From the NCBI RefSeq assembly GCF_963678245.1, contig NZ_OY782771.1, positions 248,001-312,000 on the forward strand: DNA of 64,000 nucleotides, given 5' to 3'. Shown in pieces: positions 1 to 64,000 of the stretch. The translations under genes and the position numbers were made by a program. Origin of the DNA: an uncultured Sunxiuqinia sp. GTDB taxonomy: Bacteria; Bacteroidota; Bacteroidia; Bacteroidales; Prolixibacteraceae. Position 1 is the stretch's first letter; each line of letters opens with the position of its first letter. A model generated the notes under the pieces. The model did not search any database. It was not told where the DNA came from and worked only from the letters and a program-made list of their open reading frames with translations.

Positions 1-624
1 GGGCATGAGATTGAGGGTTTAAATACCTATCGCTATTTTAAAGGCAATACACACCTTCGACACTGGATTTGTTTACCTCTGGTAATGGGTATCGAAAATA
101 GAGCGGAGGCTACTGCTACGGCACTGCTTGACAAACTCTGGACCCCAAACGGAGTTTTAGTTGAATTAAATCCAAACACGAAAGAACCCAATGTTTTTTG
201 GGATAGAGGAACTTTATACGCCTTAAGAGGTACATTTAAAGCAGGTTTCTTTGACAAGTCTCTCGAAAAGCTAATCAATTATTCATCTAAAAGATTAATA
301 GGAAACCACGTTCCATACCCTGTTGAAGCATTTCCTGAAAACAATATGAAGCACCTTTCAGCTGAAAGTGCATTGTATTGCAGACTAATTATTGAAGGAA
401 TATTGTCATTCGAACAGACTGCATTTAATTCATTTAGTATAACACCGCAACTTTCAGATAAACTCCCCAGCCTAAGTATAAAGAATTTACATCTGGGGGA
501 TAATAATATTTCAATTAATCTAAACCGAATAGGAGATAAAATTGAAACAGAAATTTATCTGAATGAAGTAGAAATTATTAATAAGTGGGTTAAAAGCGGC
601 GAAAAAGTGGAAATAGAAATTTAG
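1..624 (+). CDS. C-terminal part of a six-hairpin glycoside hydrolase-like protein (start lies before the window)
   Basis: The frame is open from the first base of the window to a TAG stop at 622-624, so about 207 residues of a larger protein are visible and the first ATG inside (85) is probably internal. The visible part has the pattern typical of the end of (alpha/alpha)6-barrel glycosidases: a helix region with a WDRGTLYALRG-like segment, then NHVPYPVEAFPENNMKHLSAES with a conserved HLSAES turn, then a short C-terminal beta domain. I infer a carbohydrate-active enzyme of the GH65/GH94/GH95-like superfamily. The exact family, substrate and export signal cannot be read because the N-terminal part is missing. 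Confidence 0.6.
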   Translation, partial: GHEIEGLNTYRYFKGNTHLRHWICLPLVMGIENRAEATATALLDKLWTPNGVLVELNPNTKEPNVFWDRGTLYALRGTFKAGFFDKSLEKLINYSSKRLIGNHVPYPVEAFPENNMKHLSAESALYCRLIIEGILSFEQTAFNSFSITPQLSDKLPSLSIKNLHLGDNNISINLNRIGDKIETEIYLNEVEIINKWVKSGEKVEIEI

Positions 625-1201
625 ATCATTAATCTTTTTTTGGTTTAATTCCCCATCCCTTGGGGCCGTTCCGCTTTCGTCTCGTGCGTTAGCTCTTTTG
701 ATACCTCGTGGACTTGCCCCGAGGTAGTTCATTACTACCTCCGCTTCCGCACGGTTTAATTGTATGGTGCTTAGGAGCAAAAGGCGTTCACGGTAAATGG
801 TGAAATGGTTCGGTAACAGGTTTCGACTTTCACAAAACAGTCGGTGACGAATAAAAAGACGGTTGTCATCATTCCGCTTGTTATTTTGAATGAAATTAAA
901 TTATAGGTAGTAGCATAACTTTCATAACGAAATCGCTAACTTGTAGCTGTGAAAAAAACTAATACACGACTCATGAACCCAAACTTCCGATTTTCATCCT
1001 CTAAAATTTCAACGTTTACTGGAACTTAATACCCGAATACGAGACATCCCATGTCGGCGAATTGTCATCTAAAAGAGATAAAGAGAGAAGGAATAAGCCT
1101 TGTTGTTGCACAGGAGTTCTGGGTAACACGAACATATTGAGCATTTTATGAATAAAAGACGATACACCTAAATTTAAATCATTAATCTTCAAAATTACCC
1201 A
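625..1201. other. Gene-free stretch with hairpin and repeat copy A
   Basis: No credible gene is seen in these 577 bases. It contains a perfect 7 bp inverted repeat (TACCTCG at 702-708 and CGAGGTA at 720-726) directly upstream of repeat copy A (743-820). Short minus-strand reading frames here run across these repeats and have no recognisable protein character. The segment 830-1200 shows no structure I can name. Confidence 0.5.
743..820. repeat. Dispersed ~77 bp imperfect repeat, copy A
   Basis: Copy A aligns by eye over its whole length with 1615-1691 and 4665-4740. Shared landmarks in order are a TTCCG(C/T)(A/G)CG block, an ATTGTATGG/ATCGCAT(A/G)G block, AGCAA, then TCACGGTAAA and GGTGAAATG, ending in GGTA(A/G)C(A/G)GG. 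The TTCAC and GTGAA blocks can pair as a small hairpin. Each copy lies upstream of a small orphan gene. Confidence 0.65.
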
Positions 1202-1603
1202 ATGGATCAAAAACAATCATTTAACCTGAGTGCTGATTTCTTAGGCGGATTTACCTCAATCTTTATGAAATTAGTCCTTATAATTATTGTTGTTTATCTC
1301 CTCATTTTGATCTTAAACTTCCTAAGAGACAAATTCATTAATCAAGAAGCAACTAAAAAACAGGACGATATTTCCGATCTACTAATCATCTTGAACAAAT
1401 TATTCTACGTCTCTGGTTTTGGATTTGTAATCGCTAATATTATTCAGTTTCTATTTTCACAAATTCCGGATCGGCATAGCAATATGGCATCAATGAACTT
1501 TAGAGGTGAGTGGGAATATTTGACATTTGGAATTATAATAATCTTTATTGGAGTTGGATTTAAGGTCGGGAATAAAATGTTAAAAAAGAACAAAGCTGAA
1601 TAA
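1202..1603 (+). CDS. Hypothetical three-helix membrane protein
   Basis: This 133-residue protein is not a family I recognise. It has three hydrophobic segments likely to span the inner membrane, at about residues 22-42, 65-87 and 107-125. Between the first two lies a charged loop, and the C-terminal tail is lysine-rich. No signal peptide cleavage site or enzyme motif is seen. The start ATG follows a weak upstream context without a clear ribosome site, which is usual for Bacteroidota. It stands alone, between repeat copies A and B, and looks like an accessory gene. Confidence 0.55.
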   Translation: MDQKQSFNLSADFLGGFTSIFMKLVLIIIVVYLLILILNFLRDKFINQEATKKQDDISDLLIILNKLFYVSGFGFVIANIIQFLFSQIPDRHSNMASMNFRGEWEYLTFGIIIIFIGVGFKVGNKMLKKNKAE

Positions 1604-1614
1604 ATGCCTGCTTC

Positions 1615-1691
1615 GCTCCCGCGCGATTTGATCGCATGGGGAATATCCGGATAAGAGTTTTCCGGTATAAGGCGAAATGGTGCAGCAACGG
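1615..1691. repeat. Dispersed ~77 bp imperfect repeat, copy B
   Basis: Copy B shares the block order of copies A and C: CTCCCGCGCG, ATTTGATCGCATGG, TTTTCCGGTATAAGG, CGAAATGG and GCAACGG. It contains the perfect GCGAT/ATCGC inverted repeat. It starts 11 bases after the stop of the preceding gene and ends about 30 bases before the next ATG, so it fills the intergenic space. Confidence 0.65.
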
Positions 1692-1720
1692 AAATCTGAA
1701 GATTACAAAGACAAAATAGA

Positions 1721-2089
1721 ATGAAAAAAAAAACGACCTTAAGCTTTTTAATCGTACTCCTTTTAGGCTTCTCCTTTTCTTTTTACACCAAATATGTAAG
1801 AAGTTACATTCCGGGAATTGAGAAAACGGAGTCTGCCGATAATCATCAAGTCACCTCAAAAAAGCTTACGTTAAGTCAGACCATCGCTTTTTTGGAGCAC
1901 CTTGAAGAAACAAGAACAAAATACCTTGGAGTAGCTAAAGTGAACGGTGATGAAAATGCAAAAGCTATTAAGAAATTAAAAACAATCAACATGCTCTCTA
2001 TCGCTGGAATGATCTTGTTTTTCTTCTTATTTATTTGGCTAATGGTACGACTTAGAAAGTCAAAAAGAACAAGTTATGCTCATGAGTAA
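1721..2089 (+). CDS. Hypothetical small membrane protein
   Basis: The 122-residue product has an N-terminal hydrophobic segment (about residues 5-22) that is either a signal anchor or a signal peptide. A soluble, lysine-rich middle region follows, then a second hydrophobic segment (about 92-111) with a short basic tail. The topology fits a bitopic or hairpin inner-membrane protein with a small periplasmic loop. I do not recognise a family. It sits directly downstream of repeat copy B and upstream of a thioredoxin-like gene. The 271-base gap to that gene argues against a tight operon. Confidence 0.5.
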   Translation: MKKKTTLSFLIVLLLGFSFSFYTKYVRSYIPGIEKTESADNHQVTSKKLTLSQTIAFLEHLEETRTKYLGVAKVNGDENAKAIKKLKTINMLSIAGMILFFFLFIWLMVRLRKSKRTSYAHE

Positions 2090-2360
2090 CGAATATTTTT
2101 TGATGAAAATTCACCGGGTAATTTAATGACTCGCTTTCTGAAACGATTCAATTTGAATAGAAAACAATAGGAATAGGAAGAATAGGTCGATCTATATAGT
2201 GAATTAAATACAGACTGATTAATAAAAAATCAACCTAAAAAACAGGGCACAATAACGTACTATGCCAGAGCGGAACAGGGGTGCTTGACCCACTCACAGT
2301 AACGACTTGGCTTACTAAGTGCTCCATAAATTAAGAATCAACTAATAACACATTTATTCC

Positions 2361-4562
2361 ATGAAAAAAGCAGCTTTATTATTTCTTTTTATTGCATTCT
2401 CATTTTGTGTACTGGCAGGCATAAGGGTTATTGAAAATCCTTCGTATGAGGTGAAAAATACCGGAATCTTTTCTGTTTCCAAAGTTGTCTTGTCCGATAC
2501 ATCTACTCGTTTAAATGTTCATCTGGCATTTATACCACATTGGTGGATCCTGTTCGAGCAAGAAAAGATCTTTTTAGAAGATTCGGAGACCGGGACATCT
2601 TTCCCGATTGTTGGAATTGAAGGGGCTGAATTTGGGACAAAATTATTTATGCCGGAATCCGGTGATAGTAGCGTAGTTTTAATATTTCCGGCATTGGATA
2701 AAACGATTAAAAAAGTGGATCTGAAATCATTCTCTGAACTATCCGCTGGAGAATCAATTTTTGGAATTTCTCTGGATTCCACGGCAACGAAAGAGGTAAG
2801 TTCGACGAATGAACTACCGGAAAATGTTAGTGCTTGGTTGAATGATGAACTGGCAAAGAATAAAAAGAAGGCACCGACAGACTTTAACTCGCCCCAATTT
2901 TTTGATGCCGATACAGCACATTTAGTCGGATACATTAAAGGTTATGATGTTCGTTTAGGCTTTTCGACGGGAATTATTTATGCAAGTAATGATATTACAA
3001 GGGAAGATTATCCAGTTGTTGTTCAGGTTTATCCCGATGGTCGCTTCGAAGCCAGCTTTCCAATGACTATTCCTCAGTATACGAATTTGTCAATTAATAA
3101 AAGATGGATTCCATTTTATATTGAGCCGGGACAAACATTATCCATGATCCTTGATTGGGATGAATTCCTGATAGCAGACCGGAAACGAAACATCCATTAC
3201 AAAATTCAGGATATCCAATTTCAAGGTCCATTGGCAAAAATAAACGAAGACCTGGCAGCCTATGATTTTGAACAATTCGATTATAAAGCATTTCAAAAAC
3301 AGGTATCAACACTTGCTCCTGGGGAGTTTAAAGAGAAGCAATTGGCGAGTTTTATTGCAGCGAAACAACATGTTGAGACCTATATCGGGAACAACGAAAT
3401 AAGCGCACAGGCAGGCTCAATACTACGGAATGAGGTTGTGCTGAAAAGCGCCACCAGAATGTTGGATTTTGTAAGTAACCGAAGTTATGAAGCTAGAACA
3501 GACTCGAGCAATGAGGTGTTGAAAATTCCGGTTCCAATTTCTTATTATGACTTTTTAAAGGACATTCCGATGGATGACAACAGCCTTCTGGTAACAGGGG
3601 AGTTTAGTACTTTTGTTAACCGATTTGAATATTGTAACCCACTAAGCTCTGCTCGACCCAAAAGGACATTTCGAAGCGTGAAACCGAAAGTAACTTATTA
3701 CCAGTATTTTCAGGAGGTAAAAATAGAATTGACGGATGAAGAGAAAGATCTTTTAAAACTGTTATCTAAAGAAGATATGACTCCGGAAGACATTGCTGAA
3801 GTGAAAAGCAAAGAGGATCTACTTAAAAGTTTTAGTGAAAAATATAAAGATGAATTGTCTGCTTATGCAAGTAAGTACATGGTAGACAATCGGGTGCAGA
3901 AACAGGACCATTGGAGTGCAAGCTGGCACTTAAAAGATTCGGTGTTGCAAAGTGAACTTGGATTAAAATCAAGTTTGGTGTATGAAATTGCAAAAATCAG
4001 ATCCTTAAACTTTACATTTAAAAATCTACCGAAAGAAGAGGCCGCTACGCACTGGGAATATCTGAAACAAGGAATTACGAAGCCATACTTACTAAAAACA
4101 GGTGCCCAGCTTTTTGAGGATGCATTTCCTGATGAGCAAAAAATAGCCTACGCTTTACCTGAAGGTGTTGCAACGGAAATATTCCGAAAAATTGTAAATC
4201 CGTTTAAGGGTAAAATTTTGTTTGTCGATTTTTGGGCAACCACTTGTGGTCCTTGTGTTGCTGGAATAAAAAGAATGAAAGAAACACGCGAAAAATACAA
4301 AGACAACCCTGATTTTGATTTCATTTTTATTACCGATGAACGTGGTTCTCCTGAGGCAAGTTATAACAAATTTGTGGAGGAACAGGAGCTTAAGAATTGC
4401 TTCAGGCTATCGAAAGACGATTATAATTATTTACGCCAGTTGTTCAAGTTTAATGGAATTCCCCGTTATGTGGTCATTGACGAAGAGGGCAATGTATTAA
4501 ACGATGATTTTCCCATGCACAACTTCAACATGGAATTGAGTAAAATCTTGGCACAGAAATAA
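2361..4562 (+). CDS. TlpA-family thioredoxin-like protein with a long N-terminal region
   Basis: The 733-residue protein begins with a hydrophobic export signal (about residues 1-20). It ends with a thioredoxin fold of the TlpA/ResA type. The redox motif TTCGPC puts the catalytic cysteines at 629 and 632, after the typical VDFWA strand, and a cis-proline segment (GIPRYVV) follows near the end. The ~570-residue N-terminal part holds beta-rich segments like those of Bacteroidota proteins with a DUF4369-like domain, and then a helical stretch (about 300-560). It is probably a periplasmic thiol-disulfide oxidoreductase. Its partner is unknown and no cytochrome or copper gene lies nearby. Confidence 0.8.
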   Translation: MKKAALLFLFIAFSFCVLAGIRVIENPSYEVKNTGIFSVSKVVLSDTSTRLNVHLAFIPHWWILFEQEKIFLEDSETGTSFPIVGIEGAEFGTKLFMPESGDSSVVLIFPALDKTIKKVDLKSFSELSAGESIFGISLDSTATKEVSSTNELPENVSAWLNDELAKNKKKAPTDFNSPQFFDADTAHLVGYIKGYDVRLGFSTGIIYASNDITREDYPVVVQVYPDGRFEASFPMTIPQYTNLSINKRWIPFYIEPGQTLSMILDWDEFLIADRKRNIHYKIQDIQFQGPLAKINEDLAAYDFEQFDYKAFQKQVSTLAPGEFKEKQLASFIAAKQHVETYIGNNEISAQAGSILRNEVVLKSATRMLDFVSNRSYEARTDSSNEVLKIPVPISYYDFLKDIPMDDNSLLVTGEFSTFVNRFEYCNPLSSARPKRTFRSVKPKVTYYQYFQEVKIELTDEEKDLLKLLSKEDMTPEDIAEVKSKEDLLKSFSEKYKDELSAYASKYMVDNRVQKQDHWSASWHLKDSVLQSELGLKSSLVYEIAKIRSLNFTFKNLPKEEAATHWEYLKQGITKPYLLKTGAQLFEDAFPDEQKIAYALPEGVATEIFRKIVNPFKGKILFVDFWATTCGPCVAGIKRMKETREKYKDNPDFDFIFITDERGSPEASYNKFVEEQELKNCFRLSKDDYNYLRQLFKFNGIPRYVVIDEEGNVLNDDFPMHNFNMELSKILAQK

Positions 4563-4664
4563 AATCAGGAAATCAGAGAAAAGAACAGAATCCACCTAGC
4601 TGAGTGTTAAGAATTCTGATAACTAATTTTCAAATGTAATGGATTGAAGATGCATAAATACTTC

Positions 4665-4740
4665 GTTTCCGTGCGACTTCATCGCATAGAGAGTAGTAGC
4701 AAGGATTCTCACGGTAAACGGTGAAATGATGAGGTAGCGG
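4665..4740. repeat. Dispersed ~77 bp imperfect repeat, copy C
   Basis: Copy C is the closest match to copy A in its second half: AGCAAGG, TCACGGTAAACGGTGAAATG, then GGTAGCGG. It also carries the GCGAC..ATCGC block shared with copy B. It lies in the 260-base gap before the ClbS/DfsB-type gene, about 80 bases upstream of that start. Confidence 0.65.
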
Positions 4741-4822
4741 GGAAAATAATAACAGGTTACACGAAAGAAACAGATTGATCTGGAAGATAGCGGCAGATGC
4801 TGGCACATAAAAAAACAATAAA

Positions 4823-5362
4823 ATGGCAAGACCAAAATCAAAAAGCGACTTAATTGAAGCAGCAAGTAAAAATTATGAAAAGCTTTGGAACGTGATCGAT
4901 TCGATGACAGAACAGGAACTAAATAGGAATTTTGATTTTTCTGACGATTTGAAGAAAAAAGAAGCTCACTGGAAAAGAGATAAGAATCTAAGAGACGTTT
5001 TAATTCACCTCTACGAATGGCACCAGTTGCTCCTGAATTGGGTTCAGGCTAATCTGAATGGCAATCCATCACATTTTCTTCCCGAACCATATAATTGGAA
5101 AACATATGGAGAGATGAATGTAGAGCTTTGGAACAAACACCAAAACACGGAAATTGAAAAGGCTAAGGAGATGTTTCAGAAAAGCCACAAAGATGTATTC
5201 GTACTCATACAGCATTTTTCGAATGATCAGCTTTTTACGAAGCAAATTTTCAATTGGACAGGAACAACCACTCTCGGCAGTTATTGTGTGTCTGCAACGT
5301 CGAGCCACTACGAATGGGCAATTAAAAAATTACGTGCACATCTGAATAAAATTCAAAAATAA
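4823..5362 (+). CDS. ClbS/DfsB-family four-helix bundle protein
   Basis: The 179-residue product matches the ClbS/DfsB (DUF1706) family in length and pattern. It opens with MARPKSKSDLIEAA, followed by a long amphipathic helix. A WKRDKNLRDVLIHLYEWHQLLL segment carries the conserved histidine and tryptophan, and YNWKTYGEMN follows in the middle. TGTTTLGSYCVSATSSHYEW is near the C-terminus. Characterised members include the colibactin self-resistance protein ClbS, but most members have no known function and no colibactin-like genes are seen here. It is a cytosolic protein without a signal peptide, and it lies in a row of orphan genes. Confidence 0.8.
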   Translation: MARPKSKSDLIEAASKNYEKLWNVIDSMTEQELNRNFDFSDDLKKKEAHWKRDKNLRDVLIHLYEWHQLLLNWVQANLNGNPSHFLPEPYNWKTYGEMNVELWNKHQNTEIEKAKEMFQKSHKDVFVLIQHFSNDQLFTKQIFNWTGTTTLGSYCVSATSSHYEWAIKKLRAHLNKIQK

Positions 5363-5439
5363 CTTTCTCCGAACCGGAGAACTCTTGACGTGATTTAACA
5401 AATCCGGCACAGAAAAGAGAGCAAATCAACGGACAATAA

Positions 5440-6003
5440 ATGAAACCACTTTTATCCATTTGGACTTCTCCAGTAAAGGCATTCGAGTTCTTATCGAAAA
5501 GAGATGATTCAATAAACCGGACAATGGTTAATATCTTATCTGCTATGATCACCATTGGTGCCGTATTTCCTCAACTAAAAGATCTTTCTGAACCATTCGG
5601 AAATAACAAAATTGTAGGAATATTAATCGGAATAATACTATCCGGATTAATTGGAATAATCATAGTGAGATTTTTACTAGCATTGATTTATTGGGTAATA
5701 GGGAGAATACTGAAAGGAGAAGCAAGTAAGAAACAAATTCAATTGGTTGTAGCCTATTCACTGATTCCATATTTAATCTACCTGGTAATTGGGTTGATCT
5801 TGATTATTCCAGCATTAATCACAAAAAATCTGGATCTAGTATTTTATCATCATCCAGTTACCTACTTTGTTGTTTGGATTCTTTCAGCACGGAACTTAAT
5901 TTACGGCTTGTCATATTTCAATAAATACTCTTATGGGTATGCACTTCTAAATATTCTAATACCAGCTGGAATTTTTGAATTGATAAAATTAGTTATCAAC
6001 TAA
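5440..6003 (+). CDS. YIP1-family integral membrane protein
   Basis: The 187-residue protein opens with LLSIWTSPVKAFEFL, the usual amphipathic entry of bacterial YIP1-domain proteins. About five hydrophobic helices follow (roughly residues 28-46, 58-90, 100-125, 133-150 and 163-185). Function is unknown for bacterial members. It starts 77 bases after the ClbS/DfsB-type gene on the same strand, so co-transcription is possible. Confidence 0.7.
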   Translation: MKPLLSIWTSPVKAFEFLSKRDDSINRTMVNILSAMITIGAVFPQLKDLSEPFGNNKIVGILIGIILSGLIGIIIVRFLLALIYWVIGRILKGEASKKQIQLVVAYSLIPYLIYLVIGLILIIPALITKNLDLVFYHHPVTYFVVWILSARNLIYGLSYFNKYSYGYALLNILIPAGIFELIKLVIN

Positions 6004-6129
6004 GAAAATTAGAAGAAACGGTCATAATTATGCTCAACAAGGGGCTCAGCAGCTTTATTTAAGCGAACTGAAAGCAGAACATTAATAAAAACAAGATATT
6101 TAAACCACAAACACCTAATCCCTTATACA

Positions 6130-6492
6130 ATGAAAACGAAACAATTTATGGCAAGCCTGAATCATAAGCTCAAGATATTAACTGTTGTTTGTCTACTGAT
6201 GTTTTCCATATCGGGAATGGCAGCCAAACGTAACATTTACCAAATTAAAATTTACACGCTTGAAAATGCCCAGCAGGAGCAAGGCATAGATAAGTATCTG
6301 AAAGAAGCTTTCATCCCCGCAATGCACCGTGCCGGAATAAGCAAGGTGGGTGTTTATAAGCCGGTAGAAGAAGATGAAAATGCGGGTAAATTGATGTGTG
6401 TTTTTATTCCTTTTAAATCGATTGATGAATTTGAAAAACTTGAGTCGAAGTTGAGCGAGGACAGACAATATAAATTCGTTCCACGACAGTGA
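6130..6492 (+). pseudogene. NIPSNAP-like protein, C-terminally truncated
   Basis: The 120-residue frame has a signal peptide (about residues 1-31, ending in MAA). It then has a ferredoxin-like NIPSNAP-type segment: a YQIKIYTL strand, YLKEAFIPAMHRAGI helix, VGVYKPVE strand and CVFIPFKSIDEF. Full Bacteroidota members continue with a second related repeat to roughly 250 residues. Here the frame stops after DRQYKFVPRQ and no continuation is visible downstream in any frame. I read it as a truncated gene, although a short functional version cannot be excluded. Confidence 0.55.
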
Positions 6493-7120
6493 GTTCAGTT
6501 TTCGGGTTGGGTTCTTGAACAAGAAAAGATGAGTTGTGCTAGTAGAATAAGTATGAATATGTTGTAGGGGTTTGGCTTACATATAATTAGCCGTTTGTTT
6601 GTTGTTTGATCTTTGGCCCAAAGATCGCTACTTATTCTGTTTTTCTAGGCCTTGTTGGCTCATAAATTTACGATTTCATTCATACCAATAGTGCAAATCA
6701 TGTCTCAAACAAGCCCGACCTGCCCCACTTTTGAGTGAATACAGCAATGATTTTCCTGATTATGGGGAATCGAAATCGTCTTTTGAAAACAGAAAAAGAG
6801 CCTAAATCTTAGTGTCTGAAAAACCTCTGGTCATGTGCAGCATCACGTCTCAGCTGAGCGAATGCACCAACAAGGAATGATTCGGGCTGAAGTTAGAACA
6901 CCGAATCTGACGACTCAATGACGGATTGCGGAAATTGCTCTATTTCTGGGGAAAGAGAGCATGCCTAAGCCACTTTTAAAGTAGGATGCATATTCCTCAA
7001 ATTTTGGATTGCGAAATATCTTCACTAATTTATAGTGCTTCAGCGTGATGTTTAAACCCATTTTCATGCATTGATTACTATTTCAAGAGAGCAGAGAGTC
7101 GTAATTTAAATTGATAACCT
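6493..7120. other. Long gene-free stretch, probably decayed DNA
   Basis: No gene or RNA gene can be supported in these 628 bases between the truncated NIPSNAP-like gene and the MltF-like gene. The only clear structure is a palindrome at 6608-6626. The rest looks like degenerate sequence, and the promoter of the downstream gene is presumably near its right end. Confidence 0.4.
6608..6626. repeat. 19 bp palindrome with one central base
   Basis: GATCTTTGGCCCAAAGATC is a perfect inverted repeat of 9 bp arms around a single C. It could be a protein-binding site or part of a hairpin. It is not followed by a T-run, so it is not a convincing terminator. Confidence 0.4.
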
Positions 7121-8569
7121 ATGATTTTAAAAACAACTTTTAAATTCCGTTACCGGCTATTACTAATACTGTCCTTTCTTATTGTGAGCTGTTCGCAGGA
7201 ACAGAAAAACGATAAAGCTAGGTCAAAGTCTAATCCAATAGAATGGGATTTAAAGGAGATCAAAGAGACCGGCAAATTGAGAGCCTTAACAGTTTATAGC
7301 AGCACGACTTATTTTCTCTATCGCGGGCGCCCAATGGGTTATGAATATGAATTGCTGGAAAGATTTGTGGATTATTTAGACGTTTCGCTTGAATTGATTG
7401 TGGTTAAAAACGTGGACGAGTTATTCGAAAAACTCAATGCCGGCGAGGGAGATATAGTGGCACATGGATTAACCATTACCTCACTTCGAAAAAGGGAAGT
7501 CTCTTTCACCGATTATTTATATTTGACCAAACAGGTACTCGTGCAAAAGAAACCGGATAATTGGCGAACCATGCACTGGAATACATTAGAAAACGCTTTG
7601 ATTGAGGATCCGATGGAACTTTTAAACGATACCGTTTCAATCCGACGCAATTCATCCTATAGCGAAAGAATTGTAAATCTATCGGAGGAGCTTGGCGGAC
7701 AAATTTACGTGGATACCCTTCCTGGAGAAATGGCGACAGACGAAATCATAAAAGAAGTGGCTCGGGGAAATATTGAATACACCATTGCAGATCAGAATAT
7801 CGCCAGCATTATGGCTTCGTATTACCCCATTTTAGATATTGATGTTCCGGTTAGTTTTTCGCAGCGAATAAGTTGGGCAACACGCCACAACTCACCTAAT
7901 TTACTTAAAGCTACCAATGAGTGGTTGAAGGAACTGAAAAAGGAAGTGGATTATAATGTGATTTACAACAAGTATTTCAAAAACACAAGGGATTTCAGGC
8001 GACGGGTTAGAAGTGATTTTTATAGTTTGAATAATCAGGAAATAAGTCCGTATGACGACTTGATAAAAACTTATTCTAAGGAACTAAATTGGGATTGGCG
8101 ATTGGTCACTTCGCTGATCTACCAGGAATCTAAATTTAACCCGAATAACAGCTCCTGGGCCGATGCACTAGGATTGATGCAGCTCATGCCGGCTACAGCT
8201 GAGGAGCTAGGAGTTACCGATAGAACCAACCCGGAGCAAAGTATAAAAGGGGGCATAACCTATTTAAAACAAATTCGGGAGAATTTTGAAAGCCTTGCAG
8301 ACTCTGTCCAGAAGATTAAATTCACGATGGCAGCTTATAATTGCGGTTTGTATCACGTGATTGATGCCCAGAGCCTTGCTGTGAAAAGGGGATTGGATCC
8401 TGATGTTTGGGATGAGAATGTTGAGGATATGATTTTAGAATTAAGTTTACCCAAAAATTATAACGATCCGGTTGTTAACTATGGTTATGTTCGCGGAATA
8501 GAACCGTATAACTATGTACGCCAAATTTTCGAACGCTACCAACATTACACTCAGTTTATCGACGAATGA
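7121..8569 (+). CDS. MltF-like lytic murein transglycosylase (lipoprotein)
   Basis: The 482-residue protein has a lipoprotein signal with lipobox IVSC (Cys24). A periplasmic solute-binding domain of the SBP_bac_3 type follows (about residues 45-290; GRPMGYEYELLERF and GEGDIVAHGLTIT segments). A soluble lytic transglycosylase domain comes next (about 315-470). The catalytic glutamate is Glu336 in YQESKFNP, followed by GLMQLMP and MAAYNCGLYHV, as in the SLT family. This is the architecture of E. coli MltF (518 residues). It should cleave peptidoglycan at the outer-membrane inner face. It stands alone downstream of a long non-coding stretch. Confidence 0.88.
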   Translation: MILKTTFKFRYRLLLILSFLIVSCSQEQKNDKARSKSNPIEWDLKEIKETGKLRALTVYSSTTYFLYRGRPMGYEYELLERFVDYLDVSLELIVVKNVDELFEKLNAGEGDIVAHGLTITSLRKREVSFTDYLYLTKQVLVQKKPDNWRTMHWNTLENALIEDPMELLNDTVSIRRNSSYSERIVNLSEELGGQIYVDTLPGEMATDEIIKEVARGNIEYTIADQNIASIMASYYPILDIDVPVSFSQRISWATRHNSPNLLKATNEWLKELKKEVDYNVIYNKYFKNTRDFRRRVRSDFYSLNNQEISPYDDLIKTYSKELNWDWRLVTSLIYQESKFNPNNSSWADALGLMQLMPATAEELGVTDRTNPEQSIKGGITYLKQIRENFESLADSVQKIKFTMAAYNCGLYHVIDAQSLAVKRGLDPDVWDENVEDMILELSLPKNYNDPVVNYGYVRGIEPYNYVRQIFERYQHYTQFIDE

Positions 8570-8613
8570 GCAATTAGATTTGCTGGAGGATCGTATTTTT
8601 GCAAGTAAAATGA

Positions 8614-9134
8614 ATGATGACAGATTTTAAAGATGAGTTTGGAACGCCATATATGAAGCCAAGAATTGAAATACAAAGTGAAAAAAAACTGATCGGAAAA
8701 CGAGTAAGAATATCGTTTTCAGATGATAAAACGGTTGAATTCTGGAAGAGCTTTTCGTCAAGGAAAAACGTGATAAAGAATTCGATTAATTCGGATTTAT
8801 ATGCTATCGACATTTATGATGATCCCCATTTTTTATCGATTTCAATCCGTTAAAAGAGTTAGAAAAGTGGGCGGCAGTTGAAGTATCCGACTTTGATGAA
8901 GTTCCCGAAGAAATGGATCGACTAGTGGTTCCTCAAGGTCAATATTCCATATTTCAATACAAAGGGAAACCCAGTGAAGCACAAAAAACATTTCAATATA
9001 TTTATGGGGTTGGGCTGCCAGGCTCTATCTATGAAATGGACGACAGACCTTATCTGGACCGAATGGGAGAAAAATATCACGGTGAAGATTCTAATTCGGA
9101 AGAAGAGTTTTGGATACCGATCAGGAAAAAATAA
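8614..9134 (+). pseudogene. GyrI-like (AraC effector-binding-type) protein, broken by a one-base frameshift
   Basis: Two adjacent frames encode the two halves of one ~173-residue GyrI-like small-molecule-binding protein. The first half (from ATG 8614) reads to a stop at about 8851. Just downstream of a tract of six T at about 8830-8835, the +2 frame continues the family sequence without a break: FIDFNPLKELEKWAAVEV, then GQYSIFQYKG, FQYIYG and EEEFWIPI. One extra T in the tract would restore a single protein. The second half therefore begins at the tract, not at the ATG at 8913. Either the gene is inactive, the tract is slippery, or the base is a sequencing error. Confidence 0.8.
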
Positions 9135-9705
9135 AAGCCTGCACCTGATCAGCAGCCTAATAAGGAGTATCCGATATGCCTTTTGATTAAGAGAATGTGC
9201 GAACCCATGGGATCGGGTGGGGGTGAAGATGAAACTCCACCTGACTGTTTTAACATTCACGATTCTTCTTTCTTCAGAATAACGCCAACAGAACTCTGAG
9301 GATAATCGAACATGTTTGAAAACACTCATTCCTATTAATTGCAACAGCTTGTTGAGTTCTTCTTGAAATAAATGTAGTTGTTAAATATAATTACCAGAAG
9401 AACAGACTAGTTACAAACCTTTTTTATATTTTTAAGATCAGTAACAAAAAACTAAATAGGACTTTAAACCTTAATTTTACCTGATGTTAATTTTTTAGAT
9501 TTGAAGAAGAGTTTGCTTTAGAAGCAGGGGGTTTGGAAAAACGAGTACATAAAAATTGCTTGACTTGCTTTCATACAGAAGAATTATTATCGATATAAAA
9601 TTTCTGAATTTTGGCGCAAGAATACTTACAATATATTGAGAACGTCAATTTTTCGGGTTATTATTCGATCGAATATAACAAAGAAAAAACAATAACAGGC
9701 TGAAC
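9135..9705. other. Gene-free upstream region of the CheB-CheR kinase operon
   Basis: No gene is seen in 571 bases. A weak inverted repeat (GGTGG near 9216 with CCACC near 9238) could form a hairpin, but no strong T-run follows it. The right part is very AT-rich and probably holds the promoter of the sensory operon. No clear Bacteroidota -33/-7 pair could be assigned. Confidence 0.4.
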
Positions 9706-12700
9706 ATGGAAAAGAAAGAAATACAAAAAGCAACCGAGGCGGAGTCTTCTCTCGTACCAGCTGAAAATATCCAGGTATTACCCGTTGTAGGGATCGGAGC
9801 TTCAGCCGGAGGTTTGGAAGCATTAGAGCGTTTTTTCGTAAACATACCTTCAAACACGGGTGCTGCTTTTGTAATTATCCAACACCTCGATCCGAACCAT
9901 AAAAGTATTCTTGCCGACTTAATCAAGCGTTATACCAAAATGGAGGTCTTGCAGATTATAGACGGCGTTGAAGTAATGCCAGATACAGTTTATATCATCC
10001 CTCCGGGTTCTGATGTGAGTTTGAAAAACAATAAACTGATATTGAGTTCGCAGCCTCGTCCACGCACCTTACGGTTGCCAATTGATAGTTTTCTCAAATC
10101 GCTGGCGCACGATAAGAAAGACAGAGCCATAGGCATTATATTATCGGGGACGGGGACCGACGGCACGCTGGGAGTAAGAGCAATCAAGTCAGGAAATGGA
10201 ATTGTATTTGTGCAAACACCCGAAAATGCCAAGTACGACGGAATGCCTGTTAGTGCAATTTCCACAGGTTTGGCAGATCATATTCTGGATGCCGACAAAA
10301 TGTCGGAAAAACTACTGAACTATTTAAGCTACGTTACTGATGAAACTGGGAATATACCTATTCCTGAGGAGTATAGTAATAATATCCTAACCAATATATT
10401 TAATTTATTGAGTACAAAAACCGGTCATGATTTTTCGTACTATAAACCCAATACGATTATCCGGCGTATCGAACGTAGGATGAAAATTGCACATGTTACA
10501 AAAATTGAAGATTACATTGCTGTTCTGCAAAAAGACGCAACGGAGTTAGAAACTCTGTTTCATGATTTTTTGATTGGCGTAACAAATTTCTTCAGAGATC
10601 GTGACGCGTTCGAAAAACTTAGCAGCGAAATAATACCTGAACTATTTTCGAAAATCAAGAAAGGTGTCCCCATTCGAATCTGGATTCCCGGTTGCTCCAC
10701 CGGGGAAGAAGCTTATTCGATCGCTATTCTGTTTGAAGAATTCATGGATACACATTCCCTAAACGGTTATAAGGTACAGATTTTTGCGACCGATATTGAT
10801 AGAAACGCGCTTGATAAAGCCAGACAAGCGGTGTATCCCGAGAATATTGCTGCTGATGTCCCGGAACAGTATCTTCAAAAATATTTTACCCTCGAAGATA
10901 AAGTCTATGTCGTAAATAAGCCTTTGCGCGACATCATTGTTTTTGCCGAGCAAAGTGTTGTTAAAGATCCTCCGTTTTCAAAAGTTGATTTAGTTAGTTG
11001 TCGCAATTTGTTAATATATATGTCTAATGAATTGCAGGAGAGAGCTATTTCCACCTTTCATTATGCTCTGAACTCCAGGGGTTACTTATTTTTGGGTTCA
11101 TCAGAAACACTGGGAAAAAACAGAGATATCTTTACTACAAAAGACAAAAAATGGAAGTTATATCAAAAAAACGACGTTGTTCCTAAACGGGATTACGTGA
11201 GTGGGCTGCCTTCGTTTGCTCCTGCCGTAAAAGATAAAGGTAAAATAGAGAAAGTTAGTGCTCCGGAAGACAAAATGACCTTGAAAAGTATAACAGAGAA
11301 CAAAATTATTGAGCATTTTACTCCTGCTGCTGTCTTGGTGAACAACAAACAGGATATTCTTTTTTTTAAAGGCAAAACATCAGCCTATCTCGAGCCAGTA
11401 CAAGGAGTTGCTAATATGAATGTGGTGGAAATGGCAAAACCCGGGATTCGTGTTAAGCTACGTGTTGCATTAAGCAAAGCAATTCGCGAAAACAAAGCAG
11501 TTGTTGAGGAGAAACTTCACCTAAAAACCGATAATACTTACAAGTTTATTAATATCCATATACAGCCTGTTAAGCCTAAAAGCGAAGAGTCGAACTTGTT
11601 TTTGATTGTATTTGAAGATATTACCGAGACGGAAATGTTTTTAAGTGATGATATGCACGACTTTAGCAACAAGGATGTCAATTATATTGAAACGTTGGAG
11701 CTGGAATTGAAGCAGACAAAAGAATATCTGCAATCGGTAATCGAACAATCCGAAACAACGAACGAAGAATTAAAGGCGGCCAACGAAGAGCTGCAATCGT
11801 CGAACGAAGAGCTGCAAAGTACCAACGAAGAGTTGGAGACATCAAAAGAAGAATTACAATCAATCAACGAGGAACTCATTACGGTAAATACCGAGCATCA
11901 GAATAAAATTGCTGAACTCTCGGATTTAAATAATGATGTTAACAATCTGCTCACGAATACCGAGATCGCCACAATTTTTCTGGACGTGGATTTAAAAATA
12001 AAGAAGTTTACCCCCAAAGTAACTGAATTTATAAACTTAATTGCGGGCGACATTAACCGGCCCATTGAAGATTTTGTTACAAAATTAAATTATCCCGATT
12101 TTAAAGAAGACATAGAGCATGTTGTAAATACTTTAAACACCGTAGAGAAAGAGATTGACAGTACTCAGAAGAGTTACATTTGCCGGATGATGCCTTATCG
12201 AACACTTGATAATGTCGTAACCGGGGTCGTCATCACGTTTGTAGATGTAACCAGATTAAAAGCAGCCGAAAAGGAACTAATTCAGGCCAAAGAGCATGCT
12301 GAAGAGAATGAAATCAGGTTGATACTAGCTCAGGATTTAAACAACGCAGGAACCTGGGATTGGAATATCGAAACCAATTCATTCTATTGGTCGGATGAGT
12401 TTTTAAAGCTCTTTGGAATGTCGAAAGAAACTGAAGCCGGTTTCGATGCATGGCACAAGGTGATACACCCTGACGATCTTGAATTGGCTTCGAAAAAAAT
12501 AGAGGAAAGCTTAAAGAACAATACCGAACTAATAAGCAATTACAGAATTATTCTTCCTAATGGCGACATTCGCTGGATCAAATCCGCAGGGAGCACAATT
12601 TATGAAAACGATAAACCTAGAAGAATGATCGGCTTATGCTTCGATATTACTGATGTTAAGCAAGCTGAGGCCGATTTAATCAGTGCAAAAGATCGTATTG

Positions 12701-14238
12701 AAACAAGTGAAAAGAAATACCGACAACTTTTTCAAAACTCACCCGACTCAGTTATTGTCCACGACTTGGAAATGAATATCATTGACGTTAATGATAGAGC
12801 CACTGCGGAGTTTGGTTATTCGAGGGAGGAATTTCTTCAGAAAAAAGTGTTCGACTTGCATCCAAAAGAAGAGCTTCCCAATTCGGAAGACGTTTTGGAC
12901 ACGATGAAAAAGAAAGAATCTTTATTAGTCGAGACAAAGTTTCATAGAAAAGATGGATCGCTTTTTCTGGCCGAAGCGACACCATGTAAATACTTGCTTG
13001 AAGGAAAAGAGATTATTCAGGTTGTGATACGAAATATTACAAAACTGAAAGAAGCCGAAACCAAAATGATTCAGGCTAAAGAAAAAGCTGAGAAAAGCGA
13101 AAAGTACCTTCGTGATATTATCAACAATATTGGCGATCCCATTTTCGTAAAAGACGATAAAAGCAGGTTACTCATGGTTAATAGTGCTTTTTGTGAAATC
13201 TTCGGTATTTCAGAAGTTGACGTAATTGGAAAAACACTTGCCGAAGATGTTGCTCTGGAAGAACAAGCAGGTTTTCTAAAAATTGATAAGCAGGTTATTG
13301 CAACCGGGCAAGAGAATATAACAGAAGAATCGCTTACTGTAAGAGGAGGTGAAATGAAAACAATCTCGACCAGAAAAACTCGTTTTATTGATGCCAAAGG
13401 CAATAAATATCTTATCGGTGTAATTCGTGACATCACCAAACGGAAACAAGCTGAATTGGAGTTGACGAATGCCAAAGAACAAGCCGAGAAAAGCGAGCAA
13501 TCGCTTTTAAAAAATGAGGCACGATTAAAGGAAGTGAACGCGACCAAGGATAAATTCTTTTCAATTATAGCACACGATTTAAAAAGTCCGTTTAACTCAA
13601 TTATTGGTTTTAGCGAAATGTTGAATCGAAATGCCTTGACGTATTCGCCCGAAAAAGTTCAGAAATTGTCCGGAGTGGTTTATCAGTCATCAACACTGGC
13701 ATTCAAACTATTGGATAATTTGCTGGAATGGTCAAGATTACAATCCGGAGCAATCGAACCTGATTATGTAAAAGTTAAGCCTTCCGACTTAATTGATGAA
13801 GTTAATTTAATTAAGCAACCTATTGCCAATTCAAAAAATATTCGACTACAATCTGTAATCAACGCTGACGATTTAATATTGGCCGATAAGGAGATGGTGA
13901 AAACAGTACTTCGGAATTTAATTTCCAACGCTTTGAAATTCACCCATCCGGAAGGAATCGTGAAAATTGAAACTCAAAGCAGTGGAAATGACATGCTGTT
14001 TATGGTATCAGATACCGGTATTGGTATTGAGAGCAAACACCTCGACAAAGTGTTTGAACTCGACAACAAATTATCGGGGACTGGTACTGCCAATGAGAAA
14101 GGAACCGGGTTGGGCTTAATACTTTGTGCGGAATTTATAAAGTTGCTCCATGGCAAAATTTGGGTAGAGAGCGAATTGGGAGTTGGAAGCCGGTTTTATT
14201 TCACAATCCCTAAAACTGAACGTGCTTATGAAAAGTAA
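9706..14238 (+). CDS. CheB-CheR fusion sensor histidine kinase with several PAS domains
   Basis: The 1510-residue protein contains, in order, several domains. A CheB methylesterase domain comes first (about 25-215), with the full Ser33 (GASAGG), His60 (QHLDP) and Asp152 (GTDGT) triad. A CheR methyltransferase domain follows (about 230-490; NFFRD, PGCSTGEEAYS, VSCRNLLIYM). Next is a long coiled coil of EELQS/T-NEEL repeats (about 655-735), then four PAS-like domains (about 745-1255). A HisKA domain carries the phospho-acceptor His1290 in AHDLKSPFNSI. A HATPase ends the protein (ISNALKF, DTGIGI, GTGLGL). It has no receiver domain and no transmembrane segment, so it is probably a cytosolic sensor. 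The next gene overlaps its end, suggesting coupled translation. Confidence 0.93.
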   Translation: MEKKEIQKATEAESSLVPAENIQVLPVVGIGASAGGLEALERFFVNIPSNTGAAFVIIQHLDPNHKSILADLIKRYTKMEVLQIIDGVEVMPDTVYIIPPGSDVSLKNNKLILSSQPRPRTLRLPIDSFLKSLAHDKKDRAIGIILSGTGTDGTLGVRAIKSGNGIVFVQTPENAKYDGMPVSAISTGLADHILDADKMSEKLLNYLSYVTDETGNIPIPEEYSNNILTNIFNLLSTKTGHDFSYYKPNTIIRRIERRMKIAHVTKIEDYIAVLQKDATELETLFHDFLIGVTNFFRDRDAFEKLSSEIIPELFSKIKKGVPIRIWIPGCSTGEEAYSIAILFEEFMDTHSLNGYKVQIFATDIDRNALDKARQAVYPENIAADVPEQYLQKYFTLEDKVYVVNKPLRDIIVFAEQSVVKDPPFSKVDLVSCRNLLIYMSNELQERAISTFHYALNSRGYLFLGSSETLGKNRDIFTTKDKKWKLYQKNDVVPKRDYVSGLPSFAPAVKDKGKIEKVSAPEDKMTLKSITENKIIEHFTPAAVLVNNKQDILFFKGKTSAYLEPVQGVANMNVVEMAKPGIRVKLRVALSKAIRENKAVVEEKLHLKTDNTYKFINIHIQPVKPKSEESNLFLIVFEDITETEMFLSDDMHDFSNKDVNYIETLELELKQTKEYLQSVIEQSETTNEELKAANEELQSSNEELQSTNEELETSKEELQSINEELITVNTEHQNKIAELSDLNNDVNNLLTNTEIATIFLDVDLKIKKFTPKVTEFINLIAGDINRPIEDFVTKLNYPDFKEDIEHVVNTLNTVEKEIDSTQKSYICRMMPYRTLDNVVTGVVITFVDVTRLKAAEKELIQAKEHAEENEIRLILAQDLNNAGTWDWNIETNSFYWSDEFLKLFGMSKETEAGFDAWHKVIHPDDLELASKKIEESLKNNTELISNYRIILPNGDIRWIKSAGSTIYENDKPRRMIGLCFDITDVKQAEADLISAKDRIETSEKKYRQLFQNSPDSVIVHDLEMNIIDVNDRATAEFGYSREEFLQKKVFDLHPKEELPNSEDVLDTMKKKESLLVETKFHRKDGSLFLAEATPCKYLLEGKEIIQVVIRNITKLKEAETKMIQAKEKAEKSEKYLRDIINNIGDPIFVKDDKSRLLMVNSAFCEIFGISEVDVIGKTLAEDVALEEQAGFLKIDKQVIATGQENITEESLTVRGGEMKTISTRKTRFIDAKGNKYLIGVIRDITKRKQAELELTNAKEQAEKSEQSLLKNEARLKEVNATKDKFFSIIAHDLKSPFNSIIGFSEMLNRNALTYSPEKVQKLSGVVYQSSTLAFKLLDNLLEWSRLQSGAIEPDYVKVKPSDLIDEVNLIKQPIANSKNIRLQSVINADDLILADKEMVKTVLRNLISNALKFTHPEGIVKIETQSSGNDMLFMVSDTGIGIESKHLDKVFELDNKLSGTGTANEKGTGLGLILCAEFIKLLHGKIWVESELGVGSRFYFTIPKTERAYEK

Positions 14239-16663
14239 GAAGTTGAGAAAAGAGGCAGAGCAATTGGCTTCAGATAAATACGCCGACATTGCGAATTTGT
14301 CGGCTCACGACATACAGAAAATTGTCTATGAGCTGGAAGTACACCGGATTGAGCTTGAAATGCAGAATGATGAACTAAGAAGTTTTCAAAAAGAGCTGGA
14401 AGACGAAAGGGCAAACTTTGCCGACTTATACAATCACGCACCGGTAGGCTATATTTCAATTGACAAAAACCAACTGGTTTTGCAGGCAAATGAAACAATC
14501 GCGAGTATGCTTCAGTGTTCCAGGGAGACCTTTGAAAATCAGAAAATAACCAATTTCGTACACTGGGACGACAAAGATCGTTTTTATCTGTTTATTCGAA
14601 ACATCCAGAAAAAGGGAGAACCGAGATCTTGTCAATTAAGACTGAATACACCAAAGAGCAAATGTGTTTATGCAAATTTAGAAGCGAATCTGAAAAAAGA
14701 CAATTACATACGCATCGCTATTACCAATATTACTAATCTAGTTGAAGCTCAACGAAGAGCCGAAGAAAGCGAGAAGTTTCTTAATCTTACCGGAGAAATC
14801 TCAAAAGTGGGCGGCTGGCGATTAGATTTGAAATCGAATCAGGTAATTTGGAGTCGAACAACAGGAAGGATTCATGAATTGCCGGATGATTTTATCCCAA
14901 GTCTTGATGAAGCCATCTCCTATTATCATGAGGAAGATCAAACATTGGTAAGGAATAGCGTAGAGAAAGCGATAAAAGAAGGAGTGGCTTATGAATTTGA
15001 AGCTCGCCTAATTACTGCAAAAGGAAATTTGGTGTGGGTGAATGCCATTGGTAAACCAGAAATGCGAGATGGAAAATGTATCGGAATGTCGGGATCATTC
15101 CAGGATATTACCGAACGAAAGAAAGCACAGGAAGCATTACTCAGAAGTGAAAAAGAATTTCGCTTATTAGCAGAATCCATGCCCCAAATTGTATGGATTA
15201 CGCTTCCTGATGGGATGAACATCTATTTCAATAAACAATGGGTAGATTATACCGGATTAAGTTTGGAAGAAAGCTACGGCGACGGCTGGAATATACCCTT
15301 CCACCCTGACGATCAGAAACGTGCATGGAATGCATGGAATACTGCAGTTAAAAACAATGATAATTATTCTATTGAGTGCCGGTTGCAAAGGAAGGATGGA
15401 GAGTATTTTTGGTGGTTAGTTCGAGGAGTCCCTATCCTTGATGAAAAGGGAGATATTGTAAAGTGGTTTGGGACATGCACAGATATACAGAGCATTAAAG
15501 ATTCAGAGAAAGAACTTCTACAAGCCAAAGAAAAAGCAGAAGAAAGCACCCGCCTAAAATCAGCCTTTCTCGCTAACATGAGTCATGAGATTCGGACACC
15601 CATGAATGGCATTCTGGGTTTTACAAGCCTTCTGAAAAACCCAAAACTTACTGGTAAACAGAAAGAAAGATTTATTGACATTATTGAAAAAAGTGGACAC
15701 CGCATGCTAAGTACCATTAACGACATTGTTGATATCTCAAAAATTGAATCGGGGCAAGTTGAGGTTAAAATTTCTGAGATTAATTTGAACAATCAATTGG
15801 AAGAACTTTATGAATTTTTCCTGCCCGAAACGAAAAAAAAGAACCTCCGGTTTTCCATTGCAAATCGGCCTACTGACCAACAAGCTAGTTTTAAATCAGA
15901 TAAAGAGAAGATAAATTCGATACTCACCAACTTCATCAAAAACGCAATAAAATACACTCATGTCGGCAGTATTGAGTTTGGCTATTCGATCAATAAAAAA
16001 AACAACGATACGAAACTCGAGTTTTATGTGACGGATACAGGTATCGGCATTCCAAAGGAAAGACAGGAAGCCATATTTAATCGTTTTGTTCAAGCCGATA
16101 TCGAAGATAAAAACGTTTATCAAGGATCAGGATTGGGATTGGCTATTTCGAAAGCTTATGCCGAAATGTTAGGTGGATATATTTGGGTGGAAAGTGTGGA
16201 AGGAGTCGGTTCTCAGTTTTACTTTACAATTCCTTACGAAACAAACAACAACGAAATTGATGAAAAGAACACGATAGGTTCGAAAAAACAACCAGCTGTA
16301 AAAAGTGGATTAAAAGTACTTATTGTTGACGATGACGAGCTTGTTGTGATGTACTTAGAGGCCGTGCTTCAGAAATATAAAGAAGAGGTGATAATTGCAA
16401 AAACGGGGACTGAAGCCGTGGAGATGTGCCGTAATAATTCGGAACTAGACATCGTTCTAATGGATATTAAAATGCCTGGCATAGATGGATACGAGGCAAC
16501 GCGACGAATACGTGAATTCAACAAAGACATATTTATCTTAGCGCAAACAGCCTACGCACAATCGGAGGATCGGGAAAAGGCAATTGAAGCAGGATGCGAT
16601 GAGTATATTTCGAAGCCAATAAACCAAACAAAATTGATGGAAATTATATCGAATCGTTTTTAG
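14228..16663 (+). CDS. PAS-domain hybrid histidine kinase with C-terminal receiver
   Basis: The frame is open further upstream. I choose the ATG at 14228 because it gives an 11-base overlap with the preceding kinase and begins at a charged coiled-coil start (MKSKKLRKEAEQ). The 811-residue product has an N-terminal coil and three PAS/PAC domains (about 55-430). A HisKA domain follows, with His453 in MSHEIRTPMNGILGF. The HATPase has KNAIKYT, DTGIGIP and GSGLGLAI. A CheY-like receiver (about 695-811) carries the phospho-acceptor Asp746 in LMDIKMPG. There is no membrane segment. It most likely works in one phosphorelay with the CheB-CheR kinase, which lacks a receiver. The output partner is not encoded next to it. 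Confidence 0.92.
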   Translation: MKSKKLRKEAEQLASDKYADIANLSAHDIQKIVYELEVHRIELEMQNDELRSFQKELEDERANFADLYNHAPVGYISIDKNQLVLQANETIASMLQCSRETFENQKITNFVHWDDKDRFYLFIRNIQKKGEPRSCQLRLNTPKSKCVYANLEANLKKDNYIRIAITNITNLVEAQRRAEESEKFLNLTGEISKVGGWRLDLKSNQVIWSRTTGRIHELPDDFIPSLDEAISYYHEEDQTLVRNSVEKAIKEGVAYEFEARLITAKGNLVWVNAIGKPEMRDGKCIGMSGSFQDITERKKAQEALLRSEKEFRLLAESMPQIVWITLPDGMNIYFNKQWVDYTGLSLEESYGDGWNIPFHPDDQKRAWNAWNTAVKNNDNYSIECRLQRKDGEYFWWLVRGVPILDEKGDIVKWFGTCTDIQSIKDSEKELLQAKEKAEESTRLKSAFLANMSHEIRTPMNGILGFTSLLKNPKLTGKQKERFIDIIEKSGHRMLSTINDIVDISKIESGQVEVKISEINLNNQLEELYEFFLPETKKKNLRFSIANRPTDQQASFKSDKEKINSILTNFIKNAIKYTHVGSIEFGYSINKKNNDTKLEFYVTDTGIGIPKERQEAIFNRFVQADIEDKNVYQGSGLGLAISKAYAEMLGGYIWVESVEGVGSQFYFTIPYETNNNEIDEKNTIGSKKQPAVKSGLKVLIVDDDELVVMYLEAVLQKYKEEVIIAKTGTEAVEMCRNNSELDIVLMDIKMPGIDGYEATRRIREFNKDIFILAQTAYAQSEDREKAIEAGCDEYISKPINQTKLMEIISNRF

Positions 16664-16919
16664 ATGTACAATCGTTTCTACAGAATAAAGCCGAATTGTG
16701 CTTGAAGCGGAGTGCAGTTTGTTCGTAAAGGTGTTTATGTAAAAAAAACAGGGAGTCGTTTGTCAGCGTCAGCGGAGAATGAATCGAGATAGTATTTACG
16801 AAAATGAATCTGGTTAATAAGTTTTGACCGGGCTCAGTAGCGACAAGTAGGGTACTGGCAAAGCATCATTGCTCAATGAGGTTTAAGTTTTTCAGCCGAA
16901 ACTAATCATCAACCTTTTG

Positions 16920-17591
16920 CTATCGTAATTTTCCATGCACAACTTCCAATTCGCTACTTAAAGCTTCCAATTCTCTTTCGTTTTCTTCCCACTTAACATT
17001 TTTTCGAATTCGACTAAGGCTTTGTTGTGTAACTCCGATGTAAGAGGCAATATCCTCTAACTTGGCCTTAAGAGCCACACTTGAGTATTCTTTAAGAAAG
17101 TGTTTATACCTTTGCTGGGCATCTAAAGTACGCAATAAGGCCTGCTTGTAGTGTGTCATTCCTAAATAGTTGACAACACCAACAGCACAAAATTTAGTGA
17201 GATCAATATCGTTAAAGAGCATCTTCACAAAAGGATTGCGGGGAAGTTCGATAAAATCACATTCGGTTATGGTTTCCAATGTAATGCGGGAAGGGGTGCT
17301 ATTTAGCAAAGAGACCGTTTCTGACAAGATAATAGGAGCTACCCGAAAATCATAAACAAATGTTTTGTCATTATAGTGATCTTCACACTTTACAATGCCT
17401 TTTCCCAGGAAACGAACAGCGCTTTCTACCTCCATATAATCCAACAGGCGGACTCCTTTTTTCACCCTCCAGAAGTTCATGATGCTGCACATCTTATCCC
17501 ACGAAGAGTCAGAAATAGGACTCGTTGAATTGATAAACACCTGAAGTTGGTCGCAATAGTGGGGGTAATCTTCTTTGTTTAGAGGTTGCAT
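16920..17591 (-). CDS. Crp/Fnr-family transcription regulator
   Basis: The 223-residue protein has a cyclic-nucleotide-binding-like beta barrel (about residues 25-125). A dimer helix follows, and the C-terminal helix-turn-helix contains KLEDIASYIGVTQQSLSRIRK (about 180-200), which is the normal Crp/Fnr arrangement in Bacteroidota. No iron-sulfur cysteine cluster is evident, so the ligand is unknown. It is transcribed away from the lipoprotein pair at 17989-20244, across a 397-base spacer with a perfect palindrome, and may control that pair. Confidence 0.85.
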   Translation of the reverse strand: MQPLNKEDYPHYCDQLQVFINSTSPISDSSWDKMCSIMNFWRVKKGVRLLDYMEVESAVRFLGKGIVKCEDHYNDKTFVYDFRVAPIILSETVSLLNSTPSRITLETITECDFIELPRNPFVKMLFNDIDLTKFCAVGVVNYLGMTHYKQALLRTLDAQQRYKHFLKEYSSVALKAKLEDIASYIGVTQQSLSRIRKNVKWEENERELEALSSELEVVHGKLR

Positions 17592-17988
17592 GTTTAAAGT
17601 CGGCGATGATTGTTATACGATATATACTCTATCACAAAATTAACTTTTCCTTTGTAAGATTACCATTCATTTAAAACTTTGTAAACATACCTCTCCATCA
17701 TAATGAATCAGTTTTGAATCATTCAACTGGCAATTACTTACATCACACGCATAAAACAGACCCATCAGGGAATCTCAAAAAGTACAAAATATGTTAATAA
17801 ATATCCTCAAGTATGCTTTTGTTAAATCAATATAGACAAAGAATTTGCTCCTTCTGTTCCAGGAAGCCTACTATTAATCCTTCTAATAAATAGAACCAAT
17901 CCTATCTATTTCATTATTTTTTACCATATGGTAAATGCCAGTAAGTTTCTTTGTGCTATTTTGCAGCATCAACTAAATTATATTAAAT
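17592..17988. other. Divergent promoter region between Crp/Fnr regulator and lipoprotein pair
   Basis: The 397-base spacer between divergent genes has no reading frame of note. It is AT-rich and contains one outstanding element, the palindrome at 17920-17935. Promoters for both directions should lie here. Confidence 0.5.
17920..17935. promoter_or_regulatory. Perfect 16 bp palindrome, candidate operator
   Basis: TTTACCATATGGTAAA is a perfect palindrome centred about 62 bases upstream of the ATG at 17989. Its size and two-fold symmetry fit a dimeric regulator such as the Crp/Fnr protein encoded divergently at 16920-17591. The link between the two is inference. Confidence 0.5.
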
Positions 17989-18366
17989 ATGAAAAAACTA
18001 AAAATCGGATTATTGTTGGGATTATTTTTTTTACAGTTCAGCTGTACGAAAACGGAGTATGTGGAATCGAATCCTCAATTAGTTATCAATGTGATAAGTG
18101 AGTATTTGGTTCCGGTGCAGGGCGCAAATGTTACACTGTACAACACCGAAGATGATTTGTATCTAAAAGTAGATCCAATAATAACTCTTCAAACAGACCA
18201 GACCGGTCAAGTATTTTTCGAAGAGCTGAAAGAACAACGGTACTACTTTTATGCAGAGAAGGATGGCTTAGACAACACCAGCGACGTAGCTGCCACAAAA
18301 GAAACGATACAATCAGGACAGCGATTCGAAGTAGTGGTCAAAATTGACACACCTATAAACTATTAA
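17989..18366 (+). CDS. Small lipoprotein with a carboxypeptidase regulatory-like fold
   Basis: The 125-residue protein has a lipoprotein signal ending in LQFSC (Cys19). One small beta-sandwich-like domain follows, with the pattern VQGANVTLYNTEDD, TDQTGQVFFEEL and YYFYAEKDG. This resembles carboxypeptidase regulatory-like (peptidase-associated) domains that decorate Bacteroidota outer-membrane proteins. It is probably anchored in the outer membrane. The next lipoprotein gene follows after 39 bases and is surely co-transcribed. Confidence 0.65.
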   Translation: MKKLKIGLLLGLFFLQFSCTKTEYVESNPQLVINVISEYLVPVQGANVTLYNTEDDLYLKVDPIITLQTDQTGQVFFEELKEQRYYFYAEKDGLDNTSDVAATKETIQSGQRFEVVVKIDTPINY

Positions 18367-18405
18367 TTACCTGCTAAAAATCATCTAACGACAAAAAAGT
18401 TTAAT

Positions 18406-20244
18406 ATGAAATATACATGTAATGCATTATTGATTCTCTCAATACTTTGGTTAACAACCGTTTTCAATTCATGTAAAAAGGACTATGTAACCGAAGAACC
18501 CGAGATCGTTTATGATCAGGGAGAACGACTGGTTTTGAATGACAATGTGATTGTTTTGGAAAATAGCTCAATGACTCACGATGGTCAGCAAGGTGTTTTG
18601 TTCGATGAAGCAACAGGTGTAATGCAATTTGACGAAGCTTGCGAATTAGGCGTAGTATTTGAATTGGATACTGGTGCGGTGTTGCATATCAATATGGAGC
18701 AAAAAGCACTTGTTCGTAAAGTTACCGGCGTTGAAACAAACAGCGGAAAATATATTTTACAAACCGAAAAAAGCTCTATTCATGATGTCTATGATAATGC
18801 AAAAGTCAAGTTCGATTTTAGTCCTGACTTTAGCAACGAACAACTATCGACGAAAAGCATATCAAATTTAAGTCAGGAGCGACTTAGCGAAGCATTAACT
18901 GATGAAAGTGGTCGGATACATCCGTCAGAGATGTATATCATGGAGGGTGATAAGAAAATCACGCTTTTTTCGGTAAGAGATAACATGCCACTTAAAACAA
19001 CAAAATCAGTAAATGCGCAAGACGGGAAAGTGGGCTTCGAGCACCAGTTTAATACTCAGTTTTATGTGCCGGGACTACCAATTACAGTTGGTCTGGAAGA
19101 CTTCGGGTTTTCATTATATACAAATTTAAAAGCCGACTATTCGATTAAGAAACATACCAGAAGCTTTAATACTCACTTGCCATTTATAGGAAAAGTTAGC
19201 GCAGTAGATGGTGTTACTTCATCGTTTGTCGTTGATGCCGAGGATACAGAGATTAGTTTGTGGGCAGATCTGGGGGTTGAAGCAACAGGTGCTGTGCCTG
19301 TCGTAGATGAAGATGTACCGCTTTTTGATCCAAAGGTATTGGGATTTGTCTTTCCAGTGGGTTGTGTTCCAACGCACATTCATATTGAATGTGAACTTGT
19401 TTTAGAGCTTGATTTTGAATTGGGTGGTGAAGTAAAAGTTGTCAACGGATTAGAATTAACTACAACGTTACCGAAGATTGAGGTTGGATCCAATTTCTCC
19501 GCCATTTACAAGGACTGGCATGTGCACCATTCAAAGCCATATGTAACGGTAGATTTTGACCATAAATATGGAGCCATACATAGCTTTGAAACTCCAAATG
19601 TAAAATTGGAGCAACGTCCCATCAGGTACGAGGCAATGGCAAAGTTTGTACAGAACTTTTCGATAAGGCCAAGTTTAGGATTTAGCATCGACGATATGGC
19701 CGGTCCTGAAATAGCCATACCGGTCCATGCAATCAATACCTTGAGTATGGGAGCAGGAGAGAGCATTAGTGTGACAGACACAACCGAAGCTCCGAAAGGC
19801 TACATTGGGTGGGGATCTGCATTGGGAACAAAAGTGGGATTAAAAGCTGGAATTTGGCTCGACTTTTTAGGTTTTGCCAATAAACATCTGGATATTCCGG
19901 AGATTCCGTTGACGCCGGAAATTCCTGTTTGGCACACCCCTGGTTCTATGAATCTGTTGACTGACAACGATTTCAGCAAAACCGTTGTTGGACAAGAAAA
20001 GGAAGTTGAAGTGAAGGTTGAAGATTTTTTTACACTGCCGGCCCCACTAATGTTTGTTGTATGGGAAGGAGGAGCAGGAGGAACGTGGAAATATCCTGTC
20101 ACTGTAACAGGAGTAACAGGAAAAACAACGAATACTTACACCCCTACAAGCATCGGAGATCATGAACCATACTGTAGTGTTAAAAATGGTAATTTAATTG
20201 AAAAAGGTAAGGTTACATTTACAACAACAACACTAGCTCAATAA
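18406..20244 (+). CDS. Large lipoprotein of unknown function
   Basis: The 612-residue product carries a lipoprotein signal with lipobox FNSC (Cys23) followed by KKD, compatible with outer-membrane lipidation. The rest is beta-rich, with a repetitive alternation of hydrophobic and polar residues and no enzyme motif I recognise. The last ~100 residues look like an immunoglobulin-like domain (VGQEKEVEVKVEDFF, TPTSIGDHEPYCSVKNGN). It is encoded right after a small lipoprotein, and the two probably form a surface or outer-membrane complex. A strong hairpin terminator follows. Confidence 0.55.
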   Translation: MKYTCNALLILSILWLTTVFNSCKKDYVTEEPEIVYDQGERLVLNDNVIVLENSSMTHDGQQGVLFDEATGVMQFDEACELGVVFELDTGAVLHINMEQKALVRKVTGVETNSGKYILQTEKSSIHDVYDNAKVKFDFSPDFSNEQLSTKSISNLSQERLSEALTDESGRIHPSEMYIMEGDKKITLFSVRDNMPLKTTKSVNAQDGKVGFEHQFNTQFYVPGLPITVGLEDFGFSLYTNLKADYSIKKHTRSFNTHLPFIGKVSAVDGVTSSFVVDAEDTEISLWADLGVEATGAVPVVDEDVPLFDPKVLGFVFPVGCVPTHIHIECELVLELDFELGGEVKVVNGLELTTTLPKIEVGSNFSAIYKDWHVHHSKPYVTVDFDHKYGAIHSFETPNVKLEQRPIRYEAMAKFVQNFSIRPSLGFSIDDMAGPEIAIPVHAINTLSMGAGESISVTDTTEAPKGYIGWGSALGTKVGLKAGIWLDFLGFANKHLDIPEIPLTPEIPVWHTPGSMNLLTDNDFSKTVVGQEKEVEVKVEDFFTLPAPLMFVVWEGGAGGTWKYPVTVTGVTGKTTNTYTPTSIGDHEPYCSVKNGNLIEKGKVTFTTTTLAQ

Positions 20245-20263
20245 TAAACAATAGGTACTAATG

Positions 20264-20302
20264 GCGCCGATTTATCCCGATGATTTCTGGATAAATCGGC
20301 GC
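20264..20302. terminator. Strong 14 bp hairpin, probably bidirectional terminator
   Basis: GCGCCGATTTATCC (20264-20277) and GGATAAATCGGCGC (20289-20302) form a perfect 14 bp stem with an 11-base loop, starting 20 bases after the stop of the 612-residue lipoprotein gene. The T-run behind it is short. It separates this gene from the convergent export operon. Confidence 0.75.
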
Positions 20303-20512
20303 TTATTGCTATAAATCAGTTTTGGGAGATGCCTGTTCGTAGAGGAAGGCCTGCATCTTCCTGAAGCAGACGGAGCGGGAAGAGCTGCTCTGTTTGATAC
20401 TTCGGAAGAAATGATAAAAGGGAAATGAATTGATAAGATGAATGGCAAGCTAATAAAACTACTGGAGCAACTCACTCACCCTCCGGCAAAAGAATCCTCA
20501 GAATAAGCTGAT

Positions 20513-21229
20513 TTAGATAAACTTCTCGCGTTTTTGCAGATTAAACAGCCCATATAGGACAAACACCAATGCTCCAACGACCAGGAAAATTCGGTTCTTC
20601 AAAGCAATACTCTCCCACATTACCTCATTCATATTGCGAGGAACATTGAATGGATTCAGGAATACATTCCAAAATGTTTGTTCCAGAGCCTCGGCAAAAA
20701 CAAGAAAGATAACTCCAAAAATAACCATCACAACCGCTGTCCCATTACCATTTTTAATGATGGTAGAAAACATAAAAGCCATGCTCCCTAAAAAGAAAAC
20801 CGGAAACATCAACTGCGAGCTCATCTCCAATAAATCAACCCGGGTTAAGAAGATAGAACTAATACCGGCAAAACCAAGCAACAAGAAAAAAACTAACACA
20901 AACACCAGGAATAGCCGCACCAGCCAAACCTTATAACGGTAGTCCGGAATTCCAAAGAGGATTTCCAGAATCCCGGCATCTAAATCATTCTGGATGCCAA
21001 ATGTCATGGGATAAAAAATAAGCAGAATGGCCGGAAAGGTAAGTGCACCGTAAACAAATTCTTCGTCAGGTAATTCACCATTCCACACAGCCATGATGGC
21101 AATAAATACATAAAATGCGAAAGCTGCCAGTAAGAACCAGATAAAGCGGCCACCAAAAATGATCCGGAAATTGTATTGAATCATCTTACCAATCAGGTTC
21201 AGCGTATTTTTAAGTTTGAGTGTGTTCAT
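20513..21229 (-). CDS. ABC-2-type transporter permease
   Basis: The 238-residue protein has about six hydrophobic helices. Its layout is that of ABC-2 permeases: an N-terminal amphipathic segment, a first helix near residues 27-48, a pair near 65-85, helices near 105-175, and a last helix near 212-230 with a charged end. It is the last gene of the seven-gene export cluster. It lies 138 bases downstream of the gene encoding the RND-ABC fusion, with a long inverted repeat in the gap. It most likely pairs with the ABC ATPase domain fused to that RND protein. Confidence 0.75.
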   Translation of the reverse strand: MNTLKLKNTLNLIGKMIQYNFRIIFGGRFIWFLLAAFAFYVFIAIMAVWNGELPDEEFVYGALTFPAILLIFYPMTFGIQNDLDAGILEILFGIPDYRYKVWLVRLFLVFVLVFFLLLGFAGISSIFLTRVDLLEMSSQLMFPVFFLGSMAFMFSTIIKNGNGTAVVMVIFGVIFLVFAEALEQTFWNVFLNPFNVPRNMNEVMWESIALKNRIFLVVGALVFVLYGLFNLQKREKFI

Positions 21230-21266
21230 ATTTTTTTAAACCATAAATTAAAACTAATTGATCAAG

Positions 21267-21333
21267 TCATTTTGAACTTGTTTCAGAATCTACTTTTTAA
21301 TAACTGGCGGATTCCGAAACAAGTTCGGAATGA
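21267..21333. repeat. 24 bp inverted repeat, REP-like hairpin
   Basis: Arms at 21267-21290 and 21310-21333 are complementary over 24 positions except for a few G-T type pairs, with a 19-base loop. Both arms contain the core GAACTTGTTTC or its complement. It looks like a dispersed intergenic palindrome and lies in the only large gap of the export operon. It could act as a transcript-stabilising or attenuating hairpin. Confidence 0.7.
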
Positions 21334-21367
21334 TTTCTTCCACGTCGTATGTCAAACCAGTCTTCCA

Positions 21368-24300
21368 TTACTTCAAGTCTTTAATCAAGCACAAATAAGC
21401 ATCTTCCAGTACCGGCTTGGCCTCTACGGCATCATCGGCTGGTTTCTCATGGCTCAATAGGCGTACCCTTATATTTTCGCCTACCCGCATGTGGTGTGTT
21501 ACCATTTGTTTGTTAGGCATCTTGTCAAATTCAGCAGCCGGTACATCGTATTGCCAAACCAGATTATCGGCCAAGTTCACCATTTCTATTGGCGTACCAT
21601 GATATTTTACTTGCCCCCGGTTAATTACGGCAACCTGATTACACGAGCTTGAAATATCCTCAATAATATGGGTTGAAAAAATAACAATCCGCTCACGGCT
21701 CAACTCCACCAACAGGTTTCGGAAACGGATACGCTCACGCGGGTCTAATCCAGCAGTTGGTTCATCCACCACTAAAATTTTCGGAAGATGAAGCAGGATT
21801 TGCGCAATTCCAATTCGTTGTTTCATACCACCGGAGAACGAGCCAATCTTATCGCCTCGCTTTTCCCACATATGAACCGCTTTCAGCACATATTCGATTC
21901 GTTCATTTCGCTGTTTGGCATCGGTTAGTCCTTTCAGCAGAGCCTGATAATCCAGAAACTCCTGGGCAGGCATATTTTCATAGGTTCCAAACTCTTGTGG
22001 CAAATAGCCAATCAATCCCTGTAGCTCTTCGCGCTTTTCTTGCGTATCAATGCCATTGATCCAGACCTTGCCGTAACTTTGCTCAAAAATTCCGCAAATA
22101 ATCCGCATCATGGTTGATTTACCGGCTCCATTGGGGCCAAGTAGTCCAAACATTCCTGTTCCAATTTCCAGCGAAACACCATTGAGCGCCTTAAAAGGAA
22201 CCCGCCGTTTTCCAATCACCGGAATTCGTTTCACCAAACGAAAGACTGCCCGTCGCAGCGTACCAAAACGGCCGGTGATCCGCTCAATATTTATTTTTTC
22301 TTCGTAAAGCCGTTTGGCGGTAACTGAAATTAGCAAGACCAAATACCAAAATGCTCCGAATGCGATTACCAGACCAATAACGTCCGTTTTTATCCAGAGA
22401 ATAACCAATCCAACTAAAGGCATCAACCAATATAGAAACAGCTTACCTAATTTATTAATCCGCTTGAAAACAGTTCGGTTTGTTTCCTGGTGCCGATGGT
22501 TTAAATAAATGGTAATCGGTTCCCAGATCTGGTTCAGGTACAAGTAAATGATTATCATCATAAAGCTAATCCAGAAAGCGGCATCTAAGTAGAAAAAGGT
22601 AAAATAGATCATAAAACCCAACAGTGGCAATTGCCAGATCAGCTGATCAAACTCCCGAATGTTGCGGAATTCTTTTTCCAATCCGGCTCGTCGGCGGATG
22701 TTGAGGCCACCGGCCCACTCGCGGGCAAAACGGCTCGGGCGGTCGTATATTTTTACCAGATTTTGAATGACGATATGGACTTTTTCGTCCGGTGCGATGA
22801 GTTGAGCACTTGCCTTCTTTAAACTATTCAGCACAAACCATGTGGTTCCGGGAATTAAAACAACCGCCAAAACGGTATCAACCAGTTGCCAGGTTAAGGA
22901 ATCCACGTCATAGTATATCAGGAATAGAGCACCTGTTATGGCAATCAGTTGCAAGGCTTTCAGTTTCCAATCCAACTGATGAAACCACTCTAAGGCACTT
23001 TCAAGTCCCGAATAAAAAGTTGGAATGAAAATCAGGGTCAGCACGGTGCTTAATGCCAAACCGCCAATCACAATGATGGCAAATGGTGCGCCAATCACAC
23101 TCACGTATTCGGCTTGTCCCAATGCAAGTGGCACCATAGCAACAATGGTGGTAATGGCTGTAATCAGGATTGGGCGAACCCGCGACAATCCGGCTGTCAT
23201 TAACGCCCGGGAACGTCGATATCCTCGCTTGCGCAAGATATTGCTGTAATCAATCAGAATGATCCCGTTGTTAACCACCACACCCAATAAGATCAGGAAG
23301 CCGATCATCGTATTGGCATTAAAAAGACTGTTGCCGGTAATAATCAAAGCCAATAGCGAACCGATTGCTGCAAGCGGAATGGAGAACAACAACACAAAAG
23401 GCGTTGCAAAAGATTCGAATACCGATGCCAAAATCATGAAAATTAAAATGATGGCAGCCAAGATTAAAAACTTAAATTCGCCAAGATCGTCCTCTTCATG
23501 GATCACTTCAGCGGCCACCCCTGACGGGAAGTTGTAATTGGCAACCAGCGCATCGATTTCGTAGCGATAAGACTCCAGCAAGTCCTTCGATTGCTGAGCT
23601 TCATTATTCAGGCTATAGGTAATTTCGATTTGCTTTTCCTGGTTTACCCGATTGATTCCTGCCAACCCCCGAGCGTAAACCAACTGAGTAAACTCCTGCA
23701 GATCGTGCAAGCCTCCCGAGGCATCACTTACCTGCAAAACTTTCAAGTCATCCATGGTACGCATATCTTCTTCCAGTGGGTCTTCTTCGCCTTGCTTGAT
23801 AATTATTTCGTATTCATCTACTCCCTGATTAAACTGTACGCCGGTAGAAATTTCGCCTGAAAAGGAATTCAGTTCACTAGCCACCTGTCCCATGCTAATA
23901 TTGTATTCCGTCATTAACAGCGGATCAAATAGCATATGAACTTCCGGTCGGTTGTCTGATACATTCAGTCGCACGCGGTTAATAAAATCCAGGTCATCCA
24001 GAAAATATTCAATGTCTTCGGCCACCGTTTGCATCATGACGAAATCCTGACCTTTCAATACAATTTTTTCTTCTTCGGAACCAATTCCCAACATCCGTTG
24101 AAAATTGCCCATCATGTTCCGTCCGCCACTAAAGCCACCGCCTCCACCGCCACTTGACTGGCTTTGTTCGAAGGAGATTTCCGCTGAACCGATATTTTTT
24201 GTTAGATCATTTACGGCTGACTTTATTTCGGCAAATGATCGGCCATCAACCTCTTCATAATCTTCAACCAGCGTTAACGAAACAACTGCTTTTTCCTCTT

Positions 24301-26083
24301 CAATGGTACTCACCACATCCAATTTCTCGTTAACTTCTGCCAGTTTTTCTTCAATCTTAGTTACTGTTTCATCTGTTACTTCAAGACTCGAGCCCGATGG
24401 CATGGTCACATACAATTGAATTTGGTCTTCTTCAACTTCTTGCAGAGAGCTAACACTAATGGCCAAACTGACAAAAATGGTAACAAAGAAGATAAGCACA
24501 GCACCCAAAACAGTACTTGTGGGGTAGCGCATGCACGATTTCAGCAGCAATAAGTATACCTGCACCATCCGGTTGTTGGTGGTCACCTTTTCAAAGGAGA
24601 TCTCTTTGCCGCGTTTTCTTTTCAGAATATAGTGGACAGCCATTGGTACCAATAACAATGCTACAACCAACGAAACCACCAAGGTTGAAATGATGGAAAT
24701 ACCGACATTTTTTCCCAGCATTTCAATCATGAAATTGGTTGAAAAAACAAAGGGCAAGAACACCGTAATCGTCGTTAAGGTTGCTGCCAGGATAGAACGC
24801 CAAACTTCGGATGTCCCTTGCGTGACCGCCGAATCCGGATCTACTCCTTTTCCGGCGAGTCGATAAATATTTTCAAGTACCACCACACTATTGTCGAGCA
24901 GCATGCCTATGGCGAGTGCCATACCAACCAGTGTCAGGCTGTTCAGGGTAATATCGTAGGAATAAAACAGGTTGAAAGCAGTGAATACTGAAATCGGAAT
25001 TGCCAGCGCAATAAATGCGACAATACGCACATTTCGCAAAAACATCCACAGTACAAACACGGCCATCAATCCACCAACCAAAGCCAGGTTGATGATTTGG
25101 TCGATATTGTTTTCCATGGTTTCAGCGGAGTTATCCTGAATGAACAACTCCACATCCTTACGGGCCAGCTTCTCATTAAGTTTTTCAACCAGTTCCTGGG
25201 TTTTATGCGATAGCTCAATCTGGTTGACCTGCGAATCGTTGATCAAACGAATGGTAATTGCATCTTTCCCATTCACCCGGCTGTAGCTTGTTTCTTCTTT
25301 TACTCCAAAACGAACTTTTGCGATATCTTTCAGCAAGATTGGTCCATCAGACACCACTAAGTTTTCCAGCTCACTAACCCGATCGTACTCGGCAGTTACA
25401 TGCACAAAGTAAAGTTTATCGCTTTCTTTCAGGTTGCCAACATAAGTGCGTGATTGTGAGTTTTGAGAAAGCAACGAACGAACCTGTGCCGGTGTAATGT
25501 TGTATGCTTCACAGGCATCCATATCCAGAATAACCTCGATGGATTTTTCACGACCACCAAACACATTGACACCCGCAATGCCATCCAGATTCTCCAGATC
25601 AGGAGCTATTTCCTGATCAACAATATTGCGTACCCGATCGACTCCACCACTTCCGCGAGCCTGCAATTCCATAAACTGGTTGTTCATTTGTGAGAGGTCA
25701 ACACGATTTACGCTAACACGCACACCGTCAGGCAGGTCTACTTGTATCTCGTTTATCTTTTCCTGTAGCTTGAGATAGGCAAAACTGAAATCGACATCTT
25801 TCTGGTAATAAACAACGACCGTCCCCATTCGGGAGGTGATATTCGACTCTAGCGACTCGATACCTTCCAAGGTGCCAACAGCACCTTCGATAGGAATGAC
25901 GACTTCATTTTCAAGATATTCGGGATCAGCCTCCTGGTTAGATACCGCCTGAACGAACAAGAAGGGAAGCTCCGCATTGGGCAATAATTCAACACCCAAC
26001 TGTTTATAAGACACGTAGCCCAGAAGGGTCAGTCCAATAAACAACATGCTGATCAGGGTCTTTCTATCGATTATAAATTTCAT
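21368..26083 (-). CDS. RND efflux permease fused to a multi-helix membrane segment and an ABC ATPase
   Basis: The 1571-residue protein starts as a HAE1-type RND permease (about residues 1-1030). It has the N-terminal anchor helix, the LGVELLPNAELP porter entry and a TM4 segment GMLLDNSVVV. A glycine-rich loop (about 650) and the C-terminal GFLILLGVVVNNGIILID helix follow. From about 1040 to 1290 there are roughly six further hydrophobic helices. An ABC nucleotide-binding domain then follows: Walker A GPNGAGKS with Lys1322, signature FSGGMKQR at about 1416-1423, Walker B ILVVDEPTAGLDP with Asp1440 and Glu1441, and H-loop STHIIED. The ATPase resembles the one at 35123-36016. The start is ATG, 14 bases after the preceding RND gene. 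No stop or frameshift interrupts the fusion. Confidence 0.9.
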   Translation of the reverse strand: MKFIIDRKTLISMLFIGLTLLGYVSYKQLGVELLPNAELPFLFVQAVSNQEADPEYLENEVVIPIEGAVGTLEGIESLESNITSRMGTVVVYYQKDVDFSFAYLKLQEKINEIQVDLPDGVRVSVNRVDLSQMNNQFMELQARGSGGVDRVRNIVDQEIAPDLENLDGIAGVNVFGGREKSIEVILDMDACEAYNITPAQVRSLLSQNSQSRTYVGNLKESDKLYFVHVTAEYDRVSELENLVVSDGPILLKDIAKVRFGVKEETSYSRVNGKDAITIRLINDSQVNQIELSHKTQELVEKLNEKLARKDVELFIQDNSAETMENNIDQIINLALVGGLMAVFVLWMFLRNVRIVAFIALAIPISVFTAFNLFYSYDITLNSLTLVGMALAIGMLLDNSVVVLENIYRLAGKGVDPDSAVTQGTSEVWRSILAATLTTITVFLPFVFSTNFMIEMLGKNVGISIISTLVVSLVVALLLVPMAVHYILKRKRGKEISFEKVTTNNRMVQVYLLLLKSCMRYPTSTVLGAVLIFFVTIFVSLAISVSSLQEVEEDQIQLYVTMPSGSSLEVTDETVTKIEEKLAEVNEKLDVVSTIEEEKAVVSLTLVEDYEEVDGRSFAEIKSAVNDLTKNIGSAEISFEQSQSSGGGGGGFSGGRNMMGNFQRMLGIGSEEEKIVLKGQDFVMMQTVAEDIEYFLDDLDFINRVRLNVSDNRPEVHMLFDPLLMTEYNISMGQVASELNSFSGEISTGVQFNQGVDEYEIIIKQGEEDPLEEDMRTMDDLKVLQVSDASGGLHDLQEFTQLVYARGLAGINRVNQEKQIEITYSLNNEAQQSKDLLESYRYEIDALVANYNFPSGVAAEVIHEEDDLGEFKFLILAAIILIFMILASVFESFATPFVLLFSIPLAAIGSLLALIITGNSLFNANTMIGFLILLGVVVNNGIILIDYSNILRKRGYRRSRALMTAGLSRVRPILITAITTIVAMVPLALGQAEYVSVIGAPFAIIVIGGLALSTVLTLIFIPTFYSGLESALEWFHQLDWKLKALQLIAITGALFLIYYDVDSLTWQLVDTVLAVVLIPGTTWFVLNSLKKASAQLIAPDEKVHIVIQNLVKIYDRPSRFAREWAGGLNIRRRAGLEKEFRNIREFDQLIWQLPLLGFMIYFTFFYLDAAFWISFMMIIIYLYLNQIWEPITIYLNHRHQETNRTVFKRINKLGKLFLYWLMPLVGLVILWIKTDVIGLVIAFGAFWYLVLLISVTAKRLYEEKINIERITGRFGTLRRAVFRLVKRIPVIGKRRVPFKALNGVSLEIGTGMFGLLGPNGAGKSTMMRIICGIFEQSYGKVWINGIDTQEKREELQGLIGYLPQEFGTYENMPAQEFLDYQALLKGLTDAKQRNERIEYVLKAVHMWEKRGDKIGSFSGGMKQRIGIAQILLHLPKILVVDEPTAGLDPRERIRFRNLLVELSRERIVIFSTHIIEDISSSCNQVAVINRGQVKYHGTPIEMVNLADNLVWQYDVPAAEFDKMPNKQMVTHHMRVGENIRVRLLSHEKPADDAVEAKPVLEDAYLCLIKDLK

Positions 26084-26097
26084 CCTTATCTCCTCAA

Positions 26098-29000
26098 TTA
26101 TCCAATTGGTTTTGGCTCTTCTTTTAATCGGTCTCTGATGGCTTCAACGGCTTCGTACATACATGGAATAACCACCAAAGTCAATATGGTTGACGTAACC
26201 AATCCTCCAATAACCGCCAAAGCCATTGGTGAACGAAGCGAAGCACTTTCGCCAATTCCTAAAGTCAATGGAAATAAAGCCAGAATGGTTGTTAAACTGG
26301 TCATGATGATCGGGCGAATCCGTTGTTGGCCGGCTTGCAAAATGGCCTCCATACGTTGCATACCTTCATTTCGAAGTTGCAAAATACGGTCAACAAAAAT
26401 GATGGAGTCGTTTACCGCAATCCCGACCAGCATAATGATACCAATGTAAGCCATAATGTTAAGTGTTTTTCCTAACAGGAAGAACACCAAAACAGAACCA
26501 ACCACAGCCAGCGGTATAGTCAATAAAATGGTGAACGGATGAAGCAGCGATTCAAATTGCGAAGCTAAAACCATATACACCAAAACGATGGATAATATCA
26601 AGGCAAAACTCAGGCTCGACATGGATTCCTGTCGCTTTTCTTCTTCACCACTGATGTTTACCTTGTAATCCGGAGGAATACTCAACGGCTTGATGGCTTC
26701 TCGAATTTTGCTGACCGCTTGATCCAAGGGGACATCTTTTTCCAGTTGAGCAGATATTTTTCCAATCCGACTTTGGTTACGGCGATACACTTCTTTAGGC
26801 GATTGTCCGATTCTGACCTCAGCCAGCTCACTTACCATAAATTCCTGATTGCCACTGGTGATTGTCAATTCTTCAATTTGCGACAAGCCTTTATCCGGTA
26901 GCTTAATGCTAATGTTCTGCATTTCTCCCTGACGCTCAACCTGCCCCGCATCTTTCCCTTCTAACTGTACCTGAATTTGCGACACGATGTTACTAACACT
27001 CAGGTTATACATTCCGGCGCGTAGCCGATCTACAACGATCTCAACTTCAGGAGAACCTTCTTCCATTGATGATTCAAAATTGTACATTCCCGGCAGATCC
27101 TGAACCATGCTCTTAACTTCCGCGGTTAACGATTCAATCACTTGCAGGTCTTCGCCTTCTATTTCAATTACCACGGGAGCTTCATCGGTTCCCATAATGC
27201 TTTTCAAAGCAGTCTCATCTTGTTGATAGCTTATTTCCATGCCAGGAATCTCACCAATCGCATGACTGATTTTTTGGATTGCTGCTGATGAAGCTATGCT
27301 ACTTTCAGGCTTTAAAATGAGTTTAATAGTGGCTGTGTTTTCACCTTCAAAAATTGCTGAAGCCGAACTGCTAATGCCACTTGATGGGCCAATATGACTA
27401 TAAACGGTTTCCAGATTTTCTCCCAACAACCCGGCAACCACTTGTTCCAGATTTTCAACGGCAGCAGTTGTTCGCTCGATCCGGGTTCCTTCCTGCATTC
27501 GAATTTCCATACTAAATTCCCGTGTCTCCGTTTTCGGCATAAATTCAGTCCCAATAAATGGAAGCAATAACGCTGATGCACCGACCAAGGCAAGAGCAAA
27601 CAGAATAACCAGCCACTTCACTTTTAATACTTTCGCTAAAAAACGACCATAGCCTTTTACTTGTACCGAACGATTCTTAACTGTCCGCTTCTTTTTCTTA
27701 TAAAACAGATTAAACAACATGGGAATAACCAAAATGGCGACGGCTAAGGAAGACACCAACGAAAAGGCTACTGTCCATGCTTGATCTTTAAACAATTCGC
27801 CGGAAGCGCCGTGTAGATAAACAATGGGCAAAAATACGATGATGGTGGTAATAGTTGATGCCGTGATGGCTCCGCTAACTTGCGAGGTTCCGGTGATTGC
27901 CGCTTCGCGCACCGACATCCCCGACTCATGATTTCGGAATATGTTTTCCATCACCACAATGGCATTATCAACCAACATACCGGCTCCAAGAGCCAGTCCT
28001 CCTAAGGTCATAATATTCAAAGTCAAGCCATTAAAATACATTAGGTTGAAGGTGGCAATAATGGAAATTGGGATGGCAATGCTAATAATTAACGTGCTTC
28101 CTACGCGACGCAAGAAAATAAACAAGACGATAACTGCCAACAAAATACCAAGCAAGGCAGATTCCTCCACTTCGTTAATCGCATCGCTGATAAAACTTCC
28201 CTGGTTGGTTACCATCTGCAACTGGTAGCCGGGCAACGCTTTTTCAACATCAACAATGGCTTTGTTGATTTCATCAACCGCTTTTACGGTATTGAACTTT
28301 GTTTCTTTATAAATTGAAAGCCCCAAACAACGCTTTCCGTTTAACCTGACGATGTTGTCGGGTTCCTTATTTTGAAAACTAACTTGGGCTACTTCACGCA
28401 AATAGATCGGGGCATAGGCTGCCTCCGTATTATCAGCCATCACCTGCTTGTAGCCGACGATGACGTTTTCGAAATCTTCAATATCGGTTAACAAGCTTAT
28501 GCCTTTCACCACATAACGTAATCCCATTTCCTCGATGCTTCCGCCTGAGATACTCTGGTTGAAACTTCCAATCCGATTGCTGATTTCATCCATTGTCAGT
28601 CCAAAGGCATCCAAAAGGTACTCATTGGTTTCAATCAATACTTCGACATCTTCATCACCCGAAACTTCAACTTCGGCAACCCCTTCCAGGCGGATCAACT
28701 CGTTGCGGATATAGTTTTCAGCCACCTTGCGCAGCTCGTTCATATCGTCAATGGATGGATTGCTCAATCCCAAAAGCATTACCGGCGATGTGTTTGGATC
28801 GTGCTGCGTTATATTGATCTCATCTATTTCCCGGTTTTGGGCAAATGAAGTCACTGCTTTCTGTAAATCCAGAAAAGCATCGTCCATATACTTGTTCCAG
28901 GCATATTCAACTGTAATTTGGGCACTGCCAACTTTTGACACCGAGGAAACCTGAACGACATCTGATTGCCGGATAGCCAGAGCTTCAAGATTCTCCACAA

Positions 29001-29190
29001 ACTGGGACTCCATTTCTTCCGGCGGACGCTCACCCGACTCGAGCTCAACAAAGAGGCGGGGGTTGTTCAAATCCGGAAACAGATCGACACCCAGCTTATC
29101 GTACGAGATGTACCCGAGCAGAACGACTCCAAGTACCATCATCAGAATAGTAACCGGGTAGTTGACCGAAAATTCGCTTAACTTCTTCAC
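26098..29190 (-). CDS. RND (HAE1-type) efflux permease
   Basis: The 1030-residue length is normal for the family. It has the N-terminal helix, LGVDLFPDLNNP and the TM4 segment GMLVDNAIVVMENIF. It also has two porter halves and a C-terminal GIIMLVGIAVNDSIIFVDRI segment. It probably works as an inner-membrane proton-driven exporter with the membrane fusion and TolC-like proteins encoded just upstream. The start codon is GTG (29190-29188). It is 12 bases behind the membrane fusion gene and 14 bases ahead of a second, fused RND gene; the two may form a heteromeric RND pair. Confidence 0.92.
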   Translation of the reverse strand: MKKLSEFSVNYPVTILMMVLGVVLLGYISYDKLGVDLFPDLNNPRLFVELESGERPPEEMESQFVENLEALAIRQSDVVQVSSVSKVGSAQITVEYAWNKYMDDAFLDLQKAVTSFAQNREIDEINITQHDPNTSPVMLLGLSNPSIDDMNELRKVAENYIRNELIRLEGVAEVEVSGDEDVEVLIETNEYLLDAFGLTMDEISNRIGSFNQSISGGSIEEMGLRYVVKGISLLTDIEDFENVIVGYKQVMADNTEAAYAPIYLREVAQVSFQNKEPDNIVRLNGKRCLGLSIYKETKFNTVKAVDEINKAIVDVEKALPGYQLQMVTNQGSFISDAINEVEESALLGILLAVIVLFIFLRRVGSTLIISIAIPISIIATFNLMYFNGLTLNIMTLGGLALGAGMLVDNAIVVMENIFRNHESGMSVREAAITGTSQVSGAITASTITTIIVFLPIVYLHGASGELFKDQAWTVAFSLVSSLAVAILVIPMLFNLFYKKKKRTVKNRSVQVKGYGRFLAKVLKVKWLVILFALALVGASALLLPFIGTEFMPKTETREFSMEIRMQEGTRIERTTAAVENLEQVVAGLLGENLETVYSHIGPSSGISSSASAIFEGENTATIKLILKPESSIASSAAIQKISHAIGEIPGMEISYQQDETALKSIMGTDEAPVVIEIEGEDLQVIESLTAEVKSMVQDLPGMYNFESSMEEGSPEVEIVVDRLRAGMYNLSVSNIVSQIQVQLEGKDAGQVERQGEMQNISIKLPDKGLSQIEELTITSGNQEFMVSELAEVRIGQSPKEVYRRNQSRIGKISAQLEKDVPLDQAVSKIREAIKPLSIPPDYKVNISGEEEKRQESMSSLSFALILSIVLVYMVLASQFESLLHPFTILLTIPLAVVGSVLVFFLLGKTLNIMAYIGIIMLVGIAVNDSIIFVDRILQLRNEGMQRMEAILQAGQQRIRPIIMTSLTTILALFPLTLGIGESASLRSPMALAVIGGLVTSTILTLVVIPCMYEAVEAIRDRLKEEPKPIG

Positions 29191-29202
29191 GGTATTTCCT
29201 TT

Positions 29203-30261
29203 CTATTTGATGATTTTTACTTTGGAACGGTCACGCAGGGTCTCAAATCCCTTTACCACGAGACGATCGTTTGTTTTTAAGCCGGAAGTGATTTCCACTT
29301 TATCCTGATCTTCATACCCCAGGGTTACTTGCTTTTGTTCCGCAGTTCCTTTTTGTACGATAAAAACAGATTTGCCACGTTGGTTCGAAACAATCACATT
29401 TTTCGGAATAACAATCACACTATCGCGTCGATCAAGAATAATTTCAGCTTGAACAAACATTCCCGGTCGCAGCTTCAGTGCTTCATTCTCGATACTCAAC
29501 TTTCCTTTAAATGTTCGGGTCTCGGTGCTGATTGCCGGAGATAACTCGCGAACCACTCCCTGCAAGGTATCTTCGGGCAAGGTGTAATTCATAACCCTTA
29601 CGTTTTGGTTTTGCTCAATCTTGTTGATATATTTCTCGGGCAAATTAACCTCCAATTGGAGTTGTTCGTAACTCATCAGACTAACAACAGCTGTTCCGCT
29701 GGCCACTTTAGTTCCTGCGGTAAAATGTGGCAATTCGGTGATCACTCCTTTAAACGGTGCGCGAACTTTCATTTTTTCTAACTGAATTTTAGCCAGCGCA
29801 TAACTATCGCGGGCGTTTACTGCCGACACTTCGGCATTGCTTAGTTCACTTTGGGTTACACCACCTTTATCAAAAAGCGATTTTTGCTTGGTGTAAGTTT
29901 GTTCCGATATTTTTAGGTTAAGTTCCTTCGCCTCCAAGCCTAAGTTGTTCGTGTATTCTTCATCTTCCAGTTCTACAATTACCTGCCCTTTAGCAACCTG
30001 ATCGCCCAATCGGAACGGTTTCCCTGTACGAGGATTGGAGGCTAAATAATAGCGGCCGCCCATCTCTGTCGTCAATGTCGCCTCTTGGGTTGCAGCCACT
30101 GTTCCTGTGGTATTTATCGTTTGCTCAATGAAGCTGGGTTTTAAATCCTCAACCGAAACAGGAATAGCCACTTCAGTTTCCGAGTCAGCACTTTGATTAT
30201 TGCAGGCTGACAAGCCGAGCAGCGCAATAATACTGATGATATAGAAATTCGTTATTTTCAT
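29203..30261 (-). CDS. RND membrane fusion (periplasmic adaptor) lipoprotein
   Basis: The 352-residue protein has a lipoprotein signal ending in LSAC (Cys20). The order expected for HlyD/AcrA-type adaptors follows: a beta-barrel/lipoyl half (GDQVAKGQVIVELED), a helical hairpin (about 100-160), a second lipoyl half (VRAPFKGVITELP) and a beta-barrel with membrane-proximal domain (LRPGMFVQAEI, VIPKNVIV). It links the RND permeases to the TolC-like channel. It starts 26 bases downstream of the channel gene. Confidence 0.92.
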   Translation of the reverse strand: MKITNFYIISIIALLGLSACNNQSADSETEVAIPVSVEDLKPSFIEQTINTTGTVAATQEATLTTEMGGRYYLASNPRTGKPFRLGDQVAKGQVIVELEDEEYTNNLGLEAKELNLKISEQTYTKQKSLFDKGGVTQSELSNAEVSAVNARDSYALAKIQLEKMKVRAPFKGVITELPHFTAGTKVASGTAVVSLMSYEQLQLEVNLPEKYINKIEQNQNVRVMNYTLPEDTLQGVVRELSPAISTETRTFKGKLSIENEALKLRPGMFVQAEIILDRRDSVIVIPKNVIVSNQRGKSVFIVQKGTAEQKQVTLGYEDQDKVEITSGLKTNDRLVVKGFETLRDRSKVKIIK

Positions 30262-30287
30262 TGATTTGCGTTTTATGATGGATGGTT

Positions 30288-31772
30288 TTAGTTATTACTT
30301 TTCTTCATTAATTCCTCAGGAACAATGCCTTGACTTTTTTCAAAATCGTAAAGGGTTTGAATTTTCAGATTCAACAGCTCTATTTTATAATCGATTAAAG
30401 ATTGCGCGTAAGCCATCTTTTTCTCCGACAGCTGTGTTTGATAGAGGTTCAAATCCATGCTGGTGAGATCGCCGTTGGCATAGCGTTCCAGATTAATTTC
30501 ATAGGTTAACTGAGCATTCTTTTCGTTTTGCTTGGCAATGTCAATCTGTGTTTTTAAGTTTTGAAGCGAACGGTAAACCTGGCGAATATCAATCACGATT
30601 TGTATTTCTTGATTCTCAAGATTGAGTTCACGTGTTTGGAGAACTGCTTCCTGTGCTTTAATTCTAGACTTTTTCTCACCCCAGTCAAACAGTGGGACAT
30701 TGAATGAAAGGGACACTCGGGGATTGTTCGTCGGATTGTTGTAAACATTACCAACAACACGGTCTTCACCGATAATTCCAACAGAAAGGTTCATCTCTCC
30801 CTTAAACTCATTCATTGCTTTTGTTTGAATCAAATCAAACTGCGAGTTTTCAATATCAATCTCTCGCTGGCGCAGTTCCATCCGGGAAGCCAACCCATAA
30901 TCGATTGCCTTTTTTAGATCAACATCAACAGCATTCGCGTCTACATTGGTCATGACCGAAATTTCTTCGAAAATATCCATGCCGATGTATTGTTTGAATT
31001 GATCTTTATAATTCTCCAAACTCACCCGTTTGTTTTGCAAACCCGACTCGGCTGATGCATAGTTCAGTTCTGCCTGGTAAAGCTCTTCTCTCGCTGCCAA
31101 TCCGGCTTCAACTTTGTTCGTGGTTATCTCGTAGCTTTTCTTGGTGTTTTCCATTTCATCCTTGGCAATGGTTAAGCTCATTTGTGCCATATACACATTG
31201 TAAAAATACTGGGTAACCAGTTTCTCCAGATTCAGTTTTTGCATGGCGTAACTCAGGTTCGAGTTTTCTAAATCGAGCTGAAGTTCTTTGAGTTGAAGTT
31301 TTAGCCGATTGTAAGTAAATAGAGGTTGGGTGAGGCTGAGGTATAAATTGTTGGTGAATGCCCGATCCTCCCGATTGGTTACATCGTTGATATTTTTTTG
31401 CCAACCAAACCGATTTACCAATTGCACGGTTCCATCAGTCCATAAAACAGGTTGCGAAACGGTAAAGGTTCCCGATGAACCAAATGATTCGTTGGTGTAC
31501 CAAGTTGATGAGAAATCGTCGAATGAACGGGTTCGACTAAAATCAACCGGGTTTAAGCTGAGGGTAAACTGCGATTTTAGGGCTGCTTTTTGGGCATTGA
31601 GCGATTCTTGCGAACGTTCCAAATTTAATAGCGAAATACGGATGTCCGGGCTATTCTGCGAAGCAATATCCAGCGCATTCTCCAAGCTCAAAAGCTGCTG
31701 CCCAAAAGCCAGTGCTCCGGGAAAAGCTGTCAGCAGAACAAGAATCTTAAGTTTTGTAAAAATGAGTTTCAT
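30288..31772 (-). CDS. TolC-family outer membrane efflux protein
   Basis: The frame is open to a TTG at 31781, but the first ATG at 31772 gives a clean signal peptide ending near ALAFGQ, so I choose it (494 residues). Two OEP repeats with long coiled helices are visible: LSLENALDIASQNSPDI near the start, and ENALDI-like and QTRELNLENQEIQIVIDIRQVY segments further on. This fits a trimeric outer-membrane channel-tunnel. It lies 9 bases after the ABC permease/peptidase-like gene and just before the adaptor gene. Confidence 0.9.
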   Translation of the reverse strand: MKLIFTKLKILVLLTAFPGALAFGQQLLSLENALDIASQNSPDIRISLLNLERSQESLNAQKAALKSQFTLSLNPVDFSRTRSFDDFSSTWYTNESFGSSGTFTVSQPVLWTDGTVQLVNRFGWQKNINDVTNREDRAFTNNLYLSLTQPLFTYNRLKLQLKELQLDLENSNLSYAMQKLNLEKLVTQYFYNVYMAQMSLTIAKDEMENTKKSYEITTNKVEAGLAAREELYQAELNYASAESGLQNKRVSLENYKDQFKQYIGMDIFEEISVMTNVDANAVDVDLKKAIDYGLASRMELRQREIDIENSQFDLIQTKAMNEFKGEMNLSVGIIGEDRVVGNVYNNPTNNPRVSLSFNVPLFDWGEKKSRIKAQEAVLQTRELNLENQEIQIVIDIRQVYRSLQNLKTQIDIAKQNEKNAQLTYEINLERYANGDLTSMDLNLYQTQLSEKKMAYAQSLIDYKIELLNLKIQTLYDFEKSQGIVPEELMKKSNN

Positions 31773-31781
31773 AGGTATCAA

Positions 31782-34700
31782 TTATTGTTTTATCAATTTA
31801 ACGGCATCGGCAACTACCATTCGCGATTCCGACTGGTTTGTCATTTCAATTACTGCAGTATCCGGTGAAAAATAGAACCCTCCAAGATGGTTCCATCCAT
31901 CTTCAGCACTTTTTAATTGGACTAAGGCATCCTCATCACCATCATCGTGATGCACAATGAAATGGTATTCGCCATCATTATTTCTACGACGACCATCTTC
32001 TTTATACACGAAGGCATAAACATCGTAATAGCCGGCATCCTTGATGGGCACATTCCAAGTGGCTATTTTATCTCCTTCGCCTGATCGGATATAATATGCT
32101 GAGCGAATGTAGGCTCCGTAAAAATCAGAGTTCGTTGTCAATGTCCAGGTGCGCGGTGGTCGCCAACCTGAAAAGCCTTCATACTTGGTCGAGCTTTCTG
32201 TTTCCTGAATTAATAAACGACGAAGCAAGCTGGTTTCGGCTTCGCCTTTCACTTCAAACCCGGGATCTTCGTTATCCAAAATGATCTCGTTGTCTTCGGC
32301 AATTCGAACAGGGATATCAACCTCGGCAATGCCTTCGTAAGGAACGGCCTTTTTATCTTCTTCGATATTATCTAACTGAAGTCGTATTTCTGAAGGAATA
32401 TTTTTAGATGTCAGTGTGTTGATGCTCAGTCCACGTGGAGTTCCACTTAGTAAGTAACTAACCTGCTTGGTTTGATTCCCATCCAGGTGAATCAATTTAC
32501 TGATGGTTTCAGGAGATCCTCCCCTTCCGCCAAAACGGCCACCTCCTCCTAATCGAAAATCTGCAGAAATAATTCCTTCCACGTCCTCCGTATTGCTCAC
32601 TTTAAATTTCACCATTGTTTTGAGCTGATCTCCATCTAGCACATTGACTGCATCAACATGTCCAATCAAAAAAGCCGGTAATTTTGTGCTGCTAAACCAA
32701 TCTTCCATATATGGAATCAGGTCAATTCCAAATTCATTCTGAATAGCATCATTAAATTCATCAATGGTCGAAGCCGAAAATTTAACCTGATTGAGGTAGC
32801 TGTATAGAAAATCTTCAAAAGCTTCTTCCTTAGCTTTGGTTTTGATAATTGAAAACAGTGCCTTGCCCTTTAGTTGAATGACATTGTCGACAATTAGTTT
32901 CTGCTCCGGATTATTTAAAATCTCTTCAAAACTTTGCGATAACAAAGCGAGGTTTCCCTGTTCATCTTCCGACATGCCTTGCAGGTCGCGCATCCAGCCC
33001 ATGCGAGGACTATTGCTTGCCTGCTTTTTGTAGGCCTCAAAAACACGATCGGTAACCGGCCATCGTTCCGAGCTGATGTAAAAAGCATAGTTGTAAAATA
33101 GAGGAAAGGCATACAGCGCATTATCGGTCTCTTCAATTTCAAATTCTCCCTGTGAACGGTTGATGTCGGGTCTTCCTTGTTCTTGGGTAAAAGTGGCCAG
33201 GAAGTTTTGCAATATGCGTATCTTTTTCTCCTGAGGCGTTAGGTTTTCATCATTGCCGCGTCCCCAGCGACGACGCTGATTCATCCGTCCGTTAAAATCA
33301 GCTTCGCTCACAAGCAAACCCTTTTCAGGAAATAAAATCATTTCCGGTTGAATCTGCTCACGAGTACCGGTTAAAACCCGCTCATAGGAGTAAAATTGAA
33401 TAGGGACTTCAACCAGCGACAATCGCTCAAACGGATAGTACAAATCGACATCACGCTCAAAATCCTGAAGGACTTCTGTAATAACACTCGGAATGGTGTC
33501 CTTTATTTCCTCAAAAAAATCAGAAAAATAATCGTGCCCTTTGCGATAGTAGATATTGAAATCGAGTCCATCAATTTCCTGATTGATTTTTTCATAATTA
33601 CCGATAGCTATTGAAATTTGTGACTGCGCGTGAGAATTGGTAAACACAAATTTGTGATTATCTTCCTCGACAACTCCTTGTGAAATAGCTGTTAGTCCGT
33701 TATGGGTGGTCACTTCTAATCGATAATCGCTAAACTGTCGGGCAACCCATTGCTTGTTTTCTTTACCAAAACCAACTCCGGGAATTGGATACCAGTTGGC
33801 TTCCCGGGTCAACAAAACATAGTTCGGAGTGATAAAAGCATACCGCTTATCAATCTGATACATCATGTTTCGATAAGCCTGTTGTCTGGTTTCATCGTCA
33901 ATATCTAGAAAACAGGCTGCTTCGTTAATTTTACCCTGATAGGTAAAAATCAGCTCAAGCTTTTCGCCCGGAGCAACCTGAAAATCTTTAAGTTCAACCA
34001 AACTCAAATTACGCTCAAAAGCTTGATTCTTACCTCCAATTGTAATTTGCTTCAACTCCAATCCCGGATTCAGGCTAAAAAGTACTTTTGAATTTACTTC
34101 ATTGGCCTCATTAACGGCTTTCAGTTTCGTTGTGCAGGTAATTGTTTGCCCGGTATGTTCCAATTGAATATTGTACGAAGAAATTGATAATTGTTTTAAA
34201 TCCAGATACTCATCATTCAAGGAAATCATTTCTTTCCGCAAACCCTGATTTTTTGTAAATGACCCAACATGGACGCTGCCAAGGAGAATGCCTCCCGCCA
34301 GAGCCAATGTTCCAAAACCAAACGAGAAAATCCGCATAACTTCGGAATGGGACAACCGTTTTAAAAGCAGGATGGTATAAAAGATAAAAGCGACGCCAAA
34401 GCTAAAATACATTCCCCGATGAACCAGAATGGCTGTGAGATTCCCAAATCCAACAAAATCAGAAAAAGTTAATGGGATGTTGAATGCCATGTAGTCGAAC
34501 AAGTAATAAAACTTATCCTGAAGGTAAAACAAAGAGATTGCGACATAGCCTAACAAAACAACAAAAGTCACTGCTTGGTTGCGAATCAAGGACATGATCA
34601 GAAACGAGAGCCCCATAATAAATACCAGTGTGGGAATACTAATCACCAGAAAGTAATACAAATACGCCGTTCCGTTAACCCCGGTATTTGTCGTAATCAG

Positions 34701-35105
34701 GTTGAAAAGCAATGCATTTGCTAAAATAATCAGGTTCAACACAATAAACACGACCAGGTTTCCCATCGTTTTTCCAATCACATATTCGCCGTTGGTCATT
34801 GCACGCATGTAAATTACCTCTGTCGTATCCAACTTTTTATCACGCTTCAGAAAGTCAGAAGCCAGAAAGATGGCAATAACGGCCTGCACGACATTTAGAA
34901 ACAACAGGTTTACGTAGGGAATAACTGACGGTAACCCTTTTATGCTCCATTCACCAGCTCCACCGTTCGATTCGATCAATACGCCAAAGTTGAAGAATGT
35001 AATGAAAAGTATTGCGAGAATAGCAAAAATACGGAAGAACCAGCTTCGAAGCAGTGTCTTCGTTTCGTAACGGGCAATTGATCGTATATTGTGAATTGAT
35101 ATCAT
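31782..35105 (-). CDS. ABC-2 permease fused to an M1-peptidase-like ectodomain and a golvesin-like C-terminal domain
   Basis: The 1107-residue protein begins with an ABC-2 membrane domain of about six to seven helices (residues about 20-285; SDFLKRDKKLDTTEVIYMRA is the usual cytosolic loop). A large extracytoplasmic part follows. It resembles the M1 aminopeptidase-like domain often fused to Bacteroidota ABC permeases (about 300-830), but I find no HExxH zinc motif, so it is probably not a peptidase. The last ~130 residues (AYYIRSGEGDKIATWNVPI, AGYYDVYAFVY, VVADAVKLI) look like a golvesin/xanthan-lyase-type carbohydrate-binding domain. It is the second gene of the export cluster and pairs with the ATPase 17 bases upstream. 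Confidence 0.82.
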   Translation of the reverse strand: MISIHNIRSIARYETKTLLRSWFFRIFAILAILFITFFNFGVLIESNGGAGEWSIKGLPSVIPYVNLLFLNVVQAVIAIFLASDFLKRDKKLDTTEVIYMRAMTNGEYVIGKTMGNLVVFIVLNLIILANALLFNLITTNTGVNGTAYLYYFLVISIPTLVFIMGLSFLIMSLIRNQAVTFVVLLGYVAISLFYLQDKFYYLFDYMAFNIPLTFSDFVGFGNLTAILVHRGMYFSFGVAFIFYTILLLKRLSHSEVMRIFSFGFGTLALAGGILLGSVHVGSFTKNQGLRKEMISLNDEYLDLKQLSISSYNIQLEHTGQTITCTTKLKAVNEANEVNSKVLFSLNPGLELKQITIGGKNQAFERNLSLVELKDFQVAPGEKLELIFTYQGKINEAACFLDIDDETRQQAYRNMMYQIDKRYAFITPNYVLLTREANWYPIPGVGFGKENKQWVARQFSDYRLEVTTHNGLTAISQGVVEEDNHKFVFTNSHAQSQISIAIGNYEKINQEIDGLDFNIYYRKGHDYFSDFFEEIKDTIPSVITEVLQDFERDVDLYYPFERLSLVEVPIQFYSYERVLTGTREQIQPEMILFPEKGLLVSEADFNGRMNQRRRWGRGNDENLTPQEKKIRILQNFLATFTQEQGRPDINRSQGEFEIEETDNALYAFPLFYNYAFYISSERWPVTDRVFEAYKKQASNSPRMGWMRDLQGMSEDEQGNLALLSQSFEEILNNPEQKLIVDNVIQLKGKALFSIIKTKAKEEAFEDFLYSYLNQVKFSASTIDEFNDAIQNEFGIDLIPYMEDWFSSTKLPAFLIGHVDAVNVLDGDQLKTMVKFKVSNTEDVEGIISADFRLGGGGRFGGRGGSPETISKLIHLDGNQTKQVSYLLSGTPRGLSINTLTSKNIPSEIRLQLDNIEEDKKAVPYEGIAEVDIPVRIAEDNEIILDNEDPGFEVKGEAETSLLRRLLIQETESSTKYEGFSGWRPPRTWTLTTNSDFYGAYIRSAYYIRSGEGDKIATWNVPIKDAGYYDVYAFVYKEDGRRRNNDGEYHFIVHHDDGDEDALVQLKSAEDGWNHLGGFYFSPDTAVIEMTNQSESRMVVADAVKLIKQ

Positions 35106-35122
35106 AAGTTAGTCATTAGTGA

Positions 35123-36016
35123 TTAAACGGCAGTCCATTGGTTCAGGCGGCTTTCCATAAAATACACATAGGCATGCTCTAAGTTGGGTTCAATGTTGTG
35201 TCCGTCGTAGCCGTTTATTTCTTGGGCGACCACCTGAATCTCCCATCCTTCGCTTGTAGGGACATTCGATATCACCGGGTATTTTTCATTGATTTCCTGA
35301 TATTCCGACTCCGTTGCTTTTATCAACCAGACTTTCCCTTCGGCCTGTGCAACCAAATCGACGGGCGAACCGCTGTAGGCTAATTCCCCTTGGTTCAACA
35401 AAGCCATGTTTTTACACGTGCTTGAAATATCGCCAACAATATGAGTCGAAAGGATGATGATGACATCATTAGTTGAAATGCTCGAAAGTAAATTTCGGAA
35501 CCGGATTCGTTCTTCCGGATCCAGACCAGTGGTGGGTTCATCAACAACAATAATTTGCGGGTTATTAATCAATGCCTGCGCAATGCCTAATCGACGCTTC
35601 ATTCCTCCCGAAAGCCGATTCGCTTGCCGATCTCGTGCTTCAAAAAGACCAACTTCCTCTAGCATTTTATCCACTGCATCAGCCCGAAGCTTGCTTTTTT
35701 TTATTCCGGCTAAGCGAGCGGCATAATCGAGGAATTCGTACGTTTTTAGTTGTGAGAAAAATCGAAAATCCTGTGGTAGGTATCCCAGCATTTTACGAAT
35801 CTCTTTTCGATTTTTAACCAAATCATATTCATTAATAGTTACTTTCCCTTCACTGGGGTTCATTAAAGTAACCAAAATGCGCATTAAACTGGATTTTCCG
35901 GCTCCGTTAGGACCCAGTAAACCAAACATACCATTCTCAATTTCAAGCTGAATATTGTTGAGAGCACGATTACCATTTGGGTAAATCTTGCTTAATTGGT
36001 CAATCGAAATTTTCAC
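35123..36016 (-). CDS. ABC transporter ATP-binding protein
   Basis: The 297-residue ATPase has Walker A GPNGAGKSS, Q-loop GYLPQDF, signature LSGGMKRR, Walker B IIVVDEPTTGLDP and the H-loop STHIVGD. A ~70-residue C-terminal extension follows, with no membrane segment. The start codon is GTG at 36016-36014. It is the first gene of the minus-strand export cluster and closely resembles the ATPase domain fused to the RND protein (both share GMFGLLGPNGAGKS and RIRFRNLL). Confidence 0.93.
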   Translation of the reverse strand: MKISIDQLSKIYPNGNRALNNIQLEIENGMFGLLGPNGAGKSSLMRILVTLMNPSEGKVTINEYDLVKNRKEIRKMLGYLPQDFRFFSQLKTYEFLDYAARLAGIKKSKLRADAVDKMLEEVGLFEARDRQANRLSGGMKRRLGIAQALINNPQIIVVDEPTTGLDPEERIRFRNLLSSISTNDVIIILSTHIVGDISSTCKNMALLNQGELAYSGSPVDLVAQAEGKVWLIKATESEYQEINEKYPVISNVPTSEGWEIQVVAQEINGYDGHNIEPNLEHAYVYFMESRLNQWTAV

Positions 36017-36478
36017 AGTTGTTTTTTTTAGTATAATTTGTAGACTATGCTTTTGGGTAAACGTTTAACCCCCTTTAGATTTTTCGACATAAAAAAGGTT
36101 ACAGTTTCCTGCTAAAAAGATAAAAACGAATCTCAGTAAAGAAAATTGAATTCTCTCATTTATTAGATGAAAATGAGTGGATCATCGACTAAACGGCATT
36201 TATGTATCTACAAATCGCTCTTTCGAATGTGCCTTTGTGAAACTAATTCCACAAATTTCGAAATTATTCTACATGCACCTCTATTCCGGTGGTCAAGGAG
36301 AAAAATTTTCTATTCCTCCACAACAAAAGGATTTCCCGCGATTGTTTATACTAAGATCAGACTATGGCTTGATATTCAAGCCTTTAATAAATGACATGCT
36401 TGTTTTTTTTATGTCAGCTTGCAGATAAAAAATAGGCAAGTGTTTTTTTGAGTTGAACGATAAAGAAAGGAACAGAAT
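36017..36478. other. Divergent promoter region of the export cluster and a TonB_C gene
   Basis: No gene is seen in 462 bases between divergently transcribed genes. A near-palindrome (36055-36071) lies about 40 bases before the ATPase start. Short plus-strand frames at 36167-36428 have no protein-family character and are rejected. Confidence 0.45.
36055..36071. promoter_or_regulatory. Near-perfect palindrome upstream of the export cluster
   Basis: GGGTAAACGTTTAACCC is symmetrical around the perfect 10 bp core TAAACGTTTA (36058-36067), with one extra base breaking the outer arms. It is centred about 47 bases before the GTG start of the first ABC gene, a usual operator position. The regulator is unknown. 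Confidence 0.35.
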
Positions 36479-37177
36479 ATGTTTATGAAAAACAAAAAAA
36501 TGAAAATTTACACGACAATTATTGGATTTTTAATAGCAGGGGCTTTTACCGTAACGGCTCAGGAAAAGAATATGAAATATGATAAGCTGGAAATGATGCA
36601 AGATAAGATTGAGGCCGACTTAGTTGGGGTATACGAAATTATCGCTGATTATCCGGAATTTGCATATGAGTACGTATATCACGATGGTCATTTAGACAAA
36701 GTTATGGTTACAGGAATTAATAATCCGGCAGATGAGAAAGAGGTTTCAGCATTAATTTACAGCGTTCGAAGTGCCAAAGATGACATGAGAAATTACTGCA
36801 ATCGTGTGGGGATTTATTATGCTCCTGAGCGAGACGCTGAACCTAAAGTTGGGTATGACGAATTCAGAGAACGAATTCAAAAGAACTTACAATATCCTGA
36901 CAATGCTGAAGATTACGGTGTAGAAGGTACCGTTTATGTGAAATTTATTGTAGAAAGAGATGGTGACGTTAATTTTGTAACAGCAGATCATGCAATTGAT
37001 TCGCCTTATGAACAGCGAGTTGATAAGCTTGAACAGGCAGCCATTGAAGCAGTAGAAAAAGTTGATGTAGAATGGGAGCCTGCAATTGCCGATGGCGAAA
37101 TTATTGATTCATGGGTTGTTGCTCCGGTAACGTTTGATTTTAAGAAAAATCCAGCTTTACCTGCATTGATCCGATAA
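36479..37177 (+). CDS. Secreted protein with a TonB C-terminal domain
   Basis: The 232-residue protein has an N-terminal signal peptide (about residues 1-28, ending in TVTAQ) and no later membrane anchor. A short N-terminal helical part is followed by a TonB_C-type domain (about 135-225: YPDNAEDYGVEGTVYVKFIV, then the helix EQAAIEAVEKV and WEPAIADGE). The missing cytosolic/transmembrane anchor means it cannot be a normal TonB energy transducer. It is probably a periplasmic protein that reuses the fold. Hairpin terminator follows. Confidence 0.75.
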   Translation: MFMKNKKMKIYTTIIGFLIAGAFTVTAQEKNMKYDKLEMMQDKIEADLVGVYEIIADYPEFAYEYVYHDGHLDKVMVTGINNPADEKEVSALIYSVRSAKDDMRNYCNRVGIYYAPERDAEPKVGYDEFRERIQKNLQYPDNAEDYGVEGTVYVKFIVERDGDVNFVTADHAIDSPYEQRVDKLEQAAIEAVEKVDVEWEPAIADGEIIDSWVVAPVTFDFKKNPALPALIR

Positions 37178-37190
37178 AAATTAGAAACAG

Positions 37191-37220
37191 AAGGTTGTTC
37201 TAAAAAGGGCAACCTTTTTT
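37191..37220 (+). terminator. Rho-independent terminator after the TonB_C gene
   Basis: AAGGTTG (37191-37197) pairs with CAACCTT (37210-37216), and the right arm runs into six T (37215-37220). It lies 13 bases after the stop codon. Confidence 0.8.
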
Positions 37221-37266
37221 ATGTGTATCTTTCAGAAAATAGACCACTCACAAAAAATTGAAGACT

Positions 37267-38211
37267 ATGGAGAAAATTTTCACCAATGATTTTTGGACCG
37301 TGCTGTCCGAGAACTTAGTTAACTGGATCGTTTCGCAATTGCCTGCGATCATCATTTTGGTTATTTTATTATTAGTCGCTTTACGAGCGGCATCGTTTAT
37401 GATCAATAAAACCAAGAAGTTATTGATCAAGCGGATGGTTAATCAGACTGACGAACCCAATCTTGAAGTAGAGAAACGGCTCAACACCTTAATGGGGATT
37501 GTCAAAAAGGGGGTTGCGGTATTGATTTGGGTCATCTTCATTATGATCTTTCTGAAGAAAATAAACATTGACATTGCCCCAATTTTGGCAGGTGCCGGAA
37601 TTATTGGATTGGCAATTGGTTTTGGTGCACAGGAACTGGTGCGCGATTTTATCACCGGATTCTTCATTTTACTTGAAAATCAGATAAGAACTGGCGATGT
37701 CGCAATTATTAACGGAACCGGCGGACTTGTTGAAAAAATTGAACTTCGAACCATAACCTTGCGCGATTTGTCGGGAGTCGTTCACATCTTTCAGAATGGA
37801 AAAATTAATTCGGTTTCCAATATGACCAAAGGTTGGTCGGCTATGGTGTTCGATATTGGTGTTGCTTACAAAGAAGACCTCAACAAGGTGATGAAAATTA
37901 TGAAGGATGTTTCGGAAGACTTGCGCGCTGATTCAAAATTCAAATCGATGATTTTGGAACCGATGGAAATTTTTGGACTGGATAGCTTTGGCGACAGTGC
38001 CTTGGTGGTAAAAGGCCGGATTAAAACCAAACCCATTCAGCAATGGAATGTCGGTCGCGAATATCGGAAACGACTGAAAGAAGCGTTCGATGAACACCGA
38101 ATTGAAATCCCATTCCCGCACCGTACAATATACTGGGGCGAAGAAATTGATCCACTCAAGTTGACAATGGAAAAAGCAGAGGCAGAAGCGAAATCAAAAT
38201 CAGCAGATTAA
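37267..38211 (+). CDS. MscS-family mechanosensitive channel
   Basis: An upstream TTG at 37258 is in frame, but ATG at 37267 is the better start (314 residues). The protein has an N-terminal helix (about 22-42), a second helix (about 80-98) and the pore-lining helix with its small-residue pattern (ILAGAGIIGLAIGFGAQELV, about 105-125). The MscS beta domain (GDVAIINGTGGLVEKIELR) and an alpha/beta C-terminal domain follow. It should sit in the inner membrane and open under osmotic downshock. Confidence 0.9.
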   Translation: MEKIFTNDFWTVLSENLVNWIVSQLPAIIILVILLLVALRAASFMINKTKKLLIKRMVNQTDEPNLEVEKRLNTLMGIVKKGVAVLIWVIFIMIFLKKINIDIAPILAGAGIIGLAIGFGAQELVRDFITGFFILLENQIRTGDVAIINGTGGLVEKIELRTITLRDLSGVVHIFQNGKINSVSNMTKGWSAMVFDIGVAYKEDLNKVMKIMKDVSEDLRADSKFKSMILEPMEIFGLDSFGDSALVVKGRIKTKPIQQWNVGREYRKRLKEAFDEHRIEIPFPHRTIYWGEEIDPLKLTMEKAEAEAKSKSAD

Positions 38212-38247
38212 GAAAAGATAACGATTCAAGCTATTTAGTAGTAAGTG

Positions 38248-38280
38248 AAAAAAGCTAACCAAAATACGGTCGGCTTTTTT
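38248..38280 (+). terminator. Rho-independent terminator after the MscS gene
   Basis: AAAAAAGC (38248-38255) pairs with GCTTTTTT (38273-38280). An inner ACC/GGT pairing extends the stem. It ends in a T-run and lies about 36 bases after the stop codon. Confidence 0.75.
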
Positions 38281-38416
38281 GACGTTCTTTAATTTGCTTT
38301 TTTAACAGGAAGGAGTTCAAATCAAGAATATCCATGGTAGCGATTTTCTACTTAAAGTTGACTGAGCCTTCCATCGTTTTTGTTAACTTCGGAAGAAACA
38401 TGGAAAAACTGCAATT

Positions 38417-39127
38417 ATGAATACTGCAAAAATAGCAATCATTACAGGCGCTAGTCGGGGTATTGGAAAAGCTTGCGCCATTGGACTTGCAGGAATGGGC
38501 TACCATTGCCTGCTGATTTCCCGCACCCAACAGCAGCTTGAAGAGCTTGCTGAAGAAATTCAGGAAAATGGTGGAAGATCGAGTTTATTTGCTGTTGACT
38601 TGACAAAACAAAATGAGCTGGAAGAGTGCATTCAAAAAATAAAGAAACACTATGGCCGCATTGATGTATTGGTAAACAATGCAGGCATGTTTATTGGAGG
38701 AAACCTCCAAGTGGACGTTAGCGAATTTCGACAACAGTTGGAATTAAATATAACTGCGAACTTTAAGCTGCTACAAGCTTTCGTTCCGGTGATGAAGGAA
38801 CAACAATCAGGTGCCATTTTTAATATTGCGTCGCGAGCAGGGAAAATTGGTTTTGCCAACAGCGGAGCTTATTCGGCTTCTAAATTTGGCTTGGTTGGTT
38901 TAAACGAATCACTTTATCGGGAGTTGGCTGAATATGGCATCTCTGTAACAGCTATTTGCCCAGGCTATGTTGCAACCGAAATGGCCAAACTGGCTGGCAC
39001 TCCGCTACCAGAAGAAGAAATGATTCAGCCAAGTGATATTTTCCTGACTATAGAGTATTTACTCAAACTGGCTCCCAATACTAGAGTTAAAGAAATCATC
39101 ATCGAAGCTAAAGGAGGTATTCAATAA
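38417..39127 (+). CDS. Short-chain dehydrogenase/reductase
   Basis: The 236-residue protein is a classical SDR. It has the cofactor motif TGASRGIG (residues 10-17), NNAG (87-90), Asn111, and the catalytic Ser139, Tyr152 and Lys156 (YSASK). Arg14 in the glycine motif and Arg36 after the second strand favour NADP(H). The substrate is unknown. It resembles the 3-oxoacyl-ACP-reductase-like group but stands outside a fatty-acid operon. It converges with the GldB-like gene, with only 3 bases between the stops. Confidence 0.88.
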   Translation: MNTAKIAIITGASRGIGKACAIGLAGMGYHCLLISRTQQQLEELAEEIQENGGRSSLFAVDLTKQNELEECIQKIKKHYGRIDVLVNNAGMFIGGNLQVDVSEFRQQLELNITANFKLLQAFVPVMKEQQSGAIFNIASRAGKIGFANSGAYSASKFGLVGLNESLYRELAEYGISVTAICPGYVATEMAKLAGTPLPEEEMIQPSDIFLTIEYLLKLAPNTRVKEIIIEAKGGIQ

Positions 39128-39128
39128 A

Positions 39129-39157
39129 AATTAGTCGGGTTGATAGCCCGATTGATT
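39129..39157. terminator. Candidate hairpin terminator shared by convergent genes
   Basis: An 11 bp stem with two wobble-type pairs around TCGGG/CCCGA sits at the end of the GldB-like gene and just after the SDR stop. It overlaps the last codons of the minus-strand gene. T-rich sequence follows on the plus strand only weakly. Confidence 0.35.
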
Positions 39158-40156
39158 CAAAATGTATAGGTAGTCTTGGTTTTCCATCAGTTGCTTTAGT
39201 GTAACTTCCGGATTATTTTTCATATACGAACGTACAATCTGCCAGCCTAACCAAGCTCCAACCCGGCCCGGAGATTCGGTAGAAAAAACAGAAACGTATG
39301 GGCCATCGTCCACGTACCTTTTAATATCCATCCGATTGGTTGAAAAAAGCAGATTGTTTTCCGCCATATAGTTCCACATATTGGCTTCGCTATTCTGACA
39401 AAATTCCAACTGTTTTTCGGTGAAACCGATTTTCAGAGTGTCATTTAATTCAGGCTGCATAGCTTCTACAAAATAATACATGGAGCCTTGGTAAATCATA
39501 CTTTCAATCACCTTGCTGGCTTTTAAATTGATTGGATATTCCGTCGTGGCCCAAAAATACATCGCATCCGAAACAATCTTTTGCTGGTGCATATTCCGTA
39601 TTTTATATGCTGGAATTCCTAAGCGCGGATAATAATCAAAATCGGCTCCAAGGTATTTATCCAGGCTCACGCCAATTAATGAATCAGCTAAAACAATCGA
39701 TTGGTTCAAGCCATTCACGCAGGTATAAATGTCGGGAACCACTTTGTTCGGAAAATAGTAACGATAATGCTTGAAGGCTTCAATAAATTCTTGTTCCAGT
39801 TCATTTTTATTGATCCGTAGATCAACTTGCTCTTTTAAGTTCACAATCATCGTATCATTCAAAAAAGACTCAAGTTGAGTGAAAAACTCATCATCATCCG
39901 GCATTCCAACACCAATCATATGCAAGTTGAAAAGCTCAAAAAAGCGGCTGTATTCTTCTTGCAGCATTGGTATTTCCTCTTCTAAACTTCCTTTCGCTTC
40001 AAACAAATCATCCTCATAATTTTTGTAAGTCAGGTTTGCTTTTACATCCGATACATCAATTTTCAACGGATTTCGATTGCATGAAACAAAGACAAACGCT
40101 ATAAAAAAAACAGTCACCCAACAATTTCTAAAACAAAATTCTTTTGTTCTCAGCAT
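39131..40156 (-). CDS. gldB: GldB-like gliding motility lipoprotein
   Basis: The 341-residue protein has a lipoprotein signal with lipobox VFVSC (Cys26). It follows the GldB pattern across its length: DDLFEAKG near the start, LDKYLGADFDYYP, MIYQGSMYYFVEAMQPELND, CQNSEANMWNYMAENNLLF, and ESPGRVGAWLGWQIVRSYM near the end. In Flavobacterium gldB is essential for gliding and type IX secretion and lies near the NAD synthetase gene. Here a NadE gene follows 1.4 kb away on the other strand, which supports the call. It probably acts as an envelope lipoprotein of the gliding/T9SS apparatus. Confidence 0.8.
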   Translation of the reverse strand: MLRTKEFCFRNCWVTVFFIAFVFVSCNRNPLKIDVSDVKANLTYKNYEDDLFEAKGSLEEEIPMLQEEYSRFFELFNLHMIGVGMPDDDEFFTQLESFLNDTMIVNLKEQVDLRINKNELEQEFIEAFKHYRYYFPNKVVPDIYTCVNGLNQSIVLADSLIGVSLDKYLGADFDYYPRLGIPAYKIRNMHQQKIVSDAMYFWATTEYPINLKASKVIESMIYQGSMYYFVEAMQPELNDTLKIGFTEKQLEFCQNSEANMWNYMAENNLLFSTNRMDIKRYVDDGPYVSVFSTESPGRVGAWLGWQIVRSYMKNNPEVTLKQLMENQDYLYILNQSGYQPD

Positions 40157-40269
40157 AATACCGAATTATAATGCACAATTAACCCTGATCTTTTAAATCG
40201 GGGTTAAATTTATAACTTATTCATTGAATAAATATTTTATTGCTGCTAGTTATATTTTACAACTTAATT

Positions 40270-40602
40270 CTATTGTTTCCAGACCGAATCAGCGGCTCTC
40301 CATAATTCCGCTTTAACATTATGCCGGGTTTCACCAATAGCATTTATTAAGTCCATCGGGTCCTTATCAGGGTGAACTTTTTCAAATGCTCCAAACATGT
40401 TAGCTGCCCCTATCTTTGGAAAGTCTTTAAAATAGTCAACTGTTACGAAATTGTACTCCATGTCCATTCCGGTTGGTTAAGTGGTCTCCCACAAAGACCA
40501 GCCAGCGCATGCTCTGTTATTTATAAGTTCCTGATGCACCGGTTTCCATATATTTAATTCCTGACTGAAATAGTCGTCTCCCATATTGGGATTAGTTTTT
40601 AT
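40270..40602 (-). pseudogene. Decayed gene fragment with an in-frame stop
   Basis: Reading leftwards from about 40593, one frame encodes a coherent protein (NPNMGDDYFSQELNIWKPVH, AGWSLWETT). A TAA stop (40479-40477) follows, and the same frame then continues as PTGMDMEYNFVTVDYF and FEKVHPDKDPMD to a natural end ELWRAADSVWKQ. The two parts fit one small Bacteroidota protein family of unknown function, which I know only by its IWKPVHQ and KVHPDKD pattern. The N-terminal part beyond 40602 is missing. An in-frame stop plus a lost 5' end mark a pseudogene. Confidence 0.65.
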
Positions 40603-40813
40603 TTATAGCGCCAATATGTTTGATATTCATGGTGTTGTGAGAGTGTGTCCATTGTGCAAGGAGATGAGAAGTAAAAAAGTCACTTAAGAAGGCTGCCAGG
40701 TGTAATTATCAATAATCAGAACCTGTTAATTGCCATTTTAAAAAGATTATTCGAGATTTGCGAATACAAAAACGCTTACATTGTACGTTTCAATAATCAA
40801 TAAATAGAAATTT

Positions 40814-41491
40814 ATGAAACAGCCAGGAAAAATAATTTGCTTAATTGCTGGTTTCCTAATCATTAGTCAAATCGCTTTTTCACAGCGATCAACTCGTCTT
40901 TCATTTTCGGCCAGTCCATCTGTCAATTGGTTTTCGGCGGACACTCAGGGGACTGAATTAGGCAGCACAGCTTTGGGGATTGACTATGGAGTAAATGCTG
41001 ATTTTTTCTTCGATGAGGAATCAAAATATGCCTTTGCAACCGGAATTTTAATCAATAATACCGGAGGAAATATTCGTTATTATAATAGTTCCGGCGATGT
41101 GCAATTTGCCGGTCAAACCTTCCAATCGGGAACTTCCTTTCGATATAAACTAAAATATATTGAAGTCCCACTGGCCGTAAAACTTCGCACAAGCCAGTTT
41201 CGTCGCTGGTCGTATTGGGGACAATTTGGTTTTTCAGGTTTAGTCAATATCCAAGCGAAAGGAGAAAGTGATGACGAAACCTTGAGAAAAAACAACATCA
41301 ATGAGGAAATTAATTTATTCAACTTGGCTCTCAACATGGGAATAGGTTCTCATTTCGACCTTGGAAGCAACAATGCGATCACTTTGGGAATCATCTATAG
41401 AAACGGTTTTATTGATGTCACTTCAAATAACCAATTTGACGATAAAACGACCTTGAATTCACTTGTATTTAAACTTGGCCTTGTTTTCTAA
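40814..41491 (+). CDS. PorT-family outer membrane beta-barrel protein
   Basis: The 225-residue protein has a signal peptide (about residues 1-23, ending in IAFSQ). Eight or so amphipathic beta strands follow: TRLSFSASPSVNW, ALGIDYGVNADFFF, FATGILINNTGG, LKYIEVPLAVKLR, WGQFGFSGLVNI and a final VFKLGLVF strand ending in phenylalanine. This is typical of small outer-membrane barrels of the PorT/OMP_b-brl_2 group. It lies between gldB and nadE. Confidence 0.75.
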   Translation: MKQPGKIICLIAGFLIISQIAFSQRSTRLSFSASPSVNWFSADTQGTELGSTALGIDYGVNADFFFDEESKYAFATGILINNTGGNIRYYNSSGDVQFAGQTFQSGTSFRYKLKYIEVPLAVKLRTSQFRRWSYWGQFGFSGLVNIQAKGESDDETLRKNNINEEINLFNLALNMGIGSHFDLGSNNAITLGIIYRNGFIDVTSNNQFDDKTTLNSLVFKLGLVF

Positions 41492-41550
41492 AAATCCAAT
41501 CGTTTTTTGTTCTTTTTCAATTATTTTTGCTCTCCTAAAACGGATTCACT

Positions 41551-43194
41551 ATGAAAATTGCATTAGCGCAACTGAACTATCATATTGCTAATTTCGAAGA
41601 TAATTCCAATAAAATAATTGAAGCCATCAGGAAAGCGGAGAAACAGGAAGCGGAGTTGATTGTCTTTTCAGAACTGGCTGTAACCGGCTATTATCCGCAT
41701 GACTTACTTGAGCGGAAAGAGTTTATCGAAAAAGCGGAACAAGCCATTGCAAAAATAGCCAAAGAATGCACTAAGGTTGCTGCCTTGGTTGGAGGTCCAA
41801 GTATTAACCAAAGTGAACGAGGAAAGAAACTTTTCAATTCAGCATTTTTGCTGAAAGATGGGAAAATAGAGGCAATCCGTCATAAATCGCTGCTTCCAAC
41901 ATACGATATTTTTGATGAATATCGCCATTTTGAGCCCAACCGCCAGTTCGATATTGTAGAGCTAAACGGCAAACGGCTAGCCATTACCATTTGTGAAGAT
42001 TTATGGGATGAACAGCCAACCCAGAATGAATTTGGAAAGGACAAGTTGTATACTCGCTCGCCTCTTGAGGAATTGAGTAAGCTGAATCCTGATCTTGTAA
42101 TTAACCTCTCAGCATCTCCGTTTTCATACAATCAGGAAAACTGGAGAAAGGATATTTTGGTGAAGAAAGCCATTAAATACCAACTTCCAATTATCTACTT
42201 AAATCAAGTTGGCGCGAACACAGAAGTCGTCTTCGATGGTGGTTCGATCTATTTGAAGGAGGACGGAACAATTCCGGTGGAACTCGCATATTTCGAAGAG
42301 GATTTCCATGTGGTTGACACCGAGAACCCGTCACCCAAGCACCAACAAGAAAAAGACTATATCGCCAAAACTCATCAAGCCTTAATCCTTGGGATCCGAG
42401 ACTATTTTCAGAAAATGGGTTTTAATAAAGCAATTCTGGGTCTTTCCGGTGGAATTGACTCGGCTTTGGTTTGTGCTTTGGCCGTAGAGGCCTTGGGTAA
42501 AGAGAATGTACGTGGTGTTTTAATGCCGTCGAAATATTCCTCTGACCACAGTGTGGCCGACGCTCTGCATCTTGCCGAAAACCTGGGCATTCAGTACGAC
42601 ACTATTGCCATTCAAAATATGGTTGACGAATTTGAAAACCAATTAAGTCCGGTGTTTGGAGATTTGCCTCCGGGCATTGCCGAAGAAAATATTCAGGCTC
42701 GAACCCGTGGAATACTTGTTATGGCTTTATCAAACAAGTTCGGAAACATCTTGCTAAATACAACTAACAAGAGTGAATGTGCAGTGGGTTACGGAACTCT
42801 TTATGGCGATATGAATGGTGGCTTGGCAGTACTTGGCGATGTTTATAAAAACGATGCCTACAAACTTTCGAACTACATTAACCGGGATGGAGAAGTCATA
42901 CCTTACAACAGCATTCAAAAACCTCCTTCGGCAGAATTAAGGCCAGATCAAAAAGACACCGACTCACTTCCCGATTACGACATTTTAGATCGGGTTTTGT
43001 TCAATTATATTGAGTTAAACTTATCGCCAAAGGAGATTATTGAACAAGGTTTTGATAAAGAAATGGTTTTTAAAGTTACGCGAATGGTTAATCAAAATGA
43101 ATACAAGCGTTTTCAATCCCCCCCGATTATAAGGGTTAGCTCAAAAGCTTTTGGGTTTGGAAGGAAGATGCCCCTTGTTGCAAGATATCATTAG
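41551..43194 (+). CDS. nadE: Glutamine-dependent NAD+ synthetase
   Basis: The 547-residue enzyme has an N-terminal nitrilase-type glutaminase domain with Glu41 (SELAVTGYYP), a lysine in RHKSLLPTYD and the nucleophile Cys148 (TICEDLW). A synthetase domain follows, with the PP-loop SGGIDS at 299-304 and the C-terminal PPSAELRPDQ segment. It amidates nicotinic acid adenine dinucleotide to NAD+ using glutamine-derived ammonia, in the cytosol. The length is normal for the two-domain form. It starts 59 bases after the PorT-like gene. Confidence 0.95.
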   Translation: MKIALAQLNYHIANFEDNSNKIIEAIRKAEKQEAELIVFSELAVTGYYPHDLLERKEFIEKAEQAIAKIAKECTKVAALVGGPSINQSERGKKLFNSAFLLKDGKIEAIRHKSLLPTYDIFDEYRHFEPNRQFDIVELNGKRLAITICEDLWDEQPTQNEFGKDKLYTRSPLEELSKLNPDLVINLSASPFSYNQENWRKDILVKKAIKYQLPIIYLNQVGANTEVVFDGGSIYLKEDGTIPVELAYFEEDFHVVDTENPSPKHQQEKDYIAKTHQALILGIRDYFQKMGFNKAILGLSGGIDSALVCALAVEALGKENVRGVLMPSKYSSDHSVADALHLAENLGIQYDTIAIQNMVDEFENQLSPVFGDLPPGIAEENIQARTRGILVMALSNKFGNILLNTTNKSECAVGYGTLYGDMNGGLAVLGDVYKNDAYKLSNYINRDGEVIPYNSIQKPPSAELRPDQKDTDSLPDYDILDRVLFNYIELNLSPKEIIEQGFDKEMVFKVTRMVNQNEYKRFQSPPIIRVSSKAFGFGRKMPLVARYH

Positions 43195-43305
43195 TTCAAA
43201 AAGAATGTTTGTAGAGAATTAATACTCTTTTCCAGATTTATTTGTGAGCCAGCACTTTTTGGCTAAAAAAGGATGTCAAAACGTTTTTTATTTGTTAAAA
43301 TTGGT

Positions 43306-43313
43306 TAACTTTG
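43306..43313 (+). promoter_or_regulatory. Candidate Bacteroidota -7 box upstream of the Crp/Fnr gene
   Basis: TAACTTTG matches the TAnnTTTG -7 consensus of the Bacteroidota housekeeping sigma factor and lies 30 bases before the chosen ATG. A TTTG occurs upstream at 43291 but at non-standard spacing, so the -33 element is uncertain. Confidence 0.3.
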
Positions 43314-43342
43314 ATGCTCTATAACATATAAAGTTGGAATGT

Positions 43343-44044
43343 ATGCTAAGCCATGAAATGGGGATTAAAGAAATGCTTGAAAACCCAAAATCGGTTTTCA
43401 GTTGTCTCACTCCCGATGAGAAAGAACGACTACTCAAACACATTACCCTGACCAATTTTAAGAAGAATGAATTTATTTACAAAGAGGGAGACAAACCAAC
43501 CGGTTTTTCTTTTTTGATTGAAGGGAAAATCAAAATTTTCAAAGAAGGGGTAGGTGGGCGCGAACAAATTATCAGAATGACGAAGCCCTATGGTTTTATT
43601 GGTTATCGGGCATTACTTGCTGAAGAAATTCATATTGCGTCAGCGGTTGCCTTGGAAGATTCGCTAGCCTGTCATGTTGATGCGGATTTCTTTTTCAACT
43701 CGATGTTGAAAAATACAAGTGTTACCGCAAAACTGCTACGCAAACTTGCTCGTGAATTAGGATTTTCCAACTCCAGAACGGTTACACTGACCCAAAAGCA
43801 CATTAGAGGTCGGTTGGCCGAATCATTGCTATTACTAAAAGATAAATATGGCTTTGAGCATGATGGTGCAACATTAAAAGTATTCTTGTCGCGCGAAGAC
43901 ATTGCAAATCTTTCAAACATGACAACGTCGAATGCCATTCGGACCCTATCTACTTTTGCCGGCGAAAAGGTAATTGCCATTGACGGACGTAAAATCAGAA
44001 TTTTAGATGAGCAAAAATTGGAGCGAATCAGTAAATTAGGATAA
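43343..44044 (+). CDS. Crp/Fnr-family transcription regulator
   Basis: A TTG at 43334 is in frame, but the ATG at 43343 is the likely start (about 233 residues). It has a cyclic-nucleotide-binding-type barrel: FKKNEFIYKEGDKPTGFSFL, then EGKIKIFKEG. A dimer helix follows, with a C-terminal winged helix (GRLAESLLLL, SREDIANLSNMTTSNAIRTL) typical of Crp/Fnr. It lacks an obvious FNR cysteine cluster. It stands alone, ends at a strong terminator, and its targets are unknown. Confidence 0.88.
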   Translation: MLSHEMGIKEMLENPKSVFSCLTPDEKERLLKHITLTNFKKNEFIYKEGDKPTGFSFLIEGKIKIFKEGVGGREQIIRMTKPYGFIGYRALLAEEIHIASAVALEDSLACHVDADFFFNSMLKNTSVTAKLLRKLARELGFSNSRTVTLTQKHIRGRLAESLLLLKDKYGFEHDGATLKVFLSREDIANLSNMTTSNAIRTLSTFAGEKVIAIDGRKIRILDEQKLERISKLG

Positions 44045-44063
44045 AAAAAACATAGCGAATTGC

Positions 44064-44105
44064 AAAAGGGGAAATAAAACTCAAGATTTTATTTCCCCTT
44101 TTTTT
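44064..44105. terminator. Strong bidirectional terminator
   Basis: A perfect 16 bp stem (arms 44064-44079 and 44087-44102, loop of 7) is flanked by A-rich and T-rich sides. It serves the Crp/Fnr gene and the convergent murF-alr gene, whose stop codon it overlaps. Confidence 0.88.
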
Positions 44106-46587
44106 ATTCTTGAGAATACACTCGCTTAACCCGCTGTGAAATCCCGGTCAGTATCTCATAGGGAATTGTTTCTGCCCATTCTGCCAAATCGTTTAACTGA
44201 ATATGTTCTCCCATTAATTCCACTAAATCTCCAACCTGTGGATTTGCTTCGCTAACATCTATCATGGTCATATCCATGCATACATTCCCAATAACAGGCA
44301 CTTTCGTCTCATTGATCCACATCTTTCCAACGCCATTGCTAAAACGTCGTAAAAAACCATCGGCATATCCAACAGGTACTACGGCAATTTTTTTTGTTTT
44401 ATCTGCCTTTCCCTTTCTGCCATAACCTATTGTTTCGCCCATGTCGACTGTTTTAACTTGTGAAATAACACTAGTCCATCGCGCAATTGGGCGCACAGGC
44501 GTATTGCTGGTTGCCGCAACGCCATAAAGTCCGATGCCTAAACGAACCATGTCGAGTTGAAATTCGGGAAACCGTTCAATCCCAGCTGAATTTAACATAT
44601 GTCGAATGACCTTGTTTTTCTGAAAACTCACCACAATATCTGAGATCTCTATAAATCGTTGATATTGCTTACGGGTGTATTCGTCGTGCTGTGCTTCGTC
44701 GGAACCTGCTAAATGCGTGAATACCGATTGAATGCGCAATACTTCTTCGTGATTGATTTGTTGGGAAACGTGTTTTAATTCATCAATATCTGAAAATCCC
44801 AACCGATTCATCCCGGTTTCAACTTTGATATGGATCGGATAATACGAAACAGCAGAACTTTTTGCTACGGCATTAAACTGCCGAAACAGCTCCGCGGAAT
44901 AAACGTTTGGTTCCAGGCGGTATTCAATCATCGCCTCAAAACTATGCTCCTCTGGATTCATCACGACGATTGGCGTTTCGATTCCTGCCTGTCGCAATTC
45001 AATGCCTTCATCAGCCACAGCAACCGCTAAATAATCGACCTTCTGAAATTCCAAAGCCCTCGCAATTTCTACCGTGCCACTTCCATACGAAAATGCCTTC
45101 ACCATGGCCATTATTTTGGTCTGTGGGTTTACTTTTTCTTTGAAAATATTGAGGTTTTCGACCAAACTATTTAAATTGACCTCCAACTGTGTTTGGTGAT
45201 ATTTCTTTTGAAGCAACAAGGCAATTTCCTCAAAGCGAAACTCCCGGGCACCTTTTATTAATATGGCTTCATCTTTAAAATTGTGCGATTTCCAATTCTG
45301 AATAAAATCCAATGTTGAAGGATAAAATTCGGTAGTTATATTGAAAGCCGCCCCGTGTTCCACTATGTTTTTTCCAATTCCAATTAGTCGAGTTACCTTG
45401 TTCAGTTTTAACAAGCGGCTTACTTTAGCATACAATTGGCTAGTAGGAAAGCCCGATTGCCTGATGTCGGAAAGAATCACCGTCTTCTGCTGCCTGCTGG
45501 AGCTGGTTTGTTGATTCAGAAACTGCAACGCAATTTCCAGCGAATTGATATCGGAATTATAATAATCGTTAACAAGCAGGCAATCGTTAATTCCTTGCTT
45601 CAACTCTAAACGCATAGCAACTGGCTGTAAGCTTGAAAATTGACTCAATAGATATTCGTTCACCCAGCCTTTAGCCGCGATGAAAGCTAAACAGTGACAA
45701 ACATTCTCCAACGACGCGTCATCGGTAAAAGGAATTTCGGTTTCATATGATTTTTCAAGCCAGGCAAAATAAAGAGTAGCCTTCTGCAGGCTCTTTTCAA
45801 TTCGAATAAGCAAATCGGCTTTTAAGTTGTCCGTAGACCAAGAAAAAAGTTTAGTTTGCTCGTTTCTGAATTTGTTGCCTAGAACGTGATCAATTAATGC
45901 TGAATCTTTTCGATAAATTAACAACTCGGCATCTTCGAAAAGCTTTAACTTTTCCGTAAGCTTATTTTCCAGCGTTTTAAAATTTTCCTGATGGGCGTCT
46001 CCAATCGTTGTAATTATTCCAAATTCAGGATGGATAAGGTTAGCTAATTTTATCATTTCCTCTGGCTTGGAAATTCCGGCTTCAACAATTCCCAGGTCGG
46101 CATCGCGATTCATGTTCCAAAGCGAAAGTGGCACCCCTACTTGCGAATTGTAGCTTTTAGGACTACGAACAACTCGAAACTGACTTTGTAATAAATCAAA
46201 CAGCCATTCTTTTACAATTGTCTTTCCGTTACTTCCTGTGATCGCCAAAACCGGGAACTGAAATTCATTCCGCACATGTGCTGCCAGTTGCTGCAATGCC
46301 TTTAACGTATCCTCAACGAAAATAAAACCTGCCTGCTCAAACTGATACGGCTGAGTAGGCAAATGCGACACCACAAAGTTGCGAACCCCTTTCTTGTGCA
46401 ACTCTTCAATGAATCGATGTCCATCATGCCGTTCTCCTTTTAACGCAAAAAACAAACAGGAATCCGGATCTACAATGGTTCGGCTATCAATCGAAATATT
46501 TGAGATCGGTTTTGCATTACCGTTTACAGCAGCCTGTAGGTTTCCATCAATAATATCAGCTAGTTTGTCGATGTCGTATGTTATCAT
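44104..46587 (-). CDS. murF-alr: Bifunctional UDP-MurNAc-tripeptide:D-Ala-D-Ala ligase / alanine racemase
   Basis: The 827-residue protein joins a Mur ligase and a PLP racemase. Residues about 1-455 are MurF-like, with the ATP loop GSNGKT at 118-123 and NDYYNSD further on. Residues about 460-827 are alanine racemase: Lys497 in [10 protein letters not shown] binds PLP, and HLAGSDEA and a catalytic-tyrosine segment TIGYGRKG follow. The fusion is a known Bacteroidota arrangement. It makes D-alanine and adds D-Ala-D-Ala to the peptidoglycan precursor. Its ATG overlaps the tdk stop as ATGA, so the two are translationally coupled. Confidence 0.93.
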
Positions 46588-47162
46588 GTGTTTTTCGCCT
46601 TATTGTAGCATACCCTGCAAAGGGGTTCATATTCTTCCTTTTCTCCAAGCATCACTTGTTTGTTGTTCGACACCAACCGATGCGAAAACTGGGCAACACT
46701 TCCGCAATGAACGCAAATGGCATGCACTTTAGAAACGTAATTGGCAATAGCCATCAAATCTGGCACTGGGCCAAAAGGTTTTCCTGTAAAGTCCATATCC
46801 AGACCGGCAATGATCACACGAATGCCCATGTCTGCTAACCTTTGACAAACTTCAACAAGCCCTTTGTCAAAAAACTGGGCTTCATCAATGGCAACCACAT
46901 CAACATTACCGGCTAATAACAGGATATTTGCTGAGTTTTCTACCGGAGAACTGGGAATGGAGTTCTCGTCATGGGACACCACTTCCGCGATCGAATAACG
47001 CGTATCAACCACCGGTTTAAAAATTTCCACCTTTTGCTTAGCAAATTGTGCTCTTTTTAAACGCCGGATTAACTCTTCTGTTTTGCCCGAAAACATTGAT
47101 CCGGCAATAACTTCTATTGTTCCACCGTTTTTATGATGACTGACATCCCTTTCAAGAAACAT
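46584..47162 (-). CDS. tdk: Thymidine kinase
   Basis: The 192-residue enzyme is a type II thymidine kinase with Walker A GSMFSGKT (21-28) and the DEAQFF motif (Asp93, Glu94). It has the zinc cysteines 150, 153, 182 and 185. It phosphorylates thymidine with ATP in pyrimidine salvage, in the cytosol. It is the first gene of a two-gene operon with murF-alr, overlapping by 4 bases. Confidence 0.95.
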
Positions 47163-47188
47163 TTACCTTTATTAATTTTGGATTTTAC

Positions 47189-47204
47189 TACTTTTACAAA
47201 AGTA
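47189..47204. promoter_or_regulatory. Palindrome and candidate tdk promoter in a 71-base divergent spacer
   Basis: TACTTTT and AAAAGTA form a perfect inverted repeat around two bases. On the minus strand it includes TACTTTTG (47204-47197), a match to the TAnnTTTG -7 box, placed 35 bases before the tdk start. No -33 match at standard spacing is seen. The symmetrical site between divergent genes may also bind a regulator. Confidence 0.35.
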
Positions 47205-47233
47205 ACGAAAATGTCGGGTAATCTAGTTTTGGA

Positions 47234-48040
47234 ATGATTATGGAAAAACACAAATTGATACAACTTATTTTAAAAGATTTGGAAGAATTGAATGAGATAA
47301 CAGCTTCATTACATCAATCTCAGGATATTTCGAAGTTTGAACTGAATATTGCATTAAGTAAATCGAAATTGGTTTCGCAGGAGTTTGAATTCCTAAAGGA
47401 AATTAGCGAAACACCGAATAACACGCCGGTGCCGGAGAGACAGGAAACGACGATTACGACACCTATTCTTCCAACAGAAAAAGTTGAAGAGAAAGTAAAA
47501 GAAGAATTGAGCAAGCCTGAGGTAAATGAAATAAAACCTGAGAATACGCCAAATAACACCAATATTGAACCAGAGCCTGAGCAAGCTCCTGAAAAGGAAA
47601 TAGTTGAAACTCCGGAGGCTCCAATAGGAAAAAATAGTCAGGGACAGAAGCCCGAGCCGACAGCAAGTAGTTCGAATGAAAAAGAAGAAACAGAAGAAAG
47701 CATCGAAGAAGATTCTGATAAACTCAAAACCTTAGGGGAAAATTTTGTCAAAGGGAAATCGCTGAATGATTTGATTTTAGCTTCAAACTCACTCGACAAA
47801 AGACTGGCAAGTTCTCCTATCGAAAAGCTGGAGACGGCGATTGGGCTGAACGACCGCTTTCAGTATACTCGGGAGCTTTTCGACAACGATCCTGCTCTTT
47901 TTCATCGTACCATTCGCAGTATCGATCAATCCGGCAATCTTGACGATGCGGTATCTTATTTGAATTCAAACTTCAAATGGAAGAAAACAGATACCAGTAT
48001 TCAGTTTGCACAACTGGTTAAACGCCGCTTTACAAATTAA
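47234..48040 (+). CDS. Hypothetical acidic protein with a conserved C-terminal domain
   Basis: The 268-residue protein has an N-terminal helical part (about 1-50). A long glutamate- and proline-rich low-complexity linker follows (about 55-160). The C-terminal helical domain (about 165-268) contains IEKLETAIGLNDRFQYTREL and SYLNSNFKWKK, a pattern recurring in Bacteroidota hypothetical proteins. No signal peptide, membrane segment or enzyme motif is visible, so the protein is cytosolic and its function unknown. It is followed after one base by rsmI, so the two are co-transcribed. Confidence 0.7.
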   Translation: MIMEKHKLIQLILKDLEELNEITASLHQSQDISKFELNIALSKSKLVSQEFEFLKEISETPNNTPVPERQETTITTPILPTEKVEEKVKEELSKPEVNEIKPENTPNNTNIEPEPEQAPEKEIVETPEAPIGKNSQGQKPEPTASSSNEKEETEESIEEDSDKLKTLGENFVKGKSLNDLILASNSLDKRLASSPIEKLETAIGLNDRFQYTRELFDNDPALFHRTIRSIDQSGNLDDAVSYLNSNFKWKKTDTSIQFAQLVKRRFTN

Positions 48041-48041
48041 C

Positions 48042-48713
48042 ATGGGGAAACTATATATTGTACCAACACCAATTGGAAATCTAGATGACATCACTCTTCG
48101 TGGCATCAAAATATTAAAAGAAGTTGATTTAATATTGGCCGAAGATACCCGGACATCTTCCAAATTGCTGCATCATTTTGAGATTCAGAAAAAAGTCTTT
48201 TCGCACCACAAGTTCAACGAACATAAAACGGTTGAAAGCTTGGCGCAACGAATGGCATCGGGCGAAAACCTGGCTTTAATTTCAGATGCTGGAACTCCGG
48301 CAATTAGCGATCCTGGCTATTTACTGGTAAAAGCTTGTATTGAAAATGATGTTGAAGTTGAATGCTTGCCCGGAGCAACAGCACTTATTCCGGCTTTGGT
48401 AAATTCGGGGCTGCCAAATGACCGATTTTGCTTTGAAGGCTTTTTGCCACCCAAAAAAGGTCGGCAAAAGAAACTAAAGCAGTTGGCTGAAGAAGACCGT
48501 ACCATGGTTTTTTACGAATCACCTTACCGACTGGTCAAAAGTCTGGAGCAATTTGCCGAATTTTTTGGAGCCGACAGAATGGCCTCTGTCTCCAGAGAGT
48601 TGACTAAGCTTTACGAAGAAACGAAGCGGGGTACCGTTGTTGAGCTAGCTAATTATTTTAAAGCTAAAACAGTAAAAGGCGAAATTGTTATTGTTGTTGA
48701 AGGGAAAAAGTAG
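48042..48713 (+). CDS. rsmI: 16S rRNA 2'-O-ribose C1402 methyltransferase
   Basis: The frame is open upstream to a TTG inside the previous gene, but the ATG at 48042, one base after that gene's stop, gives the standard start MGKLYIVPTPIGNLDDIT. The 223-residue product has the tetrapyrrole-methylase-like fold: EDTRTSSKLL, ISDAGTPAISDPG, the FEGFLPPKKGRQKKL loop and FYESPYRL. It uses S-adenosylmethionine to methylate C1402 of 16S rRNA. Confidence 0.93.
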   Translation: MGKLYIVPTPIGNLDDITLRGIKILKEVDLILAEDTRTSSKLLHHFEIQKKVFSHHKFNEHKTVESLAQRMASGENLALISDAGTPAISDPGYLLVKACIENDVEVECLPGATALIPALVNSGLPNDRFCFEGFLPPKKGRQKKLKQLAEEDRTMVFYESPYRLVKSLEQFAEFFGADRMASVSRELTKLYEETKRGTVVELANYFKAKTVKGEIVIVVEGKK

Positions 48714-48734
48714 AATTGGCAGACTGCAACAACC

Positions 48735-49487
48735 ATGAAGAAATACGAGCAGCTTTTTTTTGATCTAGATCGCACGCTTTGGGATTTTGACGCAAACTCA
48801 AAGCTGACCTTAAAACAAACGTTCGAAGAACTAGCTGTAAATGATCAAGTGAAAGACTTTGAAGCCTTTTTCAGCTATTACCAAGGAGTAAATCATAAAC
48901 TCTGGGAAGCTTACCGAAATAAGGAAATTCGGAAACCAGATCTGATCAAAAAGCGTTTCGAAGATACCTTATCTCATTTTAATGTTGAAGGGATTGATCC
49001 CGTTGAGATGAATGAGCAATACCTAGAGCTGATGCCATTGCAAACAAAGCTATTTCCAGGAGTTGTTGAAACACTCCAATACCTGAAAGAGCGACGCTAC
49101 CAAATGCACATTATTACAAATGGTTTCACCGAAGTCCAGCATCGGAAAATTTCAACAAGCGGACTTGATGTTTTCTTTGACCGAGTCTTTACTTCCGAAG
49201 CCGTTAAAATTCCCAAGCCTGACAAACGCATTTTCTTGCATGCTCTAAAGTGCTGCAATTCAAAAAAGAAGACTAGTGTTATGATCGGTGACTCCTGGGA
49301 AACTGACATACTTGGGGCTAAAGCGGCTGGCATTGATCAGGTGTTCGTTTCCGAAAAAAGAAATATTTCAGAATTTCCCCTTAGTTCCAAGAGTGGCAGC
49401 AGTGGTCTTTTTACAAAGTCGACAAGGGGAGGCTATCCCAAAACCTACTGTATTAAGAAAATCCAAAATCTAACAAAACTATTCTAA
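48735..49487 (+). CDS. HAD-superfamily hydrolase (YjjG-like) with a possible repeat-derived insertion
   Basis: The 250-residue protein has HAD motif I FFDLDRTLWDF (Asp10, Asp12), motif II IITNGF, and motif III/IV KPDKRIF and MIGDSWETDI. This is the pattern of the YjjG nucleotidase-type group, which removes phosphate from (non-canonical) pyrimidine nucleotides. Near the end, 20 codons (49377-49436) rich in Ser, Gly and Lys sit between EFP and KTYCIKKIQNL, where the family usually continues directly. A 7 bp inverted repeat (TCCCCTT 49376-49382, AAGGGGA 49424-49430) bounds most of it. It is 21 bases downstream of rsmI. Confidence 0.85.
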   Translation: MKKYEQLFFDLDRTLWDFDANSKLTLKQTFEELAVNDQVKDFEAFFSYYQGVNHKLWEAYRNKEIRKPDLIKKRFEDTLSHFNVEGIDPVEMNEQYLELMPLQTKLFPGVVETLQYLKERRYQMHIITNGFTEVQHRKISTSGLDVFFDRVFTSEAVKIPKPDKRIFLHALKCCNSKKKTSVMIGDSWETDILGAKAAGIDQVFVSEKRNISEFPLSSKSGSSGLFTKSTRGGYPKTYCIKKIQNLTKLF

Positions 49488-49837
49488 TATTATTTAGCAG
49501 TGAACAATTAAACAATATAGGTTTAGGAACGTTGAAAAAAAGGTAGGATTTAAACGAGTAAAGGAATGATAGAGCTGAGCGAAGAATTTACATTGTTGAT
49601 TGATTACAAATATGCTGTTTCGGGGGGCTCATATAATTGTGATAAATCATTTGTGTTGTTTGAAAACGATAAACCTATTCAGCCTTGAGGTCGATTTGAA
49701 TGTTTCAGAAAATTGAATAATACATTTTCTTGTTCTAACGGTTAAAACATAGTCCCGGATAAAATTAGTGATTTAATATATGTTCTTACATCAAGACACA
49801 GTTATGAAATTTATAATTAACTCCAAAAATTTAAGTT
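49488..49837. other. Gene-free stretch upstream of sodC
   Basis: No supported gene lies in these 350 bases. A 40-codon frame (49566-49688) has a plausible composition but no recognisable family, so I leave it uncalled. The sodC promoter is presumably near the right end. Confidence 0.4.
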
Positions 49838-50434
49838 ATGAAACATAGAAAACTACTAGTGCTTAATTTACTAATTGCAGCAGGAATATTATTTGCAACT
49901 CAGTCGTGCACAAATTCACAAAAGCAAAATCACGAAAATGAGTCGTCCATGAATACCGAAAAAAGCGTTGTGGAGTCTGACGCGTCGATAAACAAAGCAG
50001 TTTGTGTTTTGCATCCTACCGAAGGAAACGATGTAAGCGGTATTGTAACATTTACCAGAAGCGGTTCAGATATAAAAATAGTTTTTGATGGCGAAGGCTT
50101 TACACCAGGGAAACATGGTTTCCACATTCATCAATACGGAGATTGTTCTGCATCTGATGGTACTTCTTCTGGAGGACATTTTAATCCTGAAAATACAAAA
50201 CACGGTTCACCTTCTGGAGAAGAGCGTCATGTAGGCGATTTCGGGAATGTTGAAGCTGATGAAGATGGTACAATTCATTTTGAAATGACAGATTCAATGA
50301 TAAGCTTTAGTGGCGAGCACTCCATCATTGGCCGCGGAATTATCGTCCATGCCGGTGAAGACGACTTAACGTCTCAGCCTACCGGAGCAGCCGGAGCTAG
50401 AGTTGCTTGCGGTGTAATCGGCATTGCCGAGTAA
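49838..50434 (+). CDS. sodC: Cu/Zn superoxide dismutase (lipoprotein)
   Basis: The 198-residue protein has a lipoprotein signal ending in TQSC (Cys24). The Cu/Zn-SOD fold follows with a complete metal site: copper ligands His96, His98 and His171 with bridging His114, and zinc ligands His114, His122, His131 and Asp134. Cys103 and Cys191 fit the conserved disulfide. It should dismutate superoxide in the periplasm or outer membrane. An IS256-family element has landed 106 bases after the stop, so any native downstream terminator may be displaced. Confidence 0.95.
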   Translation: MKHRKLLVLNLLIAAGILFATQSCTNSQKQNHENESSMNTEKSVVESDASINKAVCVLHPTEGNDVSGIVTFTRSGSDIKIVFDGEGFTPGKHGFHIHQYGDCSASDGTSSGGHFNPENTKHGSPSGEERHVGDFGNVEADEDGTIHFEMTDSMISFSGEHSIIGRGIIVHAGEDDLTSQPTGAAGARVACGVIGIAE

Positions 50435-50540
50435 TATTTTATATGAAACGACCATTAATGAGAAGTATTTATACATATTATGAGAATGATTATAAAATGT
50501 GAGTCTTTCCAGAGTTATGAAAAATAAACAAATTATAAAA

Positions 50541-50566
50541 GACAGTATCCCACTAAGTGTGTAAAG
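50541..50566. repeat. Left terminal inverted repeat of the IS256-family element
   Basis: GACAGTATCC at the outer end and TAAGTGTGTA inside match the complement of the right end (GGTAGCATCC, TAAGTGTGTA) with a few differences. Confidence 0.88.
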
Positions 50567-50574
50567 CGGTTTGA

Positions 50575-51813
50575 TTAATATAATTCTAATCGTTCATCAA
50601 AAATAATTAAAAATTGATTCAGGATCATGCCCCAGTCTCGGATTGGCATGGTCCATTTTTTTGTTACCTCATTTACAGCCAGGAACACAGACTTCATTAC
50701 TGCCTCATCGGTTGGGAAAGATCCTTTACTTTTGGTGTGTTTGCGGATCTTTCCATTGAGGTTTTCAATGATATTGGTAGTGTAAATAATCTTACGTATT
50801 TCCAGAGGAAAATCGAAGAATGCGGTGAGTTCATTCCAGTTTTTTCGCCAGCTTTTGATAGCATAAGAGTATTTGCTGTTCCATCGTTCTTCCAATACAT
50901 CCAGAGCAGCTTCAGCGGCATCTTTGGTAGGTGCAGTGTAGATTTCTTTCATGTCCGCGGCAAATGCTTTCTTATCTTTCCAAACAACGTATCTGGAGGC
51001 ATTTCTGATTTGATGGACTACACAAATTTGCTTGGTCGATGAAGGGAAAACAGTCGCGATTGTGTCCGTAAATCCGTTTAAATTATCGGTTACCGTAATA
51101 AGGATATCCCTGAAACCCCGTGCTTTCATGTCTGTTAAAACGGTCATCCAGAAAGCAGATGTTTCATTCTTTCCCAGCCATAAGCCAAGAACCTCTTTCC
51201 TCCCGTCTTTCCTGAGTCCAATGGCAATATAAACGGTCTTATTAATGACCTTCGAGTTTTCTCTGACTTTGAATACGATCCCATCCATCCAGACGATAAG
51301 ATAGATGGGTTCCAATGCCCTGTTTTGCCAGGCAATAATGTCGGCAGTTATCCTATCGGTTATTCGAGAGATCGTGCTGATTGATACTTCAATGTCGTAC
51401 AATTCTCTAATCTGCTCTTCGATATCACTGTTGCTCATCCCTTTGGCATACATGGAGATAATGACATTTTCAATACCATCGACCATGTTTTGTCTTTTCC
51501 GAACCAGCATTGGATTAAAACTAGAGTCACGGTCACTGGGAACTTTTATCTCATGGTTACCATTTGATGTTTTGATGGTTTTCGTGGCAAGACCATTACG
51601 GGAGTTGGGATTATCAGACTGTTCATACCTGGGATAACCAAGGTGAGCATCCATTTCCCCTTTTAATAGTTGTTCTATTCCACGTTTTTGAAGCTCATGA
51701 ATAAATTCATTAAGCTCATCGCCGTTTTTGAACTGCTTTAAAAAATCACTGTTGAGTAAATCTTTTTTATCCATTGTGTGTGCTAATTTATCAAAGTTAT
51801 CTCCGATTTTCAT
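50575..51813 (-). CDS. IS256-family (mutator-type) transposase
   Basis: The 412-residue protein is full length for the family and carries the DDE triad: Asp177 in WMDGIVFK, Asp243 in VTDNLNGF and Glu350 in [12 protein letters not shown]. It also has the N-terminal [12 protein letters not shown] segment typical of mutator-type transposases. A second ATG at residue 14 is an alternative start. It occupies nearly the whole element and reads leftwards toward sodC. Confidence 0.95.
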
Positions 51814-51857
51814 TTTGAGCTTATCATGGGCTCAATTAAAATCAGGATAACTTTGAT

Positions 51858-51883
51858 GTCTACACACTTATTAGGATGCTACC
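51858..51883. repeat. Right terminal inverted repeat of the IS256-family element
   Basis: The complement of the left end, with TACACACTTA in the middle and GGATGCTACC at the outer edge, followed directly by the TTATAAAA duplication. Confidence 0.88.
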
Positions 51884-51911
51884 TTATAAAACAAAAAAAG
51901 TTGAAAATTTC

Positions 51912-51939
51912 TATAGAATAGATGATCGTCTATTCTATA
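51912..51939. terminator. 11 bp hairpin downstream of the PorP/SprF gene
   Basis: TATAGAATAGA (51912-51922) and TCTATTCTATA (51929-51939) form a perfect stem with a 6-base loop. On the minus strand it is followed, after a short gap, by a T-run (51900-51894 region), so it could end the adhesin-sprF transcript. Confidence 0.5.
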
Positions 51940-52006
51940 ATTTGTTACTGCCTCCTATTCTATTGTTTTTTTATAATAGATAGTTGACAACCGATTTGTG
52001 CTTCAA

Positions 52007-52975
52007 TTAAAAGTACCGTCTTTTTGTATAAGGTCGTTTATAAAAGTCGTACTCGTATATCAAACGGATTTCATGAGTTCCCAACTGGTATTTCCGAAAT
52101 TCCTGAGATATAGAGTAATCTACTGCATACCCAAGCCGGAGGTTTTTTAATACGACCAACTGCATGACTGCGGCAACAGTATTGTTGGTTCGGTACATTG
52201 CTCCGAGCCAAAATTTATTGTAGAATAGAAAGTTTGCAGAGACATCTGCTTGAATTGGAGCTCCAATGGCACCTTTTAGCATAAAGGAAGGTTTAAACCG
52301 AATTTGCCGTTGCTGGCCGAAAATATATCCACCAATTAAATAGGCATATCTTAATTCAGCAAGTGAAGAATAGTTGTTCCGGTTAGCCTGAAAATCATTC
52401 TGGATAATTTGTGGAATTGAAAAACTGACATAGTAGTCTTTCGAGTAAACCATAGCTCCAATTCCCCAACTAACCATGAAATTAATGTGAACGTCTTCCA
52501 TGAATTGGGGATCATCAATACCATCAGGATACAGCTGGTATTGTGTTAAAAGGTTGTCGTAGTTAATAAAACCAGCCTTTAATCCCATGCGCAAGTAAGT
52601 TTTCCAATCTAACCTGACCTGGTAGGCATAGTCGGCAGTAACAGTTAACTTTTTTTCATAACCAATTCGGTCGTCAACAATGTTTAGTCCAATACCATTA
52701 TTCTCATTTTTAACAGGGGAGTAGAATGAGACCGACTTGGTGAGCGGTGCTCCACTGTGTCCCACATAGTACTGACGGGTAAAAACCTGAACTCCAACTT
52801 TCTCCCACATACCGGCATAGGCAGGGTTTACCGTTTGTATGCTGTTCATGTATTGAGTGAAAATAGGGTCGGTTTGTGCTTGGGCTGAGACATGAAAAGC
52901 CATTACCATCATGAAAAGAACGAAATTTCTCTTTATGCAATTGGTAATTATATGTTGCTTTCTCCTTCCTGTCAT
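52007..52975 (-). CDS. PorP/SprF-family type IX secretion membrane protein
   Basis: The 322-residue protein has a signal sequence ending near VSAQAQ and then the family opening DPIFTQYMNSIQTVNPAYAG. Beta strands follow (GLNIVDDRIGYEKKLTVTADYAY, LRMGLKAGF, LRLGYAVDYSI) and the end is HEIRLIYEYDF. Members are outer-membrane barrels; SprF of Flavobacterium is needed to secrete the adhesin SprB, encoded beside it. Here the gene follows the giant adhesin after 29 bases, the same pairing. The frame has an alternative start at the internal MMVMAF. Confidence 0.92.
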   Translation of the reverse strand: MTGRRKQHIITNCIKRNFVLFMMVMAFHVSAQAQTDPIFTQYMNSIQTVNPAYAGMWEKVGVQVFTRQYYVGHSGAPLTKSVSFYSPVKNENNGIGLNIVDDRIGYEKKLTVTADYAYQVRLDWKTYLRMGLKAGFINYDNLLTQYQLYPDGIDDPQFMEDVHINFMVSWGIGAMVYSKDYYVSFSIPQIIQNDFQANRNNYSSLAELRYAYLIGGYIFGQQRQIRFKPSFMLKGAIGAPIQADVSANFLFYNKFWLGAMYRTNNTVAAVMQLVVLKNLRLGYAVDYSISQEFRKYQLGTHEIRLIYEYDFYKRPYTKRRYF

Positions 52976-53004
52976 TCCCGCTACGATATTATTAATAATA
53001 TTCT

Positions 53005-55704
53005 TTAATACGAAATCATTACAAATCCTCTTTCCATATTTCCGTCTCCTTTGATCAAGATGTATAGGTAGTTACCTACCGGAAGTTTCTCACTGTCAAA
53101 TTGGCCTTCGTTTGTTCGGCTTCCATCCCACCATGCTTTTTCATAGCTGCCCCAGAAGCTTAGATTACCATAGTGTTCGTGTTCATACATCGACTCGCCC
53201 CAACGATTAAAGATTAACAACTTCGCATTCGGATACTTGTCGATACAAACGATTTGGAAGAAATCGTGAATCCCATCACCATTTGGAGAGAACCCTTCAG
53301 GAATGAACAATTCACAGTCTTCCTGGAAGTCCAGATATTCCGGATGTCCGTCGAAATCAATATCATCGTCGTAGTAAACGTTATTGTTGTTTAAATCCTC
53401 ATATTTCGTCGGGATCAGGTCATTGTCGTCATCTGTGTCTCGCCAATCGCGGATTCCATCATTATCAAAGTCCTGCAAGTGTGGATTTGTTCCATATGGG
53501 TTGTCCGGATCATTAACATTGTAATTTCCAAAGAAATTGTCATAGGCATCGTCTAATCCATCTCCGTCAATATCCGAATATTCAGGAATCAACTCGGCAA
53601 TACCTTTTGCTCCAATATCATAACCTTCAACACTATCTGGTACGCCATCATTATCCGAATCTGCATCCAGATAATCAGGAATATCATCGCCGTCTGTGTC
53701 AACTGCGTCAATACCAACTTGCGATCCTTGCTCGTAGATATCATCCAATCCGTTGCCATTTTCATCCAATCCGCTTGGTGCAACATACTCACCTTCTGCC
53801 TGCGCTTCAATATTATCAATAATACCATCGTTGTCCGAATCAATATCCAGACTATTTGGTATTCCATCGCCATCTGAATCAATTGTCCGATCTCCTTCTT
53901 CCCAATCGACAATACCATCATTGTCATCATCAATATCAGTGCTATCGGCAACTCCATCACAATCTGAGTCAGCAAAAATACTGATGTAAGCAATTCCCTG
54001 AGTACACATGCTATTGTAGTTGTCGTCGCAAACTTCATAAACAAAACTATCTCGGTAAGCGATGCCGCGCTCAAAGTCATAGCGGAATGTCCCATCATCA
54101 AATATGGTCAAAGTTCCCTGAGTTGGCTCAACGATCGGTGTTGTATTGATGATGAGTTGATCTCCATTTGGATCGAAATCGTTTATGGTTAAGCTTGCAA
54201 CGATGTTGTTACAGCTACCGGTAAAATTGTCAACGATAACTATTGGAGCTTCATTTGGAGGCAATACTGTCAATTGAACGAGAGCTTCGTCGCACAATGT
54301 ATCGCATGGAATACCATCGTCACAGATGCTGTAAGTAAAGGCATCGGTTCCGGTATAGTCAGCATTTGGCGTATATGTAACTGTAAAGTCGCTGTTAATT
54401 ACGACTGTTCCGTTGCTTGGCTGGTTCGTAATAGTCAATGTTGATGTGTCAATCGAGCTATTTGGATCTGTGTCATTGGCTAAAATATCAATGATTGTTG
54501 GGAGGTTGTGGATAATGCTTTCACTGTCATCCTGCGCATCCGGGTGAGAATTACCATAAATGGTTACTTGTGCAATACAAGTTGAAACATTACCATTGAC
54601 ATCAGTCGCTGTAACGGTCACACTATTTTGACCAGCATTCAGACAGTTAAAATCTGTCTGGCTCAATTCAATTGAAGCTATTCCGCATTCATCGGAACTT
54701 GCCAATACGATCATACTTTCGTTTATTGATAATACATTACTGGCAGCTAAGAACAATTCTATATCCTGACATGCAATTTGTGGTGGAATTGTGTCTGCAA
54801 TTGTTACTATGGAATTACATGTTGCTGAGTTGCCTGCGAGATCCGTAACCGTAATTGAAACCACATTATCGCCAATATTTGTACAATCGAAATCACCTTT
54901 GTTAATTAATATCGATGTGATGTTGCAGTTATCATCGTAGGTATCCAATAATTGAGATGTTGAAACAGTTACTTGCCCATTCGCACCAAGATACGTTGTG
55001 ATGTCTTTGCAATTCACGGTTGGAGCGATGGTGTCGAGCACTTGAATGGTTGAGTTGCATGTTGAGCTGTTGCCACTTTCATCGGTTACGGTCAAGACTA
55101 CGGAAATAAATCCGCTGATATCAGCACAATCGAATTGATCAATATTAACACTGAACAGCAAGTTGCTAGCAGCAGTACAATTATCTGATGAGCCATTGCC
55201 AATTGTTTGAAGATCGATATCGGTTAATTGATATGTTCCGTTTTCATCCAACGTAATGGTAAGATCGTTACAAACTGCAATTGGTGGTTCATCATCCAAT
55301 GCAATTATCCGGTGTTCAACAAAGCCAATATTATCGCAGGAGTCTTTGATGGCATAAGTACGGATAACTTCAGCTCCGTTTGCAGTGGTCGTTTGTACAA
55401 CGGTATAAAGTCCGAATGAGCTTTCAACAATTCCGGAAGGATCACTGGCAGAACCCCCCGCAGGGACGAATTCAGTATAGCTGGTAAAAGCTGAAGTCGT
55501 ATCACTTAGACAGACGATTTCAATGTCGGGAGGTGCAACCATTTCAGGTCCAACATTATCCAGTATCGTAATTACTTGTTGACATTGTGCCGTATTTCCG
55601 CAGGAGTCAGCTATTTCATAGGTTCTAATAATTTGCTCCGGACAAGTTCCAGGTGGATAGGTTTCGTCAACCAGTGTGAATGTTTCATTCACCAATCCGC
55701 AATT
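53005..55704 (-). CDS. C-terminal part of the giant adhesin: HYR repeats, calcium-binding repeats and T9SS type B sorting domain (out of frame with its N-terminal part)
   Basis: This frame (896 residues from a TTG at 55695) continues the repeat protein at 55689-64000 after a frameshift. In order it has four or more HYR-like domains (about 1-385), a cadherin-like domain (about 390-480; NDTDPNSS, TYTPNADYTGTDAFTY) and a second such domain (about 485-575). Aspartate-rich thrombospondin type 3-like calcium repeats follow (about 580-790; DSDGDGIPN, DSDNDGI). The end is a gliding-motility C-terminal domain (last ~90 residues; FSPNGDGIHDFF, LIFNRWGESMYE, PVGNYLYIL), the type B signal for export and surface attachment by the type IX system. 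Without the upstream frame it has no signal peptide. Confidence 0.88.
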   Translation of the reverse strand, partial: NCGLVNETFTLVDETYPPGTCPEQIIRTYEIADSCGNTAQCQQVITILDNVGPEMVAPPDIEIVCLSDTTSAFTSYTEFVPAGGSASDPSGIVESSFGLYTVVQTTTANGAEVIRTYAIKDSCDNIGFVEHRIIALDDEPPIAVCNDLTITLDENGTYQLTDIDLQTIGNGSSDNCTAASNLLFSVNIDQFDCADISGFISVVLTVTDESGNSSTCNSTIQVLDTIAPTVNCKDITTYLGANGQVTVSTSQLLDTYDDNCNITSILINKGDFDCTNIGDNVVSITVTDLAGNSATCNSIVTIADTIPPQIACQDIELFLAASNVLSINESMIVLASSDECGIASIELSQTDFNCLNAGQNSVTVTATDVNGNVSTCIAQVTIYGNSHPDAQDDSESIIHNLPTIIDILANDTDPNSSIDTSTLTITNQPSNGTVVINSDFTVTYTPNADYTGTDAFTYSICDDGIPCDTLCDEALVQLTVLPPNEAPIVIVDNFTGSCNNIVASLTINDFDPNGDQLIINTTPIVEPTQGTLTIFDDGTFRYDFERGIAYRDSFVYEVCDDNYNSMCTQGIAYISIFADSDCDGVADSTDIDDDNDGIVDWEEGDRTIDSDGDGIPNSLDIDSDNDGIIDNIEAQAEGEYVAPSGLDENGNGLDDIYEQGSQVGIDAVDTDGDDIPDYLDADSDNDGVPDSVEGYDIGAKGIAELIPEYSDIDGDGLDDAYDNFFGNYNVNDPDNPYGTNPHLQDFDNDGIRDWRDTDDDNDLIPTKYEDLNNNNVYYDDDIDFDGHPEYLDFQEDCELFIPEGFSPNGDGIHDFFQIVCIDKYPNAKLLIFNRWGESMYEHEHYGNLSFWGSYEKAWWDGSRTNEGQFDSEKLPVGNYLYILIKGDGNMERGFVMISY

Positions 55705-58700
55705 GTCGTTGCTTGACCACCACCGGCAATAAACGCTGCCAAATCTGTAAACGGTTCTGGTATGCTAGCTTCATCGTTGATTGAAAGCTCAGACGGACAT
55801 GTTATTATTGGTTCCGTCATGTCGTGAATATTAATTGTTTGTGTTGCTGTCGCGGTATCACCACACAGATCTATAATCTGGTAGGTGCGTGTGACAGTTT
55901 CAGGACATCTCAATCCATCTGAATTTTCAGAAATCATGGTGAATGTACTTTGGTCGAAGCCACATATGCTGTAGCCAAATCCTCCACCGGCAATAAATTC
56001 AGCCAATGTGGTGAATGGTGTAACTAATTCCGAACGACATTCGATGTACTTATCGGGTGAGTCAACCAGATAAGCCGGAACGATTTTGTTGATGATAATC
56101 ACTTGCGGATCAATAGAAGTGTTCCCACAAGCATCACTAATCTCGTAAGTCCGAATAATCGTGTCAGCATTGGCTGACGTATTTGTTATCTCACTGATCA
56201 AATTCAACGAAGCGGTATCGATCTCACAATTGTCAAAGGCTGTTCCACCTTGGGCAGTGAACTTGGCATAGTTATCCGCAGCATCCGGATATGGTGTGCC
56301 GATATTTATCAGCATATTTGCCGGCGCATTGATTGTTGGGGGCTCTTCATCAATCGCTGTAATGAAACGTTTGAGTTCGGCCGTGTTTCCGCAATTATCC
56401 GTAATCGCATAAGTACGATAAACAACAATAGGACACTCTCCTGGTGTTGATATTGTATCATCTGATACATGGTGGAAGTTATTGTAATTTAATCCGCAGT
56501 TGTCTGTTGCTTGCCATCCGTCGGCAGCAAATTCATTATAGTTTTGATATGGTGCCGGAATTTCGCAATCAAAGGTTTGGTTTCCTGGAGCACGTACAAA
56601 TACTGGTCTCTCTGTATCACGAATAGTAACTGTTTGGGTAAACTCGGCAACGTTTCCGCACATGTCTTCAACTGAATATCTTCTTACAATACGTTGGTTA
56701 CATGGTCCACCAATTTGGGCTTCAGTTTGTACGCTAAAGCTAGATGTATTCAATTTACAATCTATGATATCATAGCCATCGGCGCTCAGAAATGCATTAA
56801 GATTTGCAAATGCTGGAGGAGCAGAGCATTGAGCTGTGATATTCGTTGGGCCAACAAAGATTGGTTTAGTCTCATCAATAATTGTAAATGTATAGTCTTT
56901 CACATAGGTATTTCCGCATGAATCGGCCACTTGATAAGTACGGGTAATCGTTTCAGGACAAACTCCACCATCTGATACATCTTCATTAATGACAATGAAT
57001 GTAGTCGGATTGATTCCACAGGTAGGAGTTAAGCTTCCACCAATATCCCCAAATAACTCATTATAGTCATTGAAAAGTACAGGGAGTTCGTCTACACATT
57101 CTGCAGAAATAGTAGTTGGAGGAATCGTGATTGTAACTCCCGTGTCAGAAATAATGATCTGTTGAGTACATTGGTCAATATTACCGCAGGCATCAGCAAT
57201 TTCGTAGATGCGTGTGATGATCTCAGATGTTCCCGCCATCTGTGTTGATTGACTTATAAGCCCGAATGAGCTTTCATCAATAGCACAATTGTCACTTGCT
57301 GATCCTCCGTCTGTTGTAAATGCGGTATAGCTTGCGTATGCAGCCGGAACCGGATCGCTCGTTAATATTGAAATATTTGGAGGACAGTTGATGCTTGGAG
57401 CTTCGTCGTCACGGATAATAATGATTTGCTCACAGCTCACCGTATTTCCACAAACGTCGCTCACTTCATATGTGCGTGTGATGGTTTCCGGGCAGTTTCC
57501 TCCATCCGATGCGTCATTCGAGTTAAAGCTTGCTGGATCAATAGCACAAGGCATATTTACAACTTGTCCGCCTGAGTTCGTAAATTCAGTATAGCTTAAA
57601 TAAGCAGGTGGTAAGTTTCCCGGACAATCTACCTGGATGGTTGTTGGACAAACCAATTCTGCAAGCTGGGTGTAGGAAACCGCTATTTCTTGCGTACAAG
57701 TTGCAACATTTCCACAGTAGTCAGTAATACCATAGGTGCGGCTGATATAAGTAGTGTCACCACTAATTATTTGGTTGCTGGTAACTAATGCAAATGAAGC
57801 CTCATCGATTAGACAGTTGTCACTTGCAGATCCTCCATTGTTGACAAATTCCGAATAGGTTTCGAACACGGTTGGAATTCCCTGACTGATATTTAATGTG
57901 ATATCCGAAGGACACGACATGTCGGGTGCAATCGTGTCGTTCACCACAATGGTTTGGGTGTAGCGAACAGCATTGTCACAGAAATCCAGAATCTCGTAGG
58001 TTCGCTCAATAGTTGTTGGACAGCTATTGGTCAGTATATTTTCGTTATATAGGTGGAAACTATTTGGATCAATTCCACAATTGTCAGTAGCTAGTCCTCC
58101 GGCAGCAACAAACTCGGTGTAGTTCTGGTAGGCGTTCGGAGTTGAACAATTTGTATTGATATCGACTGGAACTGAATCAAAGTCTGGAGCAACGGTATCG
58201 TCAACAATAATCAATTGCTGACAACTACGTACACTACCACAATCATCAATGAATTGGTATTCGCGGGTGATGGTTTCAGGACAAGTTAATCCATTCGATG
58301 TATCTCCAATAAATTGGAAAATCACATTGTTGATGTCACAAGTTCCAGTAACTGATCCACCTCCGGCAACATATTCTGCAATACTTGCATATGGGGAAGG
58401 AATTGCGTCTGAACAGTCAACCGTAATGTTTGGAGGACATGAGATTGCTAGGTCAGAACTGAAACGAACTGTCATGGTATGCTCGCACTGATTGATATTT
58501 CCACAGGCATCAGCAATTTCATATAAACGGGTAATCACTTCAGGGTTGCTATTTCCATCTGAAGTCTCAGATACCAGTCTGAATGATAAAGTATCCAATT
58601 GGCAATTGTCTGAAGCCATCCCTCCTGCTATCAAGAATTCATCAAGAGTTGTACTCGTTGCAGGCAATTCAACCTGGAAGTCATAAGTTACATTTCCAGG

Positions 58701-61700
58701 ACAACTGATAACCGGTGCAATACTGTCATTCACATAAATTTGTTGGGTTACGACTGATGTGTTTCCACATTCATCTTCTAATTGATAAGTGCGTGTTACC
58801 ATTCCGTTACAGATTGCTGCAGGATCATCTCCGATGAAGCTCACCGTTACAGGTCCACCACATGATGCCAATTCTCCGGTTACATTGCTGATGTTCGGAG
58901 CCGGAATAGCGTCGTAACAAGCATATGGCCCTAGATCAGGCAATGCGCCTGTTGTCGGTGGAGTGGTGTTTTCAATCTGAATTTCCTGGGTAATTTCAGA
59001 TGTATTACCACATTCATCAACCAAACGATAGGTTCGGATAACTGTTCCTGAACAACCAGGATCAGCACTGTCACCTGTGTGAGAAACAGTAACATTGAAA
59101 CCACAAGCCGCCGTGATGCCGGTAACATCATTAGTATTGGCTGGCGGTATTTCCGAATAACAATTAAATGGTCCTAAAATTGGCATCGGGTCAGCTGTTG
59201 GCGGCTCGTCGTTTTCAATGTTAATAATTTGATCTAACAATAGGTAATTTCCACATTCGTCTTCAATGCGATAGGTTCGTGTAACAATACCAGAACATCC
59301 GTTGAAATTGCTATCACCAACATAAGTTACTGTAACCGGAAGTTCACAATATCCACGTTCGTTGATTACATCGGCGGTGTCGGCTGCCGGTATATCAGCT
59401 TCGCAATTGAATGGACCCAATGCCGGCATTGGATCAGCAGTTGGTGCAATGGTATTGGCAATAGTTATTGTCTGAGTAATTAAAGCATAGTTTCCGCAAT
59501 CATCTTCAATTCGATAGGTGCGAATCACGGTTCCGAAACATCCCGGATCATCAGAGTCAGATTCGAAAGTTACAGTTACTGTTGAGGCGCAATTATCGCT
59601 TTCGCCCGTTACGTCTTCAATGTTTGGAACAGGAGCATCAGCATAACAATTGTATGGGCCGATAGCTGGTAGCGGATCAGCTGTCGGTGGTGTTTCATCA
59701 TTAACAGTTATTTGCTGTGTAATTTCAGTTGAATTTCCACATTCATCAGTAATTGAATAAGTTCGGGTTACTATTCCTGAACAACCTGATTCACTTGAAT
59801 CACCAACAAAATTCACATAAACGGTATCGCTACAATTATCCGCAGCACCGGTTATCAACGAAATGTCTGGAGCAGGAACATCAGCGAAACAAGAATATGG
59901 ACCAATGGAAGCAAGGGAATTTGCTGTTGGGGCAACGGTATCAATCACATGAATCAACTGAGTGAATGTTGTTGAATTTCCGCAGTCGTCGGTCGCAGTC
60001 CATGTGCGTTCCAGTGTATAATTATAGGCACAAAGTACGTCTGATGAATTTTCTCCGGTAAATACAATATTCACATTCGAACAGTTGTCTGTCGCTACAA
60101 CGTCTGATCCAATAGTTGCTATCGGTGGAATCTCGTCACAATTCACGGTTAAATCGAACGGATAGATCGCGAATATCGGTGCATCTTCGTCTGGCAATAC
60201 ATTGAATGTTTGCGTTAACATTGCAGCATTTCCACAATCATCGGTAGCTGTCCAGCGATAAGTTATAGCATAGCCATCACATACATCAACCGTGTATGGA
60301 TCAATACTAGCTACAGCAATGATGAGGTCTCCACCATCAATTGCTGTCAGGGTTTCTTGCGTTGGCAACGGATCGTTGCAATTGATATCGGCAATTGGTG
60401 TTGGCTGATCCAGGAATATCGGCGGATCAACATCCGGTAACACATTAAATGTGCGTGTAACTTCAGCAACGTTACCACATTCGTCAAAAATTGTCCAGCG
60501 GTAAGTTACAGCATAACCATTGCAAATATCTTCGGTGTAAGGATCAACGGTTGCATAAACCAAGTAGGTCGAGTCACCATCTATCGCTGTTAGTATTTCA
60601 GGTGTTGGCCAAGGATCATTACTGTTGATGTCGGGTATTGGATCAGGCAGCTTCACAAATACCGGAGGATCATTATCCGGCAATACATTGAATGTTTGCG
60701 TAACTGAAACTGTATTTCCACACAGGTCAGTTGCAGTCCAACGATAAGTAACACTGTAGCCGTTACAAATATCTTCAACATACGGATCAATTGATTGGGT
60801 AACAATAGCATCACCGCAATCATCACTGGCAGTTAATGTTTCCTGCGCCGGTAGCGGCTCATCATAATTGATGTCTGCAATTGGTTGAGGCTGCTGATAA
60901 AATGTTGGGCTTTCGCTGTCTGGCAGTACATCAAAGGTTTGAGTCAACGACATGCTGTTGCCACACTCATCAGTAGCAGTCCAACGATAAGTAATTGTGT
61001 AACCATTACAATGATCTTCAGTAAATGGATCAATACTTGGAATAACCGTAATGTCGCTACAATTATCTGTTGCCGTAAGAACTTCTTGCGCTGGTAATGT
61101 TTCGTAACAAGCGATGTCTTCAATTGGCGATGGCGTATTTTCGAATACCGGAGCTTGGGTATCTGGTAATACGTTGAAGGTTTGAGTAACCGAAATTGAA
61201 TTTCCACACTCATCAGTAGCAGTCCAACGATAAGTAACGGCGTATCCTTTACATGGATCTTCGGTGTATGGATCGATAGATGTCGCTATTATAACAGAAC
61301 CGCACTCATCAGAAGCTGTTAATGTTTCCTGACTTGGGAGTGGCTGACTACAGGTAATATCCGCAATAGTTGAAGGTGTTCCATCAAATTGAGGAGCTCT
61401 TGTATCTTGCAGAATGATTTCCTGAGTTCCGGTGATTGAGTTGCCACAATGATCAGTGACCGTGTAAGTTCTTGTAATTGTTTCGGTACAGCTGCTTCCG
61501 TCGGTAACATCAATGTAAGTTATCTCATTCAGGTTACACTGATCAAAAGCCAATCCACCTTCAGTAATTAGTTGTGCAAGTGTAATGGTTACTTCGGTTG
61601 TGCTGAATGCCAGGTTACTATGTCCGGTAACTGTCGGATCATTAATTTCTGACGGATCACAAGCTTCCAATGTAATTGAAGGAGGAGTGGTCATCGTTGG

Positions 61701-64000
61701 ATTCGTGGTGTCTCCAATTCGGATTCTCTGAGTTTCAGTGCTTACATTTCCACAATCGTCGGTTGCTGTGAAGGTACGCGTAATCGTTTCAGGACAAGAT
61801 GCTCCGTCTGTTACATCGATATAAGTGATTGAGCTCAAGAGGCAGTTGTCTGAAACGGTTCCACCTTCGTTTTGAAGTTGGGTGATATTGATTGTTGTTT
61901 CTGTTGTACTGAATGGTAATGATGACGCTCCCGCAATGGATGAATCACCAATATCTGAAGGATCACAAGCTTCCAATTCAATGTCAGACGGAGCTGCAAG
62001 TTGTGGTGCAATGGTGTCATCGATGGTTATTTGTTGAATCACAAGTATTGAATTTCCACAATCGTCAGTCACCTGATAAGTACGTGTAATAATTTCAGGG
62101 CAATGGCCATTATCTGAAACATCACTTACAAAAGTTACAACTGGATTTACCGTACAATTGTCAGTAGCATCGGCTACAACAGAAACATCAAACGCCGGCA
62201 CATCGCCGCTACATTGAACAGCGATGGCTACCGGGTTTGAAGCAGTTGGAGCGATAGTGTCAATCACGGTAATGATTTGTCCATGGTCCGTGGAATTACC
62301 GCAATCGTCGGTTAACGTCCAGGTGCGTGATATAATTATTTCGCCTTCGCAAGTTCCTGATGCCTCAATGTCGGTAAAGGCGGCTTGCAGATTGGCTGAA
62401 CAATTATCATTTTCATCGGTCACATCTCCGGTAATGGAAACTGTGGCATCGTAAATACAGTTATTGTCTTTGTAAATTGTAATATCCGCTGGTGCAGTAA
62501 ATGTTGGCCTAGTGTTATCTTCAACAGTAAAGCTTGCTACTGCAGAAGCGATCAATCCGCATTCATTTTCAGCAATGAATATCGCATCAACAGAATAAGT
62601 ACCACCGCAAAGCTCAGTCCGTGTCGTATCGATTGACCAGCTAATATTGGCGCAATCATCTGTTGCTCCAGCGCCACCAAAGTTATTTAACCAGTTTTGC
62701 AGATCGGTTGTATTGCCGTTACCATCACATTCAACAGTCAAATCCGTTGGATTGACATCGATCGTCGGTGGAGTATTGTCAATCACTGTGAAGGTTGCAG
62801 TTGCAATAGTTGATAACCCACATTCATCTGAAGCCGTAAATCGTGCATCAATTGAATAAGTCCGACCGCAAAGCTCGGTGCGCGTTGTGTCGAATGACCA
62901 GGTAACTTTGCTACAATCATCCGATTCAACTACGCCACCAATATTATTGAGCCAATCTTGCAAGTCAGCAATATTGCCCGCACCATCACATTCAACCGTT
63001 CTGTCGGATGGAGCAACAGTGATCACCGGTGGAGTGGTGTCTATGACATTGAAGGTAGCTACAGCCGAAACGACTAGTCCACACTCGTCTTCAGCCGTGA
63101 AAGTAGCATCCATTCGATAAGTTTTTCCGCAAAGTTCAGTTCTTACGGTATCAATTGACCACGTGATATTGCTACAAGCATCAGAAACGGACGCACCGGC
63201 AAAATTATCTAACCAAGCTTGTAATTCTGCAGTATTTCCAGCGCCATCGCATTGAACAGTTTTGTTTTGTGGATCAACACTGATTATCGGTGGAGTCGTG
63301 TCTTCCACTGTAAATGTGGCAGTAGCTGAAATAGTCCATCCACATTCGTCCTGCCCGGTGAATGTTGCAACAACTTGATAAGTGCCGCCACAGAAGTCAG
63401 TTCTGCTTGTATCGATTGACCAAGTGAAATTGCTACAAGCATCAGTAATCGTAGCACCACCAAAGTTGTCCAGCCAGTTTTGCAGGTCAGTTGTGTTGCC
63501 GGCGCCATCGCACTCAACAGTTAAGTCCGAAGGATCGACACTGAATACCGGTGGGGTAGTGTCTTCTACTGTGAATGTTGCTACGGCTGACACATTCCAA
63601 CCACATCCGTCTTCAGCGGTGAATGTTGCTTCAACCTGGTAAGTGCTACCACAGAAGTTTGTTCTTGTTGTGTCAATCGACCAGCTTACGCTGCTGCAAT
63701 TGTCCGTAGCATTTGCACCACCGAAGTTATCCAACCAGTTTTGCAGATCGGTTGTATTTCCTGCACCGTCACACTCTACGGTTAAATCTTGTGGGCTGAC
63801 ATCAATAGTTGGTGGAATTGTATCCAGCACATCAATGGTTTGTTGATAGCTAATTGCATGTCCGCAAACTACGGTGGTATCCCAAGTGATTGTAATTGTA
63901 CCACCGCAATCATCGTATTGCTCATCAATTTGTGCTTGTACCATACCCGAAATCTCACAAGCGCCTGTTTCACCGTTCGAATAAGTTATTGGCTGAATCG
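55689..64000 (-). CDS. Giant HYR-repeat adhesin, N-terminal repeat region (5' end beyond window; frameshifted at 3' end)
   Basis: The frame is open from the window edge (the ATG at 63944 is internal) to a TGA at 55691-55689, about 2770 residues. It is built of ~80-residue immunoglobulin-like HYR domains, each with paired cysteines and the block DxCGN before the next domain. Blocks in order are five copies of a LTVECDGAGN type, two mixed domains and two LEACDPS-type domains. Five copies of a TP-IADI / YRWTATDECGN / FNVLPD type follow, then a single domain, five copies of a P-LGP-C type, and about a dozen P-Y-EF-AGG-ASDNC type copies. The last copy is cut by a frameshift; the neighbouring frame resumes at DNCGLVNETF. 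It is likely an exported, disulfide-rich surface adhesin. Confidence 0.9.
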   Translation of the reverse strand, partial: IQPITYSNGETGACEISGMVQAQIDEQYDDCGGTITITWDTTVVCGHAISYQQTIDVLDTIPPTIDVSPQDLTVECDGAGNTTDLQNWLDNFGGANATDNCSSVSWSIDTTRTNFCGSTYQVEATFTAEDGCGWNVSAVATFTVEDTTPPVFSVDPSDLTVECDGAGNTTDLQNWLDNFGGATITDACSNFTWSIDTSRTDFCGGTYQVVATFTGQDECGWTISATATFTVEDTTPPIISVDPQNKTVQCDGAGNTAELQAWLDNFAGASVSDACSNITWSIDTVRTELCGKTYRMDATFTAEDECGLVVSAVATFNVIDTTPPVITVAPSDRTVECDGAGNIADLQDWLNNIGGVVESDDCSKVTWSFDTTRTELCGRTYSIDARFTASDECGLSTIATATFTVIDNTPPTIDVNPTDLTVECDGNGNTTDLQNWLNNFGGAGATDDCANISWSIDTTRTELCGGTYSVDAIFIAENECGLIASAVASFTVEDNTRPTFTAPADITIYKDNNCIYDATVSITGDVTDENDNCSANLQAAFTDIEASGTCEGEIIISRTWTLTDDCGNSTDHGQIITVIDTIAPTASNPVAIAVQCSGDVPAFDVSVVADATDNCTVNPVVTFVSDVSDNGHCPEIITRTYQVTDDCGNSILVIQQITIDDTIAPQLAAPSDIELEACDPSDIGDSSIAGASSLPFSTTETTINITQLQNEGGTVSDNCLLSSITYIDVTDGASCPETITRTFTATDDCGNVSTETQRIRIGDTTNPTMTTPPSITLEACDPSEINDPTVTGHSNLAFSTTEVTITLAQLITEGGLAFDQCNLNEITYIDVTDGSSCTETITRTYTVTDHCGNSITGTQEIILQDTRAPQFDGTPSTIADITCSQPLPSQETLTASDECGSVIIATSIDPYTEDPCKGYAVTYRWTATDECGNSISVTQTFNVLPDTQAPVFENTPSPIEDIACYETLPAQEVLTATDNCSDITVIPSIDPFTEDHCNGYTITYRWTATDECGNSMSLTQTFDVLPDSESPTFYQQPQPIADINYDEPLPAQETLTASDDCGDAIVTQSIDPYVEDICNGYSVTYRWTATDLCGNTVSVTQTFNVLPDNDPPVFVKLPDPIPDINSNDPWPTPEILTAIDGDSTYLVYATVDPYTEDICNGYAVTYRWTIFDECGNVAEVTRTFNVLPDVDPPIFLDQPTPIADINCNDPLPTQETLTAIDGGDLIIAVASIDPYTVDVCDGYAITYRWTATDDCGNAAMLTQTFNVLPDEDAPIFAIYPFDLTVNCDEIPPIATIGSDVVATDNCSNVNIVFTGENSSDVLCAYNYTLERTWTATDDCGNSTTFTQLIHVIDTVAPTANSLASIGPYSCFADVPAPDISLITGAADNCSDTVYVNFVGDSSESGCSGIVTRTYSITDECGNSTEITQQITVNDETPPTADPLPAIGPYNCYADAPVPNIEDVTGESDNCASTVTVTFESDSDDPGCFGTVIRTYRIEDDCGNYALITQTITIANTIAPTADPMPALGPFNCEADIPAADTADVINERGYCELPVTVTYVGDSNFNGCSGIVTRTYRIEDECGNYLLLDQIINIENDEPPTADPMPILGPFNCYSEIPPANTNDVTGITAACGFNVTVSHTGDSADPGCSGTVIRTYRLVDECGNTSEITQEIQIENTTPPTTGALPDLGPYACYDAIPAPNISNVTGELASCGGPVTVSFIGDDPAAICNGMVTRTYQLEDECGNTSVVTQQIYVNDSIAPVISCPGNVTYDFQVELPATSTTLDEFLIAGGMASDNCQLDTLSFRLVSETSDGNSNPEVITRLYEIADACGNINQCEHTMTVRFSSDLAISCPPNITVDCSDAIPSPYASIAEYVAGGGSVTGTCDINNVIFQFIGDTSNGLTCPETITREYQFIDDCGSVRSCQQLIIVDDTVAPDFDSVPVDINTNCSTPNAYQNYTEFVAAGGLATDNCGIDPNSFHLYNENILTNSCPTTIERTYEILDFCDNAVRYTQTIVVNDTIAPDMSCPSDITLNISQGIPTVFETYSEFVNNGGSASDNCLIDEASFALVTSNQIISGDTTYISRTYGITDYCGNVATCTQEIAVSYTQLAELVCPTTIQVDCPGNLPPAYLSYTEFTNSGGQVVNMPCAIDPASFNSNDASDGGNCPETITRTYEVSDVCGNTVSCEQIIIIRDDEAPSINCPPNISILTSDPVPAAYASYTAFTTDGGSASDNCAIDESSFGLISQSTQMAGTSEIITRIYEIADACGNIDQCTQQIIISDTGVTITIPPTTISAECVDELPVLFNDYNELFGDIGGSLTPTCGINPTTFIVINEDVSDGGVCPETITRTYQVADSCGNTYVKDYTFTIIDETKPIFVGPTNITAQCSAPPAFANLNAFLSADGYDIIDCKLNTSSFSVQTEAQIGGPCNQRIVRRYSVEDMCGNVAEFTQTVTIRDTERPVFVRAPGNQTFDCEIPAPYQNYNEFAADGWQATDNCGLNYNNFHHVSDDTISTPGECPIVVYRTYAITDNCGNTAELKRFITAIDEEPPTINAPANMLINIGTPYPDAADNYAKFTAQGGTAFDNCEIDTASLNLISEITNTSANADTIIRTYEISDACGNTSIDPQVIIINKIVPAYLVDSPDKYIECRSELVTPFTTLAEFIAGGGFGYSICGFDQSTFTMISENSDGLRCPETVTRTYQIIDLCGDTATATQTINIHDMTEPIITCPSELSINDEASIPEPFTDLAAFIAGGGQATTIADW

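Follow-up and report, generated by a model that had tools for sequence, protein, structure and literature searches.

In the window (the whole 64,000-nucleotide stretch of DNA analyzed here, from a Sunxiuqinia-like member of the Prolixibacteraceae with an assembly of 4.87 Mb in 11 contigs), a complete RND permease, six further predicted membrane helices and a complete ABC ATPase are encoded as one polypeptide. RND and ABC transporters count as distinct superfamilies that draw on different energy sources; should the two form one obligate machine here, it would be the first such case known to us. The fusion is genuine, neither a product of chance nor an assembly accident: one RND and one ABC part are welded into a single chain, which is kept with six fixed partner genes across many Bacteroidales. 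That the locus as a whole builds one trans-envelope export machine, an RND tripartite pump joined to an ABC-2 exporter, is a proposal for which we judge the chances to be evenly balanced.

The fusion protein

21368..26083, minus strand: RND-ABC fusion protein (FUS), 1571 aa, open frame with an ATG start, ACR_tran and ABC_tran domains
23003..26083, minus strand: RND permease part (RND2), residues 1-1027 of FUS, ACR_tran 527 bits
22313..23002, minus strand: six-helix middle segment, about residues 1028-1257 (last helix to 1261), from an AlphaFold2 model
21368..22312, minus strand: ABC ATPase part (NBD2), about residues 1258-1571 of FUS, ABC_tran and motifs

Read on the minus strand, the FUS frame is free of stops across all 1571 codons. 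Pfam analysis places ACR_tran (PF00873) on residues 2-1025 with 527.4 bits, above the cut-off of 28, and covers profile positions 3-1018 of 1021. This is a full-length RND permease match, and it bears out the complete permease that the initial annotation had placed in the first ~1030 residues. The RND part scores 448.7 bits on the NCBIfam model RND_permease_2 (NF033617), below the cut-off of 1250. ABC_tran (PF00005) follows on residues 1300-1444 (98.4 bits, above the cut-off of 25), with the whole profile covered (1-137 of 137). The ATPase motifs are Walker A at 1316-1323 (K1322), the signature SFSGG at 1415-1419, Walker B with D1440/E1441, and H1472. The four motifs (Walker A, signature, Walker B, H-loop) are present in 19/19 fused ATPases, and the key catalytic residues, including K1322, D1440 and E1441, are invariant in 80/80 aligned full-length fusions. 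The ATPase has all its catalytic motifs, with Lys1322, Asp1440 and Glu1441 at the positions first assigned to them.

The joint and its distribution

RND permease, middle segment and ATPase share one frame in 171 of 175 loci, counted over four sets that overlap in genomes (24/25, 77/80, 40/40 and 30/30; the 25- and 30-locus sets span ~1.5 kb on each side). Three of the four exceptions (L022, L057, L059) begin at a contig end, and the fourth (L111) belongs to a draft genome with several broken frames in the operon. Locus L112, scored as fused, is damaged in the same way: several cassette genes are frameshifted in both drafts, and these frameshifts are likely sequencing errors. Besides the window's own fusion, 79 distinct fusions of at least 1480 aa are found.

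A search with the RND part (E 1e-80, up to three candidates scored per genome) yields matches in 65 of 247 genomes of the class. Matches of about 630 bits or more occur in three genomes only (the window's own, G167 and G262), in frames of 1576-1640 aa, and scores then drop from ~630 bits (52-62% identity) to 345 bits (27%). Given this gap, no unfused orthologue of the RND part is seen among the 247 class genomes. It had been considered that the two halves might always be separate genes in relatives, which is not the case. That the joint is an artefact, through a lost stop codon or an assembly joint, has a negligible probability and is rejected, since the same joint recurs in the 171 of 175 loci from many assemblies and no unfused counterpart appears among the 247 class genomes.

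The middle segment (query residues 1028-1300) is matched in 38 of 61 relatives. Within the family, 34 of 37 genomes have it, the window's own among them, as against 4 of 24 genomes in the remaining families of the order. When the class is sampled evenly, 3 of 295 genomes match, again counting the window's own, while a profile of the 238-aa permease encoded next to the fusion finds 5 of 296 phylum genomes, one by a doubtful 68-residue match. A scan of named genomes returned 186 relatives. Titles among the best 80 of these 186 include Bacteroides, Parabacteroides, Tannerella, Carboxylicivirga, Mangrovibacterium and Prolixibacter; Sunxiuqinia indica is the nearest named relative, with 97% across the last 544 residues at the C-terminus. 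Drafts titled Chitinophaga, Chlorobiota, KSB1 and Deferribacteres (L042, L074, L080, L097) also hold the fusion; either these drafts are mislabelled or a transfer took place.

The seven-gene cassette

The other six genes of the cassette lie on both sides of FUS:

35123..36016, minus strand: ABC1, separate ABC ATPase, 297 aa, ABC_tran 111 bits, sister clade of the fused ATPase
31782..35105, minus strand: ABC2M1, 1107 aa, with an ABC-2-like membrane region, an M1-peptidase-like region (Pfam matches of both below cut-off) and a golvesin C-terminal domain
30288..31781, minus strand: TolC-like outer-membrane channel, OEP (PF02321) 166 bits
29203..30261, minus strand: periplasmic adaptor of the RND_mfp type, TIGR01730 205.5 bits against a cut-off of 94.9, HlyD_D23
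26098..29190, minus strand: RND1, second RND permease, unfused, 1030 aa, ACR_tran 705 bits, sister clade of RND2
20513..21229, minus strand: 238-aa ABC-2-like (type V) permease by predicted model, likely membrane partner

On one strand, the order is ABC1, ABC2M1, TolC, adaptor, RND1, fusion and 238-aa permease, with median intergenic gaps of 10-31 bases. All seven genes are present in the same order and on the same strand in 38 of 40 fetched stretches, including one (L133) in which RND1 is split over two frames. Of the two incomplete cassettes, L181 is cut by a contig end and the genome of L119 has the upstream genes on other contigs. The 238-aa permease gene follows the fusion in all 40. A complete cassette also occurs in G751 (L172), which comes from another class of the phylum.

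Presence of the fusion and of ABC2M1 is linked. Among 344 genomes of the order, the middle-segment profile (up to eight candidates scored per genome) is matched in 45 and ABC2M1 is found in 46; 41 genomes have both. Each of the five genomes with ABC2M1 alone has a contig that stops short of the fusion gene or within it, and the four fusion-only genomes are listed as 61-96% complete. The three same-family genomes that are devoid of the fusion are also devoid of ABC2M1. Extra ABC2M1 copies lie outside the cassette in G500, G598, G414, G610 and G512.

The catalytic residues of ABC1 are invariant in 39/39 sequences; in that of L130 the Walker A pattern is missed and the lysine is kept. Six Bacteroides-type loci (L085, L092, L094, L096, L108, L109) have a second adaptor, and five of the six also a further RND, a few kb downstream of the cassette; L108 ends in the adaptor. 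Elsewhere in the window are two very long ORFs, at 55689-63944 (2751 aa, minus strand) and 9706-14238 (1510 aa, plus strand).

The six-helix segment and the ABC-2-like partners

The AlphaFold2 model of the middle segment (pLDDT 89, pTM 0.63) contains six helices that are taken as membrane helices: 1039-1059, 1063-1092, 1151-1165, 1169-1201, 1204-1233 and 1236-1261. Residues 1262-1300 seem to belong already to the beginning of the ATPase. The initial annotation had likewise estimated about six extra helices, while their extent, which it had given as about 1040-1290, is slightly shorter in the model. No confident Pfam match was found for the segment, nor any profile similarity to the two ABC-2 domains of the operon. 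The Foldseek and VIA lists provide no ABC-2 fold match in the PDB, a result that a diverged ABC membrane half could also give.

In the segment (22313-23002), helices 2 and 3 are joined by a loop with a strongly conserved NLVKIYDR..RF.REW, upstream of the real ATPase start, which resembles the pattern I.I.NL.K.Y of an ABC ATPase's first strand. Four fusions are of unusual length, 1623-1633 aa in L175 and L176 (G167, G545) and 1509-1532 aa in L177 and L178 (G404, G592), with the middle segment interrupted or partly matched.

The predicted model of the 238-aa protein aligns with NosY and ABCG2, while Foldseek on this model gives no match at E 0.001 and the protein has no Pfam family at the same threshold. 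Among 47 relatives, the commonest weak Pfam match is Acyl_transf_3 (9/47, best E 3.4e-4), and ABC2_membrane_2 and ABC2_membrane_3 are each matched weakly in 1/47. Judged from the model, the 238-aa protein is a separate membrane half of ABC-2 fold encoded together with the ATPase. ABC2M1 matches Golvesin_C above cut-off, with ABC2_membrane_2 (26.0 against 27.2) and Peptidase_M1 (20.1 against 27.7) both below. The HExxH motif is absent from the M1-like region in 38 of 39 sequences, and none stands at a conserved place. Compared as profiles, the 238-aa protein and ABC2M1, as the two ABC-2 halves, show no significant similarity. The membrane half of an ABC exporter is the role that had been suggested for the six helices; this suggestion is not supported, for no search returned an ABC-2 relative of them, and on the predicted model this role would fit the 238-aa protein instead.

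Two pairs of paralogues

As far as the trees and sequence comparisons can tell, both pairs, that of the RND parts and that of the ATPases, consist of sister paralogues. A quick IQ-TREE of 49 permeases (13 RND1, 13 RND2, 23 others) groups RND1 and RND2 each in one clade (100) and jointly on one side of a branch with an SH-aLRT of 97. In a tree of 49 ATPase sequences (19 fused, 19 ABC1, 11 others from the window's own genome), the fused ATPases and ABC1 each form one clade (98, 96), jointly supported by an SH-aLRT of 96. The trees cover 13 and 19 of the 39 cassettes (the window's included), with SH-aLRT support and no bootstrap; since the outgroup branches are long, very long in the ATPase tree, their deep parts are weak. 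Of the stretches compared from the window's own genome, ABC1 comes closest to the fused ATPase, at 43% and 236 bits, ahead of the runner-up at 156 bits. The two RND genes are adjacent in 38/38 complete cassettes. Paired subunits would be expected to leave such a pattern, with two parallel pairs of paralogues inside a single fixed operon.

A mirror-tree test was performed on 38 operons, using partial correlations. The largest value is that of RND1-RND2 (0.49). The 238-aa permease correlates with the two ABC2M1 parts at 0.23 and 0.26, the ABC2M1 periplasmic part with the fused ATPase at 0.30 and with RND1 at 0.29, and the adaptor with RND2 at 0.30; ABC1-NBD2 reaches 0.14. The ATPase-permease pairs are low (NBD2-perm 0.16, ABC1-TMD1 0.09, ABC1-perm 0.04, NBD2-TMD1 -0.09). 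This evidence is weak, and since other pairs score as high as those relied on, the test leaves the architecture unsettled.

A proposed machine and its alternatives

The most economical machine would combine an RND heterotrimer with an ABC-2 exporter that has two ATPases, one of them supplied by the fused RND subunit. A mixed trimer, like that of MdtB/MdtC, would be formed by RND1 together with RND2 and would dock onto TolC through the adaptor. The RND C-terminus is cytoplasmic and the number of added helices is even (six), so that the fused ATPase would lie in the cytoplasm, where it may form one ATPase pair with ABC1. Above this pair would lie two ABC-2 halves, one being the 238-aa protein and the other the N-terminal region of ABC2M1, while the six helices would act as a membrane tether keeping the ABC exporter beside the RND trimer. 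With ATP, the substrate would be carried through the inner membrane or extracted from it, and the RND pump would draw on the ion gradient to hand it to TolC. As a speculation, a 2:1 RND1:fusion trimer would give exactly one fused ATPase per ABC1. A bolder reading, to which we give somewhat less than an even chance, is a two-engine efflux machine: an ABC-2 exporter built from both ATPases would be permanently tethered to the RND heterotrimer through the membrane segment, for which no relatives were detected, with ATP and the ion gradient driving consecutive steps of one path that leads from the cytoplasm or inner membrane to the outside.

An unlikely alternative is that the operon and the outer-membrane exit serve two distinct homodimeric ABC exporters, one made of ABC1 and ABC2M1 and one of the fused ATPase and the 238-aa permease, in which case the fusion would tether only the second of them to the RND trimer. 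Such a pairing follows the gene order, and both ATPases retain their catalytic residues, so that neither depends on the other. Some ABC2M1-like genes, moreover, lie in loci with no RND neighbor in the stretch read (L245, L246). Against this, the sister-paralogue ATPases are kept together in all 38 complete cassettes, and it is ABC2M1, not ABC1, with which the permease co-varies; this suits mixed membrane halves, a weak argument. It is very improbable that the six helices represent an ABC membrane half that has diverged strongly, which would make the fusion a self-contained ABC half-exporter on an RND protein. Six helices directly preceding an ATPase is the order of many ABC half-transporters, but the profile, Pfam and PDB fold searches found no relative, and two better membrane halves, the 238-aa protein and ABC2M1, are encoded alongside.

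The proton relay of the RND parts bears on a further possibility, which we hold to be improbable: the fused ATPase would gate or energize the RND trimer directly via the six helices, replacing part of the relay. The relay sites of AcrB are D407, D408, K940, R971 and T978. The fused RND has D397, R968 and T975 in 80/80 at the sites of D407, R971 and T978, with N398 at the D408 site in 78/80 and N938 at the K940 site in 80/80; from the alignment, its relay appears only partly AcrB-like. These two asparagines favor direct gating, as does a middle segment unlike any ABC-2 half tested. However, the unfused RND1 displays the same changes, so they are not tied to the ATPase: in a set of 95 gathered by similarity, which includes some RNDs from outside the cassette, N stands at the D408 site in 91 (D in 3) and at the K940 site in 90 (K in 3). 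The transport partner expected of the ATPase, an ABC-2-like permease gene, moreover follows the fusion in 40/40 stretches. Since both sites are mostly N in both RNDs, proton drive is a proposal only; since the HME-type ZneA is likewise devoid of D408 and K940 equivalents in the alignment, N at these sites decides neither way.

Meaning and comparison with known systems

Searches of an open-access library turned up no description of an RND-ABC fusion, nor do passages of a large review of tripartite pumps (PMC8277102) mention one. If the parts work together, the cassette would be a natural dual-energy pump. It would provide a direct way to ask how an ATP-driven inner-membrane step passes its substrate to an RND/TolC conduit, and would add an unrecognized pump type to studies of drug tolerance in gut bacteria. 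Mutants of RND and ABC genes, which may or may not include genes of the cassette, already show phenotypes in gut bacteria (passages of PMC12669032).

Among NCBIfam ABC models, GldA (TIGR03522) scores best for the fused ATPase, with 181.6 bits, far below its curated cut-off of 402.6; ABC1 reaches 192.5 on this model, just behind drrA (193.2). MacAB-TolC and other ABC tripartite pumps resemble the cassette in having an ABC exporter, an adaptor and a TolC-like channel in one operon. In contrast, none of the seven proteins contains a MacB/FtsX-type permease domain at E 0.001 in Pfam, and RND permeases, which are not part of MacAB, are present. The likeness to ABC-2/type V exporters (NosDFY, PmtCD, ABCG2, ABCG5/G8) lies in the 238-aa model, which aligns with NosY and ABCG2, and in the ABC motifs of both ATPases. 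Here, however, the fused ATPase is attached to an RND C-terminus, and the titles of the matched ABC-2/type V structures make no mention of an RND joint.

On the RND side, the cassette resembles MdtABC-TolC of E. coli, a HAE1 RND pump in which a single adaptor likewise accompanies a pair of neighboring, paralogous RND genes. By sequence, no PDB entry is closer to RND1 or to RND2 than MdtB (9lyq_B; E 1.6e-67 for RND2). MdtB and MdtC are plain RND permeases, whereas one cassette RND carries six extra helices and an ABC ATPase, and a second ATPase as well as two ABC-2-like membrane parts are encoded in the cassette. A passage of the review cited above (PMC8277102) names MdtBC as a heterotrimer. 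The parts of the cassette belong to known superfamilies (RND, ABC ATPase, ABC-2), and we regard the cassette as a variant of the tripartite efflux pump.
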